64,000 bases of DNA, from assembly GCF_019059575.1 (NCBI RefSeq), contig NW_024881674.1:820592-884591 (forward strand). Reading direction: 5' to 3'. The translations under genes and the position numbers were made by a program. Below the pieces are notes generated by a model that had not been told where the DNA came from, did no database searches, and saw nothing but the letters and a program-made list of their open reading frames with translations. Positions 1-64,000 of the stretch are shown here, one piece after another; within the stretch, counting starts at the first letter, position 1; the number at the start of each line of letters is the position of its first letter. This DNA is from Amphibalanus amphitrite. Its lineage: Eukaryota; Arthropoda; Thecostraca; Balanomorpha; Balanidae.

Positions 1-2150
1 TAAATGTATTTATTGCTTACTCCCCTGCACTGTGCGTGTTATACTACGCGCTATGTATCGTTATGCATCGCCGTCTTCCCTTGACAACTCTGGGAGTTTG
101 ATCCTTTGTTTCTTTCCCGGACACAAGCTCAGCTAGTCTCATGACAACATCCAGACAAACGTTTACAATTTTAGGCACGATATTTTCCTGTCGTGTTGAT
201 GCTAAACTACACATATGTTGGATTTTTTCGTTCGCCCGATCGTCTACAAACATATTCTTTAACCCGTGTTCGGTCTTAATTTCATTGAGCTAGTCTTTGC
301 TTATATGTAATGCTGTCCGTTCGTTCTCCCTCCCGGATAGCTACTTAATCGTTATAGACAGTCTTTTTTCATTGTGGAGGTCGTTCGAATGTTGTTAGGT
401 TTGGAGACGTCATGCCGTGTCCTTCGAAGTTGTTCCGTAATGAGTTACAAATCTTCATTTTGTTGACATTCGTATGTACCTATATGGCACATTTGTTCGT
501 ATGTGTGTGTAGTTCACGATGAACTCCATTTATAAGCCGTGAAATTGCCAGGCTAACTGAAGTTAGTTGTGACATGGACAGCGGTTGCTTGTGACTTGAG
601 GCTCGCGACCGGAGATATGTCGTTCTCAATGTGTGGTTGTCTCCGTTTTATCGATATATTTTGTTACAGCTGATTTTTGTCCGGTTCCTTCGAAATGTGG
701 AGCCTGTGCCAAAGCCAATAGCTACGATTGATGGTGTCTTCCAGAGCAAGTGGTCATGACGCCACGCACTTCTCGCATGGATCGCAATCTCAAAAATAGA
801 TATTGACTTACTATTGCAAGTTTATGCACGTATATGTGACAACTGACAACATCCTTTAGAATTACTGCGTTGTTGTGAATTGATGATGTATGCATTACAG
901 ATGCAGGTCTGGAGACTGTATCCAGCTCAGTTCTGACTTCGCTCCATTTTCGAGTGCACGTTGTGGACGCCTCGTCTCGTTCGGCGGGCGTGCGTATACT
1001 ATTTGGTCGCTGTGACCATTATTTTCCGTGAATACATTGTCATCTGGAGATATTTAGTTTGTTGTTTGCAATGTGCCCTCACGAATCGTGGGTTGTCTGC
1101 TTGTGCTGGCCCAAGTTGTAAATTTTACATGCTCGGCATACAAGTAATATAATATTTAAAGCTTAAGAAAATGAACTGATAACATCCGGACGGATGGCAT
1201 CGATGAGTTGACTGTCGCGCGACCAAGCACGTACCTAGGATTTGGCTTGGATTTGGCCAGGGGAGGGGGGGATCCCGGGGCCTCCTCTCTACAAGGGGCC
1301 TCCTCTAGTCTCTACAGAGGGCATCCTCTCTAAATGGGCCTCCTTTCTACTGAGGAGTGAGGAGTCAGAGGGGCCCTAGCGGTCAGACACATACATTAGT
1401 GGTTCAACACAGGAGGCCCCAGGTGGCAGGTAGTAAGAAGGACCCTAGCTGTCAGGCTGGTCAGAGGGCCGTGACCAAGATTCTTACAGATAGCCGTGAC
1501 TGTCCTGACGTGATTTTTGGGATTCCCGTGAATTTCGTTCGCCTCCGACGTGATTTTGATCAACGTGGGCTTACGGTCGCGGGGGCCTGAAAACCCCAAG
1601 GGGGAGCGCGCCCCGTCCGCCCCCCCCCCCCGCGTCCCTGCGCGCGACGCCGAGTCAGCCAGTTACATCAGAGTCAGAGTCAGTCAGGACAGGATAGTTC
1701 AAGGATAGTTCTGGCGTGGTGAATGGGTGCGACGATTCAGCCCTGTATGCAAGTATTCGCATGGGGATAAAAACTCTCTAGATTGTCTGGAGATGAGGAA
1801 TTGTCCAATAAATCGTATTTTCCAGGAGAGGGTTCGATGCATGTTCGATGTCCTTTGAGTTTGTTCTGAACTTATGACGTCAGCAAAAAGAAGAGAAATA
1901 AACTTGAAAAAATAAAACATTTTGGCATGTTTTAAGTTTAGAAAAATTCTTGGGTATACTAACCTAACCCACAACAGCTTTTAGAAAAAATTAAAAAATT
2001 AAAGTAATCATTTTGAATCATTTTACGCAATTTCAAACCTACCAGTCAATGACGTCAGATAAATCTCACTTTTCGCTGGCTTTGGCCAGCTTTGGCTGCT
2101 TGGCTTGAACAAACCGTTTTCGTTTTCTCCACCGTTCCCGCCTCTCATTC
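1..2150. other. No recognisable gene
   Basis: I see no exon or family match here. Short ORFs on both strands (for example 44-253 minus, 69 codons) have no recognisable motif. From about 1250 to 1640 there is GC-rich, repeat-like DNA with repeated GGGGCCTCCTCT-type phrases, ending in a poly-C tract near 1620. Two TGACGTCA octamers lie at 1875 and 2050. Confidence 0.5.
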
Positions 2151-2184
2151 CCGAAGGACGGCGCCGCAGCCGCACAGGGGCGTA

Positions 2185-2460
2185 GGCAGGGGGGGGGGCC
2201 ACTGGGCCATGGCCCCCCCCCCTTGGGCGCCGAAGGCGCCCTTTGCGATTGGAGGGCGCCGAAGGCGCCCTCCAATCGCAAATGCAATTGTGATATAATC
2301 GAATCGAAAAACAATCGCGACTGGAGGGCGCCCTCCAATCGCGAATGTGTTTACAGGGAAAATACGGATGGAGGGCGCCCTCGGAGGACGCCCATTCCAA
2401 ATACGCCCTCCAAATACGGTTGGAGGGCTCCCTCGGGCGCCCTCCAACCACATTTGTAGG
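2185..2460. repeat. Nested palindromes around GGAGGGCGCCCTCC
   Basis: The core GGAGGGCGCCCTCC, itself a palindrome, recurs in several variants. At 2240-2281 a stem of about 19 bp (arm TTTGCGATTGGAGGGCGCC) closes over a 3-base loop. At 2314-2346 a second near-perfect palindrome carries the same TTGGAGGGCGCC arms. G and C homopolymers at 2190-2222 flank the block. Related GGCGCCCTCC phrases recur in the minisatellite that follows and again at 4100-4135, so this is probably one end of a larger repetitive element. Confidence 0.7.
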
Positions 2461-2479
2461 CTGTAGCTCTAAGCGTAAC

Positions 2480-3280
2480 GGTGGTCGCCTATGTAAGCCG
2501 CTGTCCCGTAAATAAGCGCCCTCTCACCCGAAGGCGCCCTCCTGTAGGTCGCCACCCTGCTACATATTGCCGCCCTTCTGCTGATCGGCGTCCTCATAAT
2601 TATTGGCGCTCTCCTACCTATTGCGCCCTCATGTGAAATTTTCAAGGCCGCCTTTCTCCTTTTTGGCACCCTATTGTTCAGTGCCGCCCTCCTACCTATT
2701 GGTTCCCTAGTCCTTCCTGTTGAATGTTAATCGGGGCCCTTCTCTTATTGGCGCCCTCGTGTTGATCGCCGCCCTCCTAACCACTGGCACCCTCCTGTTG
2801 ATCACCGCCCTCCTATCCACTGGTACCTTCCTGTTGACCAGCGCCCTCCGCACAGACGCCCTCCTGTTCGTGTCATCCTCTTGAGCAAAGGCGCCCTCCT
2901 CACCATTGCCACCCCCATTTTAATCGTCACCCTTCCGCTCATTAACGACTTCCAGTTGATGACCGCCCTCCCACCTATTGGCGACCTCTTGTTGATCGCC
3001 ACCCTCCTATTGGTGCTCTCCTGTTCCTCGCCACCCTCTTACCTGGTGGCGCCCTCCTGTTGATTGTTGATCGGGGCCCTCCTACCTATTGGTGCCCTCC
3101 TGTTGATCGCTGCCCTTCTATCCATTGGCGCCCTCCTGCTGCTCGCCAACTTCCTACCTATCGGTGCCCTACTATCGAAACTCGGGATGTTGATCGGGGC
3201 TCTCCTACCTATTAGCGCCCTCCTGTGGATCGCAGCCCTTCTACCTATTGGCAACATCCGTTGATCGCTGCCCTCTTATC
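2480..3280. repeat. Degenerate minisatellite, about 36-bp period
   Basis: The phrases GGCGCCCTCCTACCTATT and GGCGCCCTCCTGTTGATC alternate with many substitutions, giving a unit of roughly 36 bp (two 18-bp halves). As 36 is divisible by three, several frames stay open and translate to leucine/isoleucine/alanine-rich repeats. These look like membrane proteins but simply mirror the repeat. Copies decay towards both ends. Confidence 0.75.
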
Positions 3281-3614
3281 ATTTATTTACTCCTTTGGCA
3301 TGTTTTTCAACTTAGTCGTTCTATTGCACATAGTTGATGTCTTGCCTGTGAAAACTGCCACAAATGAACGTGCATTCAGCACAATGAATGAAGTACCTAT
3401 ACCTACCAAAACTATCTACGCTCTACGATGCATAAAACACGTCTTTGGTCTTAACGGATTGATCCTACTTTACGTGCATCATGGCGACATGGCATCTATA
3501 TGGATTACGATTAAGTATTGTCAACAGGTTCGGCCGCAACAGCAGGCATCTGAAGTTTCGGTGATTGAAACTGGTTATGTGGGTACACTGTATGCATCTG
3601 TGAGAAGGCTATGA
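3225..3614 (+). pseudogene. hAT-family transposase C-terminal (dimerisation domain) fragment
   Basis: The frame contains LPVKTATNERAFSTMNEV at about residues 40-57, followed at about residues 76-86 by LNGLILLYVHH. This order is the signature of the hAT C-terminal dimerisation domain found in hAT transposases and domesticated relatives (zinc-finger BED/TTF-type proteins). Nothing upstream resembles the DDE catalytic core or a BED finger: the region before it is a minisatellite, so only the tail survives. The frame ends at a stop at 3614. I regard it as a dead transposon remnant, inserted in or mobilised with the surrounding GGCGCCCTCC repeat block. An in-frame ORF at 3633-4034 has no recognisable domain. 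Family assignment rests on motif recognition only. Confidence 0.6.
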
Positions 3615-4844
3615 AGGCTGGTCTGAGGTAATTTGGATGATGTTTACGCATCTCGCGCTCCGGTATCAATCCGATACGGTGATCTGGTGCGTAGATATGC
3701 CACCGCCAATAAACTTTTATACATCGACACCCATGAGCCAAGCTTTCTATACACTATACAGTTTGTGTGGCAGCGGCCCGACCAAACCTTTGGTATTTTT
3801 TACACCTTCAAATTTGGTAAAAGAGCGAGAGGAGCTTTGAACGGTGATCGTATAAAAGGCGTGCCTAAAAAGCGGAGGAAAAGGTTGTTTTCAAAAATTT
3901 CGCGCGCCTTCGGCGCAGCATTTCAAGAACACTTGACCTTTTGTGATCTGGAGTATAAAGAATACACACGATGCAAAATCAATGCAGCACGACCTATACG
4001 AGGTTACGCAAAAAAAAAACTGGTGGCATGGTAAAAAACGCCTCCCAACCCCCCCCCCCCCCCCCACCCCGCTGAGCGATTTTTTATCTCGCGACCGTAT
4101 GGCGCCCTCCTTGGGTGAGGTGGCGCCCTCCAAACCCTTGGCCCCCCCCTTCGCGATTTTCTAAATACGCCGCTGCAGCCGCATGTTTGGTGAGAGGGGT
4201 GAGAGGGTATGCTGCATTGGTGAGAGGATTGGGGCATAAAAGAGAAGCAATTTGTGTTTGCTGTTAGTTGGTTGTCGGTTAGGTTGAGCCAGAATAATGT
4301 CTATCCATTGACATCGTCCAAATATGAGTTAAGTACGTTGTGAATTGGAATCGTCCTGCAATTCATTTTCTCATTCCAATTCTGTTTTTTTTTTCAGGTA
4401 CTGGAACGTGCAGTTTAAGTGGTAAGTTTCAGTTGTTTGCTGCAATTGGCAGCACTGTACCTATTTAAGCCATTGGATGACCTTAAAGATATGAACCGCT
4501 TTAATTTGTCATATTGAGTCACAGGTGGGTGCCGGTTGGCCAGTCTGCAAAACGTGGCAGCCAGCTCGACGAGGTGTTTGGGGCAGCCGGAATCCTGCCC
4601 CAAATGGGGCAGTTGACTTCCGGGCAGCCCAATTTCTGCCCCAAATGGGGCATCTACTCGGGGCAGGTTAGATTATGCCCTAAATGAACTATGTATGGCA
4701 TAAAAACCACACATATAAATACATTACCCGTGCAAATGCGGAAATCGGTCACGGTATGATTATTACTTCTTAGGTCTGGGGCGATTTGATCAAGGCTCGT
4801 GAAATTCACACACAAACCTTTCCTTGGTTGCTAATACGAAAACG

Positions 4845-5520
4845 TTTATATACTTAGCTTCAAATTCAAATTCAGATTCGAAATTCATATTCGATGGAAA
4901 AAATGATAAAAACGGACCCCTTAGAATCTCACCAAATTTACACCAGCCACTCAGCATGACCTGGTCATCACAGAGTAAAATTATCTAAGCTCGGCAAGCC
5001 CTGGGGGCTGAGATATTAGGGGTCAAAGTTCAAGGTCATTAAGGGCGGACCCCTCAGAATTACCTCAAAATTTGCACACAGATGCAAATTGACATGCTAA
5101 GCACGATGGGCATAAAATCTAAGCCCGGCAAGCCCTGACCTGGAAGTTAGGTCAGGTCAAAGGTTGCAGCCACGTGGAGGTCACGTGACCCATTTTAAAG
5201 CGGACCCCTCGGATTTTGATGAATTTTTGTGAACTGATACATCTAGACACCCTCATTAATATCCTAAATTATCTAAGTTCGGCAAGCTCTGGGGGCTGAG
5301 ATATGAGGGGTCAAAGGTCAAGGTCATGTGAGAGCGGACCCCTTCAATTTTTGTTAAAACGTAAATCACCCCTCAACTTTGTCTTCTGAATTTAATGGTA
5401 AAAATTTCTAAGCTCGGCAAGCCTTAGAAAAGCCAGAATGAGTATTTAGAAAACGAGCATTTGTATTCCAATATGGCTGACAGGTAGGTATTGTGGCGCA
5501 TCAATGACATAATTGACGCG
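4845..5520 (+). repeat. Dispersed repeat, left copy of an inverted pair
   Basis: This stretch is nearly the exact reverse complement of 15,869-16,547. Shared landmarks in order are TTTATATACTTAGCTTC, AAAATGATAAAAACGGACCCC, several AGGTCA/TGACC half-sites (CAAGGTCA, AGGTCACGTGACC), repeated AAGCTCGGCAAGCC phrases, and GCATCAATGACATAATTGAC at the end. Weaker homology continues outward to about 4515 (CAAAACGTGGCAG). It has no ORF. The family is unknown to me. It belongs to the style of non-coding, TGACC-rich repeats seen at 18,370-20,201 and 33,153-34,328. Confidence 0.85.
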
Positions 5521-5639
5521 TAAAATGTAAACAAACTGCATGCTTCCAAATGAAGCAATTCCTTTACAAATCGATCGATTTTACTATTTCCTTCATAGAT
5601 AGTGGCCGTTTAATGTCTATTGATGGATTACGAGTCTAC

Positions 5640-6250
5640 GACCTCATACCTATCTTCATAACGGGCCAGTGACCCCTGATATAAGCCCTTGGTGGATGAA
5701 TGACCTCTAACCTTTTCTAGTACCTAATAGGTGTCACTTCAACTTGAGCTCTCACATCTCCTAACTCAGATCTGACCTGAACTGAGATGAATGACGCGTC
5801 ACGGGCCTCTGACCTCCGTCATGTGGGTCATTGACCTTTGACGTACCCAGAAAGGAATCACTTACCTGACATGTTAAAAGGACCAGTGACCTCTGATTTG
5901 TCTGAACTCTCGCCCGTGTGCGGTGTGCGGGTGAAGGGGCCGGAGGTACGTTGGAACCCCGCCCGCCGCCGTTCGGGCCCCTGATGGGAGTTAGAGCTTC
6001 GCGGAAAAACGAGTGTATTGCGAGCGTTACGAGTTGTCTTAGGATAACCAGTTTTAGTCCTGGGTCAGTGACCTCAGTTGACCTCGTATGACCTGCACAC
6101 CAATATGACCTGCTTTCACATACGTCACAGACATTATTCCATAAAGATGACTCAGTCGTTTTCATCTCATTGTCACTTTGTAGGTCGCACCATTTATTGA
6201 TGAACCAAGTTAGATAACCCGACGACTTCACGTGAGGATACATAGTAACA
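5640..6250 (+). repeat. Decayed relative of the TTAA palindromic element
   Basis: At 5910-6012 the sequence CTCTCGCCCGTGTGCGG, then GGCCCCTGATGGGAGTTAGAGCTTCGCGGAAAAACGAG (spread over 5975-6011), matches the loop segment of the element at 18,370-20,201 (its copies at 18,370-18,538 and 19,285-19,442). The flanks are rich in TGACCT half-sites as in that element. Termini could not be placed, so this looks like an old, partial copy. No gene is seen from here to about 6640. Confidence 0.55.
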
Positions 6251-6842
6251 TGTCACAATCGGCATTAAGCAGCCTCGCCTCGGCAAACACTGACGAATAG
6301 AAAACACTCCCCAGTCCCCACGCCTCCGCCAGTGATAATAAAGCCTACAAAACGTTAACTGGTCAACTCCGAGCAGTCGCGCAGCACTAGTCAATCAATG
6401 AGTACATTGCGACGCCGTCAACATGGGCGGGTCCCGTGGTGGACAGTGTCAAGTCGTGCTTAGCTACGATACGTAACATAAGATACGGCCGCGCCCGTAC
6501 AGATCACCCGTGCCGTACGGCCCCAAACACGACCAAACACTGGCGGCGGTACACGGGCTCGCTCGGACCGCTCCAGTCGCTGCTGGGTGACTCACTTCAA
6601 GCTGAGCTCAGCACATCACTCAGAGATCCTACCTGAGCGTCCGGCGGCGACGGCGAGGTGCCGTCTCACCGGGCTGGCCAGCAGACTGAGGCAGCTGGCG
6701 CACGGCAGCGTGCCGTGCTCATATTGCGCCGGCACCACGCCGATGGCACCTCGCAACACGAGCTGAACAGCTCCGTCCGGTACTCGAGCACCTTGCGGCT
6801 GTCGCGGTAGCGTTTGAACACATTAAGTGGGTTCATGTCCTC

Positions 6843-6871
6843 TGTTGTTGTTGTTGTTGTTGTTGTTGTTT
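6843..6871. repeat. (GTT)n microsatellite, probable LINE tail
   Basis: Nine to ten GTT units lie directly at the 3' end (minus strand: AAC repeats) of the retrotransposon remnant next door. Simple-repeat tails are common 3' termini of non-LTR elements, so it is probably part of that insertion. Confidence 0.7.
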
Positions 6872-7300
6872 CCCTCCAGCCCTAGGGCGTATCCTGCCGG
6901 CTCTGGAGGGGGACGAAGGCGGCACCCAGGGCCGCTACTGCGTCGATGCTGCGCAGGTCCTCGTGGGTCGGGTGTATAGTTCCGAGCACTCGGAACCGGC
7001 AGTTGCACCAGGGCGGGACACCGCATCAGCGCGTGGGCCGAGGTGTCTGCTTCCTCACGACAGAGCCCACACCGGCAGTTGGCGATACCAGCCGTCGGGC
7101 CAGGCCGCTCTGGTCCTCGCACGCGCCAGCCTTGCCGCTGCTCTCTGGATCGTTCTGGTGTCCAGTGGTGTGTGTCTGAGTTCTGGTCCAGGGCGGAGGT
7201 CTCCTCCGCCAGGGTGTCTGCCCTCTCATTTCCAGGAAGGCCGCAATGCGAGGGGACCCACTGGAGGTGAATGGGTCGTCCCGCGGACGACGGCGGCTGG
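6872..7300 (-). pseudogene. Non-LTR retrotransposon 3' remnant: RNase H end plus CCHC motif
   Basis: Reading the minus strand from about 7290, the frame contains HLQWVPSHCGLPGNERADTL, the closing motif of the RNase H domain carried by I/R1/Jockey-like LINEs. About 47 residues later comes NCRCGLCREEADTSAHALMRCP, the Cys/His cluster typical of the extreme C terminus of such pol proteins. Both lie in one frame. The reading frame runs on to the AAC simple-repeat tail at 6843-6871. The reverse transcriptase and everything 5' of the RNase H end are missing, as expected of a 5'-truncated insertion. The element sits just downstream (minus sense) of the Sin3 fragment, in the place where the rest of that gene should be. 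Confidence 0.7.
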
Positions 7301-7601
7301 TTGTACGAGTGGTGCGCGGTGACGTGGTGGCCCCCGACGTCGGCCGCCGCCGCACAGCGTGCGACAGGATGTTGTTGCCTGTTGGTGCCATACCTACTCC
7401 TGTGGCAAGCAACAGAATCAGAGCGTCAGCAGGGGCGCATGTGATCAACAACGCTGGATATTCGCATATTATTTCAACAGACAAAGAGAAAAACAGCACA
7501 GGAGAAGAATGAATAGCAACCATAGCAGCCCTTTCCCTGACGTCCACACGCATGTAGTTGGATTCACCCTATCTGAACGGTCAGGCCGCCAGCTCACCTC
7601 G

Positions 7602-9320
7602 GTGGGCGGCTGGTGACTCGGTTTGGGCGGCGCGCCGGGCGCCGTCGGCAGCGGCGGTGGCGGTGGCTGCTGCTGCTGGGGCTGCGGCGGCGGCGTCGGT
7701 ACCACTGTGTCCGAGTAGGTCTGGAAGCCGCCAGTGGGCGTGTGCACCGCGCTGTGGTCACCTAGCCCGGCGCCATCATCGAGACGTGTAGGTACTGCCG
7801 GCGAGAGCATGCCAATCAGCGTCATGATGGTTGTATGAGCAGTGGCGAAACGAAGCTTAAGTAATGAACAATACGGGGTCAGTTAATCAGGCCATATGAA
7901 ACTCAGCAGAACTAGAATTTGCATTTCCCTACAAGATACAAAAATAAAACAGCTTTAAAACATAATTTTCATCAAAAGTCACTACAAACAGGTACACAAA
8001 ACTACCATTAAATCAAACATCTCAACAAAACTCAGTTTATATGACTATATTGCGCTAAAAATGACTATATTAGATTGACTATATGTACAGAGAGAAACGG
8101 GAGTCAGACACTCGACAGGGGACAGCGGCGGCTGCAGGACAGGGAACGGCAGCGCTCGCCGCTTGGTCAAATTAAACGTGCTCAAAATTGCGTAAGGTGA
8201 CGTTCGTTTTTGCAGACGATACAAATAGCAAATAAGTAAAGTTGAGAATATGTAAGAGCAAGAACAGCATAAGTATGACATAAGACAGCCAGCTTTAACT
8301 TACTTTTGCGCCTTGAACTCCTTCATTATATCGAGGAAGTCGTTGTGGACCTGTGGGTTGTTCTGGAACTTGGACTTGACCTGGTTCTGGTAGGAGAGCA
8401 CGTCTTCCACCTTGAGTCGGTGGTAGCTGGGCTGAACAGCGCCGGCATCGGCGTCGGCGGCGGCGGCTTCCCGTCGCTGTCGGCACCCATCACCATGGCG
8501 GCTGCCGTCATATTCGGCTGGTGGGCGATCGGCCCGGTCGTCTGCCTGACAGGAGGTACGGTACATACGGGTCGGAAGCGGTTAGAGGAGAAGACAGCGT
8601 CAGGTAGGGCGGTTGGGAGGACGAGGGTCGCTCGAACAGTGCAGGATTCATGTTTCGGTTTTATCCGAATAAGCCATCGGTTCCGCAATTTGGCCAAAAA
8701 AGCTGCAGACAGAATGCATGAATATCCAGACATTCACCGGATCAACCAGTTACATATCTGAGTCTGCTTCAACACTCAAGCAAAGCCGCATATCCCACAG
8801 CATTACGAAATAAGCATGAGTGTGGGATTGGGGCCCAGACCAACTAGGGACCACGTCCGATCCTTCAGTCTTGGGCGGGACTCTTTTCAGCGCGCTGACA
8901 CTGTGAAGTAGCCGAGTCGGCCGCCGGGACTCACCTGGGGCGCAGAGGAGTGCGGCACCGGCCCAGCGGCGGTAGAGGCCGGTTCTTCGCTGGCGCCGGC
9001 AGAGTACTGCAACGAGCCACCGCCGCCTTCACTCTTCACCTAGAGGTTCTCGCCGTAGGCAGCGTGCACCGGATAGGCGCCGAGGCCCGCCGCCAGCGAC
9101 CCATGCTGGTTCTACATGATGCCGTCTAAGGCGCCGTCAGCCGCGCCAGGCTCGGCTGGGCGGCCAGACTGGGCGACGAGAAGGGGCGGCTCGGCGGGAG
9201 AGCGGCGCACCGGCGGCACCACGCAAACCACGGCTGACGAACCGTCACTACTCTCCGGCGACTCCTGGCGCTTCATCACATTCTCGACACGGCACAGAAA
9301 CTGCGGGCACACGCACACAT
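7602..9320 (-). pseudogene. Broken 5' portion of a Sin3 corepressor gene
   Basis: The exon 8545-8304 (minus) encodes [10 protein letters not shown]-type sequence running to [13 protein letters not shown], which is the first half of PAH1 of Sin3, the scaffold of the Sin3-HDAC complex, and ends in a good donor (gtaag, phase 2). An upstream exon ending at 8935 with CAG|gtgag contains MKRQESPESSDG (ATG at 9276), resembling the Sin3 N terminus, and it joins the PAH1 exon in phase 0. That exon carries two in-frame TAG stops (9114-9112 and 9042-9040). A Pro/Gln-rich exon (7825-7602, donor gtgagc) looks like the PAH1-PAH2 linker. The second half of PAH1, PAH2-4 and the HDAC-interaction region are absent from the window. 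A truncated duplicate or pseudogene is the simplest reading; an assembly-broken true Sin3 is the alternative. Confidence 0.6.
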
Positions 9321-9402
9321 ACCGACCACACGTCAGCCGTCCGGCGCCGCCGCTCTACCGACCACGGACACCTGACAGGAGCTAACTGACAAGGAGCTCA
9401 GA

Positions 9403-10020
9403 GGGCAGGGCAGGGCAGGGCAGGGCAGGGCAGGGCAGGGCAGGGCAGGGCAGGGCAGGGCAGGGCAGGGCAGGGCAGGGCAGGGCAGGGCAGGGCAGGG
9501 CAGGGCAGGGCAGGGCAGGGCAGGGCAGGGCAGGGCAGGGCAGGGCAGGGCAGGGCAGGGCAGGGCAGGGCAGGGCAGGGCAGGGCAGGGCAGGGCAGGG
9601 CAGGGCAGGGCAGGGCAGGGCAGGGCAGGGCAGGGCAGGGCAGGGCAGGGCAGGGCAGGGCAGGGCAGGGCAGGGCAGGGCAGGGCAGGGCAGGGCAGGG
9701 CAGGGCAGGGCAGGGCAGGGCAGGGCAGGGCAGGGCAGGGCAGGGCAGGGCAGGGCAGGGCAGGGCAGGGCAGGGCAGGGCAGGGCAGGGCAGGGCAGGG
9801 CAGGGCAGGGCAGGGCAGGGCAGGGCAGGGCAGGGCAGGGCAGGGCAGGGCAGGGCAGGGCAGGGCAGGGCAGGGCAGGGCAGGGCAGGGCAGGGCAGGG
9901 CAGGGCAGGGCAGAGCAGAGCAGAGCAGAGCAGAGCAGAGCAGAGCAGAGCAGAGCAGAGCAGAGCAGGGCAGGGCAGGGCAGGGCAGGGCAGGGCAGGG
10001 CAGGGCAGGGCAGGGCAGGG
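9403..10020. repeat. (CAGGG)n pentanucleotide array with internal CAGAG block
   Basis: About 123 nearly perfect tandem copies of CAGGG lie on the plus strand, interrupted once by 11 copies of CAGAG (9911-9965). The plus strand is GGG-CA-GGG-CA throughout, meeting the G-quadruplex motif with 2-nt loops. The minus strand is open as (PALPC)n in all frames, which is a repeat artefact and not a gene. It abuts the 10-bp satellite directly. Confidence 0.97.
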
Positions 10021-13000
10021 CATGCAGTGAGAGGCGGCGAGATGCAGTGAGAGACAGTGAGAGGCAGGGCATGAGGCGGTGAGAGGCAGTGAGCAAAGGA
10101 AGGCAGTCAGAGGCAGTGACAGGCGGTGAGAGGCAGTCAGTGAGCAGAGGCAGGCAGTCAGAGGCAGGACAGGAGGCAGTGAGAGGCGGTGAGAGGCAGT
10201 GAGAGGCGATGGGAGGCAGTCAGTGAGCAGAGGTAGGCAGTCAGAGGCAGGGAAGGAGGCAGTGAGAAGAGGTGAGAGGCAGTGAGAGGCAGAGAGAGGC
10301 GACGAGAGGCGGTGAGAGGCAGTGAGAGGAGGTGAGAGGCAGTCCGTGAGCAGAGGAAGGCAGTGAGAGGCAGTGAGAGCCGAGAGGCGGTGAGAGGCAG
10401 TAGAGGCGATGAGAGGCAGTCAGTGAGCAGAGGTAGGCAGTCAGAGGCAGGGCAGGAGGCAGTGAGAGGCAGTGAGAGGTGGTGAGAGGCAGTGACATGC
10501 AGTGAGAGGCGGTAAGAGGCGGTGAGAGGCGGTGGGAGGCGATGAGAGGTTGTGACATGCAGTAAGAGGCGGTGAGAGGCAGTAGAGGCGGTGAGAGGCA
10601 GTCAGTGAGCAGAGGCAGGCAGTCTGAGGCAGGGCAGGAGGCAGTGAGAGGCGGTGAGAGGCAGTGAGAGGCGGCGAGAGGTGGTGAGAGGTAGTGACAT
10701 GCAGTGAGAGGCAGTGAGAGGCGGTGAAAAGCAGTGAGAGGCAGGGAGAAGAAGTGAGAGGCAGTGAGAGGCGGTGAGAGGCAGTGAGAGGCAGTAGAAG
10801 CGGTGAGAGGCAGTCAGTGAGCAGAGCCAGGCAGTCAGAGGCAGGGCAGGAGGCAGTGAGAGGCGGTGAGAGGCAGTGAGAGGTGGTGAGAGGTAGTAGA
10901 GGCGGCGAGAGGCAGTCAGTGAGCAGAGGCAGGCAGTCAGAGGCAGGGCAGGAGGAAGTGAGAGGCGGTCAGAGGCAGTGAGAGGCGGCGAGAGGTGGTG
11001 AGAGGTAGTGACATGCAGTGAGAGGCGGTGAGAAGCAGTGAGAGGCAGTGAGAAGAAGTTAGAGGCAGTGAGAGGAAGTTAGAGGCAGTGAGAGGAAGTT
11101 AGAGGCAGTGAGAGGCGGCGAGAGGCAGTGAGAGGCAGTAGAAGCGGTGAGACGCAGTCAGTGAGCAGAGCCAGGCAGTCAGAGGCAGGGCAGGAGGCAG
11201 TGAGAGGCGGTGAGAGGCAGTGAGAGGCGGTGAGAGGCAGTGAGAGACAATGAGAGGCGGTGAGAGGCGGTGAGATGAAGAAAGAGGCAGTGAGAGGCAG
11301 TAGAGGCGATGAGAGTCAGTCAGTGAGCAGAGGTAGGCAGTCAGAGGCAGGGCAGGAGGCAGTGAGAGGCAGTGAGAGGTGGTGAGAGGCAGTGACATGC
11401 AGTGAGAGGCGGTGAGAGGCAGTGGGAGGCGATGAGAGGTTGTGACATGCAGTAAGAGGCGGTGAGAGGCAGTAGAGGCGGTGAGAGGCAGTCAGTGAGC
11501 AGAGGTAGGCAGTCAGAGGCAGGGCAGGAGGCAGTGAGAGGCAGTGAGAGGTGGTGAGAGGCAGTGACATGCAGTGAGAGGCGGTGAGAGGCAGTGGGAG
11601 GCGATGAGAGGTTGTGACATGCAGTAAGAGGCGGTGAGAGGCAGTAGAGGCGGTGAGAGGCAGTCAGTGAGCAGAGGTAGGCAGTCAGAGGCAGGGCAGG
11701 AGGCAGTGAGAGGCGTTGAGAGGCAGTGAGAGGCGGTTAGAGGCGGCAAGAGGTGGTGAGAGGCAGTGACATGCAGTGAGAGGCAGTGAGAGGCGGTGAG
11801 AGGCAGTGAGATGTAGTCAGCGAGCAAAGGAAGGCAGTCAGAAGCAGTGAGAGGCAGTAGAGGCGGTGAGAGGCAGTCAGTGAGCAGAGGCAGGCAGTCA
11901 GAGGCAAGGCAGGAGGTAGTGAGAGGCAGTGAGAGGTGGTGAGAGGCAGTGAGAGGCGGTGAGAGGCAGTGAGAGGTAGTCAGCGAGCAAAGGAAGGCAG
12001 TCAGAAGCAGTGAGAGGCAGTAGAGGCGGTGAGAGGCAGTCAGTGAGCAGAGGCAGGCAGTCAGAGGCAAGGCAGGAGGTAGTGAGAGGCAGTGAGAGGT
12101 GGTGAGAGGCAGTGAGAGGTGGTGAGAGGCAGTGAGAGGCGGCGAGAGGTGGTGAGAGGCAGTGACATGCAGTGAGAGGCAATGAGAGGCGGTGAGAGGC
12201 GGTGGAAGGCTGTGGCATGCAGTGAGAGGCGGCGAGAGGCAGTGAGAGGCGGTGAGAGGAAGTCAGTGCAGAGGCAGGCAGTCAGAGGCAGGGAAGGAGG
12301 CAGTGAGAAGAGGTGAGAGGCAGTGAGACGCGGGGAGAGGCAGAGAGAGGCGGCGAGAAGGGGTGAGAGGCAATGACATGCAGTCATGAGAGGCAGTGAG
12401 AGGAAGTTAGAGGCAATATAAGGCAGTGAGAGGCAGTGAGAGGCAGTGAGAGGCAGTAAAGGCGGTGAGAGGCAGTCAGTGAGCAGAGGCAGGCAGTCAG
12501 AGGCAGGGCAGGAGGCAGTGAGAGGCAGTGAGAGGCGGCGAGAGGTGGTGAGAGGCAGTCAGTGAGCAGAGGCAGGCAGTCAGAGGCAGGGCAGGAGGCA
12601 GTGAGAGGCAGTGAGAGGCGGTGAGAGGCAGTGAGAGGCGGTGAGAGGCAGTGAGAGGCGGTGAGAGGCAGTAGAGGCGATGAGAGGCAGTCAGTGAGCA
12701 GAGGTAGGCAGTCAGAGGCAGGGCAGGAGGCAGTGAGAGGTGGTGAGAGGCAGTGACATGCAGTGAGAGGCGGTGAGAGGCAGTGAGAGACAATGAGAGG
12801 CGGTGAGAGGCGGTGAGAGGCGGTGGAAGGCGCTGAGAGGCTGTGACATGCAGTGAGAGGCGGCGAGAGGCAGTGAGAGGAAGTCATTGAGCAGAGGCAG
12901 GCAGTCAGAGGCAGGGAAGGAGGCAGTGAGAAGAGGTGAGAGGCAGTGAGAGGCAGAGAGAGGCGGCGAGAGGCGGTGAGAGCCAGTGACATGCAGTGAG

Positions 13001-14936
13001 AGGCAGTGAGAGGAAGTTAGAGGCAATGAGAGGCGGTGAGAGGTAGTCAGTGAGCAGAGGCAGGCAGTCAGAGGCAGGGCAGGAGGCAGTGAGAGGCGGT
13101 GAGAGGCGGCGAGAGGTGGTGGGAGGTAGTGACATGCAGTGAGAGGCAGTGAGAGGCAGTGAGAAGCAGTGAGAGGCAGTGAGAGGTGGTGAGTGGCGAT
13201 GAGAGGCGGTGAGGGGCGGTGAGAGGCGGTGAGAGGGGTCAGTGAGCAGAGGCAGGTAGTCAGAGGCAGGGAAGGAGGCAGTGAGAAGAGGTGAGAGGCA
13301 TTGAGAGGCGGCGAGAGGCGGCGAGAGGCGGTGAGAGGCAGTGACATGCAGTGAGAGGCAGTGAGAGGAAATTAGAGGCAATGAGAGGCAGTGAGAGGCA
13401 GTGAGAGGCGGTGAGAGGCAGTGAGAGGCGGTGAGAGGCAGTGAGAGGCGGTGAGAGGCGGCGAGAGGCAGTGAAAGGCGGTGAGAGGAAGTCAGTGCAG
13501 AGGCAGGCAGTCAGAGGCAGTGAGAAGAGGTGAGAGGCAGTGAGACGCGGCGAGAGGCAGAGAGAGAGGCGGCGAGAGGCGGTGAGAGCCAGTAGTGACA
13601 GGCAGTGAGAGGCAGTGAGAGGAAGTTAGAGGCAATGAGAGGCGGTGAGAGGTAGTGAGAGGCGGTGAGAGGCAGTCAGTGAGCAGAGGCAGGCAGTCAG
13701 AGGCAGGGCAGGAGGCAGTGAGAGGCGGTGAGAGGCGGCGAGAGGTGGTGGGAGGTAGTGACATGCAGTGAGAGGCAGTGAGAGGCGGTGAGAAGCAGTG
13801 AGAGGCAATGAGAGGTGGTGAGTGGCGATGAGAGGCGGTGAGGGGCGGTGAGAGGCGGTGAGAGGGGTCAGTGAGCAGAGGCAGGTAGTCAGAGGCAGGG
13901 AAGGAGGCAGTGAGAGGAAGTTAGAAGGCAATGAGAGGCAGTGAGAGGCAGTAAAGGCGGTGAGAGGCAGTCAGTGAGCAGAGGCAGGCAGTCAGAGGCA
14001 GGGCAGGAGGCATTGAGAGGCAGTGAGAGGCAGTGAGAGGCGGCGAGAGGTGGCGAGAGGTAGTGACATGCAGTGAGAGGCGGTGAGAGGCGGTGAGAAG
14101 CAGTGAGAGGCGGTGTGAGGCAGTAGAAGCGATGAGAGGCAGTCAGTGAGCAGAGGCAGGCAGTCAGAGGCAGGGCAGGAGGCAGTGAGAGGCAGTGAGA
14201 GGCGGTGAGAGGCAGTGAGAGGTTGTGAGAGGCAGTCCGTGAGCAGAGGAAGGCAGTGAGAGGCGGCGAGAGGCGGTGAGAGGCAGTGAGAGGCAGTAGA
14301 GGCGATGAGAGGCAGTCAGTGAGCAGAGGTAGGCAGTCAGAGGCAGGGCAGGAGGCAGTGAGAGGCAGTGAGAGGTGGTGAGAGGCAGTGAGAGGCGGCG
14401 AGAGGTGGTGAGAGGCAGTGACATGCAGTGAGAGGCAGTGAGAGGAAGTTAGAGGCAATGAGAGGCGGTGAGAGGTAGTGAGAGGCGGTGAGAGGCAGCC
14501 AGTGAGCAGAGGCAGTCAGTGAGCAGAGGCAGGCAGTCAGAGGCAGGGCAGGAGGCAGTGAGAGGCGGTGAGAGGCGGCGAGAGGTGGTGGGATGTAGTG
14601 ACATGCAGTGAGAGGCAGTGAGAGGCGGTGAGAAGCAGTGAGAGGCAGTGAGAGGTGGTGAGTGGCGATGAGAGGCGGTGAGGGGCGGTGAGAGGCGGTG
14701 AGAGGAAGTCAGTGAGCAGAGGCAGGTAGTCAGAGGCAGGGAAGGAGGCAGTGAGAAGAGGTGAGAGGCGGCGAGAGGCAGTGAGAGGCGGTGAGAGGCA
14801 GTGAGAGGCGGTGAGAGGGAGTAGAGGCAGTCAGTGAGCAGAGGCAGGCAGTCAGAGGCAGGGCAGGAGGAAGTGAGAGGCGGTGAGAGCCGGTGGGAGG
14901 CAGTGGGAGGCAGTCAGTGAGCAGAGGAAGGCAGGG
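10021..14936. repeat. 4.9-kb satellite, 10-bp unit AGAGGCAGTG/AGAGGCGGTG
   Basis: The whole block is built from variants of a 10-bp unit (AGAGGCAGTG, AGAGGCGGTG, AGAGGCGGCG, AGAGGTGGTG). A longer marker phrase, CAGTCAGTGAGCAGAGG followed by CAGGCAGTCAGAGGCAGGGCAGGAGG, recurs about 30 times at irregular spacings of roughly 80-220 bp, giving an imperfect higher-order structure. TGACATGCAGTGAGAGG is a second recurring marker. The first copies still carry CAGGG words, and GGGCAGG is embedded in the marker, so the neighbouring pentamer array probably grew out of this satellite. Long minus-strand ORFs rich in LPLTASHCLS are by-products: three 10-bp units make 30 nt, or ten codons. Confidence 0.97.
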
Positions 14937-15082
14937 GTTACATAACACCTGGAGTTACAGCATCCATATGAAAAAACTCATACAAAAATTATGTGTGAAT
15001 CAAGATTATTTGACAAAAGCAGCTCATCTTTATCAACTACCTACTTTGCGGGCTGGTACAGTTTGTTATATGTCACATCACC

Positions 15083-15330
15083 CTAGGCCCTCTTAAAGCT
15101 AGTTAGGTCAGGTGCGGTCGCAACATTTTCTGCGAGGCCATTCCAGATGACGATGAGAATACATTGGGTGGAGAAAGATTGTAGACGAACATCTGGTGTA
15201 GCATGTGGCACGCATACCTTGTGACAATAGCCTTGAGTACAGTTCCAAAATTGGATAGTCTGCACATAGGAGCCTTCCTGCAACTGAATACAGAGGGCCG
15301 AGGGGTGTTCGCGGGCATCGTAAACTGCTG
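15083..15330 (-). pseudogene. Possible non-LTR retrotransposon C-terminal scrap
   Basis: In the minus-strand frame (ORF 15,562-15,083) the last 25 residues read WNGLAENVATAPDLTSFKRA. This matches the pattern WNxLPxxVVxAPSLxxFKxxL that closes many CR1/L2-like reverse-transcriptase proteins. Nothing recognisable as reverse transcriptase precedes it. No other gene evidence is seen between 14,937 and 15,868. Confidence 0.45.
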
Positions 15331-15868
15331 AGTTCACTGTGTGTGGTATGTACAGCAAGCTTAGGGGTAGGGGAAGGGTAACCGGTTCTGATGTCACAGC
15401 TGCATGCCATGCGGTGGACGGCCTGTGGCCAGTCCCGACCGACCACAGCGGTTGCTGTGTGCGGTGACGGAAGAATGGCTTAGGGACGCAGTGGGCGGAG
15501 CTTAGAGCTTGTGTATGGTCCGACTGCACACAGGGCCCGTGAACAGCCCTCAGATAGGTCATAGGTATGCATAGGTTTCAAAAGTACCTATAATAATCAG
15601 CTAGCATAAAAACTCATTATAAGAATTGTGGCTGATAACCCTGATTCTGAAGCCACGCCCATTCCATAGATCACACACATCATATCACCTTCACCTTAAC
15701 TTACACACCACGGCATGTTATATCAATATGTTATATGTATATACCTACACTCAAGGCTCTATATACCCTTACCCAAGGCCCTTACCCAAGATTTACCCTT
15801 ACCTACACCATGGAACCCATGGGCCTACACTACAAAATAAAATGAATATGGCGCGGTGCCTATTTACA

Positions 15869-16547
15869 CGCGTCAATTATGTCATTGATGCGCCACAATA
15901 CCTGCCTGTCAGCCATATTGGAAAACAAATGCTCGTTTTTCTAAATACTCATTCTGGCTTTTCTAAGGCTTGCCGAGCTTAGAAAATTTTACCATTAAAT
16001 TCAGAAGACAAAGTTGAGGGGTGATTTGAATTTTAACAAAAATTGAAGGGGTCCGCTCTCAAATGACCTTGACCTTTGACCCCTCATATCTCAGCCCCCA
16101 GAGCTTGCCGAACTTAGATAATTTAGGATATTAATAAGGGTGTCTAGATGCATCAGCTCACAAAATTTCATTAAAATCTGAGGGGTCCGCTGTAAAAGGG
16201 TCACGTGACCTCCACGTGGCTGCAAACTTTGACCTGACCTAACTTCCAGGTCAGGGCTTGCCGGGCTTAGATTTTATGCCCATCGTGCTCAGCAGGTCAA
16301 CTTGCATCTGTGTGCAAATTTTGAGGTAATTCTGAGGGGTCCGCCCTCAATGACCTTGAACTTTGACCCCTGATATCTCAGCCCCCAGGGCTTGCCGAGC
16401 TTAGATAATTTTATTCTGTGATGACCAGGTCATGCTGAGTGGCTGTTGTAAATTTGGTGAGATTCTAAGGGGTCCGTTTTTATCATTTTTTCCATCGAAT
16501 ATGAATTTCGAATCTGAATTTGAATTTGAAGCTAAGTATATAAACGT
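15869..16547 (-). repeat. Dispersed repeat, right copy of an inverted pair
   Basis: Reverse-complement partner of 4845-5520, with the same ordered landmarks. Weaker outward homology extends to about 16,870 (reverse complement of CAAAACGTGGCAG at 16,830-16,842 and GGGGCAG phrases). The two copies face each other across 10.3 kb that contains the LINE remnant, the Sin3 fragment and the satellites. They may be independent insertions in opposite orientation or the arms of an inverted duplication; the unrelated sequence just inside each arm favours independent insertions. Confidence 0.85.
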
Positions 16548-16869
16548 AATACGAAACACGGCGCGGAAAACATTCATAGCCGTGATGAAGGGAAATTTGA
16601 ATATGGCAGCAGTTTCAAATGACAATTTCTGCGCGTTAGCGGCGATTGTGGCGCAGCCCACTTTTTCTCGCGCGTTTCAACAATACTCCGCTTCTTTACT
16701 ATTTTATCCCGGTACCGTGCGCCCCGCCCCGGCCCCGGAATAGCCGAACTCTGCCCCAACTTCTCAAAAGCTGCCCCGATTTCTGCCCCTGCCCCACTGT
16801 GTCTGCCCCGACGAGATCTCGTCGAACCCTGCCACGTTTTGTAGCCTTGCCGGTTGGTGCCTGGTGCTG

Positions 16870-18369
16870 ATGGATTCTGAAAATGATTGCCAGGGTGGTC
16901 AGACTGCTAAAATGAAATGTTGTCATTTGTTCATTCCAATGCAAATTCTTCTGCTATGTGGTGTGTTCAGTGTTGTGCATTTGGCATTGAGTATTGTGGC
17001 TCGTAATCGTGTGTCAATTTCTGTCGAGTGAATTCTGAAGATGCAGGAGCTCTCCCAATTCTGTGTCTGCCTTAATTTTGGACTTTGGGGCTGCACCAGA
17101 TAGTGTCACTTAAGTTCTCCCTCCTTGGTGCACTAAGATGTTGGTGAATTTTTAATGCTTAAGCACCCTCAACTTGGCAGAAATTGACACCTATTCTCAT
17201 AACATATTTCTTGTTGAGCTGCTGTTCTGGTGCAGTGTTGTCCAATAAAAATATGTGCCACTACACTCTTGGTAATTAGTATGGGAGGAGCAGTTGTTAT
17301 TGCCACCCATGCTCAGTGCTGGAGTTTTCATTTCCATTTTCAAACTTGGCACTGTACCTGAGGATAAAATATAGCTGGAGGGGGAAGTACCTGCCAAATC
17401 AAGGGTAAAAAATTAAAATTGATGCTGGAGTTCAACTGACTTTTTTATTCCTACTAAATCTGTAAATGATCCTTGTTAATGCAGCAAATTTAATCAGGTA
17501 ATTCATTGAGATGAGGCTGCATGACCCAGTCTTACTAACCTAACCCATCCTAATCTAACCTAGCCCTACCCATCCCTACACCTACCTACACTTGACACAT
17601 ATGTTCCTCTGACAGGAGACTAGGCTGGGTCAGGTTAGGCTTGGATTTGGTTGAGTTAATAATGGATTGTCATGTTTGCTGATTATTATCATTTTTAGGT
17701 TCAAGACATGGAAATGAAAATGTATCATTGCGAACCCATTTGGACCTCAGTTTCAGTAATACTCATCAATATTTCATGTCCATGGGCTGCAACATCAAAG
17801 AATGATGTGGGCGTGGAATGTTGACTTGGATGCATCACATTATAGCATGAAAACTTTAAAGACTTGGGAGTGCTGGCAGCTGAATTACCATTTATTTGTT
17901 AAAGAGAACAAAATATGTTGACCTGCCTGGCGCCAGGAAAGGTCCTACAACACTGTGGCTGGTGTGGCATGTCAGCTCTGTTCCAGTGCCATACAGTCTG
18001 GCCAGAAAGAAGATATAAAGTTTATTCAAGTTTTCATAAACTCCAGTATTCCAAGTCCAAAAAGAAAGTCCAGGTAACAGTAACTTTACAATTTTGCACA
18101 CTGCAAGCTTAGAATATTGGGCACTGGTCAGTACCATGCCAGTGCCCTAGTTCAGAATATCACACTGAATAATATCTACACTGTTTGCTGCTTAGTGCAA
18201 AATCTGTCAGGCAGCATCACTCAAGATTCACACAGCATAGCCCTGCTGGGGAATTCAAATGGTCAATAAAAGGATATAAGATCTTTCCATAAACACCTAC
18301 TACAAATTAAATATTAACTACAAAATAATTAGGATATGTGCAATCTTCCCTGGCTGCCAGTGGCTAGCT
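16870..18369. other. No recognisable gene
   Basis: Moderately AT-rich sequence without a coding signal that I trust. A short degenerate CCTAACC/CCTACC-rich stretch lies at about 17,535-17,590. Confidence 0.5.
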
Positions 18370-20201
18370 TTAACCCTCGCCCGTATTGGTGTTTTGCCAG
18401 CCGCGAACGTAACGGAAAGGGGGGGGGGTGGAGGTCCGTTGGATCCCCTCCTTGCCGTTCGGCCCCTCAACGAGCTAGAGCTTCGCGGAAGAAACGAGCG
18501 TGCTGCCCGTGGTGAGAGGAAGCCGTTGATATCCAATTTTAACCCTCGCCCGTCTGGGGGGGGGGGGTCGAACGGACCCCCCCCCCCTCGGTTTTTCGCG
18601 AATAACTCACGTAAAAAGCGGCCGATCGCGACGAAACTCTCAGTACTTTCACGTCAATCAATTTTACACCTACCCTGAAAATTTCATGACCGTGACCCAA
18701 ATGACCTTTGACCCTGTGACCTTTTTTCGAGACCATGTTTGGCCGGAATCGCGATTCGGCGTATGTCGGCTCGCATTTTAACCGCGCGTTTGCAGTCTTT
18801 TCGTAATTCCAAGTGTTCAGACATGTGATAGGATGCTGCTCCCATGTATGAGGGTGGGCGTCAAGGTCACCTGAAGGTCAGGTCAGGTCACTGTTCTTTG
18901 ATGACCTTGGCTAATTTTTTCGAGTTTTACATGTTTCTAGGCCAGTTTTTTAGCTGAAATTGAATTTAGCAACCATATGAACATTTACGAAGTACCTAGT
19001 TTTGGTGCCTTCGTAACATGTTACGAAGCTGTCAGAGGCGGTTGACACCTACTACGAATACCCGGTGGTACCCCTACTGGTTGACCTGACCTGACCTGAC
19101 CCGACCTGGCCTAAATGCATGAAGACATCATCTGTGATCAAAACTAATATGGTATTCGTGATCAACACCCCGAAATACTCCATAGCAGCCACACTTTACG
19201 ACGTTCTAACAGGTCCCGATTTTCACGACTTTTGGGTCATTGACCTGCCCTTGAAGGTAAACCAATGACCTAGAACCATAAAGTTGGGTGCCATCGGCTT
19301 CCTCTCGTCACGGGCAACACGCTCGTTTTTTCCGCGAAGCTCTAGCTCGATCAGGGGCGAAACGGCAAGGGGAGGGGGTCAAAGGACCCCCCCCCCCTTA
19401 TACGTTCGCGGCTGGAAAAACACCAATACGGGCGAGAGTTAAGATCCTAGGTTACTGGTTGACCTTCCAGGTCAGGGCAATGACCCAAAAGTCGGGAAAA
19501 TCGGGACCTGCCAGAACTTCGTGAAGTGAGGTTGGAATGAGTTTTTGTGCTGATCATGAATTTCAAGTTACAGTTAGGTCTGATCACAGATTATGTCTTT
19601 ATGCAATGAGGCCAGATCGGGTCAGGTCAGGTCAGGTCAACCAGTAGGGGTCCTTCCGGGTACTCGTAGTAGGTGTCAGCCACCACCGGCAGCTTCGTAG
19701 GATGTTACGAAGGCACCAAAACTACTTCGTCATGGGTTCTAAATTCGAAATCAGCTCCAAAAACTAGCCTAGAAGCTAGAAACCTGTAAAACTGGAAAAA
19801 TTGAACCAAGGTCATCAAAGGTCAATGACCTGACCTGACCTGCACGTGACCTTGGCACCCAGCAAAATGTATGGGACCAACATCATTTGACATGTTTGAG
19901 CGTTTAAAACCACAAAAAGACTTCAAGCGCGCGGATAATGTGAGCCGACACACGGCGAATTGCGATTCCGGCCAAACATGCTCTCGAGAAGTAGGTAGGT
20001 CACATATCAAAGGTCATTTGAGTCAGGTTCAATAAATTTTTCGTGTATGTGTAAAATTGAACAACTCGAGGGCACCACAAGTTTCGTCGCGATCGGCCGT
20101 TTTTACGCGAGGTTTTCGCGAAAAATCGGCCGAGGGGAGGGTCAGTTCGAGCAGTAGAGTAATCTTGGGTCAGTTCGACCCCCTATAATTGCGAGGGTTA
20201 A
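18370..20201. mobile_element. Giant palindromic TTAA-flanked non-autonomous element (piggyBac-like MITE)
   Basis: The region from TTAACCCTCGCCCGTCTGGG (18,539) to GCGAGGGTTAA (20,201) is an imperfect palindrome. The left arm, about 18,543-19,283, is matched along its whole length by the reverse complement of 19,443-20,197, including TACGAAG/GTTACGAAGGCACC, (TGACC)n arrays and GGCCGATCGCGACGAAACT. The loop 19,285-19,442 carries TTAACTCTCGCCCGTATTGG (minus sense), and a second copy of that loop sits immediately left of the palindrome at 18,370-18,538, in opposite orientation and also beginning TTAACCCTCGCCCGT. TTAA flanks and CCC...GGG ends are the piggyBac hallmark, and no transposase ORF is present. 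It ends 545 bp upstream of the PLPP start codon. Confidence 0.75.
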
Positions 20202-20745
20202 TACCCTTTTTCATGCTGAGCTAACTTCAGTGACTGAAAATTTGATTGATATGAACATTTTACAATTGGGTGGCTAATTCTTAGATACTCTTAATTTGTA
20301 CTTTGGTTAATTCTAGTCCTCTTAGCCACTGGTGTTTTTGGTGCGCAGGAAGTCGTACATGCTTGCTTCAATTACTTTGTCTTTAGTTACTCTGGAGTCT
20401 TGACTACCTTTAAATTATATCCATTCCCTCCCTTATCCTATATCTGTTTCATATGTTTCATGATTTCTTCTTCACATGCATGATGCATTAACCAAATATT
20501 GCAATATTGTCCATTGTGCTGCTTCAGCCTTAGATAAACTGTGACAAGTCCTTTATCTGGGAGGACAACCCTCAGATCATTGATCAAGCACCATTGGTGT
20601 ACCTACTTGAATTGAAGTACAATTTTTGTGGTTGAATCCTTCTTTATTCACTCTTCTTTCACTTTTCACTCTCACTCTTCTGCTCTTGTTCCCAGGTACC
20701 ACGCAGAAGCTGTTCTTAACACCAGGCTGAAAAATTTCAAGAGCC

Positions 20746-23700
20746 ATGCCTAAGAGCAACAAACAATGGGCGTGGCGCATATCATTTGATGTTGCTTGTC
20801 TTCTCATAGGTAAGTGGACCGTGCTCGTTCGTTACCGTGCTGTGGCGTTCTGCTATGCCTGTAACGTGTGTCATCTGTTATGATGGTATATCTTACGAGT
20901 ATGTCTGAGTCATTTATCAGCATACATTTTTGGCGTTTCAATTACCTACCTTACTGTATGATAGGAATTTATATATTTCCTGCTCAAGTTGTGTGTGTTT
21001 TATTTTGGTGTAGATGGAGTACATCTTTTGAGCATCATTTTATGCATCGCATAATTTTTGTAACTGAAATGCATGACATGCTGACCACTATATTTGGCAG
21101 TCATTCAAATTTCAATGTAAACAAGAACATTGGTTCTAGACATGCTTTCAAAGCAAAATATTGACGCAATGAGGGATGCTATCTTCGGGCCGCCTTAGCC
21201 AGCATATTGTATTACAAGACCGAAGCTGTTTGGAAATATTGGCCGCATTTGTTAAAAATAGACTGCTATGGTTCCAAATAGAATGAAATCAAGCAAAATA
21301 GATTCTCATGAATAGACATGGAATAGAGTAACAATGGAATATTGACGCTGCTTGATGTGGAATGGCAACACATATTTTTACAATTACTAACACATATTTT
21401 TTTACAATTACTGAGTCAAAGGGAGGGTGAGGTGAATGTAGTCCCTGAGTTATTTAATTATGTGATAGAGGTTAAGGCAAAAGCCGTATGAGGTAAAGCG
21501 TTCAGTAGTCTGGCTAATTTTATCCGCATCTTTGAAAAGAGAGTAATCGAAGGCCAGCTAACCAAAGAGCAATCGCCGTCGGTTAGGTATTCTGTTTGGA
21601 GTATAACTGGCCTCGGGTAAGGCCGGTAAGGCCAGTTGCGGAGCTACGAAATCATCGGAGGTGCAACCTGCAAACGATCTTTCGACCTTCACTAACTCTA
21701 ATATATCGACACAATGCTTGCTTGTCATCGTTGATATTATACTAATAAGAAGCAGTTGTATGTCTATTTGTCAATGTTAATGAACAAATGAACGGTCATT
21801 GATCCGAACTCAGCTAAGATTAAAGATAATAATGAGTATGTCATTCAATGAGCATGTCTAATGTCTTACGGGATTTAGGGGCTTTGACGGATGTGTGTAT
21901 CGCCATCCATCGTTTACTTGTCGTTTCGTTTGCTACAAACATATTAATCGAGTCCCCAAAAGCACAGTCTGTCTCGACTGTTCTCGACGATAGCGATCAG
22001 CGAGGGCGTCGCCGTTTCATGAATAGAAAATCGCCTTGTCCTTTTCGCAGTGTTCGGCAGCATAGGCGGTTACAACCGGGTGCCGCCGCCTCAGACCGGG
22101 CTGTTTTGCGATGACCTCTCGATCCGATATCCGTATATTGCCAAAGACACAGTAACAGACGCCGCTCTCTATGTAGTGGGTGCCATCCTTCCCATCACTC
22201 TGGTAAGTTGACGTCGCCTCCTTGCCATGCGAGCCCACATGTGTAAATAACGCCTTCACTGGCTAACATGAGCGACACATTGGCCTGGCATGTGTCGGCA
22301 TTTTGCCAAACTGAAATGCTGACGAACTAACAAAATCTTTCGCGATTTCTCTTCTACGAGCCGTTCACATTTACAGCCTCTGTCCACCATGCAGTGGTGA
22401 TGGTTAAAGTAAATTAACTTTGTTTTTGGGCTCTGTAAAACTTTCAACGTGAATCGAGTGGGCGTGCCCACTGCACACCTCTGCATACGATTCCACCGGG
22501 GGCTGAATCTTATTCCATAAAGCGTATGGATTCTATCACATTCTCATTCTTCTGTGAGGGGCTGTCCTTTTGGGTGGCTTTTGCGCCGAGGAAACTTCCC
22601 GTTGCGATTTGAGTGCATGGAAGCGGTCAGGACAGGGTTGTGTAGCCTGCTGCCGTGCTCATCTCTTTGGCACTCTCCTGTTCATCGAGTGTTGCAGACC
22701 GATGTCTGTTTGTTTGGAGCGGAGGACAGCGGCTGCACTGAGTGCACGCTTACTCTGTGATCTGTCACTACGGGGGATGTTGGCTAGCGCTGACAGAGTG
22801 CACTGGATTATGTGTGTTTTGGGTGTTGCTGATAGCGAGTCTTCCTATTAACTATCCCTCTGGTGTTTTAGCAGTAGGTAGTAGCCGTACATAGGCAGTA
22901 AAAAACTAGGTAGTTTTTAAACCAGTTTTCATGCACGTCATCAGTCTGTCAATGCTCACAATTAGCGTAGGTTTGAAGAATTGATCATTTGAAAGTTTAT
23001 GCTCATTTGCTGACAACCTGAACATTTTAAGATGGCAGCATTCTAGGTGAGGTTGCATATTAAAACCGAGTAGGAATAATATGTATGCATATACTCCACC
23101 GATACACGCTGGAAAAGAACGAGTGCGTTTAGAGGCGCTGAGGCTTAATGATCTGTTTTTATACCAGAATCTCTCTTGGCGCGTTTGTATGCTTGGCCTG
23201 CTTTGACGGCCCATCTAGCGAGTCGCCATGCCCGAGTCGGTGCCTCCGCTGTGCTGTCTCGGACGACTCACTCTTGTCCCAGTCCGTCGGCGGGCGCCGC
23301 CCTGTCTCCGACTGCCTCTCCTGCCTCGGCCGTTGCCTCCGGGCGCCGGACAGAGGAGCACGCAGCTATGACCCGGCTCCGTCCCGTCTGTCTATTTCAG
23401 TGGGCTTCTCTGTGCTAGCGTTTTACCTGGCCGGCCGGCCGTTCGAGCGCGGCTTCTACTGTGACAATGAGTCGATCCGGTACCCGTACCACCACGGTAC
23501 CATCTCGTCCACCGTACTCTACTCGGTCGGGTTCGCACTCAATATGGTGGCGGTGAGTGTGGCCAGACAATCCACACCGGCGGCGGTGAGGCATCTTCGT
23601 CTGCCCCTCTTAACTAGCCTCGGCGACACGTGTAGATATCGGGCAGGTGTAGTGATAGTGACCATCCAGAGACTATCCCCCCCCCCCCCCCCAATGTGAT

Positions 23701-26700
23701 CCTCTGGTCTTATTTCCACTGTCATGTTTCACGGCACGCTGATACCCGCCTCTACCAGGTATTGGTGCTTGGGTTTCCATGGAAATGTCGTTGAACTTGC
23801 CAAATCTGTTAACATTTTCAGGAGAACCGAAGCGCCATTCCCTGGTAGTGGCGGGTAGCGACGGCCCGTGAAACGGCCCTGTTCGTCCGTGCTCCCCCCC
23901 CCCCCCCATCCCGGGCAGTCAGCGGATTGTATTATGGCAGGATGATTGCCAACATTTGCTCGCCGGCCAGTGTGGAGAGAAGGCTGTCCGGTGTCCGTTT
24001 TCAGCTATTCCATCTCGTACTCCGCTTCCCCTATTCGATTTCCTTATTGTCACATTCCCCTGGTGGCCGCTGTCCCTGATTTCCGCTGTCCTTGAATTCC
24101 GCCGTCCTTGATTTCCGCTGTCCTTGGTGTCCGCTGTCTGCCGGTCCGCTTCCCCTGCGGTCCGCTGTCCCTGTCCAGTGTTCACTCTCCGACAATCACG
24201 GGGGTAGTCAGGATAGCCGAACGGCCCAGCCAGGTGCGGAACGTCATACGTCGTGTCGCTTGACGTTCGATGTAAATGGCTTACACACGATTTAACGGTC
24301 TGTTTTGGTCTAATAACACGTGGTGAACAGGTTTGCAGCACCATAGATAGATCGAACTCACCCTAACCCAGCACCCGAAAAGTTAAAATTGACGAGGCAA
24401 TTTCTGTTTCTCGGTTTCCGCTTATGACTTCAACTGCTCGCATGTTTGTTGCATCTTATTTCGTTCCTTCCTTTACGTTTGCTGGATGACTAAGATCTGC
24501 CCGTCGTATTAGCTTTTTTCGTAGTTAGTAACGGTATGGCTTGATGATGTTGTCGAGCTCTTCCACGCAAATCTGTCGTTTCAAGCGTCGTCGCACGCGG
24601 CTTCTGATCCCAATCTTCGCCTCTTTTTCATCGCTTCACTCGACTAGGAAGAACTGTCGCTATTCTTCAAGGCCATAGGTGCTTTTACAGGATTTATCGA
24701 GTACGATTTATGATTTTTTCTTCGATTTATGATTTTCTCCTTCGATCCGGGCTGTCTCAAGTCAACAACTCTATCCACCATCGCTTGTTATCTGGCTGAT
24801 ATAAGGTGCAGCGTACCGAAATGAATGTCGGGTTAGTGTCGGTTCAGTCATCACTCCACCTCGCCACACCGCATTCCGCAAACGGCTCGCGTTGTGTGAG
24901 CGACCTCCGGCGTTCGCTGTGGTTGCCAAGGCCATGAACACTCGCCTGGTGGTGACTGTGCAGTTGGCTTGCACACACGGCTGTGTGCGTATGGTTGGGA
25001 CTTGAGAGAGGGCCACGCTACATAGGGCCTTGGAGCCACGTTGGCTGTACCGCTCGCCGTTCTGACTTTACAACTCCACACGAAATGTTGGTCGTCTGGC
25101 GCCCGACGTTGGGGAGTTATGTTCGCTGAACGCCGTGCTATTTCGATCGAACGTGCTGACACGCTGTCATTCGATCGGTGGAAAACCGGGTTGGCCCCAC
25201 CCATCCGCCTCGTCACTGTCACAGTGTGTGTGTGGGGGGGGGAGGGGTGCGTGATCCTGAGACTGTCATTCGGAGCGCAGCTTTACATACGGGTGCGTTC
25301 GGCTTCGCTCCACATTACGACCTCCGTTTTTTTTTCTGCTCTGTTTCCCAGTTCTAGTATACAGTGTATCCTGCTGACACTGGGGCCCTCTGAGCGTTGT
25401 TGGCCACCGGAGTGAATTTTCGCACAGATATAGTTCCTGCGTTAACCGGTCTATAACAGTCGCCTTTGAGGCTAAATAAATAATTGGCTGTTCCGGTACG
25501 GTAGAATTAGAAATATACTTATGTTGCATATTAAGAGAAAATGCACGAATTTGCCTCGGCCCTGATGTAATATTGGAACGTATTGCATGGGGCATGGACG
25601 CAATTCATGAAATATTGCCTCTTGGGGCAGTGCATATGTAATTTTACTATGGTGCAATCAAAAGCGTTTGACGGCTCCCGATGGGTAGGTTTAAAAATTA
25701 AGTGGAATGGTGGGGAGCGTGCCTCGCTATTCGGACTTGTGTGAATAGCGTCCATGTTAGCCCCCGAGCCTCTGACCAGTACGCTGGCTCTGGTGCCATG
25801 CAGGAAATTGCCGCCACTGATACCATGCAACGTTAAGTCACTCTTGCGTTATTGCGTATAATTCCAGAGCGAAACATGGGTCGCGTTTTGCTTTCAACAT
25901 TCCTTTCCTATTACGTTTACCGGCAATCTTGAGTTTGTATACGTATCATTTAGTGGTAATTTGGACAAGCCATTCCGATGGCATTTATTATTTATACTTA
26001 AAGGTAGTGTGCCAGCTTTCTTGGACCGTATGGAGTTAATGGCCCAGATAAGGAGAACCGGATTTTTAGAACTTATCCATACCTTCAAAACTCATGGAAA
26101 CGTCTTAAATTCTTCAAATTTTGAGTACCCCAGTGCGAAATTCGCCCCGACGGGTTGTCGGTCGTACCCCAACCACATTTCACACCACTATGAACAATAA
26201 ATGCACACACTGAAATCGCTATTACCGATATGCTCATCCAATCAAGTTTCGATAAACCCGTTCATCATCAGCTCCTGCGGTTTCGAACACGCCTGTTAGG
26301 TGGTGCGGTGGACCACGCCCAAAGTCAGGGCCCCGGTAACGTGAGGTAGCCGAGTCAGGGCAGCGTGCGCTGACCCAAGCCGGAGCCGCGCGTCCTCCCG
26401 GTGTCATGTGATAGCCCGGGGCCGCCGACTCGGCTACCTCACGTTACCGGGGCCCTGGCTTTGGGCGCGGCTTCTGCTCATACTTTGTGGTGCGGTGGTG
26501 GTGCGTCGGGCTGCGCGCTCTGACTTCGGCCAAGAAAAATGCGTCAGCTGATCATTGTCATTTCTGCCACTTGCGTGTGGTGAAATGGGGTCATAACTTA
26601 TAAGACGGCTTTATCATATCAATTATTTTACATAAAATCATATTTCAAACCATAAATAATGTTCGACAGCCAAATAAAAGAAACAATACCAAAACGGGCT

Positions 26701-29700
26701 TACAGTTTAAGGCTCGACATTGTGTTGTCTACGATTAGACAGCTGATAAATCATTCCCGTACGTCGTATGGTCGTAACACTATAATGACCTTTGCTTATT
26801 GTCACAAGTGCGCCGCATTCGCGATTGTTGCCCGACGCCTGTTTGCAGGTGAGCCCACTACAGTTGTTATACATATCTAAAAACCGATAAACTTTTAGGC
26901 GAAAAAGGCACTATTCCAGGCCCATTTTTTGATTTTGTTTGCGATATTAGGTAAAAACAGAAGCTTCTTATCCTAGGAAAAATAAAATGGGAAATCTTTC
27001 AAAGGTGGCACACTACCTTTAATACTAGTAGGTATGCTGGTAGATGCTTGTGGATTGGGAAACGGAAACATACATTTATACGTGCTTACGGAGGCCCACG
27101 ATGCACATGTGTTGGCGAACATGATGATATATTAATTTTACGGTTATGATCAGTTTATCCAAGTTATTCCGCACAACAGTTTTGGAAGTGCGGTGCTCTT
27201 AGGGAAAGTGTCAGTCGTATTGAAGGGCTTGTGCTACTGTGCAGTGTGCAAGCCTAATGTAAAGTTGCCTTTACCACCTCATAGCACATGCCATCACCGC
27301 GTCGCGCTGTATTCTTGCTACTTGCGCACTTTGCGTGGCCTCGACCATTTCTAGGAGCCAGGAGGTGCCTGTCCGCCTCCGGAGCGTCCAGGGACCAGTC
27401 GCGCACCATGCAGACCTCCACAGCCGCCGTGCGAGCTGTGCCCACCCTCCGGCGTGGTCCGCCCGCGCCCACAGCCTCCCTGTCCTCCATTGCAGTGGCC
27501 GTGCCGCTGCTGGTCTTCTTCACCGTTGGCCAGCCGTTCGAGCGGGGCTTTTTCTGTGACGACGAGTCCATTAGGTTTCCGCTGAAACCGGACACGATCA
27601 CGAACCTGGCCTGTTACGCCGTGGCTGTGACGCTCACTGTGATCATGGTAAGTGGCGGCGGCGGCCGCAGGCCCAGGGTCCCGTACCGTCCGTCCGCCCG
27701 CCCGCCCAGTCGCAGTAGCTTTTGTCGCCGGCCGCTGTCGGTCTCTGACTGCGGCCCGACGCGGTTCGTCATTCTTCACGTGGCATCTTTTGGCCATCTG
27801 TCTAACCCGTCCAGTACCCAGCAAAAGATTCCGATGAACATTCTCCGCTTCAATACTGATTCCTGACTGTCTTGCGACATTTTTTATAATTGTCTTCAAT
27901 CTTGTTCTACTAATTATATTCTTCTATCTTTATGTCCTATTTTTACACCTGCTTGGTGATATTTTTCTTAATTTTCTGCTCATAAATCTACCAATAGTTT
28001 TGCATCTACCTAACATGTTTCTCACTCTATTAGTCGTTAGTTCTGTCAGTCCTGCTTCGGCCGAGAAGAGTGGAGGGTCCGCATCTGCTTAGCCCCTCAG
28101 CTTGGCCACATCCGGCCTGTCTGCTTCACAACACCGCAGTCCTTGGAGTGCGACACCCGCTTCTGTGCATAGTCTGCGGTGACGGATTCCACCCAAGATT
28201 CCACCAGCCACCGGCTTTTCACCGCACAAATGCACAGGCGTGATGATGTGACGAACTGCGTCCGCCCAGCGACTGACAGATGTCCTGACCTGCGTTACGC
28301 TGGACCTGCTTGGGTCATGGGTCTTGGAATTCGCTCACGGCGGATTTGTTAGCTCACACAGTCTCCTGGTAACATAGTTGACATGTATACAACCCGCCGG
28401 AATTGCCACGACGTCCGGTTTGTTTATGTGCATTGCATGCTTGGATCAGTTGTAGTTTGCACAGGGGATAGTAAATGAAGTCGGCGAGAAAAGATTGATG
28501 TGCTTATATGTGGTTCAAACTCAAAGAAACACTGAAATCATCAAAATTAGATCATTAAAAAGAATCATCAAAATCATCAAAATTATTCATTTATCTTCTT
28601 ACTCAGTCGATTTGTTTTATGTTGTCGTTCTTCGCTATTGTTTGATGTGAACTTTCTTTTAATTGATCTAAACTGCTCATATTGGGTTACTGTACAGTTC
28701 ATAGCCGTGTTGCTATGTGATGCAGTGTGCGCTGAGCACTGTGCCTCGCTGTCTCAGTTAAGGTATACAGACATGATCCCCCATAGCTTCACTGAGGTTC
28801 GACATCTTGAAACCAAATGAACACTGTTCCGTATTGAAATTGTGTTCAAATTTTGGAGCAATTATAATGCATAACACAGATCAAAAAATGATTGTTCCGT
28901 ATTATTATACTTGTGTCAGCTGAAATACAAATTCGGAGCAATATCGGTTGGTTGCTGTCTTGCTGTTTGTGCCACTTTAACCTACGCCGTGCGTGGGTCG
29001 ACGTTCTTTGTACTTGGTGTGCGTATTTATTGGAAGCATGATTTCACCGAACATACTTGGCATGGGGACCATTTTAGAGCACGGTGATACCGACTTTAAT
29101 TATATTGAACGTGTGCATTTAGCACTTAAACTTGGCATGTAATGTGAACACGACTCACTCAAGGTGAACGAGAAGAATGAGTGTTATTAATTCGAAAGGA
29201 GATCCATGTAAGAGGTTTGTGTCCGGGGCTTTACGGGACAGTCCCGCGACCCCGTCCGTCCCCTACCACCCTCTCCTCTCCGAGCTCCTGTCGAGCTGCA
29301 CGAGAGGGTCGTCTATCTCCTCGGCGCCTCGGGCTACCCACATCCCTCTAAGTCAGGTCCCGCGTGTGACACACAGTCTCGTGCGCCGGTGGACCCGGGG
29401 TAACTACCGAACTGGTGACCGGGCCAGAAACATGTTACGCTCGTCCGCCTACCATCGTGCCGCTAATGGAATCCGGCCGGTGACTGTTTTTATGACGTCA
29501 TGGCCGCATTCACTGACGTCACGTAGCGATCAAGTGTCAGCGGTGCATACCAAGTACGGACGGTGAATCATTCTCCGGTCGCGATATAATGGTTTACGAC
29601 CTAATAGGCCGTGTTGTAGAGTTGCAATGTTTCCCCCAAAGGCTGCTACCGGCACCGCCCCGCCCCACAAAAATTTTCTGGGATACCGGCATGCTACCAC

Positions 29701-32700
29701 GCCCCAAGCAAAAACACCACCAAATTACCGGCATGCTAAAAAACCTGCATTGTTGATTCTAGCTTACCCCTACAAGAGATGCCACATTTTGGCAATTTCA
29801 GTAGGTACCCATCCCACCCAGCAGCCACTCTATCACAAAATGTATTTTGCAATGGCTAAGATTGTTGTTCTTACAATTTGATAACCTCTTAGTGTCCAAA
29901 GTTTGAATATATGCTAATAATTTTTTGTGCAAAACCAAAAATACCGGCATGCTACCGGCAAGACATGCCAGATACCACGAAAAAACCTGCGGTAGTGAAA
30001 AATTACCGGCATGCCGGTAGTGCGGTAGGGAAACTTTGCAACTCTACCGTGTTGGTCCGTGTGACGTTTGTATATTCGTGATTCATCTTCGTGACGTCAC
30101 AGCTACTCTCGAAAAGATGTAGGACATCGCGGTCCGCACAGCTGGTTCTATTGTTAGGTTGCTCGTTGCACATGCTGTGCTATCTAATCTTGCGAGAAAC
30201 CGCTCACATGTGGTTGCCTTCAGAACCGCGGATTGAGTACTTTCCGGGTGCCGGTATCAATCGCTCTGCAGCGGTATTGCAATTGTCGCGAGATATCGAG
30301 CAGTGCCCAGGAGTGACGCACAGCCGCATTGCATGTCACATTCTACTGAGCAGCGAGTATACACTGATATCATTCCTGTAATCCAATTACTACCGCTACG
30401 GAAATCTGAGATGGGGCCATGGTGCGGCTGGGGTGTTAGAATCAGTCTCCTCTTACCATTTTCACATTCACCCACGGCTCCGCTTTGTGGTCTACGTGGG
30501 CTGGGTCGAGGCTCTCTCGCCTCTGCAGACGGCTTGTGGCCCTGATCTTTGGCGTGACATCAGCTCAATGAAGATAACCGTCTCCGAGCGTACGCTGCCC
30601 AACGACAGACGATTGCAGAAGTCATGCGTGACTTGCAGCGGCGGTGGTGTTTGCGACTACTGCGCTCCCTCGAACCTTCAGAGAAGCTCGTTGTACCTCC
30701 CCACAAACTTTTTCCTATAGCAAACATTCGTACGCGATGGAATCTGCAGGGCTTTGTAAGGGTCTGTTAGCAGTCCACATGAGGATTGAAACCCATACAA
30801 GCTGGAGCGACTGCTCAGGCCTCGGGAGCACAGACACCGTTGCAATCGAGCCTTGCAGTTGTTCCGGCGGATTGATTGGCTAAGGCCCATTATCTGGCCT
30901 TCTGGTGGTTAGCAAGACTTCACTCGCCTATCAAAGGTTCAACTTGCAGCGTTGTAAATGCCGGGGTTTCCTAGTAGTATAAGTAAACCTTCCGCTCCCT
31001 GCAGTCAACTTATGGGTATTGTGTAAGCTTAGTTGTCCGTCGCAGTGCGGATGATGGACTTTGGATGGACGAATTTCATACACACAGGCTCCCATAGTAG
31101 ATGACACCTAACATGAGTGTATTTAAGGGTAATCCATTCCATAAGCAAACGCTCGCAGTCTGCAGAGGTGCCTTTGGCTGGACGTTCTGCCGGCTATGTC
31201 TGAGCGTGCTCTCTCGGATATTGACGCGAGGTCGTTGCTGTTTCGGAACCGGGTCAGACCGGGCTCTATTGATCGAGCCTGGCAGACCAGGCTGAGGGCA
31301 TATTGTACCGATACAGATAGAATGAAACAAATGCCACTTAGTTGAATGGGTGATGGTGAAGAGATCATCTTCGCATGCGCTCTGTCCTGATTACTAACAT
31401 CTACTGATAGACACATCTTGCATGAACTTTTAGCTTCCATGTTTGTCGTGTGGTTGGCGCATGAACTTCTTCATTGTGGCAGAAGGTGCTCTTTATTTCA
31501 CTGTGTCTTATCTTTATTTCACTGTCTCCAGTTGCTTACCTTGTTAGCTGGTGCTTGAATTTGGCGAATTACTGTTGCGCTCTCTTGTTTTTAGAGTGGT
31601 ATGCGAGTATTTATTCGCCGTAGCTGTGTCAGAGCGAGTAAACGCTTTTTAAATTTTGCATTATATTGTGTTTATTTATTTCCATGTGTACAAACATTGC
31701 ATATCACGCTGTTTTTTATTTACGTAGAGACAGTAAGGCAACTTGTCATTTATTCACGGTAAAAATGCATCATACGACTGTCTCCATGGTCGCAGTACCG
31801 TGGCACAAAACTAACAAGTGTGCCATGACTGTTGTGCAGATGTCGATAGTGGAGTACTTCCACTGCAAGCACTGCCACCGCCAGAAGACGATGGAGGTGT
31901 GCCGACTGAAGGTGCACCCGTGGTTCTGGGCCATCTACCAAATGGTGGGCGTGTTCGCGTTCGGCGCCGCCTGCTCCCAGCTCGCCACCGACATAGGTGA
32001 GACCAAACGAACAGCGGTTAGCCCCGAAACAACAGCCGTGTAGTCGAATAACAGCCGTGGGAATGTGGTGAGCTGCTCTTCGAATGACTAAATTTGCGGT
32101 CTTATCTCTTTTCTCTGGATGTTGCGGAGTCTGAGGCTCGATTGGCTATGTGATTTGTGACTTGAACTATTTTTATATAAATGGCTTTGAACCATGCCCT
32201 AGTTTTGTTTCGTTAGTATAATGTATGGTATTATATTTGCGCCTTGGAAACCGACTGCCGATAATCTGTAATCACAGATGGCTGGCTCGGTGCACTGCGG
32301 GCACCGATGGTCTCTGGGCCGCGACTATTCTATTCTGTCTCGGCTGGCCACATTACCCAGCCCCGGTGCCAAACGACGCTTCCTGGCTCCGGGCCGCCCG
32401 CCTCTCTCGCCCGTGACGTCAAACCACCCACCCATGGCCTGCTAGTTGTGTTGGTCATGGTGTGACGTCACTCGATATATGTGACGTCACCCGGTCAGCC
32501 GGAGTCCCGGGTGAGGGTCAGCCACCTTCGGCTCCCCGGGCGCCCCCCCCCCTTTGTTAGCTGAGATAGGTTCGGAGTCAGTGACGGTGAATGAAACCGA
32601 ATGATTACCTATGTGGGTCTTTGGACTCATGAACTCTGGATAATCGAAGGACACAGAACAGGCACCTATTGTTGTACCAAGTACCTCTATGATCAGATCA

Positions 32701-35700
32701 AAGTAACAGGAACTTGCCTACCGTTTCGAAAACGGAGACTTGTGAATTCGTTTGGGCTCCAGCTACTGCTTGATGTATCAGCTAATCAAATGCCCCTGCA
32801 TTGTATATGTCATTAAGATTTATATGGTGCAACACTGCTTTGAGCGTTATTATTATCGGGATCTCATCAACTGAACAACAGCATCTCATAAATATGTGCG
32901 TTATTTTTTGCAAGTTTTACAGATTACTGGCTCAGTTGTCATTCCATGCATCACGATAAATGTAAACAAGTGCTGCAAACGAGCAACCGATACATCGGTT
33001 TGTCGTTTGTTCGTTTGTTCATGTCGCGTAACATCCTTACAGCGCTGTCTTGTTTATATAATGTTTATTACACTGTTCATATTACATAGTCATATTACAA
33101 TGCTCCTTGACAGTCTGTAGGTTTACCTGCGTGTTAGTATGTATTCACTCTATTAACCCGCGCCCCGTAGGGCTACCGGCGGACCCCACCACCCGTAGGG
33201 GGGGGGGGGGGGGGCCGTTTCGGCCCCCCCCTAAGATCTCGGACATTTACCGGCCGATTTTCAAAATTAAAACGGCGATCGATAGCCCCACCAGGGAACT
33301 ACCTTGTGACCAAATTTCATTGACCTAGGTCAAACCGATGACGTCACAGGTCAGGTCAAAGGTCAGATTTTCACCGTTCACAGGCATTTCAAGAAATGTG
33401 TTGTGAAATCGAGTAAATTGGGAAGTTATTGAAAACCATCGATGGCACATTGTTCGTCAAACATATACTCTGCTATCTGAGGTCACTGATACCAGGTCAG
33501 GTCACAGCGAGGTCAGGTCACCGGGGGTCACAATATGAAAGTGTCGTGTGATACATGTTTTATGGTCCATTTTACATGACAAATGCGATTATGTGGGTCA
33601 GACAGCCTTTGGAGCCAGCTAAGGTCACATTTTGGTCAAGGTCAAGTCAAGGTCAGGTCAACTTAGGTCAAATTTCAAATTTGATGTTTTTGCATAAAAT
33701 GGGTATCCATTCGATGCAGCTCGTCACGGGGAGTCCAATGGTGGTCTTTGTTTTGCTCTACTTGGTCTAGAATTGCCAAAAATTGAGTTTGAAAATTTGA
33801 CGTCATCATTTTTGCACAGTGTTTTCGCTATAACTTGGCCAAAAATCGAGATATCGATCTGAAATTTGGATGTAGATAGATGACGGTAGGTTCTATCACA
33901 TATATTCCGTTTTTTTCGAAACTCAAAAAAACTATCTGGATTTTTTGGCTAATATATCCAAAAAATTGCATTTTTGATTTTTGGGGGTTAAAACTCGAAA
34001 ATTTCAAAAATCCGAGATAGCAGTTTTGTAGCCTTGTCAATTCTACACCTTTTATGTCTAGATCATTTGTCTGTATCTTCGAAGCTGTAGGCCTGACAGC
34101 TCTTCTCGCGAAGGTCTTTTTCGGTCGAAAATGGCAGAACATGACGTCATTCTGACGTCATTTGTGGCCAACTTATCATAGCCTCTGGAAAAATGTTTGG
34201 TCACAATGTGTAAAATTGATGCCCGGAGGGGTCCTGAAAGTTTGGTGGCGATATCTCCAGCCGTTTAGGAGATATCGAGGGACAGGGGGGCCGTTTCGCC
34301 CCCCCCCCCCTACGGGGCGCGGGTTTAAGCGTGCTGCAGTGTTCAGACCACTTGTTCAGACCGCGGTGGTCCCGCTCCGCAGGTAAATACTCGATCGGCC
34401 GTCTGCGTCCCCACTTTATCGCCGTGTGCAGGCCGGACGTGCTGGAGAACGGCAGCTGCACCGATCACACTTACATCACGAACTTCAAATGTCTGGGCCC
34501 AGACGAAAAGGCCATCAGGGAGGCGAGGTACGGACGGGGTATGGAGGGGGAGGGTGAGGGATGGAGGACGGAGGTCATCAAGGAGGGAGTAGATCGGAGA
34601 AGGATGGAGCTAGGCAAGAGCTATAGTGCATTGTTAATGGTGTCAAGTGCTTTTGCGAGGAACATAGCGACTAGCGAGTATAGATATGTGAAGAATCGTT
34701 GACCTTTTACTCGAAGAAATTAAATAAAGGCCAAAAATTATATTTCATACGGTGAGCTTTTGGCTACAAGATTTTATCAAACCAACAAAATGTCGCGCCA
34801 CAAAATTTATGCTGACATGATGCACGATACAAAATTCATGTTGACTTGAATTTTATATCGTGCCATTTTGTTGGTTTGACAAAAGCTTGTAAGTTGTAGC
34901 CGAAAGTTCACCGTCTCTAATATAACTTTTGACCTTGATCTTATTCGTTCGAGGAAAACGTCAATGATTCTTCATATAGCAGATGTGAAATGTTAATGAA
35001 TTTGGGGGAGATGAACTGCTTCTTCTCGTGAAAAGTAAAAAATAACAATATTTGATTTCTGTTCCCCGCCTTTTACGCTAACTTGCATGGTTTGCGGGCA
35101 CGTCTTGATGTATGACGTATGACGTACCTATGAGGCATGACACATACATGGTTGACGTGCGCCAGGCTGTATTATGACACTGTGACGGTCTATTGTATAT
35201 GACGATAAATATCCTAGTTTAATTGTCTATTTTGCTGTTTTGTTGTTCCCCATAGCATCCTTATATTCATTTCTGACCTTGGTTGCGCTGTCTTTGTGTT
35301 TCAGGCTATCGTTCCCGTCCGGCCACGCCTCGTTCTCCTTCTACACGATGGTGTACCTGGCGGTAAGTGGTCACAACATCTCCACGACACACGACCAAAC
35401 GCCAACCATTCACACGAGCTGACACCGACTGGCGCCTGTTCTACACATGTCCTGACACATTAAGTTCTGTTGAAGGTTTCTGCTATCCCGCTCACCATTC
35501 GTTACACCGTGACCGTCATGCCGTACCATTACCATCTGTAACACCATGACCGTCACGGTCATAGTCAGTGTCAGGAGCCATGATCTGGTGCAGAATATGC
35601 AAGCGATCTGTTACCGTTACCTTGCACAACCGTCTGACTTTGATCTCTTCCCTCTCAGAAAAAAACATGCACTTCCGTCCCGTCCCTTCCGCTTACCAGT

Positions 35701-37022
35701 TTTTACTTGCAAAAGCAATGATCCCTCGCTCCCCCTTCCGCTTCTAGTTGCACCTGTAGGGTCATCTGACTCCGCGCTCCACTTCCCTTTCTAGATGTAC
35801 CTGCAGCGTGCGTGGTCGTCTGACTAACCGCTCCCCTCCCCTCTTAGCTATGCGAATAGGATCATCTGACCCACCCCCACCACTCTCAGCTGTACCTTCA
35901 AGATCACCTGAGCCCCTCCCCCTCAGCTGTACCTAGAACACCATCTGACCACTCCATCTCTCAGCTGTGCCTGTATAGTAATCTGACCGCGTCTCTCCTT
36001 CCCTCTCCAGCTATACCTGCAGGCGCGGCTGACGTGGCGCGCCACCAAGCTGTTGCGGCCGTTCCTGCAGTTCGTCTGCCTGATGCTGTGCTGGTACACG
36101 GCTCTCAGCCGCGTCTCCGACTACAAGCACCACCCGACTGACGTGCTGGCCGGAGCCGTGCTCGGCGCCATCGTGGCAGTGCTCGTGGTACGTCCCCGCG
36201 GCCGTGCTCGGACTAGCCGCAGAGCCGTGTTTGGTAGTGGCGAGAGGGAGCGAGCAAGGGCTGGTGCGGGAGAGGAAAATATTGTTTCTTATACCTATTA
36301 GGACCTGAACTGGCGACAGTTCTCCGGCCAAAATGCTTTGTCATTGTCACAGGCTTAATGTTGTTGGGCTTGCTTTATTGGTTTTGTAGCTTCTTACGAT
36401 GCTGATGCCCTTTTAGTCACTTTGTTCCAGACGTTTAATCATAACGGGTCTTTGGATAAGCGTAATTCTCTCTTTTCTTACAGGACGGGTGGGTCCAGAG
36501 CCCTCACTTGTGGGCATGTGGCGCCCCTCGGTGACTCTCTTTGGAACCAGCACTTTGTTAGTCGGGCAGCTTGGCAAACAATCTTCCCCGGACCTTGCTG
36601 ACTCGTTTTCATTTGAATTTGGGGCGTCCGTACATAATGGTCTTTGCGCTACATAGTTTTAGAGTGGAAATTCTGAGCGATTTGGTTCCAGCTATTGATT
36701 TTACATTAATTGACGTTTATAGCCATGTGGCATGATGATTATATATGATAAAACTGCAAAGGGACCCGGTAAACTAGGTTGCGGTCCTGCTGCCTGTATG
36801 TATTCTTCCACTTCCTGGCATCACGACCAGTTGTCACCACATCCCCGTCCGTCCGTCTGACTTGTCCCCGTGAGTCGTCCAGTGGCCGTCTGACCGGCCC
36901 GCTGCCGTCCACAGGCTGTATTCGTCTCTGGCATGTTCAAGAGGCGGTGCGCCGCTGCCGACATCGCGCCCGTCTCCAGACAAAACACCGTCAACAACTC
37001 TGAGCCGCTGCAGCCGGTCTAG
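20746..37022 (+). CDS. Lipid phosphate phosphatase (PLPP/wunen family), complete with three alternative exon 2 copies
   Basis: Integral-membrane enzyme that dephosphorylates lysophosphatidate, phosphatidate and related lipid phosphates at the plasma-membrane outer face or lumen. Exons: 20,746-20,809; one of 22,051-22,202 / 23,401-23,552 / 27,496-27,647; 31,840-31,996; 34,383-34,527; 35,305-35,362; 36,011-36,187; 36,915-37,022. Any single exon 2 choice gives exactly 287 codons (286 aa), matching the usual family length of about 285. All three phosphatase motifs are present: KYSIGRLRP across the exon 3/4 junction, PSGH in exon 5, and [16 protein letters not shown] in exon 6. Six membrane spans are expected. 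The ATG at 20,746 follows a possible acceptor (ttcccag at 20,690-20,696), so a 5' UTR exon may lie upstream. Introns carry MITEs and long hairpins; exon 6 is preceded by an array of decoy acceptors. Family is certain; which vertebrate paralogue is closest is not. Confidence 0.95.
22051..22202 (+). CDS. PLPP exon 2, version A
   Basis: 152 nt between ttcgcag and gtaagt, entered in phase 1 and left in phase 0, like versions B and C. It encodes [10 protein letters not shown], then [10 protein letters not shown], then a hydrophobic tail ending ILPITL. It covers the end of membrane span 1, the first extramembrane loop with the family's CxDxSIRYPY motif, and the start of span 2. It differs most from the others: a polar, proline-rich segment ([11 protein letters not shown]) replaces the hydrophobic end of span 1, and a one-codon shift around the Cys is compensated later so that length is kept. 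Confidence 0.9.
23401..23552 (+). CDS. PLPP exon 2, version B
   Basis: 152 nt between tatttcag and gtgagt, phase 1 to phase 0. It encodes [20 protein letters not shown], then [14 protein letters not shown] and a hydrophobic tail ending [23 protein letters not shown] is the canonical exon 2 sequence of the family. The intron following it is 3.9 kb long. Confidence 0.95.
24056..24180. repeat. Short minisatellite TTCCGCTGTCCTTGA
   Basis: Five to seven imperfect copies of a unit of about 15-16 bp (GATTTCCGCTGTCCTT) lie in the PLPP intron between exon versions B and C. Confidence 0.7.
26318..26470. repeat. Long stable hairpin in the PLPP intron
   Basis: The arm beginning CGCCCAAAGTCAGGGCCCCG and ending AGGTAGCCGAGTC (26,318-26,358) is matched by its reverse complement at 26,428-26,468 with one mismatch over about 41 bp; the loop is about 68 nt and GC-rich. 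It lies between alternative exons 2B and 2C. It could be a small MITE, a structured intronic element or a small-RNA precursor; the sequence does not decide. Confidence 0.85.
27496..27647 (+). CDS. PLPP exon 2, version C
   Basis: 152 nt between cattgcag and gtaagt, phase 1 to phase 0. It encodes [20 protein letters not shown], then [14 protein letters not shown] and a hydrophobic tail ending VTLTVIM. It is very similar to version B in the PFERGF(F/Y)CD(D/N)ESIR core but distinct in the loop after it (PLKPDTITN against PYHHGTISS). Confidence 0.95.
29617..30046. mobile_element. Non-autonomous hAT element (MITE) with intact 8-bp TSD
   Basis: The left end TAGAGTTGCAATGTTTCCC and the right end GGGAAACTTTGCAACTCTA are terminal inverted repeats with one mismatch. 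They are flanked by a perfect 8-bp direct repeat, CCGTGTTG (29,609-29,616 and 30,047-30,054). An 8-bp duplication with TAG.GTTGCAA ends is the hAT hallmark. The 430-bp body has no transposase and repeats the word ACCGGCATGC five or more times, some copies palindromic. It lies in the PLPP intron between exons 2C and 3. Confidence 0.88.
32414..32489. promoter_or_regulatory. Cluster of three CRE-type TGACGTCA octamers
   Basis: Perfect TGACGTCA palindromes lie at 32,414, 32,463 and 32,482 within the PLPP intron after exon 3. This octamer is the consensus CREB/ATF site. Clustering suggests an intronic regulatory patch or a repeat that carries the motif; binding is inference only. Confidence 0.35.
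33153..34328. mobile_element. TTAA-flanked non-autonomous element (piggyBac-like MITE)
   Basis: It begins TTAACCCGCGCCCCGTAGGG and ends TACGGGGCGCGGGTTTAA, inverted termini with one extra base, each followed inward by a poly-G/C tract and CCGTTTCGGCCCCCC-type sequence. The body is non-coding and rich in AGGTCA/TGACC half-sites, like the element at 18,370-20,201, so the two appear to be related families. Its right end lies 54 bp before PLPP exon 4. Confidence 0.72.
34675..34990. repeat. Imperfect foldback in the PLPP intron
   Basis: Left-arm landmarks TGAAGAATCGTTGACC, ACGGTGAGCTTTTGGCTACAA and CAAACCAACAAAATG reappear in reverse complement and in mirrored order (CATTTTGTTGGTTTG, TTGTAGCCGAAAGTTCACCGT, TCAATGATTCTTCATAT). 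Arms are roughly 110-150 bp with the centre near 34,831. It lies between PLPP exons 4 and 5 and has no ORF. Confidence 0.8.
35650..36034 (+). repeat. Minisatellite built from the 3' splice site of PLPP exon 6
   Basis: Upstream of the true acceptor (exon start 36,011) the unit [pyrimidine tract - (C/T)AG - CTGTACCTG... - TCATCTGACC] is repeated with 37-53 bp spacing. Decoy acceptor-like junctions fall before 35,748, 35,795, 35,848, 35,890, 35,927 and 35,965, with fainter ones near 35,659 and 35,699. Each decoy is followed by a relative of the real exon start CTATACCTGCAG and of the word GGCTGACG. The repeat unit therefore spans the intron-exon border. Confidence 0.8.
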
Positions 37023-40000
37023 GGGGCGCCAGACGGGCCCTGCCGTGTCCGCAGGCTGTCCCCGCCTGTCTTTGGTAGTGTTCGCTGGTTGACGGCGATT
37101 TCATTGTCTGGCTAGCGGACGCCAGGTCCTTGCCGATGGGCCGCGGTTGTTGAACAGTGTTTTGTCGAACAGTGTTTTTGGCAGGAGTTCGGTCTCCAAG
37201 AAGCGGTGTGCGAGGAGGCGAAAGGTCGTGGAGCCTGGCACCACATTGTGTATTACAGTGATGTGCAGAGAGAGGTACAGCAATATTCGGCTCAACTTGC
37301 TAACGACAACATTACTCCATTCTCCGACGAAGAAGCTAAATTCCTGCCTCAACGGAGCTTCAACGGTTGAAATTGAATCATATGTTAAAGATGCGAAATT
37401 AAAGGCTTTCTGCAGTTATCGTCACTACTAAGAACGTGTCAGCTGCGAAATTGCAAGCATTTCTTGGCTTACTTGTCGTTCGGTGTGTGGAGGTGCGGCA
37501 AACTGTTCAATTATAGCTATTGAATGCAAAAATGTACACTTTCGCATGAAGTTGTTACGGATTCGTCCGCATGGGTCGTCTAAAAGGCTTATGTGTTTGG
37601 CCTTTGCACGTCAAGTGTATGACCATTTGCACGTAGTTAGTGGAAGAAACACCGGTCGATACCAGAGGTGCAGGCCTGGGCTTGGTAGGATGGATTCAAC
37701 GAACAGCTTACACTGTACTAAGCTTCCGTTCGGTGCTTGGTTTCAACCATTTGTAACTTGTAAGTGTACGTGTAACTTGTAATGTCACTTGACAGACTAC
37801 CTGATCAGTGATAGTGTTCTGATATGGTTTGTTAGCGTCGTTGTTTACTAATCATCTCACAGTAGTTTGTCCTTTGTGACTGTGCGTGTTATAAACATAA
37901 CAAGGATCAGGTCCCATAGCAGTAGAACAGCTGTATGGAGATGTAGCATGTTGACAGCGAGCTTATATTCGCTATATCGTGTTCGTCTGCCACTCAGGAC
38001 TTTGCGTTGATTTCGTTCAGCAGTGTCAGCTCCTTTCGTGACTGCCACTTCCATTCTCCGAGTAGCTTTTCTATTCCCTATCGATGATCATGTACTGGAT
38101 GATTCATAAGTATTTCCAATTTTGACACAATGTATTGGTGTTAATTCATATGGTTAGTGCAGCTAAGTTTTCACGGAAGCGACCGTATTTTTCGTTTTAT
38201 TTCGGCGATTTGATTCGCAGTCTGTGAGCTTGGTTGTGGGAGCGTCAGAGAAAGCGACGTTTGCTATGTGAACCTAAACATGTTTGATCGTAATAAGCGT
38301 AGTGCCTTTTATGCCGTAAGATTGTTATCGTTAGTAAACTGATGAATGCGAGCAAGTTTTTGGGGTTCGAGTATTTATGGAGACCAAGCTGGCTCTTTTC
38401 AGAAAAAAAAGAAGAGTTGTGTCATTTGATATCGGAGGCAAATAACAGAAGATGAGATGAGCATGTTAAAATATGAATTTTGCCTCATGATGTGGTGGCC
38501 TGACTATGATGTGATAATTTCGGCCTTTTGGAGAAGGGATGTTGAAGGTGTTTTGTGATGGCTCTGATAAGAGCTTGGTCAATTGTCATGGTGCCCGCTT
38601 GTGAGCCGGAGTTGGCTGATTTACGTTTCTGGCAAATATCGTTTTTTGAATAAGGTTCCGTGGTGCCGAGGAGCCATGCTTTGAAACTGATTAGGGTGAA
38701 GGATAGCTTACCTTGGTCGCGCTGGATGAATGAAGCAGCATTTTTTATTTTGCCTATGTAGAGGGTGACCTTGAGCGGTGTCATTGGTTTTGTGTTTGCA
38801 AGTAAACATTTATTGTTTGCGGCTTTTGACGTTACCAAATACAAAATGCATATGTTTTCTCAACAACCAATTTGTGTTTCACTTTTCAAATATTTGGTTT
38901 CTGCCTGTTTGGCGTTTCGAGAGTTGCCCTTTGTTGTTTTTGACTGCTCCGCAGCGTGCATGCGTGGTTTTGAAACCGAAGGTGCGACTCGCGAGCATCA
39001 TTCGAGCAGAGGGACAGCCTAATTCAGTGGCCATCGCATTCGGACGAGCACGGAGCATTCACCACCTCTGGGTAGCCATAATTCCTCTTTAGGGGAGTGA
39101 CAAATACGCAAACCTCAGTGACTCCTCAAATGTTGATACAGATTCTAGTTCAACCTTCGCTATCGGTCTACGGCATCGAGTTTTAGAACGTGGGGTCAGA
39201 ACGATCAGCTTGAACTGGCTTCGTATGGAGGCGTGGAGGCATACAAGGCCCATTCAGGTCGTGATCATGTGGTGATCATCATCATACTTATCCATACTGA
39301 GGCGAGCACTGAAGTAGGGAGGTACTGCTGGTGCTGCAGCGTCGATCCCCCTCCCGGCTCCCGCTACTTTGTCGTAATCCGAGCTCGCTAAAAAGATGTG
39401 TTGATTGATCACTACCATTCGTACGCCCAGCCTTCACGCTAATTACGATCATCCGTGGCGTGCGTCTGTGTTGTAATATGAAAATGGTAGCCGGTAGGCG
39501 AAGTGCTTCTTCCGCTGAGGTTTCGCTGGCGATTTTGAGTCATCCGTGATTCCCCGCCCGTCCAGATGACGTCACCAATTCTGTGGAACCATTGTATTGT
39601 TAGATGCCGATAATTTCCTAATCCTTGATAGTGTGTTGAGCGACGTCGAGCGGCGCGGAGGCGAGTGGGTGTGTTGGTCATTCAATTAAAATGAAGAAAA
39701 ACGAGTGATTATTAGAGCGCTCACGTGTGTCAAGGCTGTTTTTAAGAACTGAAGGCCTGACATATTAATAATCAACGAACACTTGGCGTTTTTCTAGTGG
39801 AATAAGTTGTTGGCTGACTTCTTGGGGTGAAGCCCGACTTCAAGTAAGTTACAGCAGGTGACTGTATTAAATGATATTTTTGCATCGCTGGGACGGTGGA
39901 GGAAGAACTCTTTGTTCGAATTTGATATATATTTTCGAAGATCTCAGATATTCTCACTGACAGATAAGTTCTTACTTGTAAGTTGTCTTTGTCAGTCTAA

Positions 40001-40029
40001 GATCAGCTGCACAAGAAGAGAACATCAAC
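37023..40029. other. Intergenic: PLPP 3' region and dynamin upstream region
   Basis: I see no supportable exon. Just before the dynamin start, TTGTCTTTGTCAG (ending at 39,991) looks like a 3' splice site, so a 5' UTR intron may end here. One TGACGTCA lies at 39,567. Confidence 0.5.
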
Positions 40030-42519
40030 ATGGCTGGAAATAGTGGAATGGAAAGCCTGATTGGCATTGTAAATCAGCTACAAGATGCATTCTCTCAAAT
40101 GGGTGTTAGTATGCAGCTGGATTTGCCACAAATAGCAGTAGTTGGTGGCCAAAGTGCAGGAAAGTCATCTGTGCTGGAGAACTTTGTTGGTCAAGATTTT
40201 CTCCCTCGTGGCTCAGGCATTGTGACAAGGCGACCCCTGGTGCTCCAGCTCATCAACCACCCTGTTGAGTACGGAGAGTTCTTGCATCTCAAAGGCCAGC
40301 AGTTCCCAAATTTTGATGATATCAGAAGGGAGATAGAGGCCGAGACAGACCGAGTCACTGGCAGCAACAAGGGAATCAGTAGTGTCCCTATCAATCTGAG
40401 AGTGTTCTCGCCTCATGTCCTAAACTTGACATTGATAGATCTGCCAGGCATGACCAGAGTGCCCGTGGGTGACCAGCCAAAAGACATTGAGGAGCAAATC
40501 AGGAACATGATCATGCAGTTCATCACAAAGCCCAACTGCCTTGTGCTTGCTGTCACTCCAGCCAACCAGGATCTTGCAATCAGTGATGCCCTGAAGCTGG
40601 CACGTGAGGTGGACCCAGATGGAATGCGAACCATTGGTGTCATAACCAAACTTGACCTGATGGATGATGGAACTGATGCCAAGGATATTCTGGAGAACCG
40701 GACTCTCCCACTGAGGCGAGGGTATGTTGGTGTGGTAAACCGCAGCCAGAGAGACATTGAAGGTCGTAAGGACATCAAGGCAGCCATTGCAGCAGAGAGA
40801 AAGTTCTTCTTGAGCCACCCAGCCTACAGATCAATGGCAGATCGTATGGGCACTCCCTATTTGCAGAGAGTGCTGAACCAGCAGCTGTCAAACCACATCA
40901 GAGAGACGCTGCCATCCCTCAGGGACAAGCTGCAGAAGCAGCTCCTGAGCATGGAGAAGGAAGTGGAGGAGTACAAGCACTTCCGACCGGACGATCCCAG
41001 CATCAAGACGAAGGCGATGCTGCAGATGATCCAGCAGCTGCAGGCGGACTTTGACCGCTCCATCGAAGGCTCCGGAAAAGGCGACGGTCGCATCAACACG
41101 GCTGAGCTGTCGGGCGGCGCCAAGATCAACCGGCTCTTCCACGAGCGTTTCCCGTTCGAGATCGTGAAGATGGAGTTCGACGAGAAAGAGCTGCGCAAGG
41201 AGATCGCTTTCGCGATCCAGAACATCCACGGCATCCGCGTCGGTCTCTTCACGCCCGACATGGCCTTCGACGCCATCGTCAAGAAGCAGATCGAGCGGCT
41301 GAAGGAGCCCAGCCTCAAGTGCGTCGATCTGGTGGTGCAGGAGCTCACGAACGTGGTGCGCTCGTGCACAGACAAGATGGCGCGCTACCCGCGCCTGCGC
41401 GATGAGGCCGAGCGCATCATCTGCACCTTTATTCGCGAGCGAGAGTCTGAGCTGAAGCGGCAGCTCATCCTGCTCATAGACTGTGAGCTTGCCTACATGA
41501 ACACCAACCACGAGGACTTCATCGGTTTCGCCAACGCCCAGTCTCAGACGGAGAATGCCAACAAGACCGGCCGCAAGCTGGGCAACCAGGTGATCCGCAA
41601 AGGCTGGCTGTGCATCAGTAACCTGGGCATCATGCGCGGCGGCTCGCGCGACTACTGGTTCGTGCTGACGTCTGAGAGCCTCAGCTGGTTCAAGGACGAG
41701 GAGGAGCGTGACAAAAAGTACATGTTGCCGCTGGACAACCTGAAGCTGCGTGATGTCGAGGGTGGGTTCATGTCGCGCCGCTCAGCGTTCGCTCTCTTCT
41801 CGCCCGACGGCCGCAACGTCTACAAGGACCACAAGCAGCTGGAGCTGAGCACGGAGACCTCCGAGGAGCTGGACTCGTGGAAGGCGTCGTTCCTGCGCGC
41901 CGGCGTCTACCCAGAGAAGGCGTCGGCAGCCAACGGCGAGTCCAGCGGCAGCGATGACCAGGCCACCTCGCTCGACCCGGCACTTGAGCGACAAGTGGAG
42001 ACGATCCGTAACCTGGTCGATAGTTACATGCGTATCGTCACCAAGACGACCCGCGACCTGGTGCCCAAGACCATCATGCACATGATGATCAACCAGTGCA
42101 AGACGTTCATCATGGGCGAGCTGCTGGCGCACCTGTACGCCAGCGGCGACCAGGCCAGCATGATGGAGGAGTCGGCGGAGGAGGCCGCCAAGCGGGAGGA
42201 GATGCTGCGCATGTACCACGCCTGCAAGGAGGCGCTGCGCATCATCAGCAACGCGCAGCTGGCGTGCTCTGCGGCGCCCGCCTCCGCCGCCGTCAACATC
42301 GACTGGGCCAATTCGACCAGCAGCAGCGGCAGCGGTGGAGGTGGTGTCGGGTCGGCCACGCGGCGCGCGCCACCACCCACGGCCGCGCGGCCGGCCCCGG
42401 TGACCGGGCGGCCGGCGCCGGCCATCCCGTCTCGACCCGGCGGCCGCCAGGGCCTGCCGCCGCCGCTGCAGCCCACCCGCGTCGGAGGACCGCCGCCCAT
42501 CCCGGGCCGGCCACGCTAG
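40030..42519 (+). CDS. Dynamin (shibire type), complete single-exon ORF
   Basis: Large GTPase that drives membrane fission in clathrin-mediated endocytosis. 829 aa, with the classical dynamin order: GTPase domain (about 1-300) with P-loop GGQSAGKSS at 39-47, Thr66 in GIVTRRP, DLPG at 137-140 and TKLD at 206-209; middle/stalk region; PH domain (about 520-630, [10 protein letters not shown] to [10 protein letters not shown]); GTPase effector domain (about 655-745); then a short proline-rich tail ([19 protein letters not shown]) ending GRPR. All key GTPase residues are intact. The start is supported by the family N terminus ([16 protein letters not shown]). Unusually there is no intron in 2.49 kb, and codon use changes from mixed to strongly GC-ending near residue 305. 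A donor-like CAG|gtaagg lies 39 bp past the stop at 42,559. A recent retrocopy is possible, but the probable 5' UTR acceptor argues for a spliced transcript. Confidence 0.95.
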
Positions 42520-45339
42520 ACGGCGCGCCCGCCCGCCCGGCTCGCCCGAGACCAGCAGGTAAGGCCGCCGCCCGCGGCCAGTCGTAGATAGCTCACAGCG
42601 CTTACCCGGTATCTAGACGTTCCCGTGGATGTCGTGGTGTAGCGCCCGTATCAGTTGGCTTATTGGTCGTTAATGTTGGCCCTCAGTCGTGCATTACAGT
42701 CCGCCAATGTGTACGTGAATTGTTATAGGTACATATTTGCGTTCCGCGCGCAAACTTAATGGGCACAGTACCTGTCCCTGCACATTCTCCGCCTGACTAG
42801 CGAGTTAATGTTAACTGCTGGCTTCTCAGTAATATGATATATACAGGGAGTGATAGTATGCACCGCACCGTTTCCGTCACCGCAGGGCATTTAACCCGCC
42901 GCGCGCCGCCCCTCTCCTGCGGTGGGGGCGCTCGATGTCTATGTGGGCCGCACGCGTCGCCGATACCCGGGGTCGCCAATTCCAGTCGATTGCTGTGTCT
43001 GCGGCGCCCGAGCGCGACCTTGAAAGTCAGCAGCGTGAATCCGAGTAAAGACCTGCTGTCGCTCAGTCTGAGCGAGGCAATAGAGCCGGTCTGTGGCCTG
43101 CATGCCTGTCGGACACTGCGCGCCAGCCACCGCTTCACGAGGCTTTGTTTCAGCGTACTTTGTGTATGTGTGCGTGTTACAGCGGCTGGGAGGTTGTTGT
43201 GGGACACAAGGGCGTAGTGCGCGGCCACACCGGTAGCGCGGTGGGCGTCTCGGTGTGCCGCGTGCAGCGCTAGCCCAACTGCGCAGCGCTCTGTCTGACG
43301 GCACGGAGCGGACGTCCCTTCGACAGCGGCCGGGCGTGGGCGATCGACGAATCGATACAGTACTTGTGCGGTCGGCTCCCACGGCACCTGATGCGGCAAT
43401 ACTGTTCTGAGTGGTGTCCAAATTTATCAATGTAATCCCGTGTTTGTATGATTGTTGAGACGTGTCGGAACTTCTGAAGCTTTGATGGCTCTCTTTGGTT
43501 CGCACAGCAGCCTGTATTGAGCGTCTATTTGTCGTGCGCTTATGATGTTTTTTGAAGAGCATGGTGCAGTCTGATCTGTAGTGATATGAGAAGCGCAGAT
43601 GGATGTGTTTCGTGCTGGCTTAGTATAACTTATCTCTCCTTGTATTGAACTTTATTGAACTTCCGTAAACTAGGAATTCAGGCCAGCTTTGTGTATATGT
43701 GCGTGGGTTTCATTATTTTGCATAGCACTGCAATGTTGTTCAAACTTCGGCGGCAGCAAACTGATTTTGTATAAAGGGCTCAATTTAGCGCCAACAGGTA
43801 TGTTTATCCGTTACCAAATTTTGAAGTAATAGTTTTATCAATGTGTTACGTGCTGTTGCTTGTCCGAATCTTGTGCATGTAATAAACTTGCAACGTGAAG
43901 CCCGCCGTTCTTTCGTGACAGTAATGTGGCGTACGGATGGAATTGAAAGCACCCTGGTGTGTCACGAGCTCGTTGACTTCCGTGTTGGGAACTGCTCCCA
44001 CGGCAGCGGCATTTCACTATTTCACCGGCGCCTGTATGTTCATGTGACCACGTTACGTCCTGCACATAAGTTATGACAGACCGCAAGTCGCAACACAGGA
44101 AACATCTGACATCACACTATCACCAACAGAAGGGCACGGGCGGTTGGTCTCTCCAAACGTGCTCGTTTATGACGATGTACCCATACTGAATAAGTCCGTT
44201 AGAACTTCATGTGACCTATTGTCAACGACGGAATGCGAATGAATGTGTGTGGCCTGAAATGATCAACCTAACCTGAATTGACCGATAATTGCGTTGTGCC
44301 GCAAATCATCGTTGGTTGTGCCTTCTGTGACGTTATTGATTGTTGTAACATTTTGTCCATTGATTGAGTCATCACAATGCTCACTGCTTAGTGTCCGTCC
44401 GGCAGTTGTTGGTGAAAATTTGCCAGCATTTATCTCCCCGTCGCCCCCTTGTTTTGTCGTCCGGTGCGTCCCATCTCGGGTCGGCCTGTTTCGTCACGTG
44501 GACACAGCTGCGCCCGCCGCCGACGCTCCGAGTCCTGTCTGACACACCGCGGCTGTGACGGTGGTATACGCGCCGCGGCCGGACGCGGTCGGGCCGGGCC
44601 ATCTGGCCGCGGGGTGCCGATAATGCACCCCCGGCACCCTCCCCGCCGCTGCGCCGGCCGCGTGACACCGACCGGCGGTGTATCTTATCGTGTACGCGCA
44701 GAAGGCGCTAGCTGCCGCAGTCCACCGCGGCGCCAACTTTGCTTTGGTGCTGACATGCGGTCTTTCACGACAGGAGCGCTTACCAAGGCGGAGTACTGCT
44801 GCTCAGGTGCCTCTATACATATACAGACGAGCTCCTCAATGATGATGAAAATGGTATAGGGCACACCTGGGGTTTCTCGTGCGTGGTCGTATGTGCAGAT
44901 GTGGATTCTCAGGGGCGTAATTACATGTTGATGAGATGCGCATGATAACGTCGTACTGTTATGGTTGCGTGGGCGGGCTAAATGCGTGTGCTGCAGCAGA
45001 ATGATAAACACTGCACCGTGCCCCCAGTCTGATACAGATTTGCTTCCATTTTGGTACCCGTCGATATCGATGTCGGTTTTGCGGTGTAGTTCTGCCTGTA
45101 AATATTTGCTTTTGTCCGATTGCAACCTATATGCATCATGAGTGTATCCGTTGATTACTTTGCATCGGTACCTACACAGCGTGTATTTCCTTATCCGTTT
45201 TCCTTGGCCTACGACCGGACGAATTAAGGCAGATTGGGTGTCGAAAATAACCCTTACCTATATCCTGCGATGGTCTCGGTTGGTGACACATGATGCATGC
45301 TACACTGCCTCTGATACCGTTTGTGATTCACAAACCACA

Positions 45340-45570
45340 TCCGTCCGTTGCGGTTTCCGTACAACACCGTTTTACTGTCGCCGTGTGCCGTACACTGTAG
45401 TCTGTACTGATCCGGTGTCGTACACCGTACTGTCGCCGTGAGCCGTATACCGTTCAGTGCCGACTGCCGTACTGACACTGTATGCCGTACACCGTACAAC
45501 ACCGTACCGTCTCCGTGCAGTGCCGTGCCGCGTGCGATACCGTACCGTGGCCGTGTAGCCGATCGTATAC
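45340..45570. repeat. Degenerate CCGTAC-rich simple repeat
   Basis: Words such as GCCGTACACCGTAC, CACCGTACCGT and GTGCCGT recur without fixed spacing. It is low-complexity sequence with no coding meaning that I can see. Confidence 0.6.
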
Positions 45571-47525
45571 CTACTGCTCTTCAGTCTGTACCGGACGCAC
45601 TGGGGTGTCACCCAGTAGCGGCGGAACACCTTCAATTAAAAAGGGGGGGGGGCACTGCCGACTTTTGGTCCCATTCTTTCCATGCAACGCCCATAGGGCT
45701 AATGTTAAAATGCTAAAATCAAAGGGGGTACGGTGCCCCGTTGCCCTCCCCGTTCCGCCGCCTTTGGTGTCACCTGTGTTATCTGACCCGCATCCCGCAT
45801 CCCAATCCTGCCGGACCATTCGGTAATGACCTCCGGTGTCTCAGAGGGCCGCGATGAGCTCTCCTATCGGCGGATAGCTCTCGGTGCCTCTCTCTGACAG
45901 ATATGTTACACACTCTCGCAAAGGCGCTCCTATACTTCGTTATCTGGTAATCTGTTACGCCCAGTGCGGTGCCCTTTTCAGCGACCGTGGCAGTGAACCT
46001 CAACTACGACCCCGCAGCTGACGAAGCGGGGCCTGGGGTGGGGCTGTGATCGCCGCCACCATCGCCGCCGCTGCCGGCTGAATGACGTCACACCATTCAG
46101 CGCTCCGCTCCGACCGCCGCGCCGGCTCCGGGATCCGGCGAGTCGTGTGCGCGGCGCGTGCGTGCCTCAATGGAGCCTGGGGCAGCGGTGGGCAATGAGT
46201 AGTCGGCAGGCGGACGGTCCGTGACCCAGGCCATGGAGCGACGCGTGTCGTGGCAACCGACCGGCGGTCGATACAAATACGCAGCGGAGAGCCCGCAGGC
46301 CAGGATCGTCTGGTGCGAAAAGCGTACCTACCTACTTTTAGCCACGACTATAAATACGTACAAGGTGTTCGGGCTCAGAAGTGTTCGGGCTTTGCGCTGT
46401 CGCTGTCTGTGGAACGAGTAATGCGGCTACGCACCATCTCTTCCTCCGCCGGTTGATGAGTTGAGTTCCGAGTGGTTGTGTCCGCACGCGTGAGCCCAAT
46501 TCGGCCCGGCGCGGCTCCGTTGGGGCTCGTGGGCGCTATGTTTCAGTTGGACGGACGTCGGACGGGACGCGCTCCGGCAGTCCCAGAGTCGTCCGGCTGT
46601 GACCCAGAGCCGAGCACAGCCGGCTCCGCGTGCAAAAACCCCGGTATAACGGAGGTCAGAGCCCGCAAAACAGAGGCCGTGCCTGTGTGGAGGACCTGGC
46701 TGCGAGTGAGAACTGAGGCCTTCCTGTGCTCCTTACAAAGAGATGTGTGGTTAGTGATTCACTATTGAAACGTTCGGCCGTAGTTCTTGCATTTGCTCGC
46801 TGTATTTGAGCTAGGTATTACGTCGGGACCGCTTGCGTGTTCCGACTTTATTCTTTGTAGAAATCTCAAACATACGTGACCGGTCTGGACACTTATTTCA
46901 TTCATTTACCAAATAATGCGTGCTGTGCCGTTTATAGATCTAAACATGCCTGCCATTTGTTAGGCTAGGTCTATGGCCTATGTGATCCGATGTGACCTCT
47001 TCTATCAGTACGTACTATCACACAGAGTCGTAAACCGACGACAGCTCAATTCACGGACAATACGCGCTGTGTTTATCGCTGCCCGCATCACAGCCGAGCC
47101 GCTAATCTGCGGACCTCGTCGGGGCCGGCCGCCGGGGGGGGGGGGGGGGTGTCTGCGCTCAACTCTGTCTGCTGAGTCCAGGCTTTGACACTTTGTGCCC
47201 ACTTTGACACTACCCGGCGCGCGGGTCTCGGGTCGCAGAGCTAAAACAGACGAAACAGATCAGTCCCGGGTCGAGCTGAACTGCTTAGTGCGATTATAAT
47301 TTACAATCATTTGGCGGCTATACCTAAATGACCCGTGATCGTAGCTGTTGGTCGAAGTGTGAGCGGGGAAACGTAATGGTCACGAGCAACGCCTGCCTGT
47401 GGCGCACTCGGCATTGTGTCCCTAGCTGACACGTGCTGCACGGATTGGTCGAGCACGTGACGACGCGGGGGCCAACCGCACGTGCGTGGGGAGACTCAGT
47501 GGGAGACTTTGTTGGTGTCGTCTGG

Positions 47526-47548
47526 TGACGTCAGCACCGATGACGTCA
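47526..47548. promoter_or_regulatory. Paired TGACGTCA (CRE-like) sites
   Basis: Two perfect octamers, at 47,526 and 47,541, are each followed by GC(A) and lie 15 bp apart centre to centre. A third lies at 47,952. The surroundings are CpG-rich. A promoter role for the downstream ALG8 transcript is possible but unproven. Confidence 0.35.
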
Positions 47549-49330
47549 GCATCGTTTCCAGGTCACCATGGTTCCGATCAACGTTGCATGGAGTACAAGG
47601 CGGCCTCCTATGCCTCCTATCTTCCTATTTAACCCTTTGTTCCGACCGACAGCCCAGCTGCTACGAGTGCTGCTGAATGCTCGTCCGAGGCGATTGAAAC
47701 GTCATCAATCCGATTCGATCATGCCACAGCTTTGACCTTTGAGAGCAGTCGGCTGCTGCTGCCGACTGCTGGCTGCCGACTGCTGGTGCCTGACTGGCGG
47801 GGTGCACACTGCAGAGAGACGGCGGCGACGTCTCCGGGAACAGAGACCGTCTCCCTCGCCTCCTGCGCCCCCCCCCCCCCCTGCGGAATCGATAGCTGGG
47901 AGCGGGCTTCGATCGCGCCGACACGCCCACTCTCGGCCGACAGTCACGATGTGACGTCACAAGGCGCGTGCTGACGCGTCACACGTGACGCTGAGTCGAG
48001 ACGGGTGTCTGGGGTCACTGTGATAGTGCTTGCAGTTCGCACGTATGGCTTGTTTCGTCTTTGGTTGGGAGTGTGACAGTGCACTGAAGTCGGGGTTTCA
48101 AGAGCGAAGAGTGAAGACGGTGAAGGTCACTGCTCGATTTCACAGTTGAACTCTATGCCTAATAAAATAAGACCATATTGGACCGACAAAATGCACAAAA
48201 ATACTAGCCAGAAATTTAGTAACGGAGAATTATCTGACGCTATTTTTGCGATACGATCAATGAGAACCCCGCGAGGCCAAAAACTTAGTTATATTTCAAC
48301 CAAGGCAACCAAGGTCTAACTATATTGCAGAGCGTGCCTTCTCAGATTTCAAGATAATTTATGAGTGGAGACCCACGGCAACGTTTACGCTTTTATGGTC
48401 CGAAAAAAAACGTGCCTACTACCTATGATAGGTAGGTATGTAAGTAACTAGATCCTAGACCAAGAAGCGTAAAATAGTTTAATTTAAACCAGGGAGGTCA
48501 TATCATTGACCTAAATGAAGACAAGTATAGGTCGATAGACGATAGCCTCGTTCGCCATTTGGTCACATTGCTTCAATTTAGACGATTATGATGGGCAAAT
48601 AATGGGTTGACTCGTGTTTTGTACAGTGTTTTAATGGAAGTCATGATTGCAAATAGGGCGCAAGAGTTTCGTGACGTGGCGCAAGACAGGTGACGAATTT
48701 TGTTCGATCTCTTTGGCTGATTAGCATACTTTCTGCTTTCAAGCCTTTTCATTGGCGAATTTAACGTGAAGCCAGCTTTGCACCAATGAAAGGCCGAGAA
48801 ACGCTAGCAAGCATGTACCATATATGGCAAAATTGACAGCATCCCCATAATCCGAACAGCGCTTCAGTCGTTCGCTGTAGGCCTTGGCTGTATTCGCTGA
48901 AACCCCCAAGGCTGAAGCGGAATGCGGATCGATATTGGGATTTTATTCGAGTTTATTCGGGTTTATTCGAGGAATCGGAGGGATCAGAATTAAGTTGCAT
49001 TTAGTATTTACGAGTGGAGCTGCATATTCCCATCCGTCAATGAGTTTTAAGATTCAGGTGAGTTTGTTTTTGAAGCTTCCTGTTTTTGCAAGTATATGAC
49101 CAGTCAGTTATCTCTCATGCTCATTTCCCCATGCTGTGCTGAAATTCCTCGTGCTCTGCTGCATGCATTGGTTTTAGAACAATATGGAAATCTGTTTGTA
49201 GCCATGTGGGCCATGTGTTTCGTTGAGCAGCAATGAAATTCAATTTTTGATGTTAGGTACCTATCCTCATTTTGCAGTTTGCAGTGTAGACTCAAAATTG
49301 AGTCAAACCATGCCATATTGTCACAAACCA

Positions 49331-49680
49331 GAGTGCTGTTCACGGGCACCTGCGGTAGCTGTGGTAGCTGCGGCTCGGCGGTCAGCCGGGTAATGACGTC
49401 ATTGAAAGTGGGGATGGGGTGGGTGGTGTGACGTCATACGGCTGCGGTCGGCTGCGGTCGCCTGCATCTCCTGCGGTCGAAACGATCCGACCGCAGCGGC
49501 AGCAGGAACCATTTGTCATACAAAGTGGTGCGGCAGTTGCGCATTCATGTTACTTGGGCGCAAAATTTTCACAGCCGCCGCAGACGAACGCATGATGACG
49601 CATACACAAGTGGGCGTGACTTACAGCCTGAGATCTACCACAGTTATCCCAGTCACCGCAGGTGCCCGTGAACAGCGCTC
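49331..49680. mobile_element. MITE-like element with 26-bp inverted ends
   Basis: The left end GAGTGCTGTTCACGGGCACC (to CTGCGGT) is matched by the reverse complement of the right end (49,655-49,680) with one mismatch. The 13-bp direct repeat CATGCCATATTGT lies 9 bp left of the element (49,309-49,321) and directly at its right end (49,680-49,692). The 350-bp body is non-coding and contains CTGCGGTCG repeats and two TGACGTCA octamers (49,394 and 49,429). The superfamily is not clear. Confidence 0.7.
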
Positions 49681-49824
49681 ATGCCATATTGTAAATGTGT
49701 TTGCATCACAGTCAAAGTGCATTATTGAGCACTGACGTCCAAAGTATGGGACTGTTGTGATGTGGTGTGTGTTCCGTGTGTGCTCACGTGTTTCATGGAT
49801 GGAACGAAATTGAAATAGAGTGTA

Positions 49825-49853
49825 TTTTTATTATCATTATTATTATTATTATT
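49825..49853. repeat. (ATT)n microsatellite
   Basis: About eight TTA/ATT units with one interruption. Confidence 0.9.
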
Positions 49854-51533
49854 ATAAACCATGTATTAACAGAAAATTGTTGATGCAATAATTTCATGCT
49901 AATAAATCAGAAGTACCATAGGTAAGTATTGTTGTGTGGTCTCACTTTTCAGCCATAGAAGGATGTGTTCTTTCAATTCATGTTTTGTTTGGTGAGTTTC
50001 TTCAGCTCTTAAGGGGTGCAAATGGAGGAAATCACTATTTTTTTTCTCTGGCCGATCCTGTCAGCTTGTAAGTCTCCTGTGTATCATTTTTCAGACAATG
50101 CTGCACCAGCACAGCAGTTCAGCACAGTATCACCAAGGGCTCACAGCTATCCACACAAATTTCACACCACAAGCTGTTAATCTGCAGTCTGCACTGCAAC
50201 TTATGCCAGCGGAATGCTGTGGTCCTGTACAGACACAATCTTGACAGACATTATTGTCATAGGTACTTTGTTGTCTTTGGATAAGTAATGATCAATAGAA
50301 TCAAAAGAAAAAATCAATACAATGTTTTCCATTAACAAACGTTCTCTTATTTCAGGAATGGACTCTATTTATGAAGTATTTATTCTAACCAGCTGTTTGA
50401 AATTGCTCCTGATCCCGGCATAGTAAGTAAAGATCATTGTGCTAATTCTTGCTGGCATTTGCTACCTCCCAAATTGAGTTTGGGTTTTGCAGAAAAAGTA
50501 GTTACTCAGTGCTCTTCATGAGAATGTGCTAATTGTTCCTGATCTGAATCCATACTGGTGACCTCGCAAAGTCACAGGTCAGGTCAGAGACACAGAATAT
50601 ATTGTGATATATTGAGATATTGTGAATATCGAATAAACAGCTTTTTACCTGCATCAGTCATGTTCTTACCTGTTTTAAAAATTGGTCTAAACAACTGGAT
50701 GGAGGAAATCCTGTTCATGCATCTGAAAGAGCTTTAAAAATTTTGGTAACTCCGACCCCGACTGGTTGCAACTGGCAACTTCGGCGGATTCCGATTTCGC
50801 AGCCATTTCCAGAAAATTACCCCCCCCATTTTTCCCGACCCCAAAATCTCATCGGATGTGCATCGATCTTAGGGGTACGGGTGGTTCCTGGTCGGAGCTT
50901 GGGGGGAGTTGCCCTGCTTTCCCTCTTCCGTCGCGACACTAATGGCAGGTATCGATATCCAGATCACAAAAAGATCGCCGCTTACTGCCGAAAATTGCGT
51001 AGTTTGACGTTATAGCTCAATGACCCCTGAAAGTGAGCTAAAAGCTGTGTCAGAAAAAGTGAACTGTGTCTCAAAGGTGAAGAGAAGGGTGCGCCGAGTC
51101 TAGGCCGGATCAGCTCACTCAATCCGGAGATAACTATTTGCAGAAAACCATACAGGGTATACCTACTGAACCGCTCTGTCATCGATGGTTGATGTTGATG
51201 TGCTACATGTAAATGTCATGAAAAGAGTTCATGTGCTACTTTGAAGGGATCCCTAGACTCTATATGAAAATGAGGACTCTATTAGTATTTTACACATTAA
51301 GCCTTGGTCTGTGGATGTCACTCATTAGACTTTTTACAAGGCATGAGTGAATGGCATTTTACAGTGAATGTGGCTCTTCATTTCTTATGCATTAAATATT
51401 TAAATATCAACATAGCTTTGTTAAGTGTGGTTTCCTTCAACGTGACATGTCATGCAAACTGCCATTTGATATCAAACACAAAGTTAAGTGTAATTTAGAG
51501 CTATGGCTGACGCTGTCATTAATCTCATTTCAG

Positions 51534-54500
51534 CCGCAGCACGGACTTTGAGGTTCACCGTAACTGGCTGGCCATCACACACTCCCTGCCGCTGGAGCAA
51601 TGGTACACGGAGAGCACGTCAGAGTGGACGCTGGACTACCCGCCGCTGTTCGCCTGGTTCGAGTACTGCCTCTCGCAGCTGGCCGCCTTCTTCGACCCCA
51701 GGCCAGTGCTAAAACTCCGCCCTGCATATTGTTTTTGAATTTCTGAATCTGATTATACAACACTGATTCAATATACTGGTGAATTGAGGCAATTTGTTCC
51801 AGTTCTGACATCTGTTTTGTCGAATGCAATCATTGTGGTGCAGATAAATATGTTTCGGTTTTAATTAGTGAATTTCTGTGCCAAAATAGGATGTTTGGTG
51901 TTAAAATTTGGTCTTGTGGTACCGTTGGCACTGAGTTTGTGTATTCTACAACGTCATATGATTGAGTGCAGATCTGAATTCTAAAACTCTTTCTGCTCAG
52001 AATTAGGAAGGACGCTTGTTACGCTTAATTACGCAGGACGCTTTCTGAGTCAGAAAGCGTCATTCCGCTAAGCGGACAAACTAAGCTGGTGACCGACATT
52101 GAGGAAATGAAGAAATGTTTGATCACTATAACTGCAAATATCCCCTACCATAGACATCGGTATTCGGTATACAGAGGTCTATGCCCCTACCTATACGTCA
52201 ATAATTACTGGTATCAATGATTGCTTTGCTTTTCCCGCTGACCGAGCCGACGTCACGTTGCAGAATGCTGGAGGTGCAGAATCTCAATTACGCCTCGCCA
52301 GCCACGATCCTGTTTCAACGCCTGACTGTCATCGCTAGCGACTTTGTGCTTCTAGTCGGCGTCAAAAAGTAAGCAGGGAATGGCCCCCCCTCCCCCCCCC
52401 CATAGGAGCAGCAGCTTCCATCTTCAACTAATAGAAAAATCAACAGCCGTATAGCAGGGCTACTGGTACTTGACCTCTTTCTGGTAGGCTTTTGAGTATA
52501 TGGTCACTTTCTATGTGCACAGACCTCGTGTCCAGTGAGGGGGCCTACGTGACTCCTTTTGACCCGTCTGTGACTATTGTCTGTCCCTCTCTAGGTGCGC
52601 GGACACTGTACCCGGCCAGGGGACCTACCTAACACGCTCTGATCAGTGTGTGATGTATTCACCCTCCAGGTGCGCGGACACTGTCCCCGGCCAGGGCACC
52701 TACCTGACCTCTCCCCGGGTGCGACTGGCGGCGCTGACTCTGGGCAGCGCCGGTCTCATTATGGTGGATCACATCCACTTCCAGTACAACGGCCTGCTGA
52801 TCGGACTGCTGCTCATCAGCTACGCGCACATGACGCAGGTGGGACCGGACGGGAGTCAGACAGACTGAATGTTGTCGTTATGTGGAGCTGAGTTATAGTT
52901 AGTATGATAATGGCTTTAAATCTAGGTTGTACTTGTGATTAATGCTAGAAATTCAGACGAATATCAATGTAAAGTTTGCGTCGAAAGATATGTTCGCGTT
53001 ATTATTTCACCCTCGCGCATGAACGGAACTTGTGCTAACGTCAAGTGACTTCTGACAAAGTCGTAAACCATGCTGAGTTTAGCCTGCGATTCTCATACAT
53101 TCGCACCTCTCTCCGCAGGGCCGCTTCCTCAAGTCGGCGTTCTTCTTCACGGTGCTGCTGAACATGAAGCACATCTTCCTGTACCTGGCGCCGGCCTACT
53201 TTGTGTTCCTGTTGCGGAACTACTGTGTGACGATCCCTGCCGGTGGCTGGCTGCCGCGCCCGCAGCTCGCCAACACTGCCAAACTGGGTCTGGTGGTGCT
53301 GGGTGTGTTCGGCCTGTCCCTGGCGCCGTTCGCCGCGCTCGGTCAGCTGCCCCAGGTGAGTTTGGGAGATTTTCTCTAATTAGTCGCAGAGCGGAGAGTG
53401 GGTGCTTGGGTGAAGAGGGATGCATCTTTTTGAGCTTCCGACTGAGGTTAGTGGTGTGAAAATTGAAAAATGCCGTATTTTCTTGATTGACGCTCGACAC
53501 ATTGCGAGCACAATATGAGCCATGTATGCTATTTAGTCTGTTGAAAGTACCGATACTCGGGGGAAGGAAGTACCGGTGAACCGACGGCCAAAATCGGTGC
53601 AACCCTCTACCTCACCCTTCCTCCCTGACATCCTCATCCATCCTCCTGTCAATTGGTTCGGTGACTCTCGAACCTAGCAGCCCTCCCTCGGTCGGGCTTG
53701 ATGGCACCGCCACGGCACCGTCTATTAGTTATATGTGTCCAATTCCTCGTCATGTCTCATCTGGGGTCTATAACGTGTTCATCTCTGTCCGGCAGTTGGT
53801 GTCCCGTCTGTTCCCGTTCAAACGCGGACTGTGCCACGCCTACTGGGCTCCCAACCTCTGGGTTTTCTACAACCTGGCTGACAAACTCGCTGTGTTCGGC
53901 GGTGAGTATCGGTGTGATAGGATAGACAGCATTGCTGAATGGTATATGGCACGAAAACTTTGGACTTCACTCAATTAGGGTTGCTTATATGTTAGGCGGT
54001 TTGGATGTCTTGTATAAAAGGATTGACAAATTTAAGCTAGGGACGCATTAAACATATTTTGAGTGTGTAGATCCTGACCCCTTTTTCAAAATCCTTTCAT
54101 CCTTGATTACCTACTTTATCTGTCCCACTGCAGCTTCATTTTCTATCGTAGACTGTCTCCCTGTCGGGTACTCAATGTCTCTATGTCTGACAACTGTGTG
54201 TCTCTGTCTGCCAGCGCGGCGTCTCGGTGTGTCGGTGCCCGGCTCGGCGGCGGCCTCCATGACCGGCGGTCTGGTACAGGACGTGGAGCACGCCCTGCTC
54301 CCGGCCGTCCGTCCGGCGGCTACGTTCGCGCTCAGCGCGGCCGCCATGCTGCCCGCCCTGGTCACCCTGTGGCGCCGGCCGGCCGACGCGGCCGCCTTCC
54401 TGCGCGCGCTGGTCCAGTGCGCGCTGTGCTCGTTCCTGCTGGGCTGGCACGTGCACGAGAAGGCCGTGCTGCTGGCGGTGGTGCCGCTGGCGGTGCTGGC

Positions 54501-54885
54501 GCTGCGCAGCGGGCCGGAGGCGCGGCTCTACCTGCTGCTCTCGGCGGCCGCTCACGTCTCGCTGGGCCCGCTGCTGTTCGGCGGCCGAGAGGCGCCAGCG
54601 CGCCTGCTCCTGGCCGGCCTGCACGCTGGGTACGCGGCGCAGGCGCTGCCGGCCGCCGCCGGTCCGCCCAGCCGCGCCTACACCGGCTACCTGGCCGGTC
54701 TGGCGGCCGTGGCCGTGTATGACGTCATTGGACACCGGGCGCTCGGCCTGGATGGCCGGTGGCCGTTCCTGCCGCTGCTGGTGACGTCACTCTACTGTGC
54801 AGTGGGCGTGGTCTGCTGCTGGCTGGCGCTCTACTGGCATATGCTGTTCAGGGTAGAGGGAGGACAGAAAATCAAGGTGCGCTAG
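51534..54885 (+). CDS. ALG8 dolichyl-P-Glc:Glc1Man9GlcNAc2-PP-dolichol alpha-1,3-glucosyltransferase (lacks exon 1)
   Basis: ER membrane GT-C glycosyltransferase (family GT57) that adds the second glucose to the lipid-linked N-glycan precursor. Exons: 51,534-51,701; 52,264-52,368; 52,670-52,838 (alternative start 52,595); 53,119-53,355; 53,796-53,901; 54,215-54,885 (stop TAG). Phases join cleanly throughout. Diagnostic strings are [18 protein letters not shown] with the luminal acidic residue, [43 protein letters not shown] and WHVHEKA. About 485 codons are present; only the short N-terminal exon is missing, upstream of a phase-2 junction. The first listed intron starts with GC, not GT. The third listed exon has a duplicated acceptor 75 nt upstream. 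The last exon is very GC-rich and contains TGACGTCA twice. The gene converges on MFSD6, with stop codons 477 bp apart. Confidence 0.95.
52029..52053. other. Perfect 25-bp palindrome centred on TGAGTCA
   Basis: Arms ACGCTTTC and GAAAGCGT surround TGAGTCA (the AP-1 consensus) in the first located ALG8 intron, and a second small palindrome, CCGCTAAGCGG, follows directly. Confidence 0.8.
52516..52695 (+). repeat. Three tandem copies of the ALG8 exon 4 acceptor region
   Basis: Two copies of TAG/CAG|GTGCGCGGACACTGT...CCCGGCCAGG.CACCTACCT begin at 52,595 and 52,670, 75 nt apart. A third, eroded copy (TGTGCACAGACCTCGTGTCC) begins near 52,516. The unit contains the pyrimidine tract, the AG and about 45 nt of exon. 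Confidence 0.85.
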
Positions 54886-55361
54886 TCGCACCGCCATGTG
54901 ATACAAATTATGGGTTTATCGTGTGCCTTGGGTGTTATTTGGCCATGTCAATTGCCAGTACCTGTTTTGGGGATTGCCTTATGTGTTTCACTAGGGGATG
55001 GGTCCACACAATACATAATCCTTTTCTACAAAAGATGTATTTGATCACTTCGGTAAAGTAAAGCTCAGCGTCCCTAAGATGGGCGACTCCAATTCCGTTC
55101 CAATCTTGGAGACCATTGTCATGTGAGAAAAAACAGCGTCGTGTTGAAGGTTGGAACGGAATGAGAAAATATCACTGATGTTGACTAACAAACGCCACAA
55201 GCCGGCACTGTTTCACGCATTGGTGAATATGAGCGTCTCTGAGTTGTTGACTTTGAACTAAAACGTTGTCACCATGATAAATGGTGTCTGAAAACAATGA
55301 ACACCTACACCACGACATTCAGTCACAATCACCCTCACCCTTTCACCCTCACTCACACGGT

Positions 55362-58300
55362 CTAGGCGTCCCCGTTGGGTGTTTCTGGCACCAGAGGCGC
55401 CTCGGATCCCTCCGGCGCCGCCCGGCCGTCCATGGGCTTCATCTCACGCAGCATGCTGTCCGGCGTGGCCGTCCGGTCGGCGTCGGAGCCGGAGTTTGCC
55501 GGCTCGGGACACCAGCGGCTGGTGATACAGTGGAGCACCACGTACAGAACGGACGCCGCCACCGAGATCAGGCCGAATATCTGACAGAGGAGACGGGGGC
55601 TGTCAGGTTTTGATTGAAAAATATGGGACTGGGAGAGGCGGGATCAGCAGAAATTAGTTTCAGAGCCCTCATAAAGCGTGTCAATAAAGACCCAATTCCC
55701 AAATCCCCAAGTCAGACTGTAATAACTGCCCATCCAAGATCAGGCATGGACCTGGTCTGGAGCCACGGAACAATGCTGAAAATCACAAAAAGAGCGGGTG
55801 TTGTATTCTTTCCTCTTCTTTGTGATCACGAGTAGAGAGCCGACTTCGCTCCATACTTACCCGGAACATCATGGCGCCGCCGACTGAGCCGTACAGGATG
55901 CCGCCGAAGCCGCTGCCGATCGCCACGCCGACACACTCGAACGACGCTCCGACCAGGCCCTGCAGCGTGGCCGTCATGCCTGGGGGTAGAAAGAGTATGT
56001 CGGTGAACAGCTCTGACCAGGTCCTGCAGTGTGGCTGTCATACCTGAGAATAGGATGGATACGTCAATTAACAGCTCCGACCAGGCCCTGCAGCGTGGCC
56101 GTCATGCCTGGGGGTAGAAAGGGTGTGTCAGTGAACAGCTCCGATCGGGTCCTGCAGTGTGGCGGTTATGCCAGGGAGTATGGAGTGGTACGTCAGTGGA
56201 CAGCTCTGACCAGGTCCTGCAGTGTGGCTGTCATGCCTGAGAATAGGATGGATACGTCAATTAACAGCCCCGACCTGGCCCTGTCGCGTGGCGGTTATGC
56301 CTGGGGGTATGGGGGTATGTCAGTGGACAGCTCCGATTTAGCACGGCAGCATTTAGACGCCGTAATTGACGGCAGCAGTGGTACGCTAGTAAATAGTTCC
56401 GACCAATCTCTGCAAAATAAATGTCAAAGATCACCGGCCCTGGTTTGGAAACACCGCAAACACTCAGGCCAGACCCTCTCCAACGTTCAGCGGCGACTCC
56501 CCAAAAGCTGCACAGATTATGCTAACAACCGGTAAATCCAGTTTCTTCAGCGGATCTGGCAGGGCCAAATAAAGTTCGACAACAATGAACATCCTAAAAC
56601 AACGTGGACATGTCGACCCCTCAATGCCCCCCCCCCCCCGTCCTGGACAAAACCGACAGCGCGAAAGCCTTTCCAAATATCCAGACAGATATATCCTCTC
56701 CCTCCGGCACCCCGTCGCTCCCTGTCTGTGTCTTACCGGGCGGAGCGACGGCGCAGGCGTAGCCGACCATGTTGGCGTAGAACAGACCGAAGGTCAGCCC
56801 ATTCAGCAGTTCGATCGGCAGCACGACCCACGGGTTCTTCAGCAGCGAGTAGAGCAGGAAGCGGACGCCGAAGGCCAGCAAGACCACGGTCTGGGTGTAC
56901 ACGTGACCCAGCTTACGGATCACCCAGCCTGCAAGGGGAAAGAGAACGCGTGAGGTTGGGGAGGTCGGAACATAGTTGTATTATTGCTGACGACCTATTC
57001 CTGTTGACGATAAATTGCAATGCATTCTCGAGGGATACTACATTTCAATTCAAACCATAATTACGGGAACTGCGGTGATTTCGATCTCTTACCGGAGATG
57101 AAGAAGAAAGGCACCTCTCCGAGGAAGCACTGCACGAGCAGCGTGAGGCCCGAGACCAGACTAATCCACTCGAAGGCAGAGCAGTCCCAGGCCAACGCCA
57201 CGTCCTGCAGGTGGCTGTATAGTAGGGAGGGCGCTAGGTTAGTGAGTAGAAAATGCATTACGCAAAAACGTATGATGGAAAAAGTGGCAGCTGGTGAATG
57301 AATCGCTAAAAGGAAAATGAGGGTTGAACTGGAAGAGTCGTTACAAACAATATTCATGATTACATTGTTGACTACAGAAACTCCACTACTGGCGCGCTCT
57401 ACATAAAGACGAATCACCGTCATTTTCCATATTCTAACATCAGCAACTTCTAGCCTCCAAATATCACAGTACGGTAGCAGCACGTCTCACACTCCCCGAC
57501 TAGTAACTCACAGGAAGAAGAACGTCCACAGGAGTCCGGTCATGGTTCCCACCACGCAGCAGCTGAGCACAAACAGAACCACGGCCGGACGAACCAGCAG
57601 CGCGCCCAGGCCGGCCAGGAACCGCGGCCGGGCCTCCTTCAGTGCCGAGACGTGCAGCTTGGTGCAGGCCATCATATTCAACACCTACAGAGGGCAGGCC
57701 AGGGAGGGTTAACTCAGAGTTGGCTGGGACAGATACAGTTGTACAGGTCTCGCGGGTTTTAGCGGCAGGTTTTGCACCTATGAAATTTTGTGTACTTCAG
57801 GCTATATCTTCGTCGTCATAAGCTTGTAAGTGTTGAAGATGCGATCGATTTCTTCGTTCACAAGCCTGCCATGATCGTATAAAATGGCTTCATCGTAGAT
57901 CGATTAGTTTCTGAGATATAACCGGAAATGTAAAAGGGCAAAACCTACCGCTTAATCTAACGAGAGCCGTACCAGCACGGACCTACTTACCGGCTGAGCG
58001 CGTAAAGGGGACAGTGAGATGGAACATTCACCAGTGAGTGGGTCACAGGTCCCGTCAGTCAGTGAGTGTTAATATAATGATATCGGCGTCTACGTCTAAA
58101 AAATTCATACTGAATGCAAATCACCTCAACTGAAGTACGCTGTGCAGATAGTACCAGCTGTCCCACAGGTCACTAAGTCTCACCATCATGCCGATGAGGA
58201 GGTAGAAGGCCGGCGAGTAATCCTTAGTGTCGCTGTTCCGGCTGGCCACATCCACCAGGTACCCGGCCAGGAAGCTGAAGATGCCCCAGCCGAAGGAGCC

Positions 58301-59952
58301 CCACACGCGCTGGTAGCCGTACTTGGACGGGTCATCTGTGCACAGAGGGGGGGGGGGGGGTCGCCAGGGGGGGGGGGGTCAGACGTCGGGTTCGACGTCG
58401 TTGTAGCCTTGCTTGATGAGCCTGACTTATGAATGTGAAAAGAAATCAGCCAGTAGCCACCTCGAGACGAATAGATCCATCTTTAATGGATACCGGTGAC
58501 TGGTGATCCATTATTCATCACGTTGTGACAGGGGTGTTATGATAAACCGTGTCTACATGTCACCTATACTCGTAACATGGAACAAGATGGACAGACGAGG
58601 ACAATAACAAACGACATTCGAGTGTCCCTTTGTCATCACCGCTTGTTTAGCATATGTTATGACAGTTCCCGTCCCATGTCTCATGTCAAGACAGACATGA
58701 CTTACAACGTGTTTACAACTGCAGGTCATGTAGGAACAGCTCACTACGTTTGTCATTCCAGGGTGGGCAAGAGAGGAGGAAAGGTTCACGCCGTCCGCCA
58801 CCGTTGGGAGGGAGGGGAGGCCGGCGCAACTCACCGAGCAGTTTGAAGGCAATAGTATCAGCCAGCGGTATGGTGATGGAGGTGCCGTCCCAGGCGAGTA
58901 TCAGGAACACCAAGAACACCCAGAACTGGCTCGTCTGGTAGTAGGCGCTGGCGTCCACCGGCCGGCCGTTCAGCAGCTTCATCAGTGGCCGGTCGGCGCA
59001 GCTCAGACTGCAGTTGGTCGTCTCGGGGTCCACACAGGCCGGGTAGTGCGTTACCGTGCCGTTCACCGGTACGTCCTTCAGCGGCAGGTACAGACAGAGA
59101 CCCTCCACGTCCAGGGCGGACAGGTTGAGCTGCAGCGGCAGCTGGCCGCCGGCCGGCCGGCACCAGTCGCTCTGCGTGCCGCAGTCGGGCCAGCGGTCAC
59201 AGTGCAGCTCGCACCGGACCGTGTCGTTCCGGGCTCCGGCGGCGGCCGTTAGCCGGGCGGCGTGGCAGTGCGCCTCGCGGTCAGCACACTGCTTCACAAA
59301 CGCCGCCGGGCCGCACTTGAGCTGCACGGCGGCGGCCAGCGGCGCCGGCGGCGCGGCCGGCAGGAAATTCAGCGTGATGTAGCCGACCGTGGTGACCACC
59401 AGCAGGCAGAAGAACACCAGCTTGTGCCGGTGGGTGGCGTCGGCGATAGCGCCCACCACTGGTCGCATCAGCGCCGCCACGACAGGCAGGACGACATACA
59501 CCGCGCCCACACCGACCTCCGAGATACCCAGCTGGCGGGCGTACACCGGCAGGAACGGCAGGATCGGCGCCACACCTGCCGCCGGCGACAGCACAGACGT
59601 AGCGCAAACACAGACACACAAAAACACCAACAAACACAGGTGTGTAGGGGTCACGGCTGACTCATATTCAAGGTAACCAGCGAGGGCATACAAGGCAAGA
59701 TACGCAACAGTTTACAGTGATGACACTGCAATGGCAGCCAATGCGCGAGATGCAACCTGTCAGAGGAAAAGTGGAGGTGATAACGCTGTAATGAATTTAA
59801 ATCCCTTCCCATTACAACCTATATATTATTTCTTGAGGTAATTACAGCAAATTAACTAATGTTCGATAAACAGTTTAAAAGGACTTACCACCAAAGAAGA
59901 AAAAGTAAAATGCCTTTATAGGCAAAAGCTTGGCATTAACTTTCAACTTCAT
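55362..59952 (-). CDS. MFSD6-type major facilitator superfamily transporter, complete
   Basis: Twelve-span MFS membrane protein of the MFSD6/MFSD6L family; substrate unknown. Exons in coding order: 59,952-59,889; 59,575-58,835; 58,335-58,184; 57,684-57,512; 57,214-57,093; 56,928-56,737; 55,979-55,861; 55,580-55,362. All use GT-AG, phases agree, and the sum is 594 codons (593 aa). The N terminus MKLKVNAKLLPIKAFYFFFF, the motif GAIADATHRHK (MFS motif A), YGYQRVWGSFGWGIFSFLAG, and ELLNGLTFGLFYANM identify the family. Exon 2 holds a large loop after span 3, rich in Cys and with N-glycosylation sequons (NDT, NLS, NGT, NCS), as expected for an extracellular or luminal loop. ATTTCTTTTTCCAG just before the ATG suggests a 5' UTR intron. 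The C-terminal tail is hydrophilic. Exon 7's acceptor is part of a tandem repeat. Confidence 0.95.
55945..56345 (-). repeat. 64-bp minisatellite spanning the MFSD6 exon 7 acceptor
   Basis: Six copies of a 64-65 bp unit lie upstream (minus sense) of and include the exon 7 start. Exon-start equivalents are at 55,979 (real), 56,043, 56,107, 56,171, 56,236 and 56,300. Each unit contains (C/T)CAG or similar, then G(C/T)ATGAC(G/A)GCCAC(G/A)CTGCAGG, the first bases of the exon, then about 35 nt of intron. Units alternate between two subtypes (one with CCTATTCTCAG, one with CTACCCCCAG), so larger dimers were also amplified. Confidence 0.9.
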
Positions 59953-61390
59953 GGTGAAATATCGTTAGGTTCCCTGGAAAAAGAAATACATATTTATCAA
60001 AACTACTTGTCCATCAGCGGACGGCAATAGACTCCGTTGAGAAAGCTCAGACGTTTAATGCCACAAAATACCGTCCTGACCAATAAACTGATCAGCTCAG
60101 CGCAAATGCCAAAGTCTCACTGTGGGCTGACACGTCCGCAGTCACGAGACAAACACGGTAGCGCGGTGACCTTTCGCCTGACAGCGGCGCGTTCCCCTCA
60201 GTGGCCTCCACAGAGCCGCGCTCAGACAACCACCCGTACTTTGAAGTTTGGACTCATGAAGTCGTCACAGAATGTAGGCTGTGGCGACAGCCTGGCAGAG
60301 TGCAGCTAACGGTCTGTGTTAGCTGCATTCTGCAATCTGCGGCACAGACATGTGTCTGGAAAGGCCTATTACGTACGGTAGGAGCGTCATGAGCCAGGAC
60401 ACTGCGGCGGTATATCAGCGACATCAATACATCATCCTAAGGATGTGGGAGCTCAGAAGCCAGCATTGCAGTAATATCAATATCTACATCATCCTATAAC
60501 GGACGTGGGACCTCAAAATTGGTCAGGCTTACCCCAAAGGGCCGATGCAATAATGTTTCTTCTTCCGAATGCTTCGTGCCACGTCTCAGAAGGAAGACGT
60601 CATTGATCAAAATAGGCAGATATATGTGGCAATGCGAATCTTCGAAAGCTTTCAACCATTGGTCCTACTAACGGGTAAGTTTGAGCAAAAACCATGAATT
60701 ATCATTTCACAGTAAACCCATATCGCTGTTTGCTGTTTTGTAGACCGAGTTTGGGGATATCAGGCAGTCAACTGGCACACATGCGACAACGAGGACCAGA
60801 TGGACCAGATACCAATAACATCTCATCACAGAGGTTAACCACCACTTGGCCACACAGCCAGCTCCAACGAGCGTCCAATTGAGTAACATCTCACCTTTCA
60901 CGCTGCGGTGGTACGAGCCCGGTCCCGTCTCCTGCACAACTGCGGGCCCGCCGCCAGGCCTCGGGTCCCACTCGACCTCGTCCCTCCTCCCTCCTCACTC
61001 CGCCTGCTGACAGGACCGCCGCTCACCTCACACGCTGAGTCAGCATGAACGAGGGGGGGGGGGGGAGTATACATCCCTCACGCCAGTTGTGAGCACAGAG
61101 AACTGCAGAGCCCGGTAGGGGGCGGGACTGCATTGCCATTGCAGGGTGACGACCGAGCACATATGACCAGCGACTCAACGAACAGACCAGAAGCCCCGCG
61201 AGCTCGAAACGGATGGAAAGCGGATAGATATTGCACGTCAAAGTGTGGCAATGGCACCGGATAGGCTACCGCAGAGTGGGTTGCAATGGATATCTAGCTC
61301 AAACAAAGAGGCACAAGCTCACTTCGTGTATCGGACAGCTGAATGCAATCTCAATTTCAGCACCGGATCCACTATTGACTGAATGGGGTG
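59953..61390. other. Upstream region of MFSD6
   Basis: No coding exon is supported. On the minus strand GTGTGAG|gtgagc near 61,026, preceded by an AP-1-like TGACTCA at about 61,036, could be the donor of a non-coding first exon of MFSD6. A poly-G tract lies at about 61,052-61,065. Confidence 0.35.
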
Positions 61391-61479
61391 TTAATTGTCA
61401 AACACCCCCTTCTCATCTCCCCCCCCCCCCCAGTTGACTGTTCTCGATTGTTCAGAGAACCAGCAATGCGCGGATCGCC

Positions 61480-63020
61480 TTGACATTTTCTGTAGCTTCT
61501 TCTACATCAATTTTACATACATTATTAGTAAATTTTATTTCGTTTCGTCGATTGTTGGTAATGGCCGATTTTTAGCGGCCTTCAGTGGTCTTGTATTGTC
61601 TGCTGTGGCCTCTGTTTCTGCTGGTGTTCTGTCTGATGCTAGCGTCAGTGTTCGTGTTGATGGCTATAGTGCGACTGTGCTGCTGGTTACTGGTAGCTCC
61701 GAGAGCTTTATAGGCCAGTCTCTTGTCCATGAACATAGCCTGCATGTGCGTCATCGGCCAAACACTATCGTTGGCCGCCACTGTTCTTTCGGTTCAAACA
61801 CTCCGCTATTGCCTGGTCGACCTTACCCCCTATGGTTAGGCGTGTACCTACCTACTCAGCTGTAAAACTGTCGGTCCTGCCAACCCCGTGTTGTGACCTC
61901 ATCTTGGGACAGGATTTCATGTGACAGCACAGGCAGTGTAACGGTTCAGTTTATGAGGCAGAAACCGCCACTAAGTGTCTATGGACTAGCGACCCTCTCT
62001 GTTCCCCCACTTTCGTTGTTGGCCAGCCTTTCTCCTGACTGCAAACCGGTTGCAGCCAAACCCCCCTCAACTTCGAAGTTCGAGGGGCAGAAAACCTCCC
62101 GGCCGATGACTTCTCAAGAGCGTACTGTGCGACGTTTAGCTCCGATACCCTGGTGGAGCCCACAACTCTCTCTGCTACCCCGCCGTTACCTAGATGGTAC
62201 ACCTCATCCGTTCTTGCAGCCTGCCATTTTCCTTTGATAACGTCCAAAGTCAGTTCTTCATGCCAAACTTGCGCTGGGTGAGAACAAAGGTTTCACAGAC
62301 TGCTTCAAGCTCACTCAATCAAGACTGCCTAGCCCGTTGAGAGTCTCAACATAGGCTTCAGGGGCCTTCTTCCGACGTCGTGCCATAATCAATCGCTATC
62401 TATTCTTTGTCGCTGACGAGTTTTCACACTTTCCCTTTGCGTTCCCATGCGCGGATATGACCGACCGCCACGGTCATCTCGTGCCTTTATAAGATGTTCG
62501 CGATCTTCGGCATGCCGGCTCTACATTCATTCAAACAGGGGAGCGGCCCTCATATTGGCTGAGCTGCGTCGGTTCCTCAGCAGTAGCGGTGTCGCTTGCA
62601 GCTACACTACACCGTATTATCCCCGCGGTAACGGCCAGTGTGAGACATAACGGCGTCATATGGAAGGCCGTTACCCTCGCTTTAAGATCCCATGGTCTCC
62701 GGTACAGCAGTGGTAGATGGTCCAGGTCCTGCAAGGCGCCTTGCCCCCTATTCAATCACCGCTAAGCACGTCTACTAACATCACCCCTCGCGAGCGCTTG
62801 CTTGTGTACAGTCGTCACTCTACGAGTGGGTGCTTTGTCCCCTCTTGGCTGATGTCGACAGGATCTGTGCTGCTGAAATGACATGTCTGTCTCTCGGAGT
62901 ATGATCCTTTGGTAGAAGGGTTGGAGTTGCTCGAGACACTCAGTTTGTTCACGTTCGTTTCTGGGATGGAAATGGAAGAGTCCACTAGTTCTGTGCATGA
63001 TCTGGACCCTTGTGGCCTGT
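61480..63020 (+). pseudogene. Decayed Ty3/gypsy retrotransposon (protease and integrase pieces)
   Basis: In order on the plus strand: a retropepsin-like stretch (VSVRVDGYSATVLLVTGSSE, about 61,638-61,700) in which the catalytic Asp of the D-T/S-G motif is Val (codon at 61,686); a frameshifted DLILGQDF block ending at a TGA (61,922); a protease-RT linker (about 61,930-62,090); then, with reverse transcriptase and RNase H missing, an integrase core (FFVADEFSHFPFAF at about 62,402; YIHSNRGAALILAELR at about 62,519 with Asn where the second catalytic Asp is expected; YPRGNGQCE at about 62,621), and an integrase tail (about 62,760-63,010). Several stops and frameshifts interrupt it. No LTRs were found. 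It is dead by several independent lesions. Confidence 0.8.
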
Positions 63021-63199
63021 GGTGATGCTCCACTGTCTGATCAAAATGCTGATAAAGGCAGAGCTGTCTGCTGATGCTGCAGACCTTAGTGCCTCTGGCC
63101 CTCTAGCCTCATTGCTATGGTTCTGAAGTACCACTGACACTTGACAGTGAATCAGGAGCCAAAGGACAGTCTCACTCAAGGGTCTTGTGATTGGGCAAT

Positions 63200-63755
63200 G
63201 GGCATCCTGTCCCTGACCTGACTCTGAGCCATCACAGATTCAGTTGTGTTCTGCAGCAGATGAACCCCATGACCCATCCCACTGGGAAGAGTAAAATGTT
63301 ACCCATCACTGATCACTATCATATGTTGCGCTAATCTTGTACTAATTGTACATTGTGTGTGGATCTGTGTCTTTTTTGGCTCACCTGTCTATTCTGTAAA
63401 GGAGAGAATGTGGTGATTGTTGAATGGGTATGCATGAGTTTCACATGCTGCTTGATAAGGTAAATGCCTAAAACACCTGCTTTTTGTTGCAGGTAGGGTG
63501 AATTGCCTTTTTTGCTGAATAAAGCCAAAGCTATGAAATTATGAAATTTGCAAGCTATGAAATTTGAAATTTGCCAAAGCTATACACTTTCCCCAGTACA
63601 AGTGATCCCAGCTTTGCCCTGTGAGGGTAGGGGGAGTATATAAATTGGTGGATAGTGAAAACAGGGTACCCATGGCATTGTTATCAAGGTGCTTGAAATT
63701 CACTTACGCAAACCAAGACCATGTGGATTTCGACATGACTCATGAAAGACATACA
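63200..63755. other. No recognisable gene
   Basis: AT-moderate sequence with a local duplication of GCTATGAAATT/TTTGCAAGCTATGAAATTTG words near 63,530-63,590. Nothing coding is seen. Confidence 0.4.
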
Positions 63756-64000
63756 GAGAGAGGGGAGGGAGAGGGAGAGGGAGAGGGAGAGGGAGAGGAG
63801 GGAGAGGGAGAGGGAGAGGGAGAGGGAGAGGGAGAGGGAGAGGGAGAGGGAGAGGGAGAGGGAGAGGGAGAGGGAGAGGGAGAGGGAGAGGGAGAGGGAG
63901 AGGGAAGGGAGAGGGAGAGGGAGAGGGAGAGGGAGAGGGAGAGGGAGAGAGGGATAGGGGAAGGGAGAGGGAGAGGGAGAGGAGGAGGGGAGAGGGGAGG
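63756..64000. repeat. (AGGGAG)n hexanucleotide array, runs off the window
   Basis: Near-perfect tandem AGGGAG units with a few single-base indels continue to the window edge. It is purine-only on the plus strand. The overlapping plus-strand ORF of alternating Arg/Glu is an artefact of the repeat. Confidence 0.95.

Follow-up and report, generated by a model that had tools for sequence, protein, structure and literature searches.

Lipid phosphate phosphatases (PLPPs) bring down LPA, S1P and phosphatidate levels; the related fly proteins, the wunens, function in germ-cell migration. The catalytic motifs of these enzymes are KX6RP, PSGH and SRX5HX3D. In mammals the PLPP1 gene (PPAP2A) presumably carries two versions of its exon 2, and we take LPP1a to differ from LPP1 by a swap of this exon, at the protein position equivalent to that of the exons described below (residues about 21-70). 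Mutually exclusive clusters of the kind found in Dscam and para consist of homologous neighbouring exons of equal phase, and docking and selector RNA pairing occurs in only some mutually exclusive clusters. According to a review, alternative splicing of LPP1 yields the variant LPP1a, which seems to be more efficient on S1P and converts phospho-FTY720, which LPP1 does not. The construction of cells with PLPP1-3 knocked out together is described in PMC8093947.

The window analysed here is a single stretch of arthropod DNA, 64 kb in length, and it contains a gene in which exon 2 is present in three versions, 2a, 2b and 2c. The coding exons of this gene are as follows.

20746..20809, forward strand: coding exon 1, 64 nt, with the start codon and the first half of membrane span 1
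22051..22202, forward strand: alternative exon 2a, 152 nt, which has diverged most of the three copies and has PPPQTG instead of PFERG
23401..23552, forward strand: alternative exon 2b, 152 nt
27496..27647, forward strand: alternative exon 2c, 152 nt
31840..31996, forward strand: constitutive exon 3, 157 nt
34383..34527, forward strand: constitutive exon 4, containing KYSIGRLRP
35305..35362, forward strand: constitutive exon 5, containing PSGH
36011..36187, forward strand: constitutive exon 6, containing the 12-residue SRX5HX3D-type motif
36915..37022, forward strand: last coding exon 7, ending with the stop codon

The first-pass annotation had given the three copies identical lengths of 152 nt, good splice sites, entry in phase 1 and exit in phase 0, and in all of this, coordinates included, it is exact to the base; the sites are GT-AG and the frames are open. 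It had also placed the catalytic motifs in later, single-copy exons, which agrees with the translation: with the motifs defined as above all three are found, and we take KYSIGRLRP of exon 4 to be motif C1, PSGH of exon 5 to be C2 and the exon 6 motif to be C3. Two details need amending. The copies do encode the end of span 1 and the first loop, but hydropathy adds the start of span 2 to both; and the label "exon 2" is right for the position after coding exon 1, but the exons are properly second coding exons. Upstream of coding exon 1 a non-coding exon is suggested by the acceptor-like cccag at 20691-20695 and by a stop in frame at 20728, with no in-frame ATG between this stop and the start codon.

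The PAP2 domain PF01569 is found in the 2b isoform at residues 111-255, with E 3e-27 and a score of 95.4 bits (cut-off 27.2), and each isoform is similar to human PLPP3, PLPP1 and PLPP2 along most of its length, with E values of 1e-51 to 1e-74 depending on the isoform. By these isoform scores 2c is the choice of copy most like human PLPP1-3. The human proteins PLPP3, PLPP2 and PLPP1 (PDB 25qp, 21nw and 9l0i) have the same segment and the same motifs, and are 45-47% identical to the 2c isoform; a literature search for the solved PLPP1 structure returned no paper about the structure.

We put the probability at roughly four in five that this gene is an arthropod lipid phosphate phosphatase of the PLPP1-3 type with a three-way mutually exclusive exon cassette, the splicing being deduced from sequence. 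Between exon 1 and exon 3 each transcript would contain 2a, 2b or 2c and never more than one of them, giving three predicted enzymes of 286 residues. The isoforms would vary only in about 50 residues, which run from the second half of span 1 through the entire first outer loop into the beginning of span 2, and the catalytic exons would be common to all three. By analogy with human LPP1 and LPP1a, exchange of the exon would be likely to adjust the enzyme's choice of lipid phosphate, or the site of hydrolysis, with the catalytic residues untouched.

The first-pass annotation knew of no description of such a cassette in this family; this absence of precedent is doubtful, as the review reports LPP1a as a splice variant of LPP1. 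The likeness is one of enzyme class and of a splice variant with altered substrate preference; the difference is that mammals would have two versions, while here there are three in an arthropod host. Neither three copies of exon 2 nor its occurrence in an arthropod is described in the literature searched, which covered few subscription papers, and a literature search with putative LPP1a peptides returned no paper. The number of copies and the arthropod occurrence therefore appear to be new. Since mammals are known to make splice variants of such an enzyme, the arthropod cassette looks like a known device in an unusual form with three versions, and not like a new kind of device.

To find copies of exon 2 we built a profile from human PLPP1-3 only and ran it on the 1600 six-frame segments of at least 25 residues in the window. 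It matches 2c with E 3.2e-16, 2b with E 1.8e-13 and 2a with E 1e-9, while the next-best segment has E 0.08, so that this profile finds no fourth copy or pseudo-copy in the 64 kb; there is also no fourth copy in C511:183000-209000. Genome-wide searches with 2a, 2b and 2c each gave eight candidates, which are the three exons in two haplotypes and one segment each on contigs C125 and C91, these last two being weak in the exon-query searches (E 0.2-2.3). They belong to a PAP2-type paralogue within C125:668000-687999 and C91:462000-481999, which also has a segment resembling exon 2 (E 8e-10 and 1.6e-9, respectively, with the profile) but only a single one per contig. Scans of viral_contigs found no relatives, and a scan of genome_contigs gave one locus, in a bacterial MAG.

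The three copies are adjacent homologous exons of equal phase and compatible length with usable splice sites, as in a mutually exclusive cluster. Seven positions (P, G, C, S, I, P and T) are identical in all three and in human PLPP1-3. The donors of 2a, 2b and 2c fit 7-8 of 9 consensus positions, compared with 6-8 for constitutive exons 1 and 3-6, and the acceptors are pyrimidine-rich at 12-14 of 16 positions. Exon size with an open frame is weak evidence alone, because 10 of the 40 AG-152nt-GT spans between 20810 and 31839 are open in the relevant frame, the three real exons included. The resemblance to clusters of the Dscam and para kind lies in homologous equal-phase neighbours of which one per transcript is expected; the differences are that only three copies are present here and that no pairing element beyond chance was found. 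This last comparison used perfect Watson-Crick stretches only, in one species: between the four introns the longest perfect complement is 11 nt in three of the six intron pairs and shorter in the other three, and 18 to 40 of 40 shuffles attain the same length, so that no long perfect pairing beyond chance was found. As the splice sites are ordinary GT-AG sites and the introns are long, neither crowding nor incompatible splice-site types accounts for the choice.

The reading frame itself provides an argument. The annotation had proposed that skipping or double inclusion breaks the frame, and this is borne out in all five other combinations. When every copy is skipped, translation ends at codon 75, which lies in exon 4. 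The combinations 2a+2b and 2a+2b+2c stop inside 2b, and 2a+2c and 2b+2c stop inside 2c. From each of these stops it is at least 379 nt downstream to the last junction, and products with none, two or three copies, being frameshifted and stopped early, would be expected to be destroyed by nonsense-mediated decay.

The same assembly contains the locus a second time, most likely as the other haplotype, and there too all three exon 2 copies are retained. Each copy differs by 1 substitution in 152 with no gap, compared with 637 of 11999 aligned intron bases (5.3%), for which P is 0.0024 each; combined, there are 3 changes in 456 nt where 24 are expected at the intron rate (P 4.9e-8). The changes are synonymous in 2a and 2c and E to D in 2b. 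The introns also contain large indels between haplotypes, while 9 of 709 nt are changed across all constitutive exons, with 0 of 64 in exon 1 and exon 3 100% identical. Conservation across two haplotypes shows constraint and not exclusivity.

One other reading is that only 2b and/or 2c are in use and that 2a is a decaying relic. Of the three copies, exon 2a has diverged furthest (its identity to 2b is 10/50 ungapped and 18/49 gapped, and to 2c 11/50 and 17/49), lacks PF-RG, and gives span 1 its lowest hydropathy, 1.57 compared with 2.24 and 2.61 for the other copies. On account of this divergence and weak span the 2a isoform may be weaker or seldom used. However, 2a is open, with good splice sites, is recognised by the human-only profile and carries a single synonymous change in its 152 nt between haplotypes, which makes a relic improbable. 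Still less likely is regulated unproductive splicing, in which skipped or doubly included products are no mere errors but serve to cut enzyme output through nonsense-mediated decay: the position of all five illegal stops would suit it, but any 152-nt exon would give early stops automatically, and the conservation of three coding versions would be left without explanation. The least probable is that 2b and/or 2c are alternative first exons, starting their own transcripts at internal promoters, each with a start codon of its own and unspliced to exon 1; open frames of 86 codons upstream of 2b (ATG at 23148) and of 70 codons upstream of 2c (in-frame ATGs at 27288 and 27408) are set against acceptors on all three copies, an exon 1 with D15 and C18 in common with human PLPP1-3, 8 substitutions and 5 gapped bases in 252 between the haplotypes from ATG 23148 to the 2b acceptor, which break that frame, and 6 substitutions changing 4 of 29 residues from ATG 27408 to the 2c acceptor. 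We rejected own start codons for both exons on this comparison, in which the sequence before the acceptors is without coding-type evolution; upstream non-coding starts spliced to 2b or 2c may exist. Use of one copy per transcript is the best-supported reading, on the basis of homology, phase, frame logic and the three copies kept in both haplotypes, and the set of three exons is real, with a function likely.

Common descent with the vertebrate LPP1a exon was addressed with an exon 2 tree of 52 columns containing the three copies, human PLPP1-3 and a putative LPP1a segment. The free tree places 2a with this putative LPP1a sequence at 43% support and 2b with 2c at 32%, and an AU test on the same columns and the same putative sequence retains all four hypotheses (p 0.35-0.57). 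It is a tentative and rather unlikely proposal that the cassette predates the protostome-deuterostome split, with 2a and/or 2b descended from the same duplicate as the vertebrate LPP1a exon, and 2c from the same one as the standard exon. If it were true, this would be among the oldest mutually exclusive exon sets known, retained for more than 500 million years, and would give a phosphatase of extracellular lipid signals two or three modes, differing in substrate or in localisation. Retention of a cassette shared by arthropods and vertebrates would mark the choice as old and important. With the catalytic core left unchanged, a natural three-way swap of span 1 and loop 1 would reveal what part of the enzyme governs its choice of substrate, its binding of partners or its location, and the difference between human LPP1 and LPP1a would indicate the same segment if these two do differ by a swapped exon 2.

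The first-pass annotation proposed that this PLPP1-3-type lipid phosphate phosphatase gene carries three versions of coding exon 2 (2a, 2b and 2c), and the gene model bears this out: each is 152 nt long, bounded by AG and GT, and is entered in phase 1 and left in phase 0.

Coding exons of the PLPP gene (window positions)
20746-20809, + strand, coding exon 1
22051-22202, + strand, exon 2a, 152 nt, alternative
23401-23552, + strand, exon 2b, 152 nt, alternative
27496-27647, + strand, exon 2c, 152 nt, alternative
31840-31996, + strand, exon 3, constitutive
34383-34527, + strand, exon 4, constitutive, holds KX6RP
35305-35362, + strand, exon 5, constitutive, holds PSGH
36011-36187, + strand, exon 6, constitutive, holds SRX5HX3D
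36915-37022, + strand, exon 7, last coding exon, constitutive

The sole + strand open frame of 2a, 2b and 2c is the one continuing exon 1, and the predicted protein, in which Pfam finds a PAP2 (phosphatase) domain, has 286 residues with any of them. The three motifs listed, the catalytic motifs of this phosphatase class, lie in later exons, as the annotation had it. The swapped segment was described as part of span 1 and loop 1, which is correct as far as it goes, but it runs from the middle of span 1 through loop 1 and into span 2. Upstream of the start codon an acceptor-like site (20691-20695) and an in-frame stop (20728) suggest that the start codon sits in the second transcribed exon.

Size and open frame alone do too little to set these exons apart from chance, as the required frame is open in 10 of the 40 AG-152-GT spans between 20810 and 31839, among them the three real exons; it is homology that does so. 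A profile of the matching stretch of human PLPP1, PLPP2 and PLPP3 only, run against 1600 six-frame segments of the window, gave E values of 3.2e-16 for 2c, 1.8e-13 for 2b and 1e-9 for 2a, the next best being 0.08. Seven columns are identical across all three exons and the three human proteins. Compared as proteins without gaps, 2b and 2c share 21/50 residues, 2a and 2b 10/50, and 2a and 2c 11/50; these counts understate the likeness of 2a, because with gaps the values are 21/50, 18/49 and 17/49 respectively. At third codon positions 2b and 2c match in only 23 of 50 cases, and their duplication is therefore old.

Across the assembly (807.55 Mb, 2644 contigs) each exon query found eight places, comprising the three exons on two haplotypes and one weak match each on contigs C125 and C91, where a PAP2-type gene has a single exon-2-like segment in each of the 20-kb stretches analysed. 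Other PAP2 genes, named from the open frames of four of the eight loci fetched, are presumably two PLPP4/5-like, one SGPP-like and one PLPP6/7-like. The arthropod cuticle domain PF00379 has at least 150 matches in the assembly (705 candidates, 150 scored) and none in 14 prokaryote controls, which marks the genome as probably that of an arthropod.

The second PLPP copy lies on contig C511 with a dynamin gene next to it, an arrangement that the window shows too. Since several other genes also come in contig pairs, we read C511 as probably the other haplotype, though it might instead stem from a large and recent duplication. The window dynamin (39982-42519, +) is complete (GTPase, middle, PH, GED) in one unbroken 845-codon frame, and may have arisen as a retrocopy or by loss of its introns; C292 and C301 hold a further pair of dynamins, each in a single frame of 832 codons. 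Further open frames match an ALG6/ALG8 glycosyltransferase (54052-54885, +) and an MFS_1-like transporter (58713-59711, -). Several kilobases of simple tandem repeats occupy about 9333-14515, the GGGCA-type part open on both strands (RAGQG/CPALP) and the remainder LPLTASH-like on the minus strand.

Where the introns of the two copies align, 637 of 11999 bases are substituted; a further 2939 of the 15112 intron bases do not align. Each exon 2 version has one substitution and no gaps, synonymous in 2a and 2c and E to D in 2b, and their splice sites are unchanged. This makes 3 changes in 456 nt against 24.2 expected at the intron rate (P 4.9e-8), so all three, the divergent 2a too, are under constraint. 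The constitutive exons, in order, have 0/64, 0/157, 3/145, 1/58, 2/177 and 3/108 changes. The longest identical run in 20810-31839 is 180 nt in the 2c-exon 3 intron (30337-30516), a possible regulatory element, although marginal given 5.3% divergence.

Three unaligned stretches have terminal inverted repeats. One of about 1.17 kb (33155-34325; perfect 18-bp repeats, TTAA at both ends) lies within 32857-34327, where the second haplotype has only 92 bases, and by appearance is a polymorphic piggyBac-like element. Another in the 2b-2c intron (25998-27022; 22-bp repeats, 95% complementary; a hairpin with 44-nt arms) is replaced in the second haplotype by about 2.2 kb of other sequence, and for the third, at 29616-30047 in the 2c-exon 3 intron (20-bp repeats, 95% complementary), the flanks join directly in that haplotype.

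The cassette is best read as mutually exclusive exons. The annotation's argument that skipping or double inclusion breaks the frame proved sound: skipping exon 2 gives a stop at codon 75 within exon 4, 2a+2b stops in 2b, as does the triple 2a+2b+2c, and in both 2a+2c and 2b+2c the stop lies in 2c. Each of these stops precedes the last junction by 379 nt or more, and stops so placed are of the class cleared by nonsense-mediated decay. Alternatively, 2b and 2c might each begin transcripts of their own, with start codons at ATG 23148 and ATG 27408, but this has very little chance of being correct and is weakened by haplotype differences between these ATGs and the acceptors: the 252 nt before 2b carry 8 substitutions plus a gap of 5 bases, and the stretch before 2c carries 6 substitutions, with 4 residues changed in 29 codons. 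With gaps of 1198 nt (2a to 2b) and 3943 nt (2b to 2c) and sites that are all GT-AG, neither crowding nor incompatible splice sites would account for exclusivity. Perfect Watson-Crick complements between the introns, at most 11 nt long, did not exceed those of shuffled sequence.

In mammals, LPP1a probably differs from LPP1 by a swap of exon 2. The annotation's claim that no such cassette is known in the family is doubtful, while a three-copy exon 2 or an arthropod host is not described in the portions of the literature surveyed. According to a review, LPP3 and LPP1a, a splice variant of LPP1, seem to act on S1P more efficiently than do LPP1 and LPP2, and phospho-FTY720 is converted by LPP1a and not by LPP1 (PMC7564803); LPP1a is given as a splice variant elsewhere too (PMC3418163), and LPP1a and LPP3 are named for fingolimod-phosphate (PMC8889014). 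Hookworm lpp-1 is reported to have differing first exons and 3'-end variants, unlike the three-version exon 2 here (PMC4298947).

The match of the predicted isoforms to human PLPP1, PLPP2 and PLPP3 climbs from 2a (203, 179 and 237 bits) through 2b (214, 198 and 250) to 2c (223, 218 and 254), and 2c is for this reason taken as the standard form. On 52 columns, with a putative LPP1a segment, the free tree places 2a with LPP1a (43% support) and 2b with 2c (32%). Of the four constrained trees compared for a shared origin with the vertebrate exons, none falls outside the confidence set, and the alignment does not discriminate between them. By analogy with LPP1 and LPP1a, the arthropod cassette would tune the substrate choice or location of the phosphatase.
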